DNA of 64,000 bases from Cepaea nemoralis (lineage: Eukaryota > Mollusca > Gastropoda > Stylommatophora > Helicidae). Under the pieces are notes generated by a model. It was given only the letters and a program-made list of their open reading frames with translations, ran no database searches and was not told where the DNA came from. Positions 1 through 64,000 of this stretch are shown piece by piece; the first letter of the stretch is position 1, and every line of letters begins with the position of its first letter. The DNA lies in assembly GCA_014155875.1 (NCBI GenBank), contig JACEFZ010003502.1, forward strand, positions 62,001 to 126,000, read 5' to 3'. The position numbers and the translations under genes are program-made.

Positions 1-2
1 CA

Positions 3-821
3 ACCAAAATTTCTAATTACGAATTGAAGGTCGTCCACGAGTTTGTGTATTTGGGGTCGACAATATCAGATAATATTTCATTAGAGACAGAAATCGACAG
101 ACGCATTGGAAAGGCAGCCACAACATTTTCCAGGCTAGCTAAAAGAGTTTGGGAGAATAATAGACTAACAGAGCGTACAAAAGCTCAAGTATATAAAGCT
201 TGTGTTGTTAGCACACTACTCTATGGGTCTGAATCCTGGACCCTGTACTCAAGACAGGAAAGCAAGTTGATTTCCTTCCACATGAGATGTCTGAGACGTA
301 TCCTGGGCATAACATGGAAAGACCACATAACAAACAAACATGTGCTTGAAAGAGCAGATGTTACCACAGTGCACACCCTCCTAAAGCAGAGACGCCTCCG
401 GTGGCTGGGCCACGTATCTCGAATGGAGGATGAACGTATTCCCAAAGATCTCCTATACGGAGAACTAGCCACAGGAAAGAGGCCAACCAGAAGACCCCAA
501 ATGCGATATTGGGATGTGTGTAAACAAGATATGAAAACCCTTGGAATAGATCCAGACACGAGGGACAGAGTTGCAACAGACAGATGCTCCTGGAGAAGAG
601 ATGTACGAAACGGAATGGCGCTCTTTGAGCGCAGTCTGATCAAACAAACTGAGGAGAGGCAGCACAGGCTTAAAACGCAGACACTTACTGCGGGACTTGT
701 CTCGTCTTACAGATGCGGAAACTATGACAGGAATTGTCACTCTCGCATTGGACTATACAGTCACCAGCGGTGCTGCCAGGCACCTCCCAAGCGGCACAAA
801 TCTATAGTCCTTCAGGACTGA
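3..821 (+). pseudogene. LINE (family C) reverse transcriptase C-terminal fragment, copy 1
   Basis: This is the C-terminal part of a non-LTR retrotransposon ORF2. The frame is open from the window edge to a stop at 821, so it is cut by the edge. Residues resembling YLGSTISDN near the start, then LLYGSESWTL and RWLGHVSRMEDERIPKDLLYG, are typical of the region after the RT catalytic core in a widespread animal LINE family. The end has a Cys/His cluster (C-X4-C-X-SRIGLYSH-X3-C style). The catalytic RT motifs would lie left of the window. A more complete copy lies at 29905-31322. It looks like a fossil: no start codon and no element 5' end are visible. The family assignment is from memory of similar proteins. 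Confidence 0.8.
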
Positions 822-828
822 AAGAGGC

Positions 829-1043
<215 letters not shown>

Positions 1044-1076
1044 TTAATCAGTTACAAGATCGTAATAACATGATAG

Positions 1077-1081
1077 TAATG
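1077..1081. other. Target-site duplication TAATG (left) of the Gypsy-type element
   Basis: TAATG directly precedes the left LTR. The same five bases follow the right LTR at 9108-9112. The uninterrupted site (CATGATAGTAATGCCTTGAT) is present at 31536-31555 in the duplicated host segment, proving the insertion boundaries. Confidence 0.9.
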
Positions 1082-1688
1082 TGTCAGCGACTTGTGCGCT
1101 GCAGCTTTCAAGACTCCGCTACTTTCGCACTGCACGAAATAACAATTCATGACATTTGCGAAAGGAATGCAATTTATTCAGAGCCGACATGTGAATGGCT
1201 CTACAAGCGTTAGGTTTCATCATTGTTACACAATATGAATACATCAACGTGATGATAGATGATGCTAGCATTACACAATCTAAATGATATAGCCCTATGT
1301 TTGCCTATGGCCTAGAAAGCTATCGTATTAGTCAAGGATACGTCTGCCCTCTCTACCGTCTCCAGTCAGTCTGTCCCGCTACACATAGCGTGGACAAGCA
1401 CGGACACTTTACTCTCCGTGCCGTCACTATTATTGCGTGCCTGGTCTTGCCAGCACGCCGGCTGGTGAGTTTGAGTAACCTGGCATATCACGGTTACTCG
1501 TAAGGACCAGCAACCCAATTGCTTGGGGAAAGCCCTCGCTCATCCGTACTTGTTGACCTCTGGTCTGACACAAATGTGTCTCCCAGCGAGGTTATAAATA
1601 GTACTCGGTGTCTTCCCTGTCTGGGTGTCTCTCTACTAGCCTAGTGTTAACTCCTTACTCCTGTAAGGTCTTATTGGGGATGCTGACA
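1082..1688 (-). repeat. 3' LTR of Gypsy-type element
   Basis: 607 bp, bounded by TGTCAGC and GCTGACA on the plus strand. Read on the minus strand it has a TATA-like TATTTATAA (complement of 1592-1600) and an AATAAA polyadenylation signal (complement of 1173-1178), in the order expected for U3-R-U5. It is nearly identical to 8501-9107; mismatches seen include GACAT/GATAT and three in the CCCGCTACACATAGC region. Confidence 0.92.
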
Positions 1689-1704
1689 GGGTCCCCTCCA
1701 CTCC
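1689..1704 (-). other. Polypurine tract of the Gypsy-type element
   Basis: The minus strand reads GGAGTGGAGGGGACCC directly before the 3' LTR. This is the expected plus-strand DNA primer position and confirms the element runs on the minus strand. Confidence 0.8.
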
Positions 1705-3721
1705 GCGAAGTGTTACTTCCCCTTTCTCATCTTTGTAACACTTCTTGGTCACAAAAGAAAAATTGGTTGTCCCAATTTTGTCAGATCTCCAATAAGTATA
1801 GAACTTTCTAGTTTGGGGATAGAACAATATCTTCTACCTTCATTCACAGTGTTCTATCTTTTCACTTGGCTGATTTAGTAGCCCATGTCTCAGTATAGTT
1901 GGATCTCTAGATATCTCAAGGATTGGTAGTGAACCGGAAACCGTTGTCTTATGACTTATGTCCTGGCTTCTGTCGTTTGACCCTATGTCTTTTGACTTCC
2001 ACCCATTGACTTCCGTCTTGACCTGTTCCTCCTATTGCCCATAATGACAACCCACACACTAGTTGACTCTGTTATGAGTACAACACATGAGCACCTAAGT
2101 GTTCATGTTCCCATCAATATCCCCTCCAACTCTATACACATAGCTCTACTGTTCACCTTCTTGCTTCCGCATGTGAAAAAGCTATGTTCACTGTTACATT
2201 TAGGTTTCTGATTATTTATTGTGTCCCCTGAATTTAGAGTTATTGTTCTTTGAATTAATTGGTGTGTGCAACTTTTATGTGTTCGTTTTCCTGTTTGTTT
2301 GCGTGTTTTCTAATAAACTACAGTGTACTTAACTCTCTAACATGTGTATGCGTTAGTGTACTAAATGTGTGTGTTCCTTCGAGCGCCGCAAATCGGTTTA
2401 TTGTGGTTACAAACGTTCGTTATTTTTATTTGTGACCACAATTCCGTTTTCTGAAGCTCAAAGTACGTTCTCTCTATACTCTGCTAAAGTGTGGCTGTAA
2501 CACATATAAAAACCTTGACAACACATTAGAAACACACATGACACAGAAAAGTCAAATAAGACATTTCCAGCGGTGGGAAAAAAACTTTTCCGCTGTCTTT
2601 CTCTCTCGCTCTCTTCCTTTCAATGTTTACTAAGTTTTTGCATTCTCTCCTCGCATTTTCTCTTCTTTCATTCATCTTTCATTCCCTTTCATACTGTTCT
2701 TTCACTCAATCATTCTATCGTCATTAAAATATGTTTCATAGTATTACATACATAAACAATATATATATACATTAAATGATTGGCTGAATTATAACAGTAA
2801 TCACGCCAAATGACTGTGCGTTTTGTTTGCACGCGTCATGTCTGTACAAAATTATACATAGTTATAAGGATGGTTTGTTACCGATCCTGATATAGTAACT
2901 TCCATAATTCGGTGTGCTGCGCTAAATTACCTTCAAGGGAAATAATTTACTACTACTTTCATTTAAGCGAAATGGGTTAATTACCTTAAATGTTACTTGT
3001 GAAAAAGATGATAGTAATTCCTAAATGATTGGCATTAGTTTTGAAATGATATATTAGCTAAATGGATGTATAAATGAATATGATTATAAGTTAATTAACT
3101 AATATCAGATCTAATAATTGTATTTCTATAATGGATATTTTCATAAATGGGTTATTAATTAAATGATGGTGATTTCTAACTAAGCAAATAAGAAAATAAA
3201 GTTATATATGCGTTTACATAATTTGAAATAGAATAAATAATAGAAAATGAAGTTATAGATATTGTAAATCAAATAATAATGTACATATATCACAGTTACA
3301 TTTCTATATCTAATTACACTAAGTTGACGTCCTCCTCTGCGTTGTGAAGATCGAGCAAATCTCTTTGTAGACTATTCTAACATAGTTCATTCCGCCAAAG
3401 TCTTTAATGCTCTTCTTGAAGGATAGTGTATTAATATAGTTACCTACCACATTATGTAGGTCCATATCCAACCCTGTACTGTTATTCGGGGTCTAAGCGT
3501 TGGTTCAATAAGTTCTAGATTCGGGGTCTAAGCTGGGTTCGCTGTCCTCCCGGCGTTAGTTCCCATAATCTACATTACGTGTGTCTCAGCGCATGTTAAT
3601 TCTGTGTCTGTTCGTTACACTTTTCATAGCACTGTTCTATTCACACAAGTCAAATATCAGGCGATAGTAACGCACTTACGATATGTCTCACTCACCACAC
3701 ATGGCACTTGGTTATTTAACA
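1705..3721 (-). other. Non-coding 3' internal region of the Gypsy-type element
   Basis: About 2 kb between the end of RNase H and the polypurine tract. It is AT-rich, notably 2700-3350, with no reading frame I can support. It may hold an eroded extra gene (some Gypsy elements carry env-like or other genes here), but I see no signal peptide plus membrane segment or other recognisable motif. Confidence 0.6.
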
Positions 3722-4162
3722 TTACAGTGTCACTGTTTCTGGTGGTGTATGGTCGCTTCCTTCCTGTAACTCAGGTATTTGAATGGATGAAGGACGACTC
3801 AAAATGTCTGCAATCGTATTTAATCTCCCTTTGAAATGCTGGATGGTAAATGTATAATTTTGGAGAATCAAAGCCCACCTGTAAATTCTATTGTTGGTAG
3901 GATGTCCAGATTGCATCACAGACAATGGAGAGTTATCGGATTGGATTACAAACTGTGCTCCTGCCAAAAATCGATGAAATTTTCTCACACAATAGATCAA
4001 ACTAAGGCCTTCCAATTCTGATGCTGAGTATCTTCCTTCAGCCGGAGTGATGTTGCGACCTACGGAGTGGAACGTCCCGTCGTAGAACTTACCTAGTATT
4101 CCAGATATGGATATGGCACTCATATCTGTGCGTAAGAAATAAGTGAGTTTTGGATTAGGCAT
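3722..4162 (-). pseudogene. RNase H domain of the Gypsy-type element
   Basis: 146 codons from ATG to stop. LRTDMSAISISGIL corresponds to the first catalytic Asp strand of Ty3/gypsy RNase H (usually LRTDAS). YSASELEGL carries the catalytic Glu, and FVIQSDNSPLSVM the third acidic residue. NTIADILSRPS matches the closing NxxADxLSR motif. It continues the RT frame at 4155-4922 in a different frame, with a frameshift near 4160. The C-terminal 20 residues are an unstructured tail before the stop. Function in the intact element is degradation of the RNA strand during reverse transcription. Confidence 0.85.
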
Positions 4163-4922
4163 ACGAAGGATAGATGGAACGATGAAAAAAATGTTTCAAT
4201 TTCGATACCGCACTAATTAATCGTGCATCTTTTACAGATAACTTAGCCGAAGCTTTTAAGATGTTAGAAAAAACACTGGTGATTTCCCCCAGGTTTGAAA
4301 TGAATTTAGTATAGTGGTTTACCAAACCCAGTAAACTTTGGACCTGTTTTTTGGTCGTTGGTATTGTGAAATTCAGAATCTTAGTGACGATTCTGTCATC
4401 AGTTTTCAATTGGCCCCTGCAGATGGTATGACCCAGGAAGTCAATTTGTTCCATGCCCAACTTTATTTTGGACGGCTTCGCTGTGAGTCCAACCAATCTC
4501 AACCTGTTGAAGACTTGTCGACGTTTCAGTAGGTGTTTTGTCCCGTCTTTCGTCTGACTGCATCTGTTATTTCTATATGTCGAGATATTTGTCGCAGTTG
4601 TGTTTACTGTCGGAACTGGTAGTTCCATCTCGTCCAATACTGTTGTGCTACTACTTGTGTGTGCTGTTGTCTGGCTAAGTGTGTTTGCGTTGTCGCTGTT
4701 GTGTGTCGCCCTAACTAGTGAAGTTGAGTTATGTATGTCTGTCGTCTCATTGCTTGGTGTTGGTGCAATCTGTTCGTCTGTCTGTTGTACTTGTTGTGAA
4801 ACATATGGTTTCAGGATGTTGATATGAAATATCTCTAAGTGTTCTTTTATCGATATTTCATGATCCGCATCTGATATTTTGAGTTCAACGTTGAGAGGCC
4901 CTTGGTAACATGTTAGTACCAT
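4155..4922 (-). pseudogene. Integrase C-terminus joined to RT thumb/connection (palm deleted)
   Basis: 255 codons. Residues about 8-40 resemble an integrase GPY/F-type end (GPLNVELK...HINILKPY). A Ser/Thr-rich linker follows, and residues about 137-235 match the part of Ty3/gypsy RT just after the catalytic YxDD (VGLTAKPSK, then IDFLGHTI, then LLGLVNHYTKFI). The palm with YxDD is absent, presumably deleted between the linker and about residue 130. Because one frame runs from integrase end into RT, this ORF is the best evidence that integrase precedes RT in this element. The next domain (RNase H) is frameshifted. Confidence 0.78.
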
Positions 4923-4932
4923 GTTATGTTTA

Positions 4933-5733
4933 TCAGTTAGTTGAATTCACAGCCTTTTGGTTTGGTTTAAGGTGAATCGTTTTAGTACCCTTGTTTGGAT
5001 AGTTCTGGTTTCCATTACTTGACACCTGCATTAGGGGTCCAGTAATATCGACCGCTATACTTTCAAGTGGTCTAGATGCTATCACTGACCGTTGCACTTC
5101 GGTCTTTACATGCTTTTTCTTTCGTACTCGATGTTGACACACAGTACAAGAGCGACAGAAAGATTTTATGTCCGAACAAAATTTCGGCCAGTAAAATTGT
5201 GATAGAATTCTGGCTCGCGTTTTATGATAGCCCAAATGTTCAGCAAACGGTGGTGAATGTGCGATTTTTAGCACCTTTTCTCGGTATGTTACAGGTAACA
5301 CCGTCTGCTGAATTTCATGGTTATTATATGTGTAATAACGCATGAGAATTCCGTTAACCTTTTTAAAGTACCAGGAAGAATTTTTAGAAACTTTCTTTCG
5401 CTCACACAAAAGGTTAAAATACGGTGTGAGTGTTTGGTCGGTGCTTTGTGCCTCGCTCAACTTTTGGCGAGTATTGTTGGTATCTGCACCACTAGGTGTT
5501 AGTAGCTGTAGTGTTTCATTTTGTAAGTCAGTATAACTTGTTTCTGTATCTGACTTAGTTACAGCGTTGACCATGTGTGTTTCATTCCAGGCTTTTATGT
5601 TGTCGTCTGTACATTCTTTCAATGCATCAAGACATCCTAAAATAAGGTCTGTACATGGATCTTGAAGGATAGCGCACGTAAATGTGCTTTTGCCAGTGGG
5701 TATTTCTCGATGGTTCCAGAGAAAGTACGGCAT
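4933..5733 (-). pseudogene. Protease C-terminus plus integrase zinc-binding domain
   Basis: 266 codons. The first about 40 residues continue the aspartic protease (DLILG, the motif before its end). Residues about 145-205 are the integrase HHCC domain: AEHLGYHKTRARIL, FYWPKFCSDI and CRSCTVCQ, with His159/His166 and Cys196/Cys199 as likely zinc ligands. RPLESIAVDITGPL (about 221-234) is the entry to the integrase core with its first catalytic Asp. The core then ends abruptly at residue 266, so most of the DDE fold is missing. It overlaps the upstream protease frame, with a frameshift near 5690. Confidence 0.83.
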
Positions 5734-5921
5734 TTGACAAATTCACCCGTATAATCTTCTGTTCTAGCAAGTTCTCTCCTTAATCCCAGTATAGTACTGC
5801 CGCTATCAACTAAGCATTGGCATGGTTTACCATTGACCTGTGCATCGTAGAACTTAAGGTTACCTCTGGAGGCACATGCTACATTAGCTTCTTCATTTGA
5901 ACATGATATTACTGTGTCCAC
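5637..5921 (-). pseudogene. Retropepsin-like aspartic protease fragment
   Basis: CLVDSGSTILGL around residues 36-47 is the retroviral-type Asp-Ser-Gly active site followed by the hydrophobic strand. The frame departs from the protease after about residue 75, and the sequence resumes in the 5733 frame. The true protease is therefore split by a frameshift. The reading frame begins without an ATG, as expected if it was expressed as a fusion after gag. Intact, it would process Gag and Pol. Confidence 0.78.
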
Positions 5922-5959
5922 ATTTCAATCTCCCCTCCGCATGAAACTGCTGGCATACT

Positions 5960-7249
5960 TTACACCTTCTTAAAGTCTAAAATATCGGTTACTGATGATA
6001 CATTCTGACATTCATTCGTTGGCAATACATTGACAAGTTCGGGATCTATGTCACTCTCATCGTCTGATGATGTATCGATGAGGGCTGCGTTGTTTGCCTT
6101 CATTCTCTGTCTCCCAAGACATTTATTACTATAATGGCCATAACTAGAACAAAAATAACATTTTACAGCACGTTTAAACGATGATCTTCTGCTTTCTTGC
6201 TTACTTATCACTTGTTCTAGGTGTGATGGATATGTGGGGTTCTTATCACACATCGAATAAGTTGGGTGAAAAAGATTGCAATAATTACATCGAGGTGGTT
6301 TCTGATATGGTTTGTCCTTCTTACTATAGTCTTTCTGTTTGTAGGATCTATCAGGGACTCTATTTGCAAAAGCTGTAATTTCTGTGTCATATGATGTTTT
6401 AAATATGTCCCGATTAGAGGAAAAATAAGCTGACCCCCGTTTCTCTAATTGTTGAATGGAATCAATATCTGACTGTTGTAAGAATTTAGCAAAAGGGGTA
6501 GGCACTGTAGCAACAACTTTGTCCATTACCATTAGCTCTTCTAGTTTTTCATAGCTGTTACCTACTTTAGCCGCCTTAGTCCATTTTTTAAATGTGCTCT
6601 GCACGTTAGAAATGTAGTCTAAGAACGTTTCAGTTGCTTTTGGTTTAATCTGTGAGAATTGAATTTGATAACCAGTAGCGTCCAAAAGAAAATGTTGCAT
6701 TATCCTATCGTGTATGTACTGGTAATTGTTTCTAAGATCTGTAGGTATGGATTCTATTACTTTTAAAGGCTCCCCACTCAGGTTCCTCATGTAAATCATT
6801 GCCCAATCCTCTAAAGGTATTTTCTGTGTTTTTAGTTGGAACTCTATATTTTCAGTCCATGCGCTGATAGAATCACCTACAGTGTATGGTTTGATCAGGT
6901 CCTTGTACTTACTAAATTTGTTCTGTTCTTCTTGGCTCTTCTGTTTGCTAGAGGCTATATGTATGTTAGAATCTACCTCAATTTCCTTCATCTTTAGTTT
7001 AGTTTCTGAGTCTACCTGTATCTGCTTTTGTTTGGTGGCTTCCTCGATCTCTTTCATTTCTTTTTGATGTTGCCTTTCTAATGCTCTTTCATCTCTGTCA
7101 CGAGCAGCTTTTCTTTCTGTTTCTTCTCTCTGTAGAGCATTTTTCCTTTCTGTTTCTTCTCTATACTTTTGATCCGCCCATTTTTCTAGCTTATCTCCAG
7201 TGTGGCCCATGGCGATGCCCGCCTGGATACATTCATTTAGTGACGCCAT
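5960..7249 (-). CDS. gag: Gag polyprotein of the Gypsy-type element
   Basis: 429 codons from the first ATG (protein start MASLNECIQAG); the frame extends 12 codons further upstream without an ATG. Residues about 20-113 are a highly charged coiled coil (repeated REETERK, then KEMKEIEE). Residues about 118-278 resemble a capsid/SCAN-like domain (WAMIYMRNLSGEPLKVIESI). Two zinc knuckles follow: C-X2-C-X3-H-X5-C (321-334, unusual spacing) and a canonical C-X2-C-X4-H-X4-C (364-377). The C-terminus is acidic (SSDDESDIDPE). It would form the particle and bind the element RNA. This is the only intact frame of the element; pol lies downstream in other frames. Confidence 0.88.
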   Translation of the reverse strand: MASLNECIQAGIAMGHTGDKLEKWADQKYREETERKNALQREETERKAARDRDERALERQHQKEMKEIEEATKQKQIQVDSETKLKMKEIEVDSNIHIASSKQKSQEEQNKFSKYKDLIKPYTVGDSISAWTENIEFQLKTQKIPLEDWAMIYMRNLSGEPLKVIESIPTDLRNNYQYIHDRIMQHFLLDATGYQIQFSQIKPKATETFLDYISNVQSTFKKWTKAAKVGNSYEKLEELMVMDKVVATVPTPFAKFLQQSDIDSIQQLEKRGSAYFSSNRDIFKTSYDTEITAFANRVPDRSYKQKDYSKKDKPYQKPPRCNYCNLFHPTYSMCDKNPTYPSHLEQVISKQESRRSSFKRAVKCYFCSSYGHYSNKCLGRQRMKANNAALIDTSSDDESDIDPELVNVLPTNECQNVSSVTDILDFKKV

Positions 7250-8500
7250 TTTGTGGCGTAATGTTAGTTCAAAATGATAATACAATAATATGCACAGAAT
7301 AGTTTACAATGATGTGTTAGTAAATGTACATCTTTCGCTGGAAAAGAAGATGCATGATTAAGTTAGAGCATACCAAAATATTCGGAAAATATACTCATCT
7401 AATTTGTTGGACAGTACGGTACTTGGGATGTTCCACCGCAGTCTTTCACACTACACACAGGTTTGATTTGCTACCACACGGGCTGCGTTCTGGTTGGTAG
7501 AGCAGCAAAAATTAGACACACGCTTAAGTTGTAAATACAAGCTCACAATTCATCATATTCTATCAAATATTTCATATCTTATAACGTTGTTACTATAATT
7601 TCCTATGTCATGCGATTGGTGAGTGAGAATGTGATAAATAGTGATAAATGGTATTAATGATGAATGATATGATCGTCTGAATGATTGTTAGATGATAAAT
7701 GAGATGATTAGGTCGTATGGCCGTCAATGTCGTTTTGTCTTCGCCGTTTGACTCTGGCGTACCTTCGTTCTAGGCTGCAGTTCGTCGCTACTCTATTTAT
7801 TGATTTCGTAGAATGGTGACACTGATGGCTGTATCACACGCAATGGAATGTACATGGTGGTTACGATGGTACTGTTCACTGATGATTTTATACATTTCAA
7901 TTGCTTTTAGTATAATATCACACTTTCAAAATAATCTTGGTAGAATTTCACACTTTACCGATCTAATTTGACTCAATTGTGGTTCACACTCCACAAATTT
8001 GGCGATCGTATAATTCACCACAGGAAAAAAAACATTTAATTTATAGCATGTATCACAATAAATTTGTATTACTTTGCAATATATCACACATCACAAATGT
8101 TGAAACGTGCATTGAACTAATTCTGGTACAGAACTCTGTAATATCAATCGTAGCTAGCGTTCGTTTCGTGGTTTATAATACCACTTGCATGTTGGCGTTA
8201 ACTGCTCGTTGAATATTACTATAACTGCCTACTCTGGCTGTTCAGAGATGTTCACTGAAATCTGACAGTAATTGTACTGCTGGCGTTCGTTCAATGTGTT
8301 CTGACACAAATTCAGGGTCTACTGGTGTTTATTCCCTGTGTTTTGACACTAATTCGCCGCTGGCGTTGATTCTTTGACCATTCTGACACCAATTCGCCGC
8401 TGGCGTTGATTCATTGACCATTCTGACACCAATTCGAGGTCTTTCCTCACTGTATTGTGGCGTTGGTTCTCACCTTCTGACACCAATTCGGGGTCTAGCC
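7250..8500 (-). other. 5' leader of the Gypsy-type element
   Basis: 1.25 kb between the 5' LTR and gag with no credible frame. The LTR-proximal end (8280-8500) is a tandem repeat, described separately. The rest shows only AT-rich sequence and short degenerate repeats. Confidence 0.6.
8280..8500. repeat. Tandem repeat with repeated primer-site-like motif beside the 5' LTR
   Basis: Around four diverged units of about 55 bp share TTCTGACACCAATTCG on the plus strand, which is a TGGTGTCAGAA core on the element's sense strand. A TGG...TCAGA core just inside the 5' LTR is what a tRNA primer-binding site looks like, so the primer site may have been amplified. The units also share GGCGTTGATTC. Which unit, if any, primes is unknown. 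Confidence 0.6.
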
Positions 8501-9107
8501 TGTCAGCGACTTGTGCGCTGCAGCTTTCAAGACTCCGCTACTTTCGCACTGCACGAAATAACAATTCATGATATTTGCGAAAGGAATGCAATTTATTCAG
8601 AGCCGACATGTGAATGGCTCTACAAGCGTTAGGTTTCATCATTGTTACACAATATGAATACATCAACGTGATGATAGATGATGCTAGCATTACACAATCT
8701 AAATGATATAGCCCTATGTTTGCCTATGGCCTAGAAAGCTATCGTATTAGTCAAGGATACGTCTGCCCTCTCTACCGTCTCCAGTCAGTCTGTCCTGCAA
8801 CACATTGCGTGGACAAGCACGGACACTTTACTCTCCGTGCCGTCACTATTATTGCGTGCCTGGTCTTGCCAGCACGCCGGCTGGTGAGTTTGAGTAACCT
8901 GGCATATCACGGTTACTCGTAAGGACCAGCAACCCAATTGCTTGGGGAAAGCCCTCGCTCATCCGTACTTGTTGACCTCTGGTCTGACACAAATGTGTCT
9001 CCCAGCGAGGTTATAAATAGTACTCGGTGTCTTCCCTGTCTGGGTGTCTCTCTACTAGCCTAGTGTTAACTCCTTACTCCTGTAAGGTCTTATTGGGGAT
9101 GCTGACA
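8501..9107 (-). repeat. 5' LTR of Gypsy-type element
   Basis: 607 bp with TGTCAGC/GCTGACA ends, matching 1082-1688. It is followed by the target duplication TAATG at 9108-9112. On the minus strand it supplies the promoter for gag. Confidence 0.92.
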
Positions 9108-9202
9108 TAATGCCTTGATTGATAATTGTGTTCAAGCATTCTGAGGAATTACAAAATATCTAAAAGAAAAACATTTAGATAAGCAAAAAGTAGGGTACAT
9201 TT

Positions 9203-9440
9203 CTGGAGACTACGTGGCGAAGTGGTCGAGCCATTTGACTCGGGCTCCGAAGGTTTCGGGTTCGATTCCGGGCCGCGAACCTTCGGTTCAAGAGTGAATG
9301 TTTCAAGAGAATCCTGTGGGTCGTCGCTAGAGCTACGGAGATCGTGCTCTGTGCCACGTTTTCCGCGCTGCGGAAAGAGACCGAACCATGTGCGATAAAA
9401 ACTCGGTGCAACGAAGTCGAGCCTATCGGCTTTTAAACAA
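9203..9440 (+). mobile_element. tRNA-derived SINE (family 1), copy 1
   Basis: The head carries a perfect pol III A box TGGCGAAGTGG (9215-9225) and B box GGTTCGATTCC (9259-9269), spaced as in a Leu/Ser-type tRNA. A body of about 160 bp follows with no tRNA similarity. The copy at 31640-31880 shares its flanks, so both descend from one insertion present before the segment was duplicated. Confidence 0.82.
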
Positions 9441-9445
9441 GGAAG

Positions 9446-9487
9446 TGTCTATTCGTAGGGCCCTGTGAATAAACAAAGCGTCTATTT
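9446..9487. repeat. GGGCCC palindromic unit (single)
   Basis: One unit, ATTCGTAGGGCCCTGTGAAT plus AAACAAAGCGTCTA, of the palindromic family that forms arrays at 11022-11112, 36185-36276 and 37013-37105. A partial unit lies near 9878-9900. Confidence 0.75.
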
Positions 9488-9492
9488 AAATA

Positions 9493-10462
9493 TTGAGCAC
9501 AACCCACTACTGGCAACGCCGATCGCATTCTGGTATGAACCTAAGGCCTATCCACGTCAATATGGAAGCACTATACTCGAGTTTCACCCTCATTTGAGCT
9601 CGTCAGTAGTGCTTATCCCTGACCGGATCCGGAAACAGTCCCGGATCACGCGTGTGAAGCGGGTGTGTAACCACGCGGCACACACTGGACACACCAAATT
9701 ATCACAACAGAACATCACAACGCTACCCATCGTAGGCTATGCTCAAGATTAATTTATAAAATTTATTAAATTTATAAAATAAAAATAAAAGAAGCAAACT
9801 TTTTTAAAATTGGGGATGTTTCATGACTCCTTGCCAGAACTGCTCTGTATCTTTAGGCAGTCAATTTTCTTTAAAGCGTCTATTCGCGGTGCCCTATGAG
9901 CTGGTCACGTGATTTAACGTAAGTTTGCAGCTATATTATACATTTTCGTTGATTGGGAAACATGTTGTCAGTGGCATAGATGATAGTGTCCCCGCCTGAT
10001 GGGCGGAAGCTCGAGGTTCGTTTCTTTGCCGGACATTTTTTTTATTAATTGTTCAGCAATTAATTGGATGAAAGTCAAATGTCAATCGTTCGTTTCCTTG
10101 CCGGACAATGTTTTTTTTAATTTTTGAGCAATTCATTGGGTGAAAGTCAATCCTTCACCTCTTTGGGTATTTAGAATTGTGTTATTTAAAGTGAGTGTAA
10201 TTTAGTTAGTACCAGTTTCTCCAGTATTGGTCCTCGTTGCTTTGCACTACGGCAATTCCAATACCCAACCCACACATTTTTGAGTCCCAAACGATCCGTT
10301 TTCCTTCTACCCCTTCTGGCTCCAGCCCTCTCCTTCCTTTTCCTTCCCCCCTCTCCCCTACCTCTTCTCCTCCGCTTCATTCTCTCCCCGCTGGCTGTTG
10401 TCAAAAGTATCGAGCATAAAGCACGTACTCCGTTGCTTCGGCGATAATTCTTTGTAATATTC
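9493..10462. other. Non-coding segment with a tRNA-like SINE head remnant
   Basis: No credible gene. 9969-10033 resembles a degenerate tRNA-derived head (GTGGCATAGATG as A box, GAGGTTCGTTTC as B box) followed by TTTGCCGGACAT, which recurs near 10095. The same sequence occurs at 32009-32073 in the second segment copy. 10288-10400 is C/T-rich. Confidence 0.5.
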
Positions 10463-10650
10463 ATAGTTGGTTAGGTAGGTGGGTAGTTGGACACGAAAGT
10501 GGTTAAGTAGGCAGGTAGGTGGGTTGTTAGACAGATAGATGGTTAGAGAGGCAGATATGTGGGTAGGTAGTTAAGTAAGCAGGTATGTGGGTAGCTAGGC
10601 AGGTAGGTGGATGAGTAGGCACGCAGGTAGATGGGTAGCTAGATCCAACC
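10463..10650. repeat. GTAGGTAGGTGG-type minisatellite, copy 1
   Basis: Degenerate 4-bp-based repeat (GTAG/GTGG with GGCAG interspersions). Related copies lie at 32605-32755 and 36493-36675, always before the ATCCAACC...CGATCATCTGTG host sequence and the GA run. Confidence 0.85.
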
Positions 10651-10753
10651 CGACACTGGCTCGTCGATCATCTGTGTTCCACCATGCCAATTCATACATC
10701 TCTTTCAACCTCTCCCTGCAATACTCTGAGCAGGCAGGTTGACCGGCCGAGCG

Positions 10754-10756
<3 letters not shown>

Positions 10757-10844
<88 letters not shown>
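10757..10844. repeat. (GA)n microsatellite, copy 1
   Basis: Nearly perfect GA run with one AAAG interruption near 10806. Long Arg-Glu and Ser-Leu frames across it are artefacts. It is followed by A/C/G-rich CAGACAGA repeats to about 11015. Confidence 0.95.
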
Positions 10845-10846
<2 letters not shown>

Positions 10847-11021
10847 CAGTCAGAGATACAGACAAATAAACAACGGATATATAAACTGGCAGACAGACAG
10901 CAGACAGATAGAGAGTCAGACACACGCATACATACACATAGAGAGTCAACCAGACATACATATCATATATGCATATGGAAAGACAGACAAACAGTTTGTT
11001 AGATAGAGATTCAGATAGACA

Positions 11022-11112
11022 TATTCGTAGGGCCCTGTGAATAAACAAGGCGTCTATTCGTAGGGCCCTGCGAATAAACAAAGCGTCCATTCGCAGGGCC
11101 CTGCGAATAAAC
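11022..11112. repeat. Array of three GGGCCC palindromic units
   Basis: Three units of about 33 bp. The core TTCGCAGGGCCCTGCGAA is an 18-bp perfect palindrome whose flanks extend the dyad, and units are joined by AACAAAGCGTC. The last unit is the most symmetrical. It could be the foldback end of a non-autonomous DNA transposon, but I find no transposase. Confidence 0.8.
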
Positions 11113-11459
11113 TCTCCCTTTAAACAATCCCTTCTTTTTTTTTTGGAGTAGGGGACATAAACATCTAACATTGTTCCAAGGGAAACTACTTCAATTAGAA
11201 ATCAATAAATTATATTATAGCGATAAAAATAACACTCAACTATAAACGTCTATCCTTTTGCCGTATAAATTAAAAAATCAATGTAAAAGTGTAAATTCTG
11301 TTAATTACAAATACATAACATTTAGATTTCTTATAGAAAATATTTGTAAATTTTAGATACTTACATTTTAGAACCACATTTTGGGTTATAAATTTATACT
11401 CTATAGTTTATTTTGTTGACTTTCAATTTACCGCACTTAGTTGCATATCACAGGCTTCT
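11113..11459. other. AT-rich host sequence, nothing recognised
   Basis: About 350 bp of AT-rich sequence shared with 37106-37469. No frame, repeat or RNA feature seen. Confidence 0.5.
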
Positions 11460-11745
11460 CTCTATATGGGGGAAGAACATTTTTTTACTGGCCTCCTACG
11501 GTCACATAAAGTGTACAACAATTTAACCACACACATCCCTCTCCTGTCTCTTCTCTTGTTCATAACATATATAGACAACGAATGTCAATTCAAACAGTTA
11601 CCGCAAGAACACCGTATGACGACAACACAGAAGTAGTTTCACCACAAGAGAACTCCTGTTTGCGGACGACCAAGCACTCCTAGTAAAATCAGAAGCTGAA
11701 ATATAAGACCACATGAATAGTCTAAACGAAATGTATATTGCAGTT
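11460..11745 (+). pseudogene. LINE (family D) RT palm remnant, copy 1
   Basis: One frame reads a catalytic-site segment like LLFADDQALLVKSEAEI around 11652-11700, followed by a stop and HMNSLNEM. FADD is the RT catalytic box. Upstream, ISPLL/LFITYID-like pieces are in other frames. The C-terminal part of the same LINE lies at 26894-27410, beyond the SINE and the giant palindrome, so one old LINE was split by later insertions. It is shared with 37470-37735. Confidence 0.65.
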
Positions 11746-12244
11746 CTTCACAAACTTTTCACTTTCGCTGACCGACATACAATTTTCCTTTTGCACCTGG
11801 GACCCGTGCCGTTAAAAAAAAAAAAATTTTCTCCTTGTATTCTTTCAGCTGTATGTTGATTTCTTGGCAAGATTACGCTCAGTAGGTTGCCATTGCTTTC
11901 TGGACCTCAATATACATTTTAATATAAATATAATATGTAACGTAATTGTGGGTATTGTCCCGGTGTGCTAAATACTGCTGCATAATATTATTGGATGACG
12001 GAGATTTATTTAATGGTGGTCCCATTTTCATGAGTAACAATTTTTAGAGATTTACAGATAAAAAAAATGTTTCAAATGTCAACACTACATTTAGATCTTC
12101 TTGTAAAGGTGTATATACTCGCATACATCGTGACATATGTCTGGGTTCAATGACAGTAAGGAGAGTGACCTTAGTAACAATGCTAGTACATAAACAAGTT
12201 CACGAGGTAAAATGGGACGGGGAGTTAGTCCCCGGAGGGTGCAA
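11746..12244. other. Non-coding, with dispersed repeat F fragment
   Basis: 11830-11910 contains a fragment (GTATGTTGATTTCTTGGCAA, then GATTACGCTCAGTAG) that recurs at 28410-28515, 29135-29260 and 37815-37945. It behaves like a short interspersed repeat with an A-rich tail on the minus strand. The remaining sequence shows no feature. Confidence 0.55.
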
Positions 12245-12664
12245 ATGAGAGTTTAGTCGTTTAGTCGTTTTAGTCGTTGGATCAACATCACGGCAAACGG
12301 GGTTAACCCCTTAAGTGCTCCGTTTTTCTCCTAACTCAAACCTGAGTCTGGAGAAACTCAGCTCAATGCACGAACTCCGTAGCAACGGCGAGGATCCTGA
12401 AATACTTTGGGTAGATTTTTAACTCGAAATTTTGCCCGGGCAGCGCCGTTAGTCTACTCTTTTTCGATTTCCAACTGCCAAGGGATTTTTTACGTGCGCA
12501 ACAATACACACGGGTGTCCGATCTCACTAACCAGAGACCAGGGGAAATTTTATTACTGGAAATCCAGGTGGATTAATTAAATAAATCTCGGTCCTCACCG
12601 GGGCCTGAACCCGGGACCTCCAGCACTCGAGGTGGGCACCATACCTCGAGACCACTCAGCCCCC
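12245..12664 (-). mobile_element. tRNA-derived SINE (family 2), copy 1
   Basis: On the minus strand the head near 12664 reads GGGGGCTGAGTGGTCTCGAG (A-box region) and GGTCCCGGGTTCAGGCC (B-box region). A conserved body of about 330 bp follows and ends in a TTTAGTCG tail repeat near 12250. Other copies lie at 38275-38688, 60340-60668 (head truncated) and a piece at 32526-32600. Confidence 0.8.
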
Positions 12665-12982
12665 TAAATGAGAGTTCAGTGATGGAAGGGGCAGTTGAGG
12701 AGAAGTCAGCTGGCTAATGTAATTTATGGGGCAGACAATTGAGCTGGGGGGTAGTGTTGTGTGGAGCCTAGGGAAGGCTGCAAGAACGGAAATATGACAG
12801 TGAAAACATTGTCGGGAACAGTGAAAGTTGAGATCCCGAGAGGGTCGGAAGGACAGTTGAGTTTGGGACACGACAGGAGGAGGTCGGTGGTCTGGGATCG
12901 TGAAGAATAGGGGAGGTAGTGATAGAAATCACCCTGTGTTTTTCAGTGATAGGAATTCTGAGACTAATGATTAAAGACTGAG
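12665..12982. other. Host-segment flank left of the giant palindrome
   Basis: About 320 bp with no gene, shared almost base for base with 38689-39015. It is useful as flanking anchor: the paralogous copy continues uninterrupted through the insertion point. Confidence 0.75.
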
Positions 12983-12988
12983 CCCGTT
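12983..12988. other. Target-site duplication CCCGTT (left) of the giant palindrome
   Basis: CCCGTT directly precedes the element end AGTAGTATATAG and recurs at 26332-26337 directly after CTATATACTACT. The paralogous empty site GAGCCCGTTTATCAG has one copy (39016-39021). A 6-bp duplication with AG...CT ends is the Maverick/Polinton pattern. Confidence 0.93.
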
Positions 12989-13060
12989 AGTAGTATATAG
13001 GGTCTCTAGGAGTCGCAATGAGGCATAAAATACCTCATATACAAAGAATAAAGAAGGAGG
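12989..13060. repeat. Left terminus of the palindrome
   Basis: Begins AGTAGTATATAGGGTCTC. A short stem-loop lies 40-60 bp inside (TGAGGCATAAAATACCTCA, imperfect dyad). The mirror terminus is 26260-26331. In protein-primed elements the terminus is the replication origin; that role is inferred here. Confidence 0.7.
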
Positions 13061-14499
13061 ACCCATGAGGACCCGCATTTTTTAGTAAGCTCAAAGAAGG
13101 GGAGTGGGGGAACATAATTTATGCATAATCGATTGGTGTGCGCCGGCTGTTACGGGTTGATGTATTAGTATCTTTGGTAAGATCGGCGAACATCAGTGAG
13201 CAAAAAGTCGATATTGCCGGCAGGTGTATATTAGTGTCGGGGTCGAGGGAGGTCGCTGGTGCCATCTGTTTTTAATTAAGGGCGGTGTCGGAATAAAATA
13301 ATAAGGCAAAGAACGATGTGTGGGGTGGGTTGGTAAGTGGTGAAAGATGGGGTGGGGATGCGTAGATGGTCATAGTGGGATATCACCAATGTGTAACTGC
13401 GGTGTCTAGTGGGTTCCCTACCTGGCAACAGGTTCGAATCTCACTGTGTGGTTGGTGTGTGCAGGGTCGAGTATGTAACGGGGCTAGGTTATATCATTGG
13501 TGATTCGAATCACGCTCCGGGTCGATAAGGGTGTCCACCCTAGGCGGATCTTTCTAGGAGTATATTAAGACGTAAATTTATAACAATGGTGTCTAGTTGC
13601 GGCCATAGAACTTGACAGGTTCGAGTCCTACTGTGTGGTGGGATAATAATGGTAGTGGAGGAGTATGTAACGGAGCCAGGTGGTGTCATGGGTGGTTCAA
13701 ATAATGCGGCTGGTTGATAACTATACCTAACATAGGCGCCAGAGAAACGAATCCCGCTGTGTGGGGAATCTGTTAAAGTAACATCGGTGTCACATATCTT
13801 TGTTAAGGTTGGTTTACAATATCTGTGACCAAAATATCAATATTGTCAGCAGGTGTATGGTAGCAAAAATAGTGTATATTGTAAATTTGTTGTGTTGGCG
13901 ACAGTTGGTACTATTAATTATATCACCAGTATATGTTAACAAAGGAGAGCTCGCTTGAATCGACCGAGGCGGGAGAGGTTACCTGACCCGTGATTTACTC
14001 TATAAGGCCCATAGTACCAGTTTTCCTATAGCGGTTATTAGTGATCTGTAGAGACCTGTAGTGGTTTATGCCCTATCATTACACAGTATAAAGGAAAATC
14101 TTTAAAAAAAAAGTCAAGATGGCGGCTAGTACTAGTAGTGGTGGGTATGGCTTAGTGATATTCGTTGTTAAGGAGTGGGTGAGTTGTGAAAGGGGTAGAT
14201 AATTGCATTCGAACCACTATCATCATGCAGAGTCAGCTCGTTAAAGGAAATTCTTGAAGAAAAAATAAAAAAAAAAAAAAAAAAAAAGAGTAAAGATTGT
14301 CCTCCATGTCGTCGTGGGTGTCGGGCTGGAAGCAGGTCGACCCTGATGGTGGCGTAATTTCATAACACTTAAACAACATGACCACTAACTTTTCTATATC
14401 GCCGCCAACCTATGTGCAGGCCTCCATCCTTTGAGATGAGTCTGCTTGAGGCTTCTGGCGGCAGAGTGACTTGTGAAGCAAACAAACCGATGTGTGGCT
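13061..14499. repeat. Non-coding outer arm with tRNA-promoter-like repeats (left)
   Basis: No credible gene. Two diverged units of about 200 bp (about 13381-13580 and 13583-13790) each carry an A-box-like TGTCTAGT(G/T)G and a B box (GGTTCGAATCT at 13431-13441; GGTTCGAGTCC at 13618-13628, a perfect consensus match), then GAGTATGTAACGG. A third weak B box (AACGAATCCCGCTGTGTGG) lies near 13754. Larger units also repeat: GATATTGCCGGCAGGTGTAT near 13213 resembles 13846 onward. They could be pol III promoters for small RNAs or SINE-derived debris. Poly(A) runs occur at 14104-14112 and about 14262-14286. Confidence 0.55.
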
Positions 14500-14612
14500 T
14501 ACAACCAATCAGGGTGTTTGGTAATTGATCCACATTTTATGTTAGATAATCACTGATTGGCTGGCAACTACTGTGGGCGGGGCTTAATTTATGTAATATA
14601 TAACCAATTCAC
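14500..14612 (+). promoter_or_regulatory. CCAAT/GC-box/TATA promoter-like region (left arm)
   Basis: Within about 110 bp there are two CCAAT elements in opposite orientation (AACCAATCAGG near 14501, TGATTGGCTGG near 14552), a GC box GGGCGGGG (about 14575-14582) and a TATA-like AATATATAACC (about 14596). The order points right, with a predicted start near 14625. It would transcribe across the decayed Bcl-2-like gene in antisense towards the C2H2 gene, so it may drive the C2H2 gene through a leader. The mirror is 24708-24820. Confidence 0.6.
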
Positions 14613-14712
14613 CTAACTCTCACTCACTTTGTGGTTTACAGAAGAAGGACGAATGATCGAGTCTTCAGTTTTGTGGTTATTCAACTGCTATTTGCCTTCA
14701 AGTGTGGAAAGG

Positions 14713-15107
14713 TTACCAGGCACCCGTTTGTCTCAGTATCAACGGACTATCAACCATACATGCACCTACAACTTTAGTGGTTCTGTCTTCCAGTTCTTGG
14801 AAAAGCTCAACTGCCTTGTAAGAAATATCAATCAGCTTCTTACCCAGACGCATCCCAAGTGTAAACAACATCATTATTCTGCCATAGTTTACAACACCAG
14901 CGGCAAAGATTTCATCACCGATTGAAACAAAGACTGGTACAAATTGTTCGGGTTGATACCGCATACTAAGCTAGTGAACATTGCATCTTGTTGTTTGGGT
15001 ATTTGGCGGCCTAAACTAGTCAACGTCGAGTTATCAACCATTGGTGAATTGTAGAAACTAATTATATTCAACGCCATATTCAGAGGCTCGGTGTGAACAA
15101 GTTTCAA
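14713..15107 (-). pseudogene. Decayed second Bcl-2-like gene (left arm)
   Basis: Two overlapping minus-strand frames (15107-14889 and 14964-14713) each match part of the intact Bcl-2-like protein at 18955-19416. The second frame includes the BH1-type NYGRIMMLFTLGMRLGK. Breaks seen: an in-frame stop five codons before the alignable start, no ATG there, and a frameshift near 14945-14955. The end lacks most of the BH2-type motif, stopping just after a GAW. The same breaks occur in the right arm (24213-24607), so decay came before palindrome formation, or conversion has kept the arms alike. It would not make a full Bcl-2 fold. Confidence 0.75.
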
Positions 15108-15161
15108 GTCGAGTGTTGCTTATCTCTCTATCAACTCGTTAGCGTACGGGCCTAAAAAAAG

Positions 15162-15989
15162 ATGTCTAGTAGGCTAGCATCTCAGAACCACTTATGTGCA
15201 ACTTGTGGGAAAGGTTTCACTGATGCAAGTAATCTTCGTCGCCATATTCGGACCAGTCACAGTACAAAGACTCGTGTATATTCGTGTCAAACTTGTGATC
15301 ATAATTTTAACCGGAAAGACAATCTACAACGTCACATTACAAAAGAACACGCAACACCAGGAGCATCATCCAGCGTAATACCAACAGAAACGTCAACACC
15401 TTTTTCACCAACAGTGCGTAAGAGACCAGCGGCTACCAATAGTGATATGACAAGCAGGAAGAAGAAGAAGAACACTAAACAAAACGAAAACGCCGAACCA
15501 GTCAGCGACACACAACACAAGGATGAAGCGGCATCTCTACACACGCTACCAGATGATGTTAGACAAGTATACACCGACAACTGGAGTAGTATCAAAACAC
15601 ATAACAAGATCAACACATATATGTCTGTCTATACATTTTTTATTAGTCCACAGACACAGCACCCTAAAGACTGGACAGATACCTTGTACAAGCTCTTTAA
15701 CACTCAAAAGAGCATATTCAAAATCAATTTTAGTTATCACGTAGTCCTTAGGCACATCGAAACACAAGCTCTTCGCTTCTACCACGCATCATTCAATAAC
15801 GCTTCTGTCTTAGAAATTCCACAACTAATCCGAAACAGACATAACTTTGACGAGTTTATCAAAACAGTACACGGACACGATATTCTTACATACGCTATGC
15901 AACAACGTCCAAATACCAAATACACTACAGAGACGATTCCAGCTATAAGTTTTTATCTCTATCATATCCCAGAATTATGTCTCGTTTAA
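15162..15989 (+). CDS. Two-finger C2H2 zinc-finger protein (left arm)
   Basis: 275 codons from a genuine ATG. There are two classical C2H2 fingers: Cys12/Cys15/His28/His33 and Cys42/Cys45/His58/His63, with H-X4-H spacing. A Ser/Thr/Pro-rich linker with basic patches RKRP (86-89) and RKKKK (99-103), likely nuclear import signals, follows. The C-terminal domain of about 145 residues (from DDVRQVYTDNW) is globular and unknown to me by name. From memory it resembles a domain after C2H2 fingers in many proteins encoded near Maverick-like elements in cnidarians, fish and molluscs. It starts 55 bp from the decayed Bcl-2-like gene on the other strand. A polyadenylation signal AATAAA lies at about 16144. 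Probable role: DNA-binding regulator or replication accessory of the element. Confidence 0.82.
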   Translation: MSSRLASQNHLCATCGKGFTDASNLRRHIRTSHSTKTRVYSCQTCDHNFNRKDNLQRHITKEHATPGASSSVIPTETSTPFSPTVRKRPAATNSDMTSRKKKKNTKQNENAEPVSDTQHKDEAASLHTLPDDVRQVYTDNWSSIKTHNKINTYMSVYTFFISPQTQHPKDWTDTLYKLFNTQKSIFKINFSYHVVLRHIETQALRFYHASFNNASVLEIPQLIRNRHNFDEFIKTVHGHDILTYAMQQRPNTKYTTETIPAISFYLYHIPELCLV

Positions 15990-16239
15990 TAAATAACCAC
16001 AGGTTTATGACCAACGTTCGACACCATTGTACATGGTGTGTATATGAGCATACTATGTATAACATCCCATATTGCATCATCCATTTTGTGTACTGATATT
16101 ATGCTTCATTTTATTTTTGTAAAATTTACTGGAAATACTGTAAAATAAACAATTATATGTATTATAATTGCGTTCACTTGTTGGTTTTTATTGTTGACGG
16201 TGCATATGCGTGTCGTGTGATGAGCGGGTGTTACATGTT

Positions 16240-16978
16240 GATGGGCAATTCAAGAAATATCTCAAACAAACTTATAAATATATCGACCAAATAGGAAAAT
16301 GTGTTAAACAAAGATGAAAACTATGGGTCAAATAAAGAAAACAAATTTTCAAAGAAGCTTATAAAAAATAGGAAATCATGCTAGTCAAACTAATAAAAAA
16401 AGGGTGGTCAAATACAGAAATATCTCATCCGAACTTATAACAAGCAAGACAATATAATAGTAAAATCAAGAAATATTTCGACCGAAGTAATACAATAGAC
16501 AGAACGATGGACAAACTTATAAATATTTCATTCAAACTTATAAAGACTATGATAAAATGTTATCCAAATCAAATAACAGGCTGACCAAACTTATAATTAG
16601 CTCATCCAACCTCATAAATAGTAGGAAAATTTGTTAGCCAAATAGGCAAAATATTGGTCAGATACACAAATATCTCAATCAAACTTATAAAAAGTAGTAG
16701 AAAAGGCTAGTCAAACTAATACAAATGGTGGCAAAATACATAAATATTTCAACAAAACTTATAAAAAGTAGGAAAATTGTAAGTCAAATGTAAAACATAT
16801 GGGGCAAATAGGAAATCATATTAACCAAATAGGAAAAATATCGCTCAAACTTATAAATATATCGACCAAATAGGAAAATGTGTTAACCAAAGATGAAAAC
16901 TATGGGTCAAGTAAAGAAAAAAATGTCAAAGAAACTTATAAAAAATAGGAAACAATGATAGTCAAACTAATAAAAAAT

Positions 16979-17009
<31 letters not shown>

Positions 17010-18740
17010 TGGTCAAAGACAGAAATATCTCATCCGAACTTATAACAAGCAAGAAAATATACTAGTAAAATCAAGAAATATGTCGACCGAAGTAATACAA
17101 TAGGCAGAACGATGGACAAACTTATAAATATTTCATTCAAACTTATAAAGACTATGATAAAATGTTATCCAAATCAAATAACAGGCTGACCAAACTTATA
17201 ATTAACTCATCCAACCTTATAAATAGTAGGAAAATTTGTTAGCCAAATAGGCAAAATATTGGTCAGATACACAAATATCTCAACAAAACTTATACAAAGT
17301 AGTAGAAAAGGCTAGTCAAACTAATAAAAATGGTGGCCAAATACATAAATATCTCAACACAACTTATAAAAAGTAGGAAAATTGTAAGTCAAATGTAAAA
17401 AATATGGGGCAAATAGGAAATCATATTAACCAAATAGAAAAAATATCGCTTAAACTTATAAATAGCGCGTCCAAACTTATAAAAAGTAGGAAAATGTGTT
17501 AGCCGAATGGTGAAAATATTGCTCAAATTAAGAATCATGTCGACCGAAGTAGGAAAATACGTGATTCAATGTATAAAAACGTTGGGTAAATACAGAAAGA
17601 TGTCGACCAAACTGATACAAATCTCCGCCAAACTTATGAAATGTAGGAACATTTGTTAACCAAAAGGGGAAAATGTCGGCCAAATACAGAAATATCTCCA
17701 CCAAACTTATGAAAAGTAGGAACAGTTGTTAACCAAATAGGCAAAATATTGGTCAGATACACAAATATCTCAATCAAACTTATAAAAAATAGGAAAAAAG
17801 GCTAGTCAAACTAATAAAAAAGGTGGCCAAATACATAAATATCTCAACCAAACTTATAAAAAGTAGGAAAACAATAGTAGCCAGCTCAACTAAAAGGCTG
17901 ACCAAACTTATAAATATATCATCCAAACTGACCAAAGTAATAAACATATTGGGTAAATATAGAAATATGTCGACGAAACTTTTACAAATCTCCGGTAAAT
18001 TTATGAAAAATAGGAAATTGTGTTAACTAAATGTGAAAAAAAATATCGACCAATCCCATAAAAGGTAGGACAATTTCTTACCCAAATGTGAAAAAGATCG
18101 GCCAAACTTATAAATATCTCATCCAAACTTATAAAAAGTAGGAAAACAATATTAGCCAAATCAACTAAAAGGCTGACCAAACTTATAAATATATCATCCA
18201 AACTGACCAAAGTAATAAAAATATTGGGTAAATATAGAAATATGTCGAACAAACTTTTACAAATCTCCGGTAAATTTATGAAAAATAGGAAATTTTGTTA
18301 ACTAAATGTGAAAAAATATCGACCAAACTTATAAAAAGCTCTGCCAAACTTATGAAAAGTAGGAAACTTTGTTAACCCACGCGAAGAAAATTATTAACCA
18401 AAGATAGAAAATATCGATCTAAATAGGAAACTTTGTTAGCAAAATGGGAAAAATATTGGCCAAGTAAACACATAGTTCAACCAAACTTATAAATATGTCA
18501 TCCAAATTCACAAAAAATAGGAAAATTTGTCGACCAAGTAAGAAAGTATATTACCAAAACTGGAAAAGATACTAATCAAAGTGAGAAAAATACCAACCAA
18601 ACTAAGAAATATGTATGGTAAAGTAGGAAAAAAGTTGACCAAAGTAATAAATACGCTAGCCAAATGAAGAAATATTAACCAAAAGGAGAAAAAATTATAG
18701 CAAACTAAGAAATTTGCTTTCACAACTTGTCGAATTGCCC
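16240..18740. repeat. AT-rich degenerate tandem-repeat block (left arm)
   Basis: About 2.5 kb built from variants of CCAAACTTATAAAAAGTAGG joined to AAAATTTGTTAACCAAATAGG and AAATATCTCAACCAAACTT. Longer units are superimposed: 16265-16850 repeats at 16848-17440 (about 585 bp), and 17885-18010 repeats at 18170-18300. A poly(A) run sits at about 16979-17006. No gene; the few frames of 60-85 codons in it are low-complexity by-products. Possible roles are spacer, origin-linked AT-rich DNA or a matrix-type element. Confidence 0.85.
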
Positions 18741-18954
18741 TACCAACTACCCCATTTGCTTTCACAACTTATCACATTGACCAATTAACCTCACAAATTT
18801 CCCACTGACTCTCACAATTTTACCACTTGCCATTACAACGTATCGACTCTCTCTCACAATTTACCCAAAGGGGTTTACTATAGGTATTATATAGCCGCAA
18901 GCAAGCGCTCTCACACTCACAAGAATAACGAAATACTGGGATTTAAGCTTGTTT

Positions 18955-19416
18955 TTAATCAATTTCTTTGTTTGCAGTCAAAGTATAGAAATTCCGCCAA
19001 CCACCTTGTTGTTGAAGTATCCAAGGACTTAGTTTATCAGCCATATATTCGCCTACAGATTTAGCGAAGTCCTCTTCCAGGTCTTGGACATTCACATCGG
19101 CGTTGTAAGAATTATCAACCAGATGCTTACCCAGACGCATGCCAAAGGTAAACAGCATAATTATTCTCCCATAGTTGATGACGTTATCACCAAAGAATTC
19201 ATCACTGACTAAAACAAAGACTTGGAAAACATGTTCGGGCTTGATACTGTCTTCTAGTCTCGTGAACAACACAGATTGTTGTTTGGCTATTTGACCGACT
19301 AAACCAGACAACGTCGAGCTATTTGCCTTTTTGGAATTGTAGGAACTAATAATAGTCAGCGCCATATTCACCATCTCGCTATGAACTTGTTTCAAGTCAA
19401 TCTTTGCTTGTGTCAT
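18955..19416 (-). CDS. Bcl-2-like apoptosis regulator (left arm)
   Basis: 153 codons from ATG. Residues about 73-92 (EFFGDNVINYGRIIMLFTFG) fit the Bcl-2 BH1 motif, with NYGR in place of NWGR. Residues 130-143 (SPWILQQQGGWRNF) fit BH2. A possible BH3-like amphipathic stretch lies around 37-55. There is no hydrophobic C-terminal anchor, so it is probably cytosolic. The length is near that of small viral Bcl-2 proteins. By family, such proteins block mitochondrial cell death by binding BH3 ligands; adintoviruses and several large DNA viruses carry them. The right-arm copy (19909-20370) is identical. This gene faces away from the palindrome centre, with about 210 bp of arm plus the 72-bp spacer as possible shared promoter. 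Confidence 0.85.
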   Translation of the reverse strand: MTQAKIDLKQVHSEMVNMALTIISSYNSKKANSSTLSGLVGQIAKQQSVLFTRLEDSIKPEHVFQVFVLVSDEFFGDNVINYGRIIMLFTFGMRLGKHLVDNSYNADVNVQDLEEDFAKSVGEYMADKLSPWILQQQGGWRNFYTLTANKEID

Positions 19417-19626
19417 TATTATACTGATAGCTAACGTTCATCAAAAAATGTCTAGCAGTCAAACTGCTGATCGATTATTGTGAAACGGTGCAAAGTGGTC
19501 AAAATGGATAATAACATAATACTTGTATAAAGAGATGGACTCATTTCTTCTGGTTGGTCAAATTACCCAACCTACTGGAGATAAAACGGTTGTCACCGAA
19601 ACCACTAGACGCGTGTTTTAGACAAG
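19417..19626. promoter_or_regulatory. Presumed promoter region of the left Bcl-2-like gene
   Basis: 210 bp between the Bcl-2-like ATG and the spacer. The minus strand has a TTTATAC box about 115 bp upstream of the ATG, and CACGCGTCTAGTGGTTTCGG nearer the centre. With the mirror copy it would form a divergent promoter pair firing outward from the centre of the palindrome. No functional evidence. Confidence 0.4.
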
Positions 19627-19698
19627 TTGAATGTTCTTGTAAAACTTTACTTTTTAAGTTTTAATTAACAGTGACCATACTGATCGATAATCACATCC
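19627..19698. other. Unique 72-bp spacer at the palindrome centre
   Basis: The only sequence not duplicated in the element. The left arm ends GTTTTAGACAAG (19626), and CTTGTAAAAC occurs 9 bp into the spacer, nearly the complement, so the arm end can fold on itself. The right arm starts CTTGTCTAAAAC (19699). That short inverted repeat could have seeded the template switch that copied the arm back on itself. Confidence 0.7.
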
Positions 19699-19908
19699 CT
19701 TGTCTAAAACACGCGTCTAGTGGTTTCGGTGACAACCGTTTTATCTCCAGTAGGTTGGGTAATTTGACCAACCAGAAGAAATGAGTCCATCTCTTTATAC
19801 AAGTATTATGTTATTATCCATTTTGACCACTTTGCACCGTTTCACAATAATCGATCAGCAGTTTGACTGCTAGACATTTTTTGATGAACGTTAGCTATCA
19901 GTATAATA

Positions 19909-20370
19909 ATGACACAAGCAAAGATTGACTTGAAACAAGTTCATAGCGAGATGGTGAATATGGCGCTGACTATTATTAGTTCCTACAATTCCAAAAAGGC
20001 AAATAGCTCGACGTTGTCTGGTTTAGTCGGTCAAATAGCCAAACAACAATCTGTGTTGTTCACGAGACTAGAAGACAGTATCAAGCCCGAACATGTTTTC
20101 CAAGTCTTTGTTTTAGTCAGTGATGAATTCTTTGGTGATAACGTCATCAACTATGGGAGAATAATTATGCTGTTTACCTTTGGCATGCGTCTGGGTAAGC
20201 ATCTGGTTGATAATTCTTACAACGCCGATGTGAATGTCCAAGACCTGGAAGAGGACTTCGCTAAATCTGTAGGCGAATATATGGCTGATAAACTAAGTCC
20301 TTGGATACTTCAACAACAAGGTGGTTGGCGGAATTTCTATACTTTGACTGCAAACAAAGAAATTGATTAA
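19909..20370 (+). CDS. Bcl-2-like apoptosis regulator (right arm)
   Basis: Inverted duplicate of the gene at 18955-19416, with the same 153-residue protein and the same BH1-type (73-92) and BH2-type (130-143) motifs. Its ATG is 211 bp from the spacer. Both copies are intact. See the left-arm entry for function; identity of the two shows either a very recent duplication or continuing conversion between arms. Confidence 0.85.
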   Translation: MTQAKIDLKQVHSEMVNMALTIISSYNSKKANSSTLSGLVGQIAKQQSVLFTRLEDSIKPEHVFQVFVLVSDEFFGDNVINYGRIIMLFTFGMRLGKHLVDNSYNADVNVQDLEEDFAKSVGEYMADKLSPWILQQQGGWRNFYTLTANKEID

Positions 20371-20584
20371 AAACAAGCTTAAATCCCAGTATTTCGTTAT
20401 TCTTGTGAGTGTGAGAGCGCTTGCTTGCGGCTATATAATACCTATAGTAAACCCCTTTGGGTAAATTGTGAGAGAGAGTCGATACGTTGTAATGGCAAGT
20501 GGTAAAATTGTGAGAGTCAGTGGGAAATTTGTGAGGTTAATTGGTCAATGTGATAAGTTGTGAAAGCAAATGGGGTAGTTGGTA

Positions 20585-23080
20585 GGGCAATTCGACAAGT
20601 TGTGAAAGCAAATTTCTTAGTTTGCTATAATTTTTTCTCCTTTTGGTTAATATTTCTTCATTTGGCTAGCGTATTTATTACTTTGGCCAACTTTTTTCCT
20701 ACTTTACCATACATATTTCTTAGTTTGGTTGGTATTTTTCTCACTTTGATTAGTATCTTTTCCAGTTTTGGTAATATATTTTCTTACTTGGTCGACAAAT
20801 TTTCCTATTTTTTGTGAATTTGGATGACATATTTATAAGTTTGGTTGAACTATGTGTTTACTTGGCCAATATTTTTCCCATTTTGCTAACAAAGTTTCCT
20901 ATTTAGATCGATATTTTCTATCTTTGGTTAATAATTTTCTTCGCGTGGGTTAACAAAGTTTCCTACTTTTCATAAGTTTGGCAGAGCTTTTTATAAGTTT
21001 GGTCGATATTTTTTCACATTTAGTTAACAAAATTTCCTATTTTTCATAAATTTACCGGAGATTTGTAAAAGTTTGTTCGACATATTTCTATATTTACCCA
21101 ATATTTTTATTACTTTGGTCAGTTTGGATGATATATTTATAAGTTTGGTCAGCCTTTTAGTTGATTTGGCTAATATTGTTTTCCTACTTTTTATAAGTTT
21201 GGATGAGATATTTATAAGTTTGGCCGATCTTTTTCACATTTGGGTAAGAAATTGTCCTACCTTTTATGGGATTGGTCGATATTTTTTTTCACATTTAGTT
21301 AACACAATTTCCTATTTTTCATAAATTTACCGGAGATTTGTAAAAGTTTCGTCGACATATTTCTATATTTACCCAATATGTTTATTACTTTGGTCAGTTT
21401 GGATGATATATTTATAAGTTTGGTCAGCCTTTTAGTTGAGCTGGCTACTATTGTTTTCCTACTTTTTATAAGTTTGGTTGAGATATTTATGTATTTGGCC
21501 ACCTTTTTTATTAGTTTGACTAGCCTTTTTCCCTATTTTTTATAAGTTTGATTGAGATATTTGTGTATCTGACCAATATTTTGCCTATTTGGTTAACAAC
21601 TGTTCCTACTTTTCATAAGTTTGGTGGAGATATTTCTGTATTTGGCCGACATTTTCCCCTTTTGGTTAACAAATGTTCCTACATTTCATAAGTTTGGCGG
21701 AGATTTGTATCAGTTTGGTCGACATCTTTCTGTATTTACCCAACGTTTTTATACATTGAATCACGTATTTTCCTACTTCGGTCGACATGATTCTTAATTT
21801 GAGCAATATTTTCACCATTCGGCTAACACATTTTCCTACTTTTTATAAGTTTGGACGCGCTATTTATAAGTTTAAGCGATATTTTTTTCTATTTGGTTAA
21901 TATGATTTCCTATTTGCCCCATATTTTTTACATTTGACTTACAATTTTCCTACTTTTTATAAGTTGTGTTGAGATATTTATGTATTTGGCCACCATTTTT
22001 ATTAGTTTGACTAGCCTTTTCTACTACTTTGTATAAGTTTTGTTGAGATATTTGTGTATCTGACCAATATTTTGCCCATTTGGCTAACAAATTTTCCTAC
22101 TATTTATAAGGTTGGATGAGTTAATTATAAGTTTGGTCAGCCTGTTATTTGATTTGGATAACATTTTATCATAGTCTTTATAAGTTTGAATGAAATATTT
22201 ATAAGTTTGTCCATCGTTCTGCCTATTGTATTACTTCGGTCGACATATTTCTTGATTTTACTAGTATATTTTCTTGCTTGTTATAAGTTCGGATGAGATA
22301 TTTCTGTCTTTGACCACCATTTTTTTTTTTATTTTTTTTTTATTTTTTATTAGTTTGACTATCATTGTTTCCTATTTTTTATAAGTTTCTTTGACATTTT
22401 TTTCTTTACTTGACCCATAGTTTTCATCTTTGGTTAACACATTTTCCTATTTGGTCGATATATTTATAAGTTTGAGCGATATTTTTCCTATTTGGTTAAT
22501 ATGATTTCCTATTTGCCCCATATTTTTTACATTTGACTTACAATTTTCCTACTTTTTATAAGTTTTGTTGAAATATTTATGTATTTGGCCACCATTTTTA
22601 TTAGTTTGACTAGCCTTTTCTACTACTTTTTATAAGTTTGATTGAGATATTTGTGTATCTGACCAATATTTTGCCTATTTGGCTAACAAATTTTCCTACT
22701 ATTTATGAGGTTGGATGAGCTAATTATAAGTTTGGTCAGCCTGTTATTTGATTTGGATAACATTTTATCATAGTCTTTATAAGTTTGAATGAAATATTTA
22801 TAAGTTTGTCCATCGTTCTGTCTATTGTATTACTTCGGTCGAAATATTTCTTGATTTTACTATTATATTGTCTTGCTTGTTATAAGTTCGGATGAGATAT
22901 TTCTGTATTTGACCACCCTTTTTTTATTAGTTTGACTAGCATGATTTCCTATTTTTTATAAGCTTCTTTGAAAATTTGTTTTCTTTATTTGACCCATAGT
23001 TTTCATCTTTGTTTAACACATTTTCCTATTTGGTCGATATATTTATAAGTTTGTTTGAGATATTTCTTGAATTGCCCATC
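20585..23080. repeat. AT-rich degenerate tandem-repeat block (right arm)
   Basis: Mirror of 16240-18740 (TTTATAAGTTTGG/TTTTCCTAC variants). Small differences from the left arm are visible, for example in the T/A run near 22320-22350 and two codon changes in the low-complexity frame at 20560-20817 versus 18508-18765, so the arms are not a perfect computer copy. Confidence 0.85.
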
Positions 23081-23330
23081 AACATGTAACACCCGCTCAT
23101 CACACGACACGCATATGCACCGTCAACAATAAAAACCAACAAGTGAACGCAATTATAATACATATAATTGTTTATTTTACAGTATTTCCAGTAAATTTTA
23201 CAAAAATAAAATGAAGCATAATATCAGTACACAAAATGGATGATGCAATATGGGATGTTATACATAGTATGCTCATATACACACCATGTACAATGGTGTC
23301 GAACGTTGGTCATAAACCTGTGGTTATTTA

Positions 23331-24158
23331 TTAAACGAGACATAATTCTGGGATATGATAGAGATAAAAACTTATAGCTGGAATCGTCTCTGTAGTGTAT
23401 TTGGTATTTGGACGTTGTTGCATAGCGTATGTAAGAATATCGTGTCCGTGTACTGTTTTGATAAACTCGTCAAAGTTATGTCTGTTTCGGATTAGTTGTG
23501 GAATTTCTAAGACAGAAGCGTTATTGAATGATGCGTGGTAGAAGCGAAGAGCTTGTGTTTCGATGTGCCTAAGGACTACGTGATAACTAAAATTGATTTT
23601 GAATATGCTCTTTTGAGTGTTAAAGAGCTTGTACAAGGTATCTGTCCAGTCTTTAGGGTGCTGTGTCTGTGGACTAATAAAAAATGTATAGACAGACATA
23701 TATGTGTTGATCTTGTTATGTGTTTTGATACTACTCCAGTTGTCGGTGTATACTTGTCTAACATCATCTGGTAGCGTGTGTAGAGATGCCGCTTCATCCT
23801 TGTGTTGTGTGTCGCTGACTGGTTCGGCGTTTTCGTTTTGTTTAGTGTTCTTCTTCTTCTTCCTGCTTGTCATATCACTATTGGTAGCCGCTGGTCTCTT
23901 ACGCACTGTTGGTGAAAAAGGTGTTGACGTTTCTGTTGGTATTACGCTGGATGATGCTCCTGGTGTTGCGTGTTCTTTTGTAATGTGACGTTGTAGATTG
24001 TCTTTCCGGTTAAAATTATGATCACAAGTTTGACACGAATATACACGAGTCTTTGTACTGTGACTGGTCCGAATATGGCGACGAAGATTACTTGCATCAG
24101 TGAAACCTTTCCCACAAGTTGCACATAAGTGGTTCTGAGATGCTAGCCTACTAGACAT
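23331..24158 (-). CDS. Two-finger C2H2 zinc-finger protein (right arm)
   Basis: Inverted duplicate of 15162-15989; the 275-residue product is the same, with both C2H2 fingers, basic patches and C-terminal domain. A polyadenylation signal (complement of TTTATT near 23171) is kept. Confidence 0.82.
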   Translation of the reverse strand: MSSRLASQNHLCATCGKGFTDASNLRRHIRTSHSTKTRVYSCQTCDHNFNRKDNLQRHITKEHATPGASSSVIPTETSTPFSPTVRKRPAATNSDMTSRKKKKNTKQNENAEPVSDTQHKDEAASLHTLPDDVRQVYTDNWSSIKTHNKINTYMSVYTFFISPQTQHPKDWTDTLYKLFNTQKSIFKINFSYHVVLRHIETQALRFYHASFNNASVLEIPQLIRNRHNFDEFIKTVHGHDILTYAMQQRPNTKYTTETIPAISFYLYHIPELCLV

Positions 24159-24212
24159 CTTTTTTTAGGCCCGTACGCTAACGAGTTGATAGAGAGATAA
24201 GCAACACTCGAC

Positions 24213-24607
24213 TTGAAACTTGTTCACACCGAGCCTCTGAATATGGCGTTGAATATAATTAGTTTCTACAATTCACCAATGGTTGATAACTCGACGTTGA
24301 CTAGTTTAGGCCGCCAAATACCCAAACAACAAGATGCAATGTTCACTAGCTTAGTATGCGGTATCAACCCGAACAATTTGTACCAGTCTTTGTTTCAATC
24401 GGTGATGAAATCTTTGCCGCTGGTGTTGTAAACTATGGCAGAATAATGATGTTGTTTACACTTGGGATGCGTCTGGGTAAGAAGCTGATTGATATTTCTT
24501 ACAAGGCAGTTGAGCTTTTCCAAGAACTGGAAGACAGAACCACTAAAGTTGTAGGTGCATGTATGGTTGATAGTCCGTTGATACTGAGACAAACGGGTGC
24601 CTGGTAA
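24213..24607 (+). pseudogene. Decayed second Bcl-2-like gene (right arm)
   Basis: Mirror of 14713-15107 with the same two frames (24213-24431 and 24356-24607), the same frameshift zone near 24370 and the same early end. Shared lesions in both arms date the decay before, or homogenise it after, palindrome formation. Confidence 0.75.
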
Positions 24608-24707
24608 CCTTTCCACACTTGAAGGCAAATAGCAGTTGAATAACCACAAAACTGAAGACTCGATCATTCGTCCTTCTTCTGTAAACCACAAAGTGAGTGA
24701 GAGTTAG

Positions 24708-24820
24708 GTGAATTGGTTATATATTACATAAATTAAGCCCCGCCCACAGTAGTTGCCAGCCAATCAGTGATTATCTAACATAAAATGTGGATCAATTACC
24801 AAACACCCTGATTGGTTGTA
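24708..24820 (-). promoter_or_regulatory. CCAAT/GC-box/TATA promoter-like region (right arm)
   Basis: Mirror of 14500-14612: GGTTATATATT, CCCCGCCC, CCAATCA and ATTGGTT as read on the plus strand. It points left, towards the right-arm C2H2 gene. Confidence 0.6.
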
Positions 24821-26259
24821 AGCCACACATCGGTTTGTTTGCTTCACAAGTCACTCTGCCGCCAGAAGCCTCAAGCAGACTCATCTCAAAGGATGGAGGC
24901 CTGCACATAGGTTGGCGGCGATATAGAAAAGTTAGTGGTCATGTTGTTTAAGTGTTATGAAATTACGCCACCATCAGGGTCGACCTGCTTCCAGCCCGAC
25001 ACCCACGACGACATGGAGGACAATCTTTACTCTTTTTTTTTTTTTTTTTTATTATTTTTTCTTCAAGAATTTCCTTTAACGAGCTGACTCTGCATGATGA
25101 TAGTGGTTCGAATGCAATTATCTACCCCTTTCACAACTCACCCACTCCTTAACAACGAATATCACTAAGCCATACCCACCACTACTAGTACTAGCCGCCA
25201 TCTTGACTTTTTTTTTAAAGATTTTCCTTTATACTGTGTAATGATAGGGCATAAACCACTACAGGTCTCTACAGATCACTAATAACCGCTATAGGAAAAC
25301 TGGTACTATGGGCCTTATAGAGTAAATCACGGGTCAGGTAACCTCTCCCGCCTCGGTCGATTCAAGCGAGCTCTCCTTTGTTAACATATACTGGTGATAT
25401 AATTAATAGTACCAACTGTCGCCAACACAACAAATTTACAATATACACTATTTTTGCTACCATACACCTGCTGACAATATTGATATTTTGGTCACAGATA
25501 TTGTAAACCAACCTTAACAAAGATATGTGACACCGATGTTACTTTAACAGATTCCCCACACAGCGGGATTCGTTTCTCTGGCGCCTATGTTAGGTATAGT
25601 TATCAACCAGCCGCATTATTTGAACCACCCATGACACCACCTGGCTCCGTTACATACTCCTCCACTACCATTATTATCCCACCACACAGTAGGACTCGAA
25701 CCTGTCAAGTTCTATGGCCGCAACTAGACACCATTGTTATAAATTTACGTCTTAATATTCTCCTAGAAAGATCCGCCTAGGGTGGACACCCTTATCGACC
25801 CGGAGCGTGATTCGAATCACCAATGATATAACCTAGCCCCGTTACATACTCGACCCTGCACACACCAACCACACAGTGAGATTCGAACCTGTTGCCAGGT
25901 AGGGAACCCACTAGACACCGCAGTTACACATTGGTGATATCCCACTATGACCATCTACGCATCCCCACCCCATCTTTCACCACTTACCAACCCACCCCAC
26001 ACATCGTTCTTTGCCTTATTATTTTATTCCGACACCGCCCTTAATTAAAAACAGATGGCACCAGCGACCTCCCTCGACCCCGACATTAATATACACCTGC
26101 CGGCAATATCGACTTTTTGCTCACTGATGTTCGCCGATCTTACCAAAGATACTAATACATCAACCCGTAACAGCCGGCGCACACCAATCGATTATGCATA
26201 AATTATGTTCCCCCACTCCCCTTCTTTGAGCTTACTAAAAAATGCGGGTCCTCATGGGT
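24821..26259. repeat. Non-coding outer arm with tRNA-promoter-like repeats (right)
   Basis: Mirror of 13061-14499, including the B-box-bearing units (about 25530-25939 on the minus strand). A few base differences from the left arm are visible, for example TATTCTCC here against GGAGTATA there (near 25757/13560), and AT against GT near 26085/13234. Confidence 0.55.
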
Positions 26260-26331
26260 CCTCCTTCTTTATTCTTTGTATATGAGGTATTTTATGCCTC
26301 ATTGCGACTCCTAGAGACCCTATATACTACT

Positions 26332-26337
26332 CCCGTT
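26332..26337. other. Target-site duplication CCCGTT (right) of the giant palindrome
   Basis: Directly follows the element end ...TATACTACT. The sequence after it (TATCAGCAGACATAGTTGTT) continues the host segment exactly as at 39022 onward. Confidence 0.93.
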
Positions 26338-26812
26338 TATCAGCAGACATAGTTGTTGAATTCGAGACCCAGAGTGGAGGGAATCGATTGAGTCCAGGCC
26401 AAGAGAGTGGCTGATTTATTGTTGCGGTGGATTAGTATTAAAAGGGCATTGAGAGGCAGTGTTCTGTGAGTGTTAGATTGTGATGAAGAGATTTTCTGGA
26501 AATACTGTTCCTGGATGAATATATTACGTGTGTCCGTGTTCATTCGTCATTAAAGGAATTGATGTGCGCAAATTAACTGTTGTTCACTGACTGGTGGATG
26601 TGTGATGCAGTGGTGACTTGTGGTATGAGATAGGTGGCAAGCTCAGCTCCCACTCTACAGTGAGATAGTAGAAACAGTAGAACCTAGACAACGACAAATC
26701 TCACTCTGTTGTCATTGCACATCGTGAGACACCGACAATAACGAACACTGATATAAAATAAAAATAAAATATATCTTGGAAAACGATACAACATCTTACT
26801 TTTTTCAACTCA
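26338..26812. other. Host-segment flank right of the giant palindrome
   Basis: About 475 bp without a gene, shared with 39022-39489. Confidence 0.7.
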
Positions 26813-26884
26813 CGTTGTGGACCGGCAAAGAAGGGCTCGCGGACCGGCACCGGTCCGCGGACCACCACTTTGGGAAGCACTGGT
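26813..26884 (-). mobile_element. hAT-like transposon end with GC-rich hairpin, copy 1
   Basis: On the minus strand it begins CCAGTGCTTCCCAAAGTGG, close to the CAGNG-TTCCCAAA start of many hAT-family terminal repeats. The inner part CGCGGACCGGCACCGGTCCG is a strong hairpin. Only one end is visible; a matching opposite end was not found nearby. It sits beside the LINE-D C-terminal part. A copy is at 39490-39567. Confidence 0.5.
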
Positions 26885-26893
26885 ATAGGGAAC

Positions 26894-27410
26894 ATAACAT
26901 GAAAATTAGTATAAATAAAACAGAGGTAATGACTATAACTAAAGAGGAAGAAAAAACAACAATAACAATTCACCTAAACGAACACCCCTTGAGACAAGTA
27001 AAGAGGTTCACGTACTTAGGAAGTGTTATATCATCAAATGGCAAATCAGAAGACGAGATCGAAAAAAAAAGATGCAATAAGGCAAACCAACCCATTGGAC
27101 AAATGGCACCAATACTAAAGAACAAACATGTATCACTAACTACTAAGAAAGCACTTTACAACACAATTTTCCCACCAACTCTATGTTACCAATGCCAAAC
27201 CTGGACAATGACAGAAAAAGAGAAAAGAAAATCACAAAAGCAATGAGATTCCTGGGAAGAATACTCAACGTATCAAGAAGAGATAAGATCAGAAATGAAG
27301 AAATCAGGACTAACGTGGGGGTTATAGCTGCGCTAGATTTTATTAGAAGGCAACACGTCACATGGTTTGGCCATGCAAGTAGGTTACCAGTGTACCACAA
27401 CAAGCAATGA
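26894..27410 (+). pseudogene. LINE (family D) RT C-terminal part, copy 1
   Basis: Frames at 26894-27246 and 27240-27410 give the post-catalytic region of a LINE RT: NMKISINKTEVMTI, RFTYLGSVISSNGKSEDEI, TLCYQCQTWTMTEKE, then MRFLGRILNVSRRDKIRNEE and TWFGHASRLP. One frameshift lies near 27235. It is the continuation of the RT palm at 11460-11745, separated by a SINE and the giant palindrome. Confidence 0.72.
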
Positions 27411-27643
27411 TGTACAGACCAGATGGAAGCATAGGAAGAGGCCGACCACGTAAACGATGGACGTAGTGAATAACAGAGTCCATGGGAATATCGATACGTG
27501 AAGCCCATAAGCGGACACTCTCCCGCGATTTATACGTCACCTCGACACCGCAAGGTACAAGAGGAACATGATGAGATGAGATGAGATCCCACACTTTAAT
27601 AACATTAAGAAAGAAATGAGAAGACTGAATATTAACATGTTAG

Positions 27644-28020
27644 GTGTCATGGAGGGACCCCAGATCAAAGGATTGGCACCAACTCGACCTGGTGCTCACT
27701 AAACGCAACAATTTCCGTAATGTACGGCTGACTCGCAGCTATCATAGTGCTGACCGCGACACCGATCATTCACTCGTTTCCAGCAAGGTGAAGATAAAGC
27801 ATAAGAGAATCTACAGAACAGAAAGAAGACCACGCATCGACACCAGCGGCACCCGAAACAAAGAGGTCAATAAATTCACCCAGGCTATGGCGGAGGCTCT
27901 GCCTGGCCCCACAAATGGAACTGCCACCGAGAGATGGAGTCATTTGCGCGACACCATCTATACCACAGCACTATCAACATTTGGCAAGTATCAACCAAAG
28001 TCAGCCGACTGGTTTGAAGC
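27644..28020 (+). pseudogene. LINE (family C) endonuclease C-terminus and linker
   Basis: About 125 codons matching the end of an apurinic-type endonuclease domain (WHQLDLVLTKRNNF, then SYHSADRDTDHSLVSSKVK) and the start of the linker before RT (ERWSHLRDTIYTTALSTFGK, SADWF). The frame ends where a palindromic repeat array begins at 28028. RT of the same family resumes at 29905. Between them lie an array-bounded block and an inverted LINE-E fragment, so the element was interrupted and lost its central part. A shorter remnant is at 40300-40470. Confidence 0.72.
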
Positions 28021-28027
28021 ACACTTT

Positions 28028-28135
28028 ATTAGAGACTTTATTACCAAACGTTTGGTAATAATGAGAGATTTTATTACCAAACGTTTGGTAATAATTCCGT
28101 ACATTATTCCCAAACGGCTGGTCAAGTGACGTTTA
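28028..28135. repeat. ACCAAACGTTTGGT palindromic array (left)
   Basis: Two perfect dyads centred on ACCAAACGTTTGGT, each extended by TTATT/AATAA, then the asymmetrical TTCCCAAACGGCTGGTCA. The inverted counterpart GACCAGCCGTTTGGGGAA begins near 29425, so the arrays at 28028 and 29395 face each other around a 1.3-kb block. This looks like the terminal repeats of a foldback-type element. Confidence 0.72.
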
Positions 28136-28409
28136 CTACCGCCGTCTGCTAGTCTGTCTTTTGTTTTCAAGCTCTTTTTGAATTTCAACTACATACATTA
28201 GTTTATTCCATAAAACTTTAATGTTCATATCTCAGTTAATGTCTAGATACGTTACTTACTTCTTAACGTTGAATTTGCGTACGCATGAGATGAAAGTAAG
28301 CCTGTAGATGACACTGCAACATTTGTTTTTATGAACTCCGAAGTGAGGGTTCAAAGGTGACAAAGTTCACACAGGGTTAAATTATTTGTTGAGTACTCTT
28401 CTTTTTTTT

Positions 28410-28515
28410 AGGACATTGCAGTCAATACCAGCATTTTTCAGCTGCTGTTGCTGTTGCAGCAAGTTTTACGTCCAGTAGTTTGCCATTGCTTTCTGAACGA
28501 CCGGCTCACATACCT
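28410..28515 (-). repeat. Dispersed repeat F
   Basis: Member of the short repeat family seen also at 11830-11910, 29135-29260 and 37815-37945 (T-rich left end, AGTTTGCCATTGCTTTCTGA near the right end). On the minus strand it ends in an A-rich tail. Confidence 0.5.
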
Positions 28516-28951
28516 CAGTAAGTAACCAGCGCGACGCAATCCGCTGCCAATCTCGCCCAGGTATTTACGCCTAGGCCTTCCCCTTTGTCTGTTCCCTTCA
28601 ATCTTGCCAGTTGTCACCCAAGTTCTCCAATTCATTTCTTCTCATAACATGCCCAAAAAATGTTGACTGTCTACGTCTAATGTCTATAATCAGTTTACGA
28701 TCTACATTTGTTTCTTGAAGGACTTGTTCATTGGTTTTTCTGTCTGTCCATGGTATTCTTTGCATTTTCCTCAGAAACCACTTTTCTACAGCCATCAGAT
28801 GTTTTTCAGCTTGACTGCACATTGTCCAAGTTTCACATCCATACAAAGGTACAGGTTCTATGTAGCACCTCAACACTCTTTTTCTCGTTTCAATTGACAT
28901 CTTTTTATTGGTCAGTATGTTTTTCATCTTGCTAAAGGCTACTTTTGCCAT
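28516..28951 (-). pseudogene. LINE (family E) RT C-terminal fragment, inverted
   Basis: The minus strand reads KVAFSKMKNILTNKKMS, then YGCETWTMCSQAEKHLMAVE, then FGHVMRRNELENL. A frameshift near 28600 leads into WVTTGKIEGNRQRGRPRRK. This is the C-terminal region of a LINE RT close to the 46682-47335 frame of family A. The same fragment occurs at 35224-35790 (plus strand, less damaged) and 40471-40765 (minus strand). Confidence 0.75.
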
Positions 28952-29039
28952 GGCGATTTTTGTTCAAGCGTCGAGTTTCTCAGTTCTATATTGTAGTTCA
29001 TAATGTTTAATAGTTTGTTTATTAACCATTTAAAAAAAA

Positions 29040-29110
29040 AATTGCCGACAGAGAGTCGAACCTCAGTCTCCACCATAGCAGGCGGAAACACCAGCCACTA
29101 CACACCGAGG
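29040..29110 (-). mobile_element. tRNA-derived SINE head (family 3)
   Basis: The minus strand reads GTGTAGTGGCTGGTGTTTCC, then ACTGAGGTTCGACTCTCTGT: A-box and B-box-like blocks in tRNA-like spacing, next to an A/T run at 29030-29041. A more eroded copy lies at 47478-47530, in the same context. Confidence 0.5.
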
Positions 29111-29134
29111 ATACAATAACATTTCCTTTTTTTT

Positions 29135-29260
29135 TTTTAGCATATCCTTTACAGGACATCGCTGTCAACACCAGCATCTTTCAGCTGTATGTTGATTTCT
29201 TGGCAAGATTACGCTCAGTAGTTTGCCATTTCTTTCTGAGCGGCCGGCTCACACACATTG
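29135..29260 (-). repeat. Dispersed repeat F, second local copy
   Basis: Longest version of the repeat, from a T9-type run (A tail on the minus strand) through ACAGGACATCGCTGTCAACA and TTTCTTGGCAAGATTACGCT to GCGGCCGGCTCACAC. Confidence 0.5.
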
Positions 29261-29394
29261 TAAGTTACCGATGCTATTCGAACCACTGCTGATTCTCACC
29301 GTCATCACGTTACCGACGAGAATATACGAGATTACGAAGAAAAGCCATAACCTCTAAGCCAAGAAGCGTTTCCACAAACATGAATAATGTAGTC

Positions 29395-29660
29395 AAACCT
29401 ACGTCACGTGACCGCGAATCACGTGACCAGCCGTTTGGGGAATAATGCAACATTTTATTACCAAACGTTTGGTGCATCCGCGAATAATCACGTGACCCGC
29501 CGTTTGGGAAAAAGAGAAATTTTATTACCAAACGTTTGGTGCATCCGCGAATAATCACGAGAACCGCCAGTTGGGAATAATGCGAGATTTTATTACCAAA
29601 CGTTTGGTAATAATCACTTCGTTACTTACTTCTTAACGTTTGGTAATAATCACTTCGTAT
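29395..29660. repeat. ACCAAACGTTTGGT palindromic array (right)
   Basis: Three tandem units of about 66 bp. Each has CACGTGACC(A/C)GCCGTTTGG, then a TTTTATTACCAAACGTTTGG dyad, then TGCATCCGCGAATAATCACG. It is also found next to a LINE-E remnant at 47583-47672. It contains CACGTG E-box-type hexamers in most units. Confidence 0.75.
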
Positions 29661-29904
29661 TTATATTATTATTATTCATGGCGTCTCTTTTATATTATTT
29701 CGCTATATATAGGTAGAAGAGATCCGATGACAAGACACACCACTGTCGTACTCCTAGCTTTATCTGTTCGTGACTTCCCTCTTTATTTCCCATTTTAATT
29801 GCTACTACTTGGTTCCAGTAAATATTCTTTATTATACTTAAATCTTTCCCATTAATGTTGATATCTTCCAACATATAATATTAAATCACGCAATTCAACT
29901 GCGC

Positions 29905-30470
29905 ATGCATTTCCCTAGTTGCTTAGAGCTTAGTTTCAGACAGCTCCAAGAGAAGTGCAGAGAACAGAGGAAGCCATTATATATTGCCTTCATCGACCTC
30001 ACAAAGGCATTTGATCTCGTGAGCAGAAGCGGGCTTTTTAAGGTCCTTGAAAAGGTTGGATGTCCACCCACCCTTCTTAGTCTCGTGAAATCACTCCACG
30101 AAAACATGCAGGGGACCATTTTAGTTGACGGCTGAAAATCCAAGTCATTCAGCATCAGCAGCGGAGTAAAGCAGGGCTGCGTGCTTGCTCCTACACTCTT
30201 TGGTATCTTCTTCACTGTTCTCTTAAGGCAGGCATTTGGGACTGCCACTGAAGGCATATACCTCCACACAATATCTGATGGCAAACTTTTTAACCCATCA
30301 AGACTCAAGGCAAAGACCAAAATAAGATCAATATGCGTAAGAGAACTACTTTTTGCAGATAATGCAGCACTGACTACTCATACAGTAGAAGATCTCCAAA
30401 GGCTCATAGATAGTTTTGCAGCCGCCTGCAAAGACTTTGGGCTCACCATTAGATTAAAAATAAAACACAG
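29905..30470 (+). pseudogene. LINE (family C) RT domain, copy 2
   Basis: Reads LYIAFIDLTKAFDLVSR (RT motif with catalytic Asp), a TGA stop at 30133-30135, then in the same frame SGVKQGCVLAPTLFGIFF (motif B) and ELLFADNAALTTH, the catalytic box in which FADD has become FADN. A frameshift near 30465 leads to the C-terminal frame at 30471. A nonsense codon, a catalytic Asp-to-Asn change and a frameshift make this a dead RT. The endonuclease part of the same family lies at 27644-28020. Confidence 0.85.
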
Positions 30471-31322
30471 GTGATGGAACAAGATGCTGGTGCGCCTCCG
30501 TCAACGAAAATTTCTAATTACGAATTGAAGGTCGTCCACGAGTTTGTGTATTTGGGGTCGACAATATCAGATAATCTTTCATTAGAGACAGAAATCGACA
30601 GACGCATTGGAAAGGCAGCCACAACATTGTCCAGGCTAGCTAAAAGAGTTTGGGAGCATAATAGACTAACAGAGCGTACAAAAGCTCAAGTATATAAAGC
30701 TTGTGTTGTTAGCACACTACTCTATGGGTCTGAATCCTGGACCCTGTACTCAAGACAGGAAAGCAAATTGAATTCCTTCCACATGAGATGTCTGAGACGT
30801 ATCCTGGGCATAACATGGAAAGACCAGATAACAAACAAACATGTGCTTGAAAGAGCAGATATTACCACAGTGCACACCCTCCTAAAGCAGAGACGCCTCC
30901 GGTGGCTGGGCCACGTATCTCGAATGGAGGATGAACGCATTCCCAAAGATCTCCTATACGGAGAACTAGCCACAGGAAAGAGGCCAACCAGAAGACCCCA
31001 AATGCGATATAGGGATGTGTGTAAACAAGATATGAAAACCATTGGAATAGATCCAGACACGTGGGACAGAGTTGCAACAGACAGATGGTCCTGGAGAAGA
31101 GATGTACGAAACGGAATGGTGCTCTTTGAGAGCAGTCTGATCAAACAAACTGAGGAGAGGCAGCACAGGCTTAAAACGCAGACACTTACTGCGGGACTTG
31201 TCTCGTCTTACAGATGCGGAAACTATGACAGGAATTGTCACTCTCGCATTGGACTATACAGTCACCAGAGGTGCTGCCAGGCACCTCCCAAGCGGCACAA
31301 CTCTATGGTCCTTCAGGACTGA
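30471..31322 (+). pseudogene. LINE (family C) RT C-terminal region, copy 2
   Basis: 283 open codons. It matches the window-start copy (3-821) closely from TKISNYELK onward and ends in the same Cys/His cluster (CGNYDRNCHSRIGLYSH) and stop. The frame is intact by itself but is cut off from RT by the frameshift at about 30465. Confidence 0.82.
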
Positions 31323-31329
31323 AAGAGGC

Positions 31330-31330
<1 letters not shown>

Positions 31331-31399
<69 letters not shown>

Positions 31400-31418
31400 A
31401 ACAACAACAACAACAACA

Positions 31419-31506
<88 letters not shown>

Positions 31507-31509
31507 GTA
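31331..31509. repeat. (CTA)n microsatellite with short TAG end, copy 2
   Basis: As at 829-1043, with an (ACA)n interruption at about 31398-31420 and only one or two TAG units at the end (31504-31510). Confidence 0.9.
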
Positions 31510-31639
31510 GTTTAATCAGTTAAAAGATCGTAATAACATGATAGTAATGCCTTGATTGATAATTGTGTTCAAGCATTCTGAGGAATTACAAAATATCTAA
31601 AAGAAAAACACTTAGATAAGCAAAATGTAGGGTACATTT

Positions 31640-31880
31640 CGGGAGTCTACGTGGCGAAGTGGTCAAGCCATTTGACTCGGGCTCCGAAGGTTTCGGGTTC
31701 GATTCCGGGCCGCGAACCTTCGGTTCAAGAGTGAATGTTTCAAGAGAATCCTGTGGGTCGTCGCTAGAGCTACGGAGATCGTGCTTTGTGCCATGTTTTC
31801 CGCGCTGCGGAAAGAGACCGAGCCATGTGCGATAAAAACTCAGTGCAACGAAGTCGAAACTGTCGGCTTTTAAACAAGGA
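31640..31880 (+). mobile_element. tRNA-derived SINE (family 1), copy 2
   Basis: A box TGGCGAAGTGG (31652-31662) and B box GGTTCGATTCC as in copy 1 (9203-9440). It has the same flanks and so is a duplicate with the host segment, not a new insertion. Confidence 0.82.
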
Positions 31881-31884
31881 AGTG

Positions 31885-31940
31885 TCTATTCGTAGGGCCC
31901 CTGTGAATAAACAAAGCGTCTATTCACAGGGCCCTATGAG
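31885..31940. repeat. GGGCCC palindromic units
   Basis: Two units (ATTCGTAGGGCCCCTGTGAA and TATTCACAGGGCCCTATGAG) in opposite decay states, matching 9446-9487 and 9878-9900. Confidence 0.7.
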
Positions 31941-32286
31941 CTGGTCACGTGATTTAACGTAAGTTTGCGGCTATATTATACATTTTCGTTGATTGGAAAA
32001 CGTGTCGTCAGTGGCATAGTTGATAGTGTCCCCGCCTGATGGGCGGGATCTCGAGGTTCGTTTCTTTGCTGGACATTTTTTTTAAAATTGTTCAGCAATT
32101 AATTGGATGAAAGTCAAATGTCAATCGTTCGTTTCCTTGCCGGACAATGTTTTTTTTTAAATTTTTGAGCAATTCATTGGGTGAAAGTCAATCCTTCACC
32201 TCTTTGGGTATTTAGAATTGTGTTGTTTAAAGTGAGTGTAATTTAGTTAGTACCAGTTTCTCCAGTATTGGTCCTCGTTGCTTTGC

Positions 32287-32604
32287 AACTGCATCCTGAT
32301 CATCCCAGTTGTCATTAATGAGGGTCTTGACATATGTAAAGACTGCCACAGAATTTCACTCTTAAACTTGTTGAACTGAGTAAGAACAGAAAGAGATGTC
32401 CCTAAAGTTTGGGATCACTGGTGTCCATTTTTGCTTAGAATCAATATGTGTGATCCGTTTTCCTTCTACCCCTTCTGGCTCCAGCCCTCTTCTTCCGTTT
32501 CCTTCCCCTCTCCCCTACCTCTTTAATACACACGGGCGTCCGAACTCACTACCCAGAGACCAGGGGAAATTTATTACTACAGGTCCCCGAGAAAAAAATC
32601 CCGA
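32287..32604. other. Unrecognised insert and SINE family 2 piece
   Basis: 32287-32450 is not in the first segment copy and is not recognised. 32452-32520 repeats the C/T-rich host sequence of 10288-10355. 32526-32600 is a fragment of the family 2 SINE body (CACGGGCGTCCGAACTCACT). Confidence 0.5.
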
Positions 32605-32755
32605 AAGTAGGCAGGTAGATGGGTTGTTAGACAAATAGATGGTTAGATAGGTAGATATGTTGGTAGGTAGACAGGTAGGTAGTTAAGTAAGCAGGTATGT
32701 GGGTAGCTAGGCAGGTAGGTGGATGAGTAGGTACGCAGGTAGATGGGTAGCTAGA
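32605..32755. repeat. GTAGGTAGGTGG-type minisatellite, copy 2
   Basis: Same motif and same right flank (ATCCAACCCGACACTCGCTC) as copies 1 and 3. Confidence 0.8.
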
Positions 32756-32831
32756 TCCAACCCGACACTCGCTCGTCGATCATCTGTGTTCCACCATGCC
32801 AATTCATACATCTTTTTCAACCTCTCCCTGC

Positions 32832-34935
32832 TGTCACAGGATAAATTAACTTGTCAGTCGATCAATGATAACCAAACCCGACATTATTTTGCTAACACAA
32901 TTGACTCTGTTATGGTGAACAAACTGAGGGAAATACGTTGGTACAGATTCTCGACACCTGGTCAACAGTGTGTATGAGATCAAAGGGAGTCACGTAGAGT
33001 TGTCTACACACAATCGACAGTTGATGACAGGATGTTGTTCGAGAGGTGTGTACTGGCGACACTTGTCTACAAAAACGGAAGTTGGTCGTTGCAAGTGATA
33101 GACAGAATGCCTGCTAGAGGTCAGAAGGAGTCTGTAATGGGAGAAAGGTCTCCGGCTTACAGACAACCCGGATATTTGTTGGATGAGACAAAGAACTCCC
33201 CAGATGAAAAGGAAACTTGACAGCTAATTGACTCTGGTTAGTCTGGAAACAGGAGGACAAAGCCAGATTCTGGACTGATTGGCGTCTGGACTTTCCGGTG
33301 ACTCACTCAAGCACCTATATAAAACCCAGTGCAGTAAACAGGTGGATGGAGTCGAGGAAAACATTCTGAAGTGTTAGAATTGGGGATAATTCCCAGTTGT
33401 GGTATATTAGAGGGACTAGCCTATCTTAGTAGGGATAGTTATCCACGGACATAGATCCAATCGGATTGCCTAGTTTCTCGAGTAACAACAGGAATAGAAA
33501 TATGGTAGGCAATTAATTATATCTAACTTAAGAGTATGATTATGAATACAGTACAGTACTGTGTAGTGATATAATGTATTATGATTAGTGATAGAATGTT
33601 CTATAAGTGCGGTGCTAGAAAGTATCATAGGAGCGTCGGCACTAGTATTCTATTGTGGGGCTTCATGTAGCTTGTGTTATATATCATTTTACTCGGGAAG
33701 TTGAGGACAATGTAGTGGAATAATAATTAGAGAGATTAAGGATGGTTGAGAGGGAGGAGGGGAATGTGTAATGGTAGGATCTTCAGTAGGGCATCTGCTG
33801 GGTTTCTACCCGTTCCTTTAGTCTTTCCTGGTGTTGCCATGTCTCAGATCATATGATTGAGTTATTTGGCCGTATGACAGAGATCGGATCTCTGTTATAG
33901 ATCTGAGTGCTGTTATTGGCCTACATTTGCTCAATTCTGGCCAGGACTGAGTTGCCCTCACCATGATGTTATCTGCTCTACAGGTTCCATGTACAGTTCC
34001 TCTTGAGTGTTCCACGTGAGTGGGAGAGGATTTACTTCGAAGAAGCAGTTTTAAAGTTTGACAATGATGGCTCAGCATCTGAAGACAGAGGTTGCTGAGA
34101 GGCCGCTACATAGGGCTTATACCCAAGTTGGTTTGCGGGAACCTGGCTTCTGCTGAGCAGGACATGTTGACGAGAGGGAGGTTTAGCCAAGTGATAGATG
34201 TACCAATAAACAGTCAGAACATTGCATAATTTATACTGATACCCAGAACAGTTAGATTGTGGTGTTAATATGAGGAATCTTTAGAACCAGTGACTCTAGA
34301 TCCATTAAGATTTCTCCACTAACAGTGACAATAGGATTATAATTTCCTGATTAACAATCCGTTAAATAACCGAGGAAGTTCATAGTGTGAATCAGACTCT
34401 AATTAGACAGTGTTTGTCAGGGGTGTCCAAGCATCCTAGTGGTTCCAGAGACAACGGAGGAAGTCTTCACGTGACCGGAGGAGCATCACCTGGGTGAGGC
34501 TACCTGTATGGGATACATGGTGCTGGTGTGTCTTCAGCACAGGGATGAGAATGAACTACTCTTGAACACTGATCTGAGTCTATAGACGATTTAGAATACA
34601 CGTCACACATTCTACACCTTATATACACCTACACTTCTCCTACATATACTCTTTGCTTTAATAAATTTCTTGTTTTTATTTGTTGAAGCGAGAGCTGTCA
34701 AGTATGTTATGTTGGAAAAGAATGAGAGGGGGCATGATCCAGGGGTGAGTAAGAGTGTGAGGAAGGTGTCTTCAGATTGAAGGAGTGTGTGGACGGAGTC
34801 TGCTGGATATCTCCAGAATAGAGATATTGAATTAAATCAAATGTGGGTATCGATTCTCTTCACTCCAGGGACGACACTAAAGTGGTAAAGAAGAACAAGT
34901 AACTAATACGACATTCATTCTTTACACACACGACA
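32832..34935 (+). mobile_element. Large solo LTR (2.1 kb)
   Basis: 2104 bp bounded by TGTCACAGG...CACACGACA and flanked on both sides by CCTGC (32827-32831 and 34936-34940). The uninterrupted site occurs twice in this window (10715-10719 and 36743-36747). On the plus strand it has a TATATAAAAC box (about 33317) and AATAAA (34660-34665), the layout of U3-R-U5, with an unusually long stretch between them. No coding frame. This is what remains after LTR-LTR recombination removed an LTR retrotransposon. Its sequence is unlike the 607-bp and 1479-bp LTRs here, so a third family is represented. Confidence 0.82.
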
Positions 34936-34967
34936 CCTGCAATACTCTGAACAGGCAGCTTTACCGG

Positions 34968-34971
<4 letters not shown>

Positions 34972-35053
<82 letters not shown>
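34972..35053. repeat. (GA)n microsatellite, copy 2
   Basis: Perfect GA run ending in GGGGGG; followed by the same CAGACAAATAAACAACGG sequence as copies 1 and 3. Confidence 0.95.
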
Positions 35054-35057
<4 letters not shown>

Positions 35058-35223
35058 AGCAGTCAGAGATACAGACAAATAAACAACGGATATATAAACT
35101 GGCAGACAGATAGAGAGTCAGACACACGCATACATACACACAGAGAGTCAACCAGACATTCATATGCATATGGAAAGACAGACAGGCAGTTTGTTAGATA
35201 GAGATTCAGATAGACATATATAC

Positions 35224-35790
35224 AAATTCTTCAACAAGTTAATAGGTACAATTATCTCGGAACAGTAATAACATCTGATGGGAGATGCCTTGAAGAGATT
35301 AGAACAAGAATCGCCATGGCAAAAGTAGCCTTTAGCAAGATGAAAAACATACTGACCAATAAAAAGATGTCAATTGAAACGAGAAAAAGAGTGTTGAGAT
35401 GCTACATAGAACCTGTACTTTTATATGGATGTGAAGCTTGGACAATGAGCAGCCAGGCTGAAAAACATCTGATGGCTGTAGAAATGTGGTTTCTGAGGAA
35501 AATGCAAAGAATACCATGGACAGCCAGAAAGACCAATGAACAAGTCCTTCAAGAAACAAATGAAGATCGTAAACTGATCAGAGACATTAGACGTAGACAG
35601 TCACAATTTTTTGGGCATGTTATGAGAAGAAATGATTTTGAGAACTTGGTGACAACTGGTAAGATCGAGGGGAACAGACCAAGGGGAAGACCTAGAAACA
35701 AGTATCTGGATGGCTTGGCCTTGTGGCATGGTCGAGACAGAAACACGGAACTGATCCATGACTCTGTTGATCGAGTGAGATGGCAGAACA
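35224..35790 (+). pseudogene. LINE (family E) RT C-terminal fragment
   Basis: Open from about 35224 (ILQQVNRYNYLGTVITSDGR) through KVAFSKMKNILTNKKMS, LLYGCEAWTMSSQAEKHL and WVTTGKIEGN-type motifs to RWQNM. The later codons of the same frame, to 35933, leave LINE similarity. The 5' part, including the RT core, is missing. It is about 60 percent like the C-terminal frame of LINE-A by eye. Confidence 0.75.
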
Positions 35791-36184
35791 TGATCTCATA
35801 TCATATCTCACATATCTCTGTCTCGCACACTATCTTCATTATCTATCTCTCTCTTCTCTCTTTTCAACCCGCTTCACATATACCAGGTTCTCCTGCACTT
35901 TATATGCATAGCATTTCCTTGTTTATTTGTTAATTCATGAGGCCAGTCAATCGAAAGCCTGATGTTTGTATTGCCTAACGACCCTAATCATGTCTCTCTG
36001 AGGTGACGCATATTACTGTCAGCTTGGACCAGAATTATCAGGACATAAATAGTAGGAAATAGTAGGTCGGTAACGTAAACAAAGATGGATGCCTGTAAAC
36101 AGTAAGTGTACAGAAACGCAAGTTAACAATTCTTAAACTCGCCTGATATTTAAACAGCCATACTTCAACTAAGTATAAAGTATC
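35791..36184. other. Non-coding, nothing recognised
   Basis: Low-complexity ATCTCTCT stretch at 35800-35865, then ordinary sequence with no feature. Confidence 0.5.
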
Positions 36185-36276
36185 GATTCATAGGGCCCTG
36201 CGAACAAACGCTTTGTTTATTCGCAGGGCCCTGCGAATAAACGCTTTGTTTATTCGCAGGGCCCTGCGAATAAACT
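36185..36276. repeat. GGGCCC palindromic array, reverse orientation
   Basis: Three units with the linker ACGCTTTGTTTATT, the reverse complement of the AACAAAGCGTCTA linker in the array at 37013-37105. The two arrays therefore face each other around 36277-37012. Confidence 0.8.
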
Positions 36277-36492
36277 CTCTCAATTCCAATACCCAACCCA
36301 CACATTTTTGAGTCCCAAACGATCCGTTTTCCTTCTACCCCTTCTGGCTCCAGCCCTCTTCTTCCTTTTCCTGCCCCCCTCTCCCCTACCTCTTCTCCTC
36401 CGCTTCATTCTCTCCCCGCTGGCTGTTGTCAAAAGTATCGAGCACAAAGCACGTACTCCGTTGCTTCGGCGATAATTCTTTGTAATATTCAT

Positions 36493-36781
36493 AGTTGGTT
36501 AGGTAGGTGGGTAGTTGGACACGAAAGTGGTTAAGTAGGCAGGTAGGTGGGTTGTTAGAAAGATAGATGGTTAGAGAGGCAGATATGTGGGTAGGTAGTT
36601 AAGTAAGCAGGTATGTGGGTAGCTAGGCAGGTAGGTGGATGAGTAGGTACGCAGGTAGATGGGTAGCTAGATCCAACCTGACACTCGCTCGTCGATCATC
36701 TGTGTTCCACCATGCCAATTCATACATCTCTTTCAACCTCTCCCTGCAATACTCTGAGCAGGCAGGTTGACAGGCCGAGCG

Positions 36782-36838
<57 letters not shown>
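36493..36838. repeat. Minisatellite and (GA)n run, copy 3
   Basis: GTAGGTAGGTGG minisatellite (36493-36675), shared host sequence with the unoccupied CCTGC target (36743-36747), then GA run (36784-36838). CAGACAGA repeats follow to about 37010. Confidence 0.88.
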
Positions 36839-37012
36839 CAGTCAGAGATACAGACAAATAAACAACGGATATATAAACTGGCAGACAGACAGCAGACAGA
36901 TAGAGAGTCAGACACACGCATACATACACATAGAGAGTCAACCAGACATACATATCATATATGCATATGGAAAGACAGACAAACAGTTTGTTAGATAGAG
37001 ATTCAGATAGAC

Positions 37013-37105
37013 ATATTCGTAGGGCCCTGTGAATAAACAAAGCGTCTATTCGTAGGGCCCTGCGAATAAACAAAGCGTCTATTCGCAGGGCCCTGCGAAT
37101 AAACT
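37013..37105. repeat. GGGCCC palindromic array
   Basis: Three units, same orientation and order of decay as 11022-11112. Confidence 0.8.
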
Positions 37106-37469
37106 CTCCCTTTAAACAATCCCTTCTTTTTTTGGAGTAGGGGACATAAACATCTAACATTGTTCCAAGGGAAACTACTTCAATTAGAAAACAATAAATT
37201 ATATTATAGCGATAATAATAACACTCAATTATAAACGTCTATCCTTTTGCCGTATAAATTAAGAAATCAATGTAATAGTGTAAATTCTGTTAATTACAAA
37301 TACATAACATTTAGATTTCTTATAGAAAATATTTGTAAATTTTAGATACTTACATTTTAGAACCACATTTTGCGTTATAAATTTATACTCTAAAATTTAT
37401 TTTGTTGAATTTCAATGTACGTTACTGTACTAATAGGTACGATACCACAGGCTTCCCTCTATATGGGGA
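37106..37469. other. AT-rich host sequence, nothing recognised
   Basis: Shared with 11113-11459; no feature. Confidence 0.5.
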
Positions 37470-37735
37470 AGAACATTTTTTTACTGGCCTCCTACGGTCA
37501 CATAAAGTGTACAGGAATTTAACCACACACATCACATCCCTCTCCTGTCTCTTCTCTTGTTCATAACATAATTAGACAACGTATATCAATTCAAACAGTT
37601 ACCGCAAGAACACTGTATGACGACAACACAGAAGAAGTTTCACCACAAGAGAACTCCTGTTTGCGGACAACCAAGCGTTCCTAGTAAAATCAGAAGCTGA
37701 AATATAAGACCACATGAATAGTCTAAACGAGATGA
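37470..37735 (+). pseudogene. LINE (family D) RT palm remnant, copy 2
   Basis: Same as 11460-11745, but the catalytic box reads FADN (GCGGACAAC) where copy 1 keeps FADD. It has the same in-frame stop after EAEI. Copy 2 lacks the giant palindrome downstream. Confidence 0.65.
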
Positions 37736-38274
37736 ATTTTCCTTTTGCACCTGGGACCCGTGCCGTTAAAAATTTTCTCCTTGTATTCTGGAATTTTATA
37801 TGACCTCAATATTTGTTTTTTTTTTTTGCATATCCTTTACAGGACATCGCTGTCAACACCAGCATCTTTTAGCTGTATGTTGATTTCTTGGCAAGATTAC
37901 GCTCAGTAGGTTGCCATTGCTTTCTGGACCTCAATATACATTTTAATATAAATATAAGATGTCACGTAATTGTGGGTATTTTCCCGGTGCGCTAAATACT
38001 GCTGCATAATATTATTGGATGACGGTGATTTATTTAATGGTGGTCCCATTTTCATGAGTAACAATTTTTAGAGATTTACAAATAAAAAAAAAATGTTTCA
38101 AATGTCAACACTGCATTTAGATCTTCTTGTAAAGGTGTATATACTCGTATACACCGTGACATATGTCTGGGTTCAATGACAGTAAGGAGAGTGACCTTAG
38201 TAACAATGCTAGTAGTACATAAACAAGTTCACGAGGTAAAATGGGGCGGGGAGTTAATCGCCGGAGGAGGCAAA
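37736..38274. other. Non-coding, with dispersed repeat F
   Basis: Repeat F lies at about 37815-37945. Otherwise shared with 11811-12240 and featureless. Confidence 0.5.
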
Positions 38275-38688
38275 TGAGAGTTTAGTCGTTTAGTCGTTGG
38301 ATCAACATCACGGCACACGGGGTTAACCCCATAAGTGCTCCGTTTTTCTCCTAACTCAAACCTGAGTCTGGAGAAACTCAGCTCAATGCACGAACTCCGT
38401 AGCAACGGCGAGGATCCTGAAATACTTTGGGTAGATTTTTAACTCGAAATTTTGCCCGGGCAGCGCCGTTAGTCTACTCTTTTTCGATTTCCAACTGCCA
38501 AGGGATTGTAACGTGCGCAACAATACACACGGGCGTCCGATCTCACTACCCAGAGACCAGGGGAAATTTTATTACTGGGGAAGTCCAGGTGGATTTTTAA
38601 AAATAAATCTCGATCCTCACCGGGGCCTGAACCCGGGACCTCCAGCACTCGAGGTGGGCACCATACCTCGAGACCACTCAGCCCCCTA
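38275..38688 (-). mobile_element. tRNA-derived SINE (family 2), copy 2
   Basis: Same structure as 12245-12664 (head near 38687 on the minus strand, TTTAGTCG tail near 38283) with shared flanks. A (G)18-type run follows at about 38766-38783, absent from copy 1, where only GGGGGG remains. Confidence 0.8.
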
Positions 38689-39489
38689 AATGAGAGTACA
38701 GTGATGGAAGGGACAGTTGAGGAGAAGTCAGCTGGCTAATGTAATTTATGGGGCAGACAATTGAGCGGGGGGGGGGGGGGGGGGTAGTGTTGTGTGGAGC
38801 CTAGGGAAGGCTGCAAAAACGGAAAAAAGACAGTGAAAACATTGTCGGGAACAGTGGAAGTTGAGATCCCGAGAGGGTCGGAAGGACAGTTGAGTTTGGG
38901 ACACGACAGGAGGAGGTCGGTGGTCTGGGAACGTGAAGAATAGGGGAGGTAGTGATAGAAATCGCCCTGTGTTTTTCAGTGATAGGAATTCTGAGACTAA
39001 TGATTAAAGACTGAGCCCGTTTATCAGCAGACATAGTTGTTAAATTCGAGTCCCAGAGTGGAGGGAATCGATTGAGTCCAGGCCAAGAGAGTGGCTGATT
39101 TATTGTTGCGGTGGATTAGTATTAAAAGGGCATTAGAGGCAGTGTTCTGTGAGTGTTAGATTGTGATGAAGAGATATTCTGGAAATACTGTTCCTGGATG
39201 TATATATTACGTGTGTCCGTGTTCATTCGTCATTAAAGGATATGATGTGCGCAAATTAACTGTTGTTCACTGACTGGTGGATGTGTGATGCAGTGGTGAC
39301 TTGTGGTGTGAGATAGGTGGCAAGCTCAGCTCCCACTCTACAGTGAGATAGTAGAAACATTAGACCCTAGACAACGACAAATCTCACTCTGTTGTCATTG
39401 CACATCGTGAGACACCGACAGTAACGAACACCGATATAAAATACAAATAAAATATATCTTGGAAAACGATACAACATCTTACTTTTTTT
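38689..39489. other. Host segment containing the empty palindrome target
   Basis: No gene. The sequence runs unbroken through GAGCCCGTTTATCAG, with CCCGTT at 39016-39021, where the first segment copy holds the 13.3-kb palindrome. This gives the pre-insertion allele inside the same window. Confidence 0.9.
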
Positions 39490-39567
39490 CAACTCACGTT
39501 GTGGACCGGCAAAGAAAGGCTCGCGGACCGGCACCGGTCCGCGGACCACCACTTTGGGAAGCACTGG
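39490..39567 (-). mobile_element. hAT-like transposon end with GC-rich hairpin, copy 2
   Basis: Same as 26813-26884; minus strand starts CCAGTGCTTCCCAAAGTGG. Confidence 0.5.
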
Positions 39568-39584
39568 TACAGGAAACATAACAT

Positions 39585-40110
39585 GAAAATTAGTATAAAT
39601 AAAACAGAGGTAATGACTATAACCAAAGAAGAAAACAACAACAACAATTCACCTAAACGAACACCCATTGAGACAGTAAAGAGGTTCGCGTACTTAGGAA
39701 GTGTTATATCATCAAATGGCAAATCAGAAGAAAAAAAGATGCAATAAGGCAAACTAACCCATTGGAGAAATGGCACCAATACTGAAGAACAAACATGTAT
39801 CACTAACTACTAAAAAAGCACTTTACAAAACAATTTTCCCACCAACTCTATGTTACCAATGCCAAACCTGGACAATGACAGAAAAAGAGAAAAGAAAATC
39901 ACAACAGAAACGAGATTCCTGAGAAGAATGTATCAAGAAGAGATAAGATCAGAAATGAAGAAATCAGGACTAACGTGGGGGTTATAGCTGCGCTAGATTT
40001 TATTAGAAGGCAATAAGTCAAATGGTTTGGCCATGCAAGTAGGTTAACAACTAACAGTGTACCACAACAAGCAATGATGTACAGACCAGATGGAAGCATA
40101 GGAAGAGGCC
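39585..40110 (+). pseudogene. LINE (family D) RT C-terminal part, copy 2
   Basis: Same motifs as 26894-27410 but with more indels (the KSEDEIEKK region is shortened, and the FLGRILNV region has lost bases). Confidence 0.65.
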
Positions 40111-40299
40111 GACCACGCAAACGATGGACGCAGTGAATAACAGAGTCCGTGGGAATATCGATACGTGAAGCCCATAAGCGGACACTCTCCCGCGATTTAT
40201 ACGTCACCTCGACACGCAAGGTACAAGAGGAACATGATGAGATGAGATGAGATCCCACACTTTAATAACAGAAAGAAATGAGAAGACTGAATATTAACA

Positions 40300-40470
40300 T
40301 GTTAGGTGTCATGGAGGGACCCCAGATCAAAGAACAGGCAGCAACTCGACCTGGTGCTCACTAAACGCAACAATCTCCGTAATGTACGGTGACTAGCAGC
40401 TATCATAGTGCTGACCGCGACACCGATAACTCACTCGTTTCCAGCAAGGTGAAGATAAAGCATAAGAGAA
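40300..40470 (+). pseudogene. LINE (family C) endonuclease remnant
   Basis: Nucleotide match to 27644-27811 (CTCGACCTGGTGCTCACTAA, then CTATCATAGTGCTGACCGCG) with frame-breaking indels. It stops at AGAATC, where a deletion of about 0.8 kb relative to copy 1 joins it to the inverted LINE-E fragment. Confidence 0.65.
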
Positions 40471-40765
40471 TCCAATTCATTTCTTCCCATAACATGCCAA
40501 AAATATGTTGAATGTCTACGTCTAATGTCTATAATCAGTTTACGATCTACATTTGTTTCTTGAAGGTCTTGTTCATTGGTTTTTCTGTCTGTCCATGGTA
40601 TTCTTTAAATTGTCCTCAGAAACCACATTTCTACAGCCATCAGATGTTATTCAGCTTGACTGCACATTGTCCAAGTTTCACATCCATACAAAAGTATAGG
40701 TTCTATGTAACACCTCAACTCTTTTTCTCGTTTCAATTGAAATCTTTTTATTGGTCAGTATGTTT
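40471..40765 (-). pseudogene. LINE (family E) fragment, inverted, copy 2
   Basis: Matches 28629-28925 (TTTACGATCTACATTTGTTT) with extra indels. It marks the end of the duplicated host segment. Confidence 0.65.
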
Positions 40766-41189
40766 TTCATATCCTCTAAAAGTACTGGAGAGTTTTGGTC
40801 AGAGACCATAACTTTATGGAGGGAAAATCCCAGCTGCACCTCCCCGCGGTAGAGGATGGAAACACACCACGGTGTGGCTAACACAGCTCTGGGGACCGAG
40901 TATCCACCGGAATAAGTGGACAACTCTTCAGCTGAGCAGAGCAGGGCACTCAATTGTCCTTACAGTCGGAAATGGCTGTCAAAGGCAGAGGTAAAAAGAC
41001 CACCATGTGAATGTGGAAGTCAAGGGTAAACCACCACATTATCTTCCCAAGACTTCATGGCAAAACATATATCAAAGTTAGTGAAGGACGTTAATGGCTG
41101 TCTTAGGGCATCCTCGTCCGGTAGGGACAGTCATGAGCCACAGGTGACACCAGACCGTCATCCAGCTACTGATGGCAAAATCTTAACTA
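40766..41189 (+). other. LINE-A 5' region, non-coding
   Basis: No stable frame; it probably includes the 5' untranslated part or a decayed first ORF of LINE-A, because the endonuclease begins immediately after. Contains no other recognisable feature. Confidence 0.45.
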
Positions 41190-41248
41190 AAATAAATAAA
41201 TTTAGAGTAGGAACATAGAATGTTAGGACATTAAATGAGCTAGGAAAG

Positions 41249-44200
41249 TTGACCAATGTTCTAAGAGAGATGGATAGCATGAAAATGAATATACTAGGCG
41301 TTAGTGAGATGAGATGGAAGGGATCGGGCAAAATTATAGCTGACAATCACACAATAATTTATTCTGGAGGGGATACACATGAAAAAGGTGTAGGAATAAT
41401 ATTAGACGAAAAAACAGCCAAGTCAATTAATGGATACTGGTGTATTTCAGATAGAGTTATTATGGTAAAAATCAAAGGCAAACCAATAGACATAAATATT
41501 ATACAAGTATATGCACCAAAAGCAAGCAGTAGTGATGAAGAAATACAACACTTTTACGATGAAATAGAAATGGCGATGGCTCAAATTGGATCACAAGAAA
41601 TAAAGATAATAATTGGTGATTTTAATGCAAAAGTAGGAAAGGGAAAAATGGAGGATGTAGTGGGGAATTATGGTTTAGGTACAAGAAATGAAAGAGGGGA
41701 AAAGCTAATAGAATGGGCAAATATCAATGATATGATAATTGGAAACATATGGTTTAAACACCATAAAAGACGACTGTACACATGGATAAGCCCTGATAAG
41801 ACAATACGCAACCAAATTGACTACATACTCAGACGACATCTGGGAACGGCGATTCTCGTTCGCGACAGCATGGTGGCGTCAGAGCTAGACATGTCCAGTT
41901 GGGACAGTGACGATATACAAATACAGGCGTTGAGAGTTCATTCCAGTATACCATTCGTGTTGGTTAATGTTTATGCCTGCAATGCGAGTATGGACGCCCA
42001 GAAGTGGCAGTGCTTAAGTGGCATATTAGGCCAAGAGAGAAATGTTATTTTCTGTGGTGACTTCAACGCTAAGGGCAGAGCATGGGGAAACACTTCCTCC
42101 AATACACAAGGGGAGGAGCTCGAGACTGCACTGGAAACCATCGACCTGGTTTGTATTAACAGTGGCTGTGTCACCAGGACAGCAAGCCGTCCGGGCGATG
42201 AGGACAGTGCTATTGATCTGGCGCTAGTTTCACCTTCACTCACTACAGTGTGTAGATGGGGTGTCCTAGGACACCATGGCAGCGACCACCACCCGTGCAG
42301 CATATTGGTGGAGAAAGGCAGAACCAGGCAGCACAAGCTAAAGGTAAAGACGTTCCAGTATGACAGTACAGGGCAAGATGTGGTGAGTAAAATAAGACGT
42401 GACAAGCGCAGAACGTTTCAGGGCAGGAAAAAAAGCTGGGAGCAGCCACCGTGGTGGAGTTTCGAGGTGGAGAAGGCGTGGGTGGATAAGCGTAGTGCTG
42501 TAAGGAGATGGCAAAATGTCAAGAAGAACAGAGCTGGTCATCCTAGTCCCTGCTTGCACTTAGAAAGAGAGATGCACACAAAAGTAAGCTATTTCAAACA
42601 ACTGGTCAAGGTGGTTAAAAGCGAAAAATGGGCAGAGGTGTGTCAAAGAGTAAGCACAGACAAGTCACTGAAATTGTTCTGGCGACTACATAAAAGCATG
42701 AGTGGTGTAGTCAAGAATAAGAGCATTTCAGACTTCCAAGGTGCTGACCTCACCTGGCAGAGGACTGATGAGGACAAGGGCAAAGCCCTCTTTGAACGCT
42801 ACCTTGAGCAGGGCAACCAGACAGACATGGGAGGCCGAAATCTGGCCAAGGAGGTCACCTCAGACAGATGCAAGGCCCAGAACACTTCGGAGGAAGACAC
42901 AGTGACAGTGAAAGAAATCAAGGCTGTGCTTCGACGATCAAAAAACAGTGCTCCAGGTCCTGATGGCATAAGATACGACGACATAAATAGGTGTACCGAC
43001 AATGAGCTAGAGAAACTAGCAGACATGTACAACAACAGTATAGGGAGTGCTAGCATCAAGGAGGAATGGTTACACAGCTATCTGATTCCCTTGCCGAAGC
43101 CTGACAAAGACCACAAAAAAATTCAGGGATATCGAATTATAACCATGCAGAATACAATAGGCAAGCTGCTGGAGAAGGTAATTGCCAGGAAAATATCAAG
43201 CCAACTAGAGAGGCAAGGTGTTTTCCCACCTACCCTGGGTGGGTACCGTCCAAAAAGAGAAACCTGGACCAATGCAGCAGTCTTTGCCCAGGATGTCTAT
43301 GAAGGTTTCCACGCAGGCACTGAAACCGTTGCTGCAGCGATTGATCTTGAGGACGCATACAACAGAGTACCACTGGATTTTTTAATGTTTCAGCTTCTTG
43401 AACTAAACGTAAGTCCATTCCTCCTTAGTTGGATCGCTGCAGCCCTCTACCAACGGAAAGTAGTTTTTAGATGTGGCAGTTGGACTTCGGAACCAACAAC
43501 AATATATCCTGGCCTACCACAGGGATCGCCATTATCTCCGGTACTGTTCAACGCCTATACAGTGAGAATCACCAGTGAGCAGATCACTGGACCTGGCAGG
43601 ACATTGTCGTATGCCGATGATGTTTTAGTGTATCGTCAGGGTAAGGATAGAGAGGAGGTAGCTGTGGAACTACAAACCGAACTCAATCGCATAAGTACTT
43701 GGTGTGATGAAGCTGGGGCAATGGTCAACCCAACAAAGGCAACAGTGACTTGGTTCTCGTTGAATAATCATATTGTCAACAATCCAACACCAACTGTAAT
43801 GCTGTGTTCAGAGACGGTGGAAAGAACGCAGGCAATGAATTACCTGGGGATACGGTTTGATCGAAGCCTTGCTTATAATGTGCACATAGACCAGGTGATA
43901 ACAAAGGCCAAGCGGGGTTTGGCAGCGATGCGGGTGATGGCGGCAGCAAACTGTGAGCAGCGCCATCTATGTCTTCTGTACGAGGGGCTGGTCATGTCTG
44001 TTTTGGAGTATGCAATGGCAATCCTGACTCTCAGCCATAAGCAGATAGAAAGGATGGAAAGGATACAGAATGAAGCAATGCGCATTATTCTTGGATGTAC
44101 AAGAGATACAGCATGCAGGGCGATGCGCTACCTTCTTGATTTTCCAACCATTGAAGAGAGAATACAAGTTTGCAGGGCACGCGCCTACCTCAGAATTAAC

Positions 44201-45133
44201 GCAAACACACAACATCCACTGCATAGTGAAATTAGGAAGGTGAAGCTCAGCAGGTTAAAAAGAGGACGGTCGTGGATGGGTCAAGCCGAAGACATTCTTC
44301 AACAGGTGTGTTCACTTGAGGACTTAGAACCTGGCGAGGAGTGGGTGCAAGTGCCAACAGACTTCTGCACATCCTTTTCAGTGTGCATCCAACTAGATAG
44401 AAAATGCAGACAAGAAAATCCGGCTGCTGTTGAGGCTGAAGTACAAGCGTTGATTTTCGAGAATTCGCTAGACGGTGACGCGGTCATCTACACAGATGGG
44501 TCGGTCGTCCGACATGTGAGAAGCTCATGGGCCTTTACAGCTCGGGCCGGAGGGAGAATTGTGAAGGAGGACTCTGGTGCTTTCACTGAAACCACAAGTA
44601 GCCTGACCATGGAAGTCATGGCAGTAAGTAAAGCAATAACATGGCTCGAGACACAGACATTCACTAGGGCTTGTTTCCTTAGCGACTCAATGAACATGAT
44701 CAAGAGGATAGAGGAGGGGTCGATCCGAAGAGAGTGGTTGCTGCCTCTGAAGCGGTCTCGGCTGGCAAAGATTAGTTTCATCTTCGTGCCAGGTCATGCG
44801 GGAGTACAAGGAAATGAGCGGGCTGACAAGCTCGCAGGTGAGACTACTGTGGAGGGCGGACGCGCCATGGACCAGGCTGACATTCTGAATGCTCTACGAG
44901 AAGTGAGACTTTTGCGAGAACCAAGTGATGACTGTGAATCTACAACAATGGCCAGACTGCGGGAGCAGCAAATTAAAAGAGGGGTGGCCAAACAAGAACA
45001 CTACGCAGGAAGCCAAAGAAGATTGATAAACCAACACAGAACTGGCGTCGTTAGCCGCTACACGCTGCGGGATTTGCTGAGGAGGGGATCCGAGCACTTA
45101 TGGACTGAATGGTTCGATGTGCAACGAGGATGA
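41249..45133 (+). CDS. Fused ORF: LINE-A endonuclease joined in frame to LINE-B endonuclease, RT and RNase H
   Basis: 1294 codons without a stop. Residues 1 to about 193 are LINE-A endonuclease (MNILGVSEMRWKGSG, IIIGDFNAKVGKG, NQIDYIL). From about 195 the protein is LINE-B: the second half of another endonuclease (NVIFCGDFNAKG, SAIDLALVSPSL, HHGSDHHPCSILV), RT (SAPGPDGI about 566, LPQGSPLSPVLFN about 756, SYADDVLVY about 787) and RNase H (IYTDGSV about 1080, SSLTMEVMAVSKAI, PGHAGVQGNERADKLAG about 1182). Two truncated endonuclease halves therefore sit end to end. The frame is a by-product of a nested insertion that by chance kept phase. RT and RNase H catalytic motifs all look intact, so the protein could be active if expressed, but no promoter or natural start is evident; an in-frame stop lies 11 codons upstream. 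Confidence 0.85.
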   Translation: MTNVLREMDSMKMNILGVSEMRWKGSGKIIADNHTIIYSGGDTHEKGVGIILDEKTAKSINGYWCISDRVIMVKIKGKPIDINIIQVYAPKASSSDEEIQHFYDEIEMAMAQIGSQEIKIIIGDFNAKVGKGKMEDVVGNYGLGTRNERGEKLIEWANINDMIIGNIWFKHHKRRLYTWISPDKTIRNQIDYILRRHLGTAILVRDSMVASELDMSSWDSDDIQIQALRVHSSIPFVLVNVYACNASMDAQKWQCLSGILGQERNVIFCGDFNAKGRAWGNTSSNTQGEELETALETIDLVCINSGCVTRTASRPGDEDSAIDLALVSPSLTTVCRWGVLGHHGSDHHPCSILVEKGRTRQHKLKVKTFQYDSTGQDVVSKIRRDKRRTFQGRKKSWEQPPWWSFEVEKAWVDKRSAVRRWQNVKKNRAGHPSPCLHLEREMHTKVSYFKQLVKVVKSEKWAEVCQRVSTDKSLKLFWRLHKSMSGVVKNKSISDFQGADLTWQRTDEDKGKALFERYLEQGNQTDMGGRNLAKEVTSDRCKAQNTSEEDTVTVKEIKAVLRRSKNSAPGPDGIRYDDINRCTDNELEKLADMYNNSIGSASIKEEWLHSYLIPLPKPDKDHKKIQGYRIITMQNTIGKLLEKVIARKISSQLERQGVFPPTLGGYRPKRETWTNAAVFAQDVYEGFHAGTETVAAAIDLEDAYNRVPLDFLMFQLLELNVSPFLLSWIAAALYQRKVVFRCGSWTSEPTTIYPGLPQGSPLSPVLFNAYTVRITSEQITGPGRTLSYADDVLVYRQGKDREEVAVELQTELNRISTWCDEAGAMVNPTKATVTWFSLNNHIVNNPTPTVMLCSETVERTQAMNYLGIRFDRSLAYNVHIDQVITKAKRGLAAMRVMAAANCEQRHLCLLYEGLVMSVLEYAMAILTLSHKQIERMERIQNEAMRIILGCTRDTACRAMRYLLDFPTIEERIQVCRARAYLRINANTQHPLHSEIRKVKLSRLKRGRSWMGQAEDILQQVCSLEDLEPGEEWVQVPTDFCTSFSVCIQLDRKCRQENPAAVEAEVQALIFENSLDGDAVIYTDGSVVRHVRSSWAFTARAGGRIVKEDSGAFTETTSSLTMEVMAVSKAITWLETQTFTRACFLSDSMNMIKRIEEGSIRREWLLPLKRSRLAKISFIFVPGHAGVQGNERADKLAGETTVEGGRAMDQADILNALREVRLLREPSDDCESTTMARLREQQIKRGVAKQEHYAGSQRRLINQHRTGVVSRYTLRDLLRRGSEHLWTEWFDVQRG

Positions 45134-45165
45134 TCTGTCGACTAACTAACTAACTAACTAACTAA
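41830..45165 (+). mobile_element. LINE family B copy 1 (I-type, with RNase H), 5'-truncated, nested in LINE-A
   Basis: Begins within its endonuclease at about 41830 and ends after the stop (45131-45133) with a (TAAC)n tail at 45142-45165. LINE-A resumes at AAAAGATTTAGAAATGC. RNase H after RT and a short tandem-repeat tail fit I-superfamily LINEs. Truncation of the 5' end is normal for target-primed reverse transcription. I could not identify a target duplication with confidence. Confidence 0.82.
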
Positions 45166-45240
45166 TAAAAGATTTAGAAATGCTTTAATTAATGTAAAGA
45201 CAATGCCTGGTGCTGACTGTAATAGTGATCATGTACCACT

Positions 45241-45702
45241 ATGTGGACAAATAAAAGTAAGATTAAAGAGAGGGAAAAAATGGTTAAGAACATGAGACTT
45301 AATAAAGAGGTTCTGAAAATAGATAAAGAAATGCAAGAACAATACAGAGTGACTGTGAAAAATAGGTACAATGCAATAACTAAAATACAGAGTATAGATG
45401 AACAATGGGAAATGTTAAGGGGCTCCATTCATCAAACTAGCAAAGAAGTATTACCGGAGAGAGGCAAAATAGCTAAGAATAAATGGATGAATGAAGATAT
45501 CTTAAAACTGATGGACAAAAGAAAACAGTGTAAAAATGACAAACAAGAATACGCTAAGATAAATAAAGAAATAAAAGATAAATGTGGGAAGGCTAAAGAA
45601 AATTGGTTAAACGAGCAATGCAAAAAAATTGAATTAAATTCCATTAAAGATACAAAAAATATGCACAGACAAATCAGTGAGCTTACAGGGAAAAAAAAAT
45701 AA
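45241..45702 (+). pseudogene. LINE-A linker between endonuclease and RT
   Basis: 153 codons of Lys/Glu-rich, largely helical sequence (KNRYNAITKIQSIDEQWEML, then EVLPERGKIAKNKWMNEDIL) typical of the LINE region between endonuclease and RT. Just before it (45166-45260) the closing endonuclease motif ADCNSDHVPLCGQIK is in another frame. The frame ends at an A9 run at 45692-45700, where a frameshift separates it from RT. Confidence 0.72.
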
Positions 45703-45719
45703 GAATAAATACAGGGTGT

Positions 45720-46679
45720 TTGAAATCAAAAACAGGAAAGATAATATTAGAGGAAGCTGCTATAATGAAGAGGTGGAATGAGTATATAAGAGAATTATAT
45801 GAAGGAGAAAGGGCAGAATTAACAGAAGATAGTCACTTAGAAGGTCCACCTATTCTGAAAGAAGTCGCTGACGCTATGAAACGTATGAAGAAAGGAAAAA
45901 CAGCTGGGCCAGATGAAATCACAATAGAAGAATTAGAAGTATTGGGAGAATTTGGAGTAGATATATTAACCAAAATGTTGAATATTTACAGCAGTGGATA
46001 TTTACCCAGTGATATGCTGAAATATGTATTTATAGCTATACCAAAAAGATCAGGAGCAATTGATTGTGAAGATTTTCGTACAATTAACCTTATAAACCAA
46101 ATCACTAAGCTTCTACTCAGAATCATAATGAGAAGAACCAAAAAAAAAAAAAAAATGGAAATTAGTGAAGAACAGTATGAATTTGTGGAAGGAAAGGGCA
46201 CAAACAATGCAATTTATACATTGCGGACACTAATAGAAAGGTCAATAGAGAAACAGAGAGACATATATTTGTGCTTCATAGATTATACTAAGGCATTTGA
46301 TAAAGTAAAACATGATGAACTGATTAAAATGTTGGAAGATATCAACACTGATGAAAAAGATTTAAGAATAATAAAGAATATTTACTGGAACCAAGTAGCA
46401 GCAATTAAAATGGGAAATAAAGAGGGTAGTTACGAACAGATAAAGCTAGGAGTACGACAAGGGTGTGTCTTGTCACCAGATCTTTTCTCCCTGTATAGCG
46501 AAGTAATAATGAGAGAGATCAAAGAGATGCCAGGAATACTAGTTGGAGGTTATAATATAAATAATATACGCTATGCAGATGACACAGTATTGGTGGCGGA
46601 TAATTCAACAGACCTACAACAATTATTAGACGTTGTAGTAACAGAGAGTGCAAGGAAAGGAATATCAAGAAAACAGTAA
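45720..46679 (+). pseudogene. LINE-A reverse transcriptase domain
   Basis: 319 codons. RT motifs in order: GKTAGPDEITIEEL, EDFRTINLINQITKL, YLCFIDYTKAFDKV (first catalytic Asp), VRQGCVLSPDLFSLY, and NIRYADDTVLVADN (second and third catalytic Asp). An A14-type run at about 46140-46154 adds a Lys cluster without breaking the frame. The frame shifts just after ESARKG and passes into 46682-47335. In the intact element it copies element RNA at the nicked chromosomal target. Confidence 0.85.
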
Positions 46680-46681
46680 CA

Positions 46682-47335
46682 ATGGTAATATCAAAGAAAA
46701 TGGTGACACCAAAATGTGACATAGAAATTGAAGGGAAAATCCTTAACCAAGTTGATAATTTTAGATACCTAGGAGCATTTATAACATCAGATGGAAGATG
46801 TACAACAGAGATTAGGAGCAGAATAGGGCAGGCAAAAGCCGCATTTCAGAAAATGAAGAGTATCTTATGCAATAAGTCACTATCACTGAATGTAAGAAAG
46901 AGAGTGCTGAATTGCTATGTAGAACCAGTTTTGCTGTATGGCAGTGAATCTTGGAATGTAAATGAACAAATTAAGAAGAAATTAGAAGCAACAGAGATGT
47001 GGTTCCTGAGACGAATGTTGCGAATTCCTTGGACTGCCAGAGTAACTAACGACGACTGCCTGAAACAGGCTAACGAAACTAGAACATTATATACAACAAT
47101 AAGACAGAGACAAACAACTTTCCTCGGTCATGTGATGAGAAGAGAGGCATTGGAGAACATCGTAACAACTGGAAAGATCGAGGGGAAGAGAGGCAGAGGT
47201 AGACCAAGAGAAGTGATGCTGGATGGATTGAGACGGTGGCATGGAGGAATATCAGCAGCAGAGTTGATCCAGAAAACCAAAGATCGAGATCTATGGAGAG
47301 CCATGAACGCCTACGCCAGCCGGCACGGCACTTGA
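46682..47335 (+). pseudogene. LINE-A RT C-terminal region
   Basis: 217 codons: NQVDNFRYLGAFITSDGRCT, LNCYVEPVLLYGSESW, MWFLRRMLRIPWTARVTN, FLGHVMRREALENIVTTGKI, GRGRPREVMLDGLRRWHGG. It lies downstream of RT by one frameshift. This region is shared in plan with LINE-C and LINE-E C-termini. Confidence 0.8.
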
Positions 47336-47348
47336 TGATGATGATGAT

Positions 47349-47672
47349 GTTTTTCATCTTGCTAAAGGCTATCTTTGCCATGGCGATTCTTGTTCAAGCG
47401 TCGAGTTTCTCAGTTCTATATTGTAGTTCATAATGTTTAATATTTTGTTCATTAAACATTAAAAAAAAAAAAAAAAACTGCCGGCGGAACCCCAGTCTCC
47501 ACCGTGGAAGGCGGAAACACTTTCCAATACACCACTGAAGAATCAATAACATTGCCACAAACATTAATAATGTAGTCAAACCTACGTCACGTGACCGCGA
47601 ATAATCACGTGACCAGCCGTTTGGGAATAATGCGAGATTTTATTACCAAACGTTTGGTAATAATCACTTCGT
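47349..47672. repeat. LINE-E remnant, SINE 3 remnant and ACCAAACGTTTGGT array
   Basis: 47349-47460 matches 28921-29035 (inverted LINE-E end, then AATATTTTGTTCATTAAACA). 47461-47476 is an A run, 47478-47530 an eroded SINE 3 head, and 47583-47672 one ACCAAACGTTTGGT palindromic unit with two CACGTGACC motifs. The same three-part arrangement occurs at 28921-29660, so it is itself a mobile or duplicated unit. Confidence 0.6.
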
Positions 47673-48692
47673 TTTTATTTCGTGACTTGGCTTTTTTCTT
47701 TATCACGGTGATTTGGCATCCCTGATACTTGCTTTAAAAAAGTCCACAATAATTCAAATCAAACACACCCTGTTTCGCTGTGCACTTGACTTGACATTCC
47801 AAATGTCAATTATTAATTTTGTTTTTAAATTGTATCATTTGGTTTCAAAATAACAAATCTGGCAACCAGGTAACAAATCAAATCAGACCACATGGCATCT
47901 TCACAACGAAAGTCGTCTTTGTAGTTAGTCATCGGATCTTCAACATTGCTTCAGCGTCAGCGCTCCCCAGGGAGTCCCTGTCTCTCGCCAGCTCCAGATA
48001 TTTTCTACTCGCACAGTTATTGTGATTAATTCATTAATAATATATTCAGAACTTGAGGTAAGTGCTTTATTTATTTTCAGTTCAGTCACATTTCTTTCTA
48101 CAAGTGGAGGATTGGCGGTTGAATTGATTATTGAATTTAAATATTAACTAAATTATTTTGATATTTTTTAAACAAAATAAAAACAGTGACTGAGTGAGTG
48201 ACAAAATAACAAATTAAAAATAAATAACTTATACTATACGCTTGTGGTGTAAAATGTTATTATTAGAATATTATTAGAATATTTTTTAATGGGTTTCTAC
48301 TTATGAAATCATCACAGTTGGATGATACAGTGTGACAAGACGAATCCAACGCCCAGTAATAGTATCTCAACGAAGATTCAAGAGTACGTTAATTCTAAGC
48401 AGAGTTATAATTTTTTTGTGTGCCATAATTTAGAACCAGGAAGTGTAAAGAGGTCCTACGTAATGAGGGAGATTTTATCACGGCTCAATAAATTGGAAGC
48501 TGGGACATTCTGCCTTCTATTACTGTGGCTTGTTTATTTTTAAACGGACAACGTAGAGTACCATATTTCATTGCGTCCGGGGTGGCGAGGCCTAACTTGA
48601 CATCTAACTATTTTTCTATAGGATGTGCCGTGACCTAATTAACAATTTAAAATGACCGCCAGTTGTTTATTATTCATTAAAAGTACAACGCA
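47673..48692. other. Non-coding, nothing recognised
   Basis: About 1 kb with no credible gene. 48621-48680 (GTGACCTAATTAACAATTTA) is a diverged match to 52111-52160, on the other side of the LINE-B copy, hinting at an older repeat into which LINE-B inserted. Confidence 0.5.
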
Positions 48693-48718
48693 TTAATGTT
48701 TATGCCCGCAATGCGAGT

Positions 48719-49240
48719 GTGGACGCCCAGAAGTGGCAGTGCTTAAGTGGCATATTAGGCCACGAGAGAAATGTTATTTTCTGTGGTGACTTCAACGCTA
48801 AAGGCAGATCATGGGGAAACACTTCCTCCAATACACAAGGGGAGGGGCTCGAGACTGCACTGGAAACCATCGACCTGGTTTGTATCAACAGTGGCTGTGT
48901 CACCAGGACAGCAAGCCGTCCAGGCGATGAGGACAGTGCTATTGATCTGGTGCTAGTTTCACCTTCACTCACTACAGTGTGTAGATGGGGTGTCCTAGGA
49001 CACCATGGCAGCGACCACCACCCATGCAGCATATTGGTGGAGAAAGGCAGAACCAGGCAGCACAAGCTAAAGGTAAAGACGTTCCAGTATGACAGTACAG
49101 GGCAAGATGTGGTGAGTAAAATAAGACGTGACAAGCGCAGAACGTTTCAGGGCAGGAAGAAAAGGAAAAAAGCTGAGAGCAGCCACCGTGGTGGAGTTTC
49201 GAGGTGGAGAAGGCTTGGGTGGATAAGCGTAGTGCTGTAA
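48719..49240 (+). pseudogene. LINE-B copy 2 endonuclease C-terminal part
   Basis: Matches residues about 247-395 of the copy 1 frame (NVIFCGDFNAKGRSWG, SAIDLVLVSPSL, HHGSDHHPCS). It loses phase after FQGRKKR, where about 7-8 extra bases are present compared with copy 1. Confidence 0.8.
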
Positions 49241-51699
49241 GGAGATGGCAAAATGCCAAGAAGAACAGAGCTGGTCATCCTAGTCCCTGCTTGCACTTAG
49301 AAAGAGAGATGCACACAAAAGTAAGCTATTTAAAAAAACTGGTCACGGTGGTTAAAAGCGAAAAATGGGCAGAGGTGTGTCAAAGAGTAAGCACAGACAA
49401 GTCACTGAAATTGTTCTGGCGACTACATAAAAGCATGAGTGGTGTAGTCAAGAATAAGAGCATTTCTGACTTCCAAGGTGCTGACCTCATCTGGCAGAGG
49501 ACTGACGAGGACAAGGGCAAAGCCCTCTTTGAACGCTACCTTGAGCAGAGCAACCAGACAGACATGGGAGGCCGGAATCTGGCCAAGGAGGTCACCTCAG
49601 ACAGATGCAAGGCCCAGAACACTTCGGATGAAGACACAGTGACAGTGAAAGAAATCAAGGCTGTGCTTCGACGATCAAAAAACAGTGCTCCAGGTCCTGA
49701 TGGCATAAGATACGACGACATAAATAGGTGTACCGACAATGAGCTAGAGAAACTAGCAGACATGTACAACAACAGTATAGGGAGTGCTAGCATCAAGGAG
49801 GAATGGTTACACAGCTATCTGATTCCCTTGCCGAAGCCTGACAAAGACCACAAAAAAATTCAGGGATATCGAATTATAACCATGCAGAATACAATAGGCA
49901 AGCTGCTGGAGAAGGTAATTGCCAGGAAAATATCAAGCCAACTAGAGAGGCAAGGTGTTTTCCCACCTACCCTGGGTCGGTACCGTCCAAAAAGAGAAAC
50001 CTGGACCAATGCAGCAGTCTTTGCCCACGATGTCTATGAAGGTTTCCACTCAGGCACTGAAACCGTTGCTGCAGCGATTGATCTTGATGACGCATACAAC
50101 AGAGTACCACTGGATTTTTTAATGTTTCAGCTTCTTGAACTAAACGTAAGTCCATTCCTCCTTAGTTGGATCGCTGTAGCTCTCTTCCAACGGAAAGTAG
50201 TTTTTAGATGTGGCAGTTGGACTTCGGAACCAACAACAATATATCCTGGCCTACCACAGGGATCACCATTATCTCCGGTACTGTTCAACGCCTACACAGT
50301 GAGAATCACCAGTGAGCAGATCACTGGACCTGGCAGGACATTGTCATATGCCGATGATGTTTTAGTGTATCGTCAGGGTAAGGATAGAGAAGAGGTTGCT
50401 GTGGAACTACAAACCGAACTCAATCGCATAAGTACTTGGTGTGATGAAGCTGGGGCAATGGTCAACCCAACAAAGGCAACAGTGACTTGGTTCTCGTTGA
50501 ATAATCATATTGTCAACAATCCAACACCAACTGTAATGCTGTGTTCAGAGACGGTGGAAAGAACGCAGGCAATGAATTACCTGGGGATACGGTTTGATCG
50601 AAGCCTTGCTTATAATGTACACATAGACCAGGTGATAACAAAGGCCAAGCGGGGTTTGGCAGCGATGCGGGTGATGGCGGCAGCAAACTGTGAGCAGCAC
50701 CATCTATGTCTTCTGTACGAGGGGCTGGTCATGTCTGTTTTGGAGTATGCAATGGCAATCCTGACTGTCAGCCATAAGCAGATAGAAAGGATACAGAATG
50801 AAGCTATGCGCATTATTCTTGGATGTACAAGAGATACAGCATGCAGGGCGATGCGCTACCTTCTTGATTTTCCAACCATTGAAGAGAGAATGCAAGTTTG
50901 CAGGGCAAGCGCCTACCTCAGAATTAACGCAAACACACAGCATCCAATGAATAGTGAAATTAGGAAGGTGAAGGGCAGCAGGTTAAAAAGAGGACGGTCG
51001 TGGATGGGTCAAGCCGAGGACATTCTTCAACAGGTGTGTTCACTTGAGGACTTAGAACCTGGCGAGGAGTGGGTGCAAGTGCCAACAGACTTCTGCACAT
51101 CCTTTTCAGTTTGCATCCAACTAGATAGAAAATGCAGACAAGAAAATCCGGCTGCTGTGGAGGCTGAAGTACAAGCGTTGATTTTCGAGAATTCGCTAGA
51201 CGGTGACGCGGTCATCTACACAGATGGGTCGGTCGTCCGACATGTGAGAAGCTCATGGGCCTTTACAGCTCGGGCCGGAGGGAGAATTGTGAAGGAGGAC
51301 TCTGGTGCTTTCACTGAAACCACAAGTAGCCTGACCATGGAAGTCATGGCAGTAAGTAAAGCAATAACATGGCTCGAGACACAGACATTCACTAGGGCTT
51401 GTTTCCTTAGCGACTCAATGAACATGATCAAGAGGATAGAGGAGGGGTCGATCCGAAGAGAATGGTTGCTGCCTCTGGAGCGGTTTCGGCTGGCAAAGAT
51501 TAGTTTCATCTTCGTGCCAGGGCATGCGGGAGTACAAGGAAATGAGCGGGCTGACAAGCTCGCAGGTGAGGCTACTGTTGAGGGCGGACGCGCCATGGAC
51601 CAGGCTGACATTCTGAATGCTCTACGAGAAGTGAGACTTTTGCAAGAACCAAGTGATGACTGTGAATCTACAACAATGGCCAGACTGCGAGAGCAGTAA
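49204..51699 (+). pseudogene. LINE-B copy 2 RT and RNase H
   Basis: 831 codons in the original LINE-B phase, from EKAWVDKRSAVRRW onward. RT motifs (SAPGPDGI, LPQGSPLSPVLFN, SYADDVLVY) and RNase H motifs (IYTDGSV, GHAGVQGNERADKLAG) are intact. It stops early at ARLREQ because CAA became TAA; copy 1 has another 46 codons, which are still readable here to about 51861. Confidence 0.83.
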
Positions 51700-51833
51700 A
51701 TTAAAAGAGGGGTGGCCAAACAAGAACACTACGCAGGAAGCCAAAGAAGATTGATAAACCAACACAGAACTGGCGTCGTTAGCCGCTACATGCTGCGGGA
51801 TTTGCTGAGGAGGGGATCCGAGCACTTATGGAC

Positions 51834-52289
51834 TGAATGGTCCGATGTGCAACGAGGATGATCTGTCGACTAACTAACTAACTAACTAACATCGCATCAC
51901 TAACAAACCTGAAAAGATGTATACTTTATTGTGCATTTTGGTAACAGATAGAATGTTGACAGGATCAAGATGATTGACTTCATTGCACTGGGTATCCCAT
52001 ATGGCTTGGTCTCTTTCCGCAGGGCAAACTGCCGAAAGCATCAAACAACGCACGAGTCTCTCCATGTCTCGGAGATAAATGCACTCAACTTTTAAGATTT
52101 TGCGATTGGATTTGCTGTGACCTAATTAACAGTTAAAAATAGCTGCCAATTTATATTAATTAAATGTCACGTGAAATGTTCGTCGTTAGTGAAAGAACAA
52201 TTTATGAAAATGTACTCATATTGTCTTAATGTACCAACTGCATTGCAACAGCTTTCTTTTGTTGATTAAATATCATGCATACATGTAAG
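51834..52289. repeat. 456-bp direct repeat flanking the LTR element (left copy)
   Basis: Begins TGAATGGTCCGATGTGCAAC inside the LINE-B 3' end, includes its (TAAC)5 tail and about 400 bp of flank, and ends ACATGTAAG directly before the left LTR. The right copy (59684-60143) follows the right LTR and differs, as far as I can see, only by one extra TAAC unit. Confidence 0.9.
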
Positions 52290-53768
52290 TGCCAGGGTCT
52301 GTGTCTGGGTCTATCTGAACAAGCTACTATTGATACTTGTGTAGCAACACTTCTCGTGTCCAACAGGGGATGATTCTTTCTTCTCTTCTTCTCCAGTCAG
52401 AACCCTGGTCATCTCGCAGCACATGAGTATATCTTGGTTACTCGATCATACGTCATAAACCTCACCCACTCGAACTGCAGTTAACTCGAACAAGAGTGAA
52501 CACAAAGACTGTTATAAGTTTCCTACGTATAATATGCACAATCACATAATCGAAGATATCATCACTTATTCGACAGTCACATCACATTACACTACATCAC
52601 AGATAAAATGCGTGGCTCAATATAGAGCCATAACGCTGTCTACTTTTCACCATGTCCACACAGGACGATGGATCAACGCCGACTGCCTTGGCCCGAACTC
52701 ACTTCCTGTCACCTGGGAAGTGAGTTCCAACGTTTTTCACGTTGTGTGGAAAGCCCCTGCTTTCCACGTTCCCGTGTTCAATTCTGAACACCGTCGCAAC
52801 CTGTACTCTGTGACCCAGGCTATAACTGAACCATGCCATGACGTCGTCAGGCTCATGGCATTCCCCCCTTCCACGGGCAAAAATTGAGAATCAATTTTTG
52901 AAATATCCAATTTTTAGTTATGTAAGCAATATTAATGTAGTTCTAATTCTAATTTAACTATCTGTCGTCTTTCCATAAACCTTGTAAGTTCTTGTCACTC
53001 TGAAATATACAACTAGTTAATTATTCTCATTAACATATAATGTACATCCCAATGCATACCTCTATTTTGTCCTACAACCTTTTATCAAATTCCTATATTA
53101 CAATATAAATATAACTGTTCTTTGTAACATTGAATCAGAATTTCTACATCTAAATTATAATCTGTCTATATATGAACCCTCAGTTTGTAATATGACTCCG
53201 AGACTTAATATTTCCATTCTATTAATGCTATGATGGTATCATAATCAATTCCGCGTTTTGTTGGCAGGTAGCGTCTATAGTGGTCATACAAGACTAACCA
53301 TCACTCAGCTTCATCTGCTCATCCTCACCACTCATTTGCTAAGCCACTCGTCCCAGGTCTAGAAGATCAGCTGTTATCGCGTTACATACAAGGCCACCTG
53401 TACAACGCAAGCCAGCGTTCCCATGGTAGACAGACTGATACCCGACTGCAAGGATTATCCAAGGAAGATACTAAGTTCCAAGTACCGCCAGCACATCTTT
53501 GCTGTTTTCGCGTTACCATACTTGACCACCCGCATCCCCAGTCAGTCAACCACTGCAGCCACAGCCTTCCACCACCGCCCATGCCTATACAAAGTTCCAA
53601 GTACCGCCAGCCTAAACATCCTCTTTGACTCTGTCGTTGTAGACCCAGCGTATAGCAATGAACATAGTTGCAGCTAATAAGCCTGAGAGCATCCTATATT
53701 ACTGGCCGTTTCGTTCCATTTGACCAACTCATTACGCTTCAACTGCCACAGCTTCTATTGTGTCTTCA
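52290..53768. repeat. Left LTR (1479 bp)
   Basis: A 117-codon frame at 52534-52887 recurs in the other LTR but shows no recognisable domain; I do not call it a gene. A short inverted repeat around CCAACGTTTTTCACGTTGTG and GGAAAGCCCCTGCTTTCCAC lies near 52720-52770. Confidence 0.85.
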
Positions 53769-56700
53769 TCCTCTATATCGTACTCTCATCAATTTCATTA
53801 ATGATTCCAATACTAAGTATCCTATAAATCTAAACAATTTCTTCTTATATTAATCAAAATCAATCAACAAATATCAATAAATGCAACATAATAATAAATA
53901 TGAACACAAATATATGTCTCCATCAATCAATTAATAACACAATTAAATAATATCTATACTCAACCAATAAGTAATTATATTCTCATTACTAAAATTATAT
54001 AGCATTTACATAAATAGTTCACAATATTCATTAATACGTATAAATAATAAATATGTAATAGTAATAATAATTATCTAACACCCAACATCAATCATATAAT
54101 TATATAACATATAATATAATGCTATATTTGCAATAATAACAATCATTGCTTATAATTTAAGTTCTCTATTCCATAAAATAATTACTAATCAATCTCTATA
54201 TAATTACATAATCATACTCATATTGCAATATAGCTTCCTTTCCAAAAACATCTCTTCAATTTCAATTCTAACTCAACCTGTATGGCTATGTGGCACCATG
54301 ACCACGTGTTAGTAATACATGCAATCAATCATCAAGTTATTTACATAGGTTAGTTCTGTACAGTCAGTTAATTCATAGTGCCTCCATACATGAGTGAGTC
54401 TCCATCTGCCACTAAACCACACATATTAACAACCTGCAATGCGAGACCGCCATCACACAGCGAGCACACACTCAGCTCACCCGGTGTTAGCAACCCCACA
54501 TTAAATGATGCCAATACCCATATGGTTTTACCTACCCACTACTGTTGTCAATCACAAAATCTTTCAAAATTAAAATATAAACCTAACAAATATCGAAATG
54601 ATCTGTGCCGCCGGTCCCCGACACGGATTATCATTTAACACATTCATTCCATTCACATCAACCACCATAACCCGTATCAGAGATCAGCCGCCCACATGAC
54701 GTAACTTATCATACTATCAATATTGACAAAGTCATCTCCGGTTTCCATCCCAACTGATGTTTTCTCCCAGCGATCTCTGCCAATGCCGTGCTAGAGTCGA
54801 CAAGTCTGATGTTACCAAAGAGAACACTGCACTGCCAAACACCGCTCGGATATCCACCCATTTGACATGAATTCCCATTCACTAAAGATAGTATTAACCA
54901 AAATCCACTAATGAAAATTAAACCAACTACGATGCACCAAACTTCCGCTAACTCGACATCTGAAACCGACGCTCTCTCAACAGTTGTCAACCCAGTGCTG
55001 CACCAGTGGTACCCGATGTTAAAATTAAATACAACACCACTCCAAGTCTGCCGAGACCCCAGCAGTCCAAAAAGAAGTCCCTTTGTTAGTTTGGTGTCAG
55101 TTGTTAAATCCATACTTAATATGTCTTTTAGCTCCGTAAATAAATCAATAATTTTCCACATTAACCAATAATTCTGTAAACCAACATCAATCATTGCCAT
55201 ATATAACAACAATCAATTACTTGGAATTGTTAATGTTCTGAACACAAAATGAATCCATGCAACCAACAAGTGCATAGCCTTAATATCTATGAACGCTATA
55301 TGATATCACCTTTAAGTGCTGAATCCTATTGTACCGAATTCTGTAGCCGAGCCTGCTGCGTAAACTTCATACGACTTATCACATGATTCCTCGTCCACTA
55401 ACAGCCATTCGATAACCAAGTTATAGTCTCCAACAGTCAAAACCAACATCTTAACCTCCACTTTTACTTCTGGATGCAATGTTGACTGCTGTCTTACAGC
55501 TATGTCCAACTCACATTAACACCATGAAGATGATGTCTCTCTTGTTAACTACATTAGTGTCTTTGCTATCGTCATTACCTCTCTTGCTTTAACTTTTAAG
55601 CACCACCTCTTATATTAGTAACTCAATATGACAATCTTCCCACTAGTTTGATCATATTCTCTGCAAATTTATCAACAAACTGTCTTCATGTTGACTTATT
55701 GCTTTCCTTCTTATTATGCAGAGATTCGTATACGGTGCTACTAATCCTTACCTCATAAATTGTACCCTACTCTTGGTATCATATGGTATGACAGATTCAT
55801 AAAATCACAGACCTTCGGTCAGCCCACACTGTACCTCTTTACTTGATATCTTGTCTCTCTATACCCTTGACTGTATCTGAAAGTATACTTGCTTAGAACA
55901 GAAAACTAGCAATATTACACTATAGCATGTAAGAATGATGATGTTAACTCAAATCAATTAATCTATACATGCCACCAACTCAACTTGAAACAAGAAAGAA
56001 AAAGAAAAAAAATAACTAACAATATTACACTCCCCAATAGCATGCCAGACATGATGATGTTAATCTAAATAATTTCTGCATGCCGCAAACTCAACTTCAA
56101 ACAAATTTATACAGTGGAAAATATGAACTAAATCCTTAGAAATTATGTTCCACCATAGCCCAAAACAATGTCGCGTATCATAACCCAGAGACGCGACACC
56201 GGTCAGGTGTTGATGTAACACAACCTCACAAGCTGTTATCATTTGTAAGCTATTTTTATTTCTAGATCACTCTTTTCCGCAACAACGCTGTTGTGTATCA
56301 TTAACCCATACACACAACAACAGTTAGTTGACCCTACAATCACATATGCCCAACACCCTGTATAGCAAGTCCCCCGCCACATAACAATTACCCATGCCAT
56401 CTGCCGGAAGGCTGCCCCACATGATGCCAAACACATTCTTGAGAAATGCTCTTGTCGGCACAGAAAGATTACCCACGAACCATGCCGGCAATGCACGTCT
56501 CCAGTTGTAAACAAACTCACTCATGCGAAATTCACTTCGCCAGGTGTTTATTCCCTATCTGTTAATTTTCCACTGGACAAACAATTGCCCATTCTATTTT
56601 AAATAACAATAAAATACCTGCAGAATAATAATAATAATAATACTATCATCCTCAAACCTGCATGCAAGAAATGATGATGATCTAAATTAACCAAACTTCT

Positions 56701-58204
56701 GCATGCAATAAATCATTAAGAACCAAACAAAATAATTACTAAAATTATAACAAAATTCAGAAATCATGCATAACAGTAACCTATAACCAAAATTAATTAT
56801 AACAACATAACCGTAAAATATTCTACCGTATAGTTCACTAATTATTACTATAATCTTATCATATAATTTCCCTTAATATATTGGTTTCAACACATAAGTA
56901 CTAGTACTAGTTCTATTATCCTAACTGTGAACTAGTAAGTTGTTTAATAATTATACTTATAGTTATTTCCTAACGTAGGCTACACTCCAATTATTACATA
57001 ATGCTACTACTTTACTACCAAGTAATTTTATATGCATTCGTTGGGTTACTGTCACATAAAACAAATTCACAATTACATATCTAACACAACCTAAACAATA
57101 ACAACATATCACAAATATAACTACACATGCTTAATAATACTATAGACTAATGTTAAATACTAATTGCACAACGCTAATGGCTTCTATATTGCCTGTTCTT
57201 AGCTTAACTGTCCTGCTGTTTGTTTACAATTCTCCTAACTTACACTGTCTAATCACACAGTTACAATATTTAACCTAATTTCAGTTGATCCAATAGCGCC
57301 TAGAGTTAATGTTTTTACGGCAGCTATGAACTACACACACACACCAGGCCCCACGAATATAACACGGCGTTTTACAAGTTCACTCAGTTCTGGTGTTTAT
57401 TATAACATGTTCACGTTTTATAGTAGTTTATTTCAGCCCGGCTGATCACATCCTGACGTCTCAACTTGTTAACGTGTGTCGGTTCTTGAATTTACACACT
57501 GTAGCCAGCTACGACTGTCGCTTCTCTGTTGACCATCTGTTCATCAACACAGTAGACCTGTCGACCGTCCGACCTCGCTTGTTGACACAGCAAGCCTGTC
57601 ACAACTCTGTAGACCTGATTCGTATTTTCTCTTGCTGTGACCTGGTTTTAACAGTTCGTACGGGGAATTCCCGTCACATATGTCTATTGCCTCATTAGCA
57701 TAATCAATACTTGCTGTTGATTTGTCTTTATTCACACTTATAATAATTTCACAGTTCAACTTGTGCACACTCATTGTTACTAGTGACACATTTATAGGAA
57801 ATAAATTTCTCTTGGTCTTTAAAGTCTTGCACCAATATTAAGTCAATCTCTTCAATCACACAGTACTAACTGTTTATATATTTCACATAGTCACATTTTC
57901 AATCCTTGATAAGACATTTAATTATTACACTTGTTGACTACATCTTTTTGCCGAATCTGTTCAATTGTTCACATGCCTTTTGTAATGCGTACAGTTCAAC
58001 GCCTGTTTTGTCATTTTAAATTCATTATGATAGCAGGAGTTGGTGATTATGTTTCTCGTTTCATCATGTGTGATAACTTTTCCGTTAGCCAATTCTCTAC
58101 TTGTAGAATGATACTTTGTGGCTTAAACTTTACGTTGGCACGTGTTACGTATGTCAAATCATCATCTGTGGCCTCAGGTTTCATATGGACGATAAACCCC
58201 CAAG
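53769..58204. other. Interior of the LTR element
   Basis: AT-rich (especially 53770-54250 and 56620-57200). The longest frames are on the minus strand: 54709-55212 (167 codons, two hydrophobic segments around WCIVVGLIFISGFWLILSLV), 55312-55509, 56239-56520, and a short frame about 58184-58046. They may be remnants of one decayed minus-strand gene set, but I recognise none. There is no RT or integrase. Confidence 0.55.
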
Positions 58205-59683
58205 TGCCAGGGTCTGTGTCTGGGTCTATCTGAACAAGCTACTATTGATACTTGTGTAGCAACACTTCTCGTGTCCAACAGGGGATGATTCTTTCTTCTC
58301 TTCTTCTCCAGTCAGAACCCTGGTCATCTCGCAGCACATGAGTATATCTTGGTTACTCGATCATACGTCATAAACCTCACCCACTCGAACTGCAGTTAAC
58401 TCGAACAAGAGTGAACACAAAGACTGTTATAAGTTTCCTACGTATAATATGCACAATCACATAATCGAAGATATCATCACTTATTCGACAGTCACATCAC
58501 ATTACACTACATCACAGATAAAATGCGTGGCTCAATATAGAGCCATAACGCTGTCTACTTTTCACCATGTCCACACAGGACGATGGATCAACGCCGACTG
58601 CCTTGGCCCGAACTCACTTCCTGTCACCTGGGAAGTGAGTTCCAACGTTTTTCACGTTGTGTGGAAAGCCCCTGCTTTCCACGTTCCCGTGTTCAATTCT
58701 GAACACCGTCGCAACCTGTACTCTGTGACCCAGGCTATAACTGAACCATGCCATGACGTCGTCAGGCTCATGGCATTCCCCCCTTCCACGGGCAAAAATT
58801 GAGAATCAATTTTTGAAATATCCAATTTTTAGTTATGTAAGCAATATTAATGTAGTTCTAATTCTAATTTAACTATCTGTCGTCTTTCCATAAACCTTGT
58901 AAAGTTCTTGTCACTCTGAAATATACAACTAGTTAATTATTCTCATTAACATATAATGTACATCCCAATGCATACCTCTATTTTGTCCTACAACCTTTTA
59001 TCAAATTCCTATATTACAATATCAATATAACTGTTCTTTGTAACATTGAATCAGAATTTCTACATCTAAATTATAATCTGTCTATATATGAACCCTCAGT
59101 TTGTAATATGACTCCGAGACTTAATATTTCCATTCTATTAATGCTATGATGGTATCATAATCAATTCCGCGTTTTGTTGGCAGGTAGCGTCTATAGTGGT
59201 CATACAAGACTAACCATCACTCAGCTTCATCTGCTCATCCTCACCACTCATTTGCTAAGCCACTCGTCCCAGGTCTAGAAGATCAGCTGTTATCGCGTTA
59301 CATACAAGGCCACCTGTACAACGCAAGCCAGCGTTCCATGGTAGACAGACTGATACCCGACTGCAAGGATTATCCAAGGAAGATACTAAGTTCCAAGTAC
59401 CGCCAGCACATCTTTGCTGTTTTCGCGTTACCATACTTGACCACCCGCATCCCCAGTCAGTCAACCACTGCAGCCACAGCCTTCCACCACCGCCCATGCC
59501 TATACAAAGTTCCAAGTACCGCCAGCCTAAACATCCTCTTTGACTCTGTCGTTGTAGACCCAGCGTATAGCAATGAACATAGTTGCAGCTAATAAGCCTG
59601 AGAGCATCCTATATTACTGGCCGTTTCGTTCCATTTGACCAACTCATTACGCTTCAACTGCCACAGCTTCTATTGTGTCTTCA
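58205..59683. repeat. Right LTR (1479 bp)
   Basis: Same length and sequence as 52290-53768 apart from a handful of changes (for example TTGTAAAGTTC for TTGTAAGTTC, and GTTCCATGG for GTTCCCATGG). Confidence 0.88.
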
Positions 59684-60143
59684 TGAATGGTCCGATGTGC
59701 AACGAGGATGATCTGTCGACTAACTAACTAACTAACTAACTAACATCGCATCACTAACAAACCTGAAAAGATGTATACTTTATTGTGCATTTTGGTAACA
59801 GATAGAATGTTGACAGGATCAAGATGATTGACTTCATTGCACTGGGTATCCCATATGGCTTGGTCTCTTTCCGCAGGGCAAACTGCCGAAAGCATCAAAC
59901 AACGCACGAGTCTCTCCATGTCTCGGAGATAAATGCACTCAACTTTTAAGATTTTGCGATTGGATTTGCTGTGACCTAATTAACAGTTAAAAATAGCTGC
60001 CAATTTATATTAATTAAATGTCACGTGAAATGTTCGTCGTTAGTGAAAGAACAATTTATGAAAATGTACTCATATTGTCTTAATGTACCAACTGCATTGC
60101 AACAGCTTTCTTTTGTTGATTAAATATCATGCATACATGTAAG
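59684..60143. repeat. 460-bp direct repeat flanking the LTR element (right copy)
   Basis: Carries the LINE-B 3' end and (TAAC)6, then the same flank as 51891-52289. It continues into TAAATAAGTTTG, the natural continuation of the host sequence. Confidence 0.9.
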
Positions 60144-60339
60144 TAAATAAGTTTGTAAATGCTGCATAAATTAAGCAGCAGTTAATTAATTATTAAAATA
60201 TTAAATAATAAATATTAATATTAATTAATTAAATATTCACTAAAATTGATTTCTACTTCTGTTCTAAAATTACACTGTTCTGTATCTAAAAGTGAGCAAT
60301 TAATAGTTTTTTTTTTTTTTAAGTTTTAGTTTTAGTTTT

Positions 60340-60668
60340 ACGGATCAACATCACAGCACACGGGTGCAACCCATAAGTGCCCCGTTCTCCTCCTAACTCA
60401 AACCTGAGTCTGGAGAAACTCAGCTCAGTGCACGAACTCCGTAGCACCGCCGAGGATCCTGAGATACTTTGGGTAGATTTTTAACTCGAAATTTTGCCCG
60501 GGCAGCGCCGTTAGGCTACTCTTTTTCAATTTCCAACTGCCAAGGGATTTTTTACGTGCGTAAAAATACACACGGGCGTCCGATCTCACTACCCAGAGAC
60601 CAGGGGAAATTACTGGAAATTCCGGTGGATTTTTTAAATAAATCCTGGTCCTCACCGGGGCCTGAACA
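60340..60668 (-). mobile_element. tRNA-derived SINE (family 2), copy 3, head-truncated
   Basis: Body matches 12245-12664 (CCCGGGCAGCGCCGTTAG, then CACACGGGCGTCCGATCTCA) and breaks at GGGGCCTGAAC, within the B-box region, so the tRNA head is missing. The tail is TTTTAGTTTTAG next to a T run. Confidence 0.75.
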
Positions 60669-60702
60669 ATTAATAATTACATACTAACATTTTAAAAAAC
60701 AA

Positions 60703-61399
60703 GAACTTCTTCTCCTTCTTCTGCGTTCATCCGGAGTTTTTTTCTGGACGTGATTGCATTGTGCCTGTTTACAGCAGAGCTGTGGTAGTATGGTCTTGCG
60801 CCGTTAGACCGACACATCTGACTTCTGCAGGCATTTGTTGACTGGGTTAACCTTCCCGGGGGTTTCTTAGGATGTTTGAATCTCACTGTTGTGGTGTTAT
60901 CCCTCATCCCAGCTGGCCTATACAGAACAGCCAAAGACATCCTGGTCAACCCTCAAGGGAAGGCAGGGGCAGACCATGGGCATTCCCCGCCATCCAAGGA
61001 GGCTTCCATACTTGCAGAGCCGACACACAGCGCTCTGGTACTGGGCTTACCCAAAGAATCATCACGTCCTGCACATGGCTGCTTAGCCTCACTTTCGTAT
61101 ATTGGGCCTTCTGTTCACCATAGGCTGTTCCTCCGGAAACCAGAAGAATGCAGTCTGCAGATGACATCCACACAGTGAACTTTCCACGTAATGGATTTGC
61201 TATCCAAGCAATATTCCATTTCGTGCCACTAGGACACTTTTTCACCTTTTATGAATCCCACAGTGAGCTTTTGATTCGGACTTTCCACTTAATGGATTTG
61301 CTATCCAAGCAATATTCCATTTCATGCCTCTGGGGCGCTTTTGTAACCGACATACATGTGGTATGAAGTGTGGCAGTCTAAATACTTCTTCATGCACCT
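60703..61399 (-). mobile_element. Probable LINE (family G) 3' untranslated region and tail
   Basis: On the minus strand the sequence ends CGGATGAACGCAGAAGGAGA AGAAG, a (GAA)n-type tail common to animal LINEs, about 700 bp after the LINE-G stop. An internal duplication of about 99 bp (61182-61230 versus 61281-61330, both with GGATTTGCTATCCAAGCAAT) is present. No coding frame in this stretch is convincing. Confidence 0.5.
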
Positions 61400-61690
61400 T
61401 TAAATGTCAACCTGAATGTAATTAAAGTAAGCTGCAGTCAACTTGAGCTTGTTATCACCATAGAGCTTGTCCTCAAATGAAGCAGGCATGGGCCAAAATA
61501 TCTTTCTCTGTTCTGCATATATTGGGCACTCCTGCAGCAAATGTTTAGCTGTCATTTTACCAGTTCGACAATTACATTCATCGGTATCTCCTATCTTTAG
61601 TTTATTGAACAAGTGGTATTTCAGCCTAACCTGACCACAAAAATCCAAATGAGTACTATAAATAGTACGAGTAAAGACAGTAGTCATAAA
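61400..61690 (-). pseudogene. LINE (family G) ORF2 C-terminal fragment
   Basis: The minus strand reads GQVRLKYHLFNKLKIGDTDE, CNCRTGKMTAKHLLQECPIY and PMPASFEDKLYGD, then a stop at 61400. The pattern C-X-C-X7-H-X4-C and the KHLLQECP and DKLYG motifs are the usual end of a LINE ORF2 after its RNase H or RT region. The rest of the element upstream (61690-61747) is lost. Confidence 0.7.
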
Positions 61691-61794
61691 ACTGAACACA
61701 TCGATTGGTTTATACAAACATAGGATTGGCACATATATTGAGTACACTTCAAGATGTTAAAAAGTGTCCTTTACTTTGCTCTACTTACATATAC

Positions 61795-61990
61795 CCGGTG
61801 AGGCAGTGGCTAGCACACATGTCTGGTGGTCCAATGGTCATATGTTCAAATCCCTTCAAAGGCAGGCATATTTTTCAGAGACATGCTCCCAGGTTGACCT
61901 AGTTTCAATAAGTTTCAGGATTTGCTGGGATGGAAAAGTGGCTGGCATAATTTTGACTACACCCCCACTAATGCTGATCAGTCTAAAAAC
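61795..61990 (+). mobile_element. tRNA-derived SINE (family 4), single copy
   Basis: Degenerate A box (GTGAGGCAGTGGCTAGCAC) and B box (TGTTCAAATCCC at about 61848) in tRNA-like spacing, with a body of about 130 bp ending near ACACGGGGTTAGCACC. One copy only in this window. Confidence 0.55.
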
Positions 61991-62448
61991 ACGGGGTTAG
62001 CACCATATACAAACTAATCATGCCATGAAAATGGTTCTTAATTTCCTCTTATGTATGTCTTATTGTGCCTGACAAAATGCTGCCTTGATTCTTGTTTTCT
62101 GTCCTTTAAAATCTCTGTCCACAAATCTTTTTCTTCTCTGGGTGTTAGCAAAAATGAATCATAATTATAATTTGATCAGGTGCATACCACATAGTTATAT
62201 ATCATATAAAGTGAATAATACTTAGCTTATTTATGTGAAATAAGCCAGGCGATAAATTGTGCAACATATTGATTGTATGTTTATTGTCTGTTCACGGTAT
62301 CTTTCAAAATTTTAATGTTTGGTGAACAGAAACACACATTATAATACTTGTTTATTTGATTGTGTACCGTTTGGTCCAACTCTACTGTTTTGTTTGACAC
62401 TGAATCAGTGAAGAGAAGTCCCCTGTGTTTCAATCATATTGTGGGCTT
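61991..62448. other. Non-coding, nothing recognised
   Basis: No gene, repeat or RNA feature seen. Confidence 0.5.
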
Positions 62449-62653
62449 CAGTTTGTTCACTGGCATGTCACTGTATCGAGCTTAGGTCACAGTTTGTTCA
62501 CTGGCATGTCACTGTATCAAGCTTAGGTCACAGTTTGTTCACTGGCATGTCACTGTATCGAGCTTAGGTCACAGTTTGTTCACTGGCATGTCACTGTATC
62601 AAGCTTAGCTCACAGTTTGTTCACTGGCATGTCACTGTATCGAGCTTAGGTCA
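62449..62653. repeat. 41-bp minisatellite, five copies, alternating variants
   Basis: Exactly 5 x 41 bp. Each unit contains CAGTTTGTTCACTGGCATGT and ends AGCTTAGGTCA. Position 30 alternates G, A, G, A, G along the array (GAGCTT/AAGCTT), so the real period is an 82-bp dimer. The fourth unit has one further change (TTAGCTCA). Confidence 0.95.
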
Positions 62654-63084
62654 CAGTTCCACCCCTTTCCTGGAAACACAGGGGCCTTTGACGTGGTCGT
62701 CCTGACTTTCCGAGTGGATTCCAGCATCTTGAATTTGACATTTTGTCTTCCATTTTGAAATCTTTCTACCCATGTATATAAACTCTTCCCAGCCTCAAAC
62801 AGCTGTCTCCATAAATTCATGATAATTATTTTCACTCATGCATCCATGCATGTGTGTGTATTTATAAAGGTAATATTGCCTTTTAGTAAATAATGATTTT
62901 ATAGGGTTTTTAGAATTGTCCCATCGTTCTTGCTCTTTGGTTAATAAGTTTCATTTTCTGTTCATCACACAGATTTCAAGGTCACAGAAATCAAGAACAA
63001 TTGAAATAAACACTGTCAACTTGTCACAGGCTTTGGAATCAAATATTGTTTTTAAAAAACTTGAAAATTCAAAACTTTCCAATA
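62654..63084 (+). promoter_or_regulatory. 5' region of the ankyrin gene with possible 3' splice site
   Basis: A pyrimidine-rich stretch followed by CACACAG at 62966-62972 is a good splice acceptor. From 62973 the sequence would be a short 5' untranslated exon part. A stop codon in the ankyrin frame (63007-63009) rules out coding further upstream in this exon. Confidence 0.45.
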
Positions 63085-64000
63085 ATGGAATTATTGGATG
63101 TTGATAAAGACATCTTATGTGATCTGGTTGAAAAGCGTACTCATGGGCCATCTTCCAGCTCTGTTTCATCAAAAAAGTCATTGTGCGATAATAGACAATC
63201 AGATCCATTACAAACTGCTGCAAAAAATGGCTGTCTTAAAGTCTTTCAACAGTTACTGTCACAGACAGCAGATGTGAACAGATACAAGTTTTTTAACTCC
63301 CCACTTCACATTGCCCTCAGTCGCGGTCATATGAAGTGTGCTAAATTGCTCATCCAACATGGAGCAATCATTGATTTTAATCAAGTCCTTGAGCTGGCAG
63401 TTCACCAGCAAGAGCCAAAGTATGTGAGGTTTCTGATTGAGAAATATAAAAATGAAATAACGGAACATTTGAAAAAAACATCTGCAATTAAAGATATTTT
63501 GCTCACGTCTGTCAGAAAAGGCAATTTGGAAATTATTGGCCTTATTCTTGACTTAGGAGGTGACAGTGGAGTAATCGGTTCGGACATGAGTCCATTGGCA
63601 GAGTCCAAAAATGGAAGAGTTGCCAAGTTTTTAATTGATAGGGGTGCAAATACAAAACGTGTCAAATCTATGAGACAAACAGATAGAGGAGCGGAAGTAA
63701 AACATTTGAAATGTATAAGAGAAAACAGGCATACGCCTCTGATCGAGGTTTTATTGAACAGGAACATTATAGATAATTCTGTGATAGAAGTTATTCACGT
63801 GTTGCTGGAAAAGGGTGCTTCAGCAAATGATAGAAGCTGGAATGGGAAAACTGCGCTTATGTTGGCAGCTGTAAAAGAAAGAAGTATGAGGGTGATGCAG
63901 CTTCTCTTGGAGCATGGAGCTGAATGTAATGAGAGGGATAGGGAAGGTAACACAGCACTTATGCATGCCGTCTTTGAAGGTTGTGTTCAGAATGTATCAT
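63085..64000 (+). CDS. Ankyrin-repeat protein, N-terminal part (runs off the window)
   Basis: Open from ATG 63085 for 305 codons to the window end with no stop; the nearest upstream in-frame stop is at 63007, so this ATG is the probable start. The first 35 residues are Ser-rich and charged. Ankyrin-type repeats follow: about 40-65 (DPLQTAAKNGCLKVFQQLL), 72-97 (SPLHIALSRGHMKCAKLLIQ, the best match to the TPLH...LL consensus), degenerate repeats about 100-215, and two clear repeats from about 254 (KTALMLAA...LLLEHGAECNERD, then GNTALMHAVFEGC). Ankyrin stacks bind partner proteins; no further domain is visible, so no specific function can be assigned. It is the only likely host gene here. Base composition and lack of stops differ from the surrounding debris. 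Confidence 0.8.
   Translation, partial: MELLDVDKDILCDLVEKRTHGPSSSSVSSKKSLCDNRQSDPLQTAAKNGCLKVFQQLLSQTADVNRYKFFNSPLHIALSRGHMKCAKLLIQHGAIIDFNQVLELAVHQQEPKYVRFLIEKYKNEITEHLKKTSAIKDILLTSVRKGNLEIIGLILDLGGDSGVIGSDMSPLAESKNGRVAKFLIDRGANTKRVKSMRQTDRGAEVKHLKCIRENRHTPLIEVLLNRNIIDNSVIEVIHVLLEKGASANDRSWNGKTALMLAAVKERSMRVMQLLLEHGAECNERDREGNTALMHAVFEGCVQNVS

Follow-up and report, generated by a model that had tools for sequence, protein, structure and literature searches.

The window analysed here, a stretch of 64,000 nucleotides from Cepaea nemoralis (positions 62,001 to 126,000 of contig JACEFZ010003502.1), contains two very long inverted arms around a short centre, and the question raised by this locus is what kind of element takes such a form and how it is propagated. 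The element, 13,343 bp long, ends in AGTAGTATATAG and CTATATACTACT and has CCCGTT at either side (Table 1). Alignment of its arms with each other revealed 11 substitutions and two gaps, a poly-A one of 6 nt and another of 1 nt (~99.8% identity); an inverted repeat of 6.6 kb is not a chance occurrence. The flanks, joined with one CCCGTT, align to a paralogous segment of the same window, ungapped across the junction (94.5% identity over the 2,649 columns of the whole match), and because this duplicated empty site matches the joined flanks, the insertion of the palindrome was precise. The preliminary description of a near-perfect palindrome of ~13.3 kb, with arms of ~6.63 kb, a 72-bp spacer and a 6-bp target duplication, is accurate in these respects, the duplication being present at both sides and in a single copy at the empty site. 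Both this 6-bp duplication and the (AGT)2//(ACT)2 ends are those of Polintons/Mavericks; AGTAGT...ACTACT is the commonest end motif of vertebrate Mavericks, intact members of which possess terminal inverted repeats of 46-1,447 bp, as compared with the 6.6-kb arms of the palindrome (PMC8097293).

Table 1. Features of the palindromic element and its surroundings (positions in the window)
Feature	Position	Strand	Basis or remark
Target-site duplication CCCGTT, left	12983..12988	.	sequence and empty-site comparison
Whole palindromic element	12989..26331	.	sequence; exact insertion from empty paralogous site
Left arm, 6,638 bp	12989..19626	+	arm alignment
Terminal (AGT)2 motif, probably belonging to the origin	12989..12994	+	mirror 26326-26331; motif per PMC8097293
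Broken second Bcl-2 copy, two frames and a stop, divergent to terminal-protein ORF	14713..15119	-	mirror ~24201-24607
Stand-alone terminal-protein ORF, 275 aa, two C2H2 fingers and pPolB D1 domain	15162..15989	+	
AT-rich array, ~21- and 73/74-bp units	16220..18720	+	mirror at ~20600-23100
Bcl-2-family ORF, 153 aa	18955..19416	-	PF00452, 2e-15 for the identical right-arm copy
Degenerate second terminal-protein gene start, early stop, beside intact Bcl-2	19446..19626	+	
Non-palindromic centre (spacer), 72 bp	19627..19698	.	with arm edges, matched at 40 scored loci
Right arm, 6,633 bp	19699..26331	-	arm alignment
Bcl-2-family ORF, right-arm copy	19909..20370	+	
Terminal-protein ORF, right-arm copy	23331..24158	-	
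Target-site duplication CCCGTT, right	26332..26337	.	sequence and empty-site comparison
Paralogous empty site, where the flanks occur as a segmental duplication lacking the element	37865..40472	.	alignment

A search of the genome with the 249-bp palindrome centre yielded 355 candidates, 40 of which were scored, and the centre was matched at all 40 scored places, each time on both strands, as is required of a palindrome; 40 of 431 candidates were scored in the search with the ends. At the six loci with both end and centre matches, the midpoint and the centre are at most 38 bp apart. For five of the 40 loci the ends were sought individually, the end search placing those of four, with both ends readable for three and C2727 left without ends. 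Six palindromes that have the window's centre are bordered by six different perfect 6-bp duplications, and elements sharing this centre do not all have the same end sequence. Because the centre recurs at the 40 scored loci, we regard the palindrome as a propagating form and not as a one-off defective copy. In a pattern search for such ends, 1,268 matches were listed, the first 100 of which include 17 facing pairs; 14 of these pairs carry perfect 6-bp duplications: two decayed Polintons, 11 long-armed elements and one short derivative. The remaining pairs (C977, C1460 and C1985), left out of the 14 for want of a perfect duplication, also have inverted arms. Other long-armed elements have differing centres, of which that of C2794 would be explained by the same palindrome having lost part of its centre in an asymmetric deletion.

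It is hardly conceivable that the palindrome is an assembly or library artefact, in which a hairpin read would have entered a single arm into the sequence twice (perfect palindromes of great length do occur as artefacts), because the two flanks differ, and they bear a 6-bp duplication, the empty site fits their junction, 11 substitutions separate the arms, and the centre recurs at the scored loci, with different duplications at the six checked. Scarcely more credible is a Polinton that was inserted first and became palindromic in the chromosome by inverted duplication or gene conversion, in a form that never replicated. Chromosomal palindromes and conversion from arm to arm do exist, but here a single insertion accounts for the duplication found at the two outer ends, the 40 scored loci share the centre, with distinct duplications in six of them, and the arms of the copy C273 have drifted apart (41 differences in 873 positions). 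A defective-interfering dead end, in which snap-back copying of a Polinton would generate each palindrome afresh for a single insertion, would agree with the differing centres of other long-armed elements and with the snap-back genomes reported for AAV (in an excerpt of PMC8235507). We nonetheless consider it very unlikely, given the centre common to the scored loci and the deletion that would explain the centre of C2794.

Terminal-protein and Bcl-2 genes are the only ATG ORFs of at least 100 aa in the element; the differences between the arms are absent from these two frames, which is not significant (0.09). The preliminary description listed Bcl-2-like and C2H2 proteins as cargo and no replication gene. 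Both proteins are present, each arm additionally contains a second, broken Bcl-2, and the C2H2 protein is also of replication type, which contradicts the latter statement. Its C-terminal part is similar to the terminal-protein domain at the front of a PolB of 1,374 aa (E-value 6.9e-27; pairwise 1e-34), and the terminal-protein domain also matched an adintovirus C2H2 protein (E-value 6.7e-5). The pairwise match covers residues 27-204 of P0001 only, and a tblastn search of the window with P0001 found no protein-primed DNA polymerase B beyond the terminal-protein part. The C2H2 protein ends at the same point as two further stand-alone terminal-protein copies; three copies stopping at one domain border suggest that the terminal protein alone may be kept, and the dN/dS is modest (0.45-0.58). 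Protein searches reported nothing at 1e-3 for the whole C2H2 ORF (113 candidates) or for the Bcl-2 ORF (7 candidates).

The predicted model of the terminal-protein domain (pLDDT 70.5) has, apart from short pieces, a core of b-a-b-b-a-b. Ten of the top 12 structures found by a PDB fold search are MsDpo4, Dbh, pol kappa or pol eta, the matches being weak (best E-value 0.017, TM 0.21-0.37). The model is consistent with the fold of PRD1-like terminal proteins (LF-PAD), with a candidate alcoholic residue near Pro/Gly in the region from the second helix to the last strand; an R-P-x-[ST] motif is present in all five aligned terminal-protein sequences. A conserved Tyr was rejected as a candidate for the linking residue because C447 and C3069 carry Phe at this position. 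Modelling the entire C2H2 protein from its single sequence gave a poor result (pLDDT 44.7), which was set aside.

Polintons of the same genome provide the closest context. The two decayed ones with like ends and 6-bp duplications (C2951 and C1855) encode pPolB, rve with a chromodomain, Peptidase_C5 (adenain) and PC4. Since the terminal-protein ORF is 51% identical over aligned columns to the front of the C2951 pPolB, and C1855 possesses a Bcl-2-like gene adjoining pPolB in a divergent pair like that of the palindrome, the internal sequence of the palindrome appears to be derived from a Polinton. Of the first 50 bases, 46 are identical between the palindrome C2329 and C2951, and C2004, C1967 and C1755 agree with C1855 at 45, 42 and 40, while the first 50 bases of the window element agree with those of the two Polintons at 26 and 24 only. 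The first 12-13 bases are common to all three, the Polintons having been found by a 12-base pattern. No Polinton with the window element's own end sequence was found among the elements examined. Neither Polinton's RVE integrase matches the arm at 1e-2, nor does any of the 18 ORFs of C2951 and C1855, including any capsid, protease or packaging ATPase genes among them; with only two ATG ORFs of at least 100 aa in the arm, this agrees with the earlier claim that integration and capsid genes are lacking. The Rfam search gave no match at a family's gathering score (four weaker ones in the outer arm were put down to chance), the tRNA search found none, the scans of viral contigs revealed no relative, and phage records gave no match.

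The element shares with Polintons/Mavericks and adintoviruses the end motif, the duplication, a size within 12.7-24.6 kb and the terminal-protein domain of pPolB, and differs from Polintons/Mavericks in that ORFs for polymerase, integrase, protease and capsid are missing. The earlier reading, a defective palindromic relative of a Polinton or adintovirus inserted as a linear unit, is partly supported: the ends, the 6-bp duplications and the pPolB front domain bear it out. Neither gene of the palindrome is needed by all long-armed elements, because 7 of the 11 have no terminal-protein match and 4 of the 11 have neither terminal protein nor Bcl-2. A cut-and-paste transposon of the Foldback/Galileo kind, moved by an unrelated transposase, shares very long, internally repetitive inverted arms (for Galileo, as given in part of PMC3573991). 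We find this alternative very improbable, as the ends and the duplication are of Maverick type, like-ended elements encode pPolB and integrase, and the arm contains a pPolB domain. Foldback/Galileo elements have other proteins than the palindrome, and other ends and duplications. Among the retrieved relatives, of which selected ORFs were scanned with Pfam, no P-type transposase, as in Foldback/Galileo, was noticed. Membership in Ginger2, another group with 6-bp duplications, was rejected: an excerpt of its description (PMC2836005) gives TGTNR ends and RTATAY targets, as against AGTAGT and CCCGTT here.

In the two young copies compared, each arm is far closer to its sister than to the arms of the other element: the arms differ at 2 of 1,127 positions in the window and at 1 of 1,117 in C992, as compared with 33-36 differences of 1,117-1,118 between the two elements, and in the tree the arms pair by element with support of 1.0. 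These data would also fit a palindrome that propagates but whose arms are kept alike by host chromosomal gene conversion rather than by replication. We regard this as unlikely, though less so than the other alternatives: the arms of C273 are as far apart as the elements among themselves (C273 being the one old copy that speaks against conversion, and rearranged), and the arms of other older-looking palindromes are 87.8-95.9% identical.

The palindrome is most likely a non-autonomous satellite of Polintons, which would have replicated in palindromic form through protein priming and been integrated by enzymes of Polintons. We propose that a Polinton end (terminal repeat and divergent Bcl-2/pPolB pair) was cut after the terminal-protein domain of pPolB and then doubled in head-to-head orientation, snap-back copying of a displaced strand being the likeliest route; the product would be a linear genome carrying two identical origins. 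A Polinton pPolB could copy it from either end, and the displaced strand would fold into one long hairpin; because this hairpin would let each arm be copied from the other, the arms, ends included, could be kept alike in each round. A jumping-back idea connected with the terminal motif comes from PMC8097293. Polinton integrase would insert the full-length molecule with a 6-bp duplication, whereupon the arms would drift apart. Dependence on a helper, packaging and any benefit from Bcl-2 are, like the hairpin intermediate, what we infer from this scheme.

Palindromic defective genomes of adenoviruses are inverted duplications of one genome end. So, reportedly, are AAV snap-back genomes (PMC8235507) and a deletion derivative of the kalilo plasmid with hairpin forms (cited in PMC11071308); these forms appear as by-products of replication, whereas the palindrome described here sits integrated in a genome assembly, at 40 scored loci, and has split into lineages. 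In a Stylophora Polinton, according to part of PMC11071308, the terminal protein is likewise a separate gene, but the vOTU-polymerase part is another gene there and is absent from the palindrome. Judging by titles and the beginnings of abstracts, none of the papers listed in literature searches on palindromes or hairpins and on satellite, non-autonomous or defective Polintons/Mavericks describes a palindromic Polinton-type element.

Linear DNA viruses are known to give rise to defective palindromic genomes as by-products; in the present case such a genome was copied and re-inserted many times, in a genome that also contains decayed like-ended Polintons. We lean towards a guild of palindromic Polinton satellite viruses, each with two identical origins, some matched to one Polinton lineage and some with a detached terminal protein and a cell-death blocker, propagating as giant hairpins with mutually rewriting arms. 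If so, a new end sequence gained on one arm would be copied onto the other, and the age of each insertion could be read from the divergence of its arms, much as retroviruses are dated by their LTRs. Whether the symmetry of the palindrome is upheld by replication or by chromosomal gene conversion becomes a testable question, and a natural satellite system of Polintons would have a role comparable to that of virophages or AAV.

The element of the window is 13,343 bp long, terminates in AGTAGTATATAG and CTATATACTACT, and is flanked on both sides by CCCGTT. The two inverted arms around a 72-bp spacer, as recognized in the preliminary description, are borne out by the arm alignment, in which they differ by 11 substitutions and by two gaps, of 6 nt (poly-A) and 1 nt; the terminal-protein and Bcl-2 frames are free of substitutions (chance probability 0.09). 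The flanks are segmentally duplicated, with about 94-99% identity in the main pieces, and because the element is present in one copy only, an empty site with one CCCGTT is available in the same window. The flanks joined with a single CCCGTT align to this site with no gap through the junction (whole match 94.5%, 2,649 columns); therefore, the insertion was precise, with the 6-bp target duplication claimed earlier. Elsewhere in the window, two near-identical segments (99.1-99.8%) with parts in swapped order are apparently a recent duplication.

Positions of features in the window
Feature	Position
Whole element	12989-26331
Left arm	12989-19626
Spacer, 72 bp	19627-19698
Right arm	19699-26331
GGTTCGANTC motifs, outer arm	13431-13440 and 13618-13627
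Gene pair, copy 1	14617-15320
AT-rich array	16220-18720
Gene pair, copy 2	18908-19610
Duplicated flanks	1-12988 and 26332-28965
Counterpart of the duplicated flanks	30502-40770
Empty site	37865-40472
Near-identical segments	51834-53769 and 58202-60144

Each arm contains only two ATG ORFs of at least 100 aa, one for a 275-aa protein that contains two C2H2 fingers, the other for a Bcl-2-family protein of 153 aa (PF00452, 2e-15; best solved relatives: Bcl-xL). They are separated by an AT-rich array with units of 21 and 73/74 bp; otherwise different elements possess it too, at about 73-91% (pieces L012, L013, L017-L021, L026, L028), so it may serve some function in the element. The Bcl-2/terminal-protein gene pair occurs twice per arm: copy 1 has an open terminal-protein frame and a broken Bcl-2, split over two frames and with a stop; copy 2 has an open Bcl-2 frame and a terminal-protein gene that meets a stop soon after its start, so that one open copy of each gene is kept per arm. 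Both arms carry the same damage, which is thus older than their last equalisation. The outer arm also contains two Pol III B-box-like GGTTCGANTC motifs within tRNA-like-looking repeats, which are possibly small RNA genes; the repeats gave no Rfam match and no tRNA match.

The C2H2 protein is a stand-alone terminal protein, i.e. the priming domain otherwise found at the front of the Polinton protein-primed polymerase (pPolB). Its last 160 residues identified a single protein, P0001 (1,374 aa, with DNA_pol_B_2), with an E-value of 6.9e-27 (34 candidates, 5.8-billion database), and the pairwise comparison (E-value 1e-34, 191 columns) placed the match at residues 27-204, ahead of the polymerase. 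The ORF ends at the same point as two other stand-alone copies (331 aa in C447 and 333 aa in C3069, elements named after their contigs in the same assembly), where P0001 and the Polinton C2951 continue into the next domain. All five aligned proteins exhibit R-P-x-[ST] at the loop where the priming residue is expected. The best viral match of the domain is a C2H2 protein of Drosophila-associated adintovirus 2 (E-value 6.7e-5), followed by a MELD virus PolB (2.3e-3). The structure predicted from a two-sequence alignment (pLDDT 70.5) has a core order b-a-b-b-a-b with short extra pieces; the PDB comparison gave no match below an E-value of 0.001, and 10 of the top 12 matches, all weak (best E-value 0.017), are MsDpo4, Dbh, pol kappa or pol eta. 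Thus, of the earlier statement that replication, integration and capsid genes are missing, the part on replication has to be withdrawn; as to the rest, none of the 18 ORFs of the Polintons C2951 and C1855, integrases and proteases included, matches the arm at 1e-2.

A search of the 3.47-Gb assembly (26,579 contigs) with AGTAGTATATAG yielded 697 forward and 571 reverse matches (reversed control: 430 and 587). Among the first 100 of these 1,268 matches, there are 17 pairs of a forward and a reverse match that point towards each other and lie at most 25 kb apart (~2.9 expected by chance genome-wide); all 17 were examined and 14, the window included, have a perfect 6-bp duplication, confirming that other sequences with such ends exist. 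C977, C1460 and C1985 were excluded for want of a perfect duplication; in C977 (L014) and C1985 (L029/L030) AGTAGTATATAG has a different continuation and there are inverted arms, and C1985 contains long unannotated ORFs. Two of the 14 are Polintons, C2951 (15.3 kb) and C1855 (17.2 kb), with terminal repeats of about 250-340 bp, pPolB (frame broken in both), integrase with chromodomain, adenain-type protease and PC4; C1855 carries a nested LINE-type insertion. Eleven have long inverted arms, separated in C447 and C708 by long centres with retrotransposon-type ORFs (gag-like in C447; RT, RNase H and rve in C708). The remaining one, C995 (30506-34200, L039), is a short derivative of 3.5 kb; it has the same ends, is flanked by a perfect ATTGTC duplication and lacks a long inverted repeat.

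Collinear identity of the arms and 6-bp duplications
Element	Arm identity	6-bp duplication
Window	99.8%	CCCGTT
C992	99.8%	CGCGAT
C447	99.2%	
C2794	98.9%	
C2329	98.9%	
C3069	98.3%	
C708	95.9%	
C273	95.5%	ACCATC
C1967	91.0%	
C2004	89.8%	
C1755	87.8%	
C16273		GCTGTC
C8399		GTCACA
C23255		GATATT

Among the 11 long-armed elements the terminal protein was found in four (window, C2329 with a broken frame, C3069, C447) and the Bcl-2-like gene in seven (the same four, C992, C2794 and C273); neither was detected, at the thresholds applied, in C708, C1755, C1967 and C2004. C708 retains a pPolB fragment, and the near-palindromes C1755, C1967 and C2004 (L018-L021, L031, L032) have short ORFs in common. Given this variability, the common feature is the long inverted arms, not the gene set. 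In the Polinton C1855 a Bcl-2-family ORF (4.6e-9) lies 11 bases from the start of pPolB, divergent to it, and pPolB begins with C2H2 fingers; the arms' gene pair is thus present here too, which suggests that the arms came from the pPolB-bearing end of a Polinton. The dN/dS values for the terminal protein (C447 vs C3069, 331 codons: 0.53; 5' part, window vs C2329, 184 codons: 0.58) and Bcl-2 (window vs C992, 153 codons: 0.45) are modest evidence that both frames were kept.

AGTAGTATATAG itself, common to the 13 compared elements, is a product of the pattern search, and the information resides in the bases that follow, about 15 of which are alike at both ends in most of the 13 (slightly different in C273 and C708). 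Of the first 50 bases, 46 match between the palindrome C2329 and Polinton C2951, and 45, 42 and 40 between Polinton C1855 and C2004, C1967 and C1755, respectively; the remaining pairings share 24-36. The window's element matches the two at 26 and 24 of 50, so its own Polinton partner was not found. Elements that were located with DNA of the centre or the ends, and not with the pattern, start with AGTAGTAGGAGAG (C16273, C8399) or AGTAGTAATACAT (C23255), both ends being alike or nearly so; therefore what stays constant is AGTAGT, and several end sequences occur within one palindrome lineage. In these three (L043-L048) the two ends have changed in step after AGTAGT, possibly a switch of replication origin.

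The palindrome propagates as such. A 249-bp query over the centre detected at least 40 distinct loci (40 of 355 first-look candidates scored, hence a lower bound); identity was 96-100%, and every locus matched on both strands. With the initial 140 bp of the arm as query there were at least 40 matches (40 of 431 scored), of which 36 form 18 facing pairs 8.3-13.5 kb apart. In six loci with both centre and end matches (window, C25705, C16273, C8399, C23255, C5135) the centre lies at most 38 bp from the midpoint; in a seventh contig, C5865, the two are far apart in separate places. Six palindromes with the window's centre have six different perfect 6-bp duplications, and the 72-bp spacer differs from that of the window at five positions in C992 and four in C273.

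Over the inner 1.1 kb the arms differ from each other at 2 of 1,127 sites in the window and 1 of 1,117 in C992, compared to 33-36 of 1,117-1,118 between the two elements, and the tree groups arms by element (support 1.0). The simplest account of these sequences would be an equalisation of the arms in the course of replication. C273 weakly contradicts a steady chromosomal conversion: its arms differ at 41 of 873 sites, equal to the between-element level, as fits an old insertion, but it is a single, rearranged case. C2794 appears to be the same palindrome after an asymmetric deletion at its centre; the centre of C2329 falls inside Bcl-2.

We found no description of such a palindromic form in the literature searched, and our claim of newness is limited to that search. 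If a Polinton polymerase copied the element by protein priming, starting at either end, if the displaced strand formed a hairpin and if a Polinton integrase inserted the product, this would explain the ends, the 6-bp duplications, the likeness of the arms and of the ends, and the centre that the copies have in common. The length of the window's element falls inside the range of intact vertebrate Mavericks (12.7-24.6 kb; PMC8097293), and we speculate that a 6.7-kb end, once doubled, may again be long enough for packaging.
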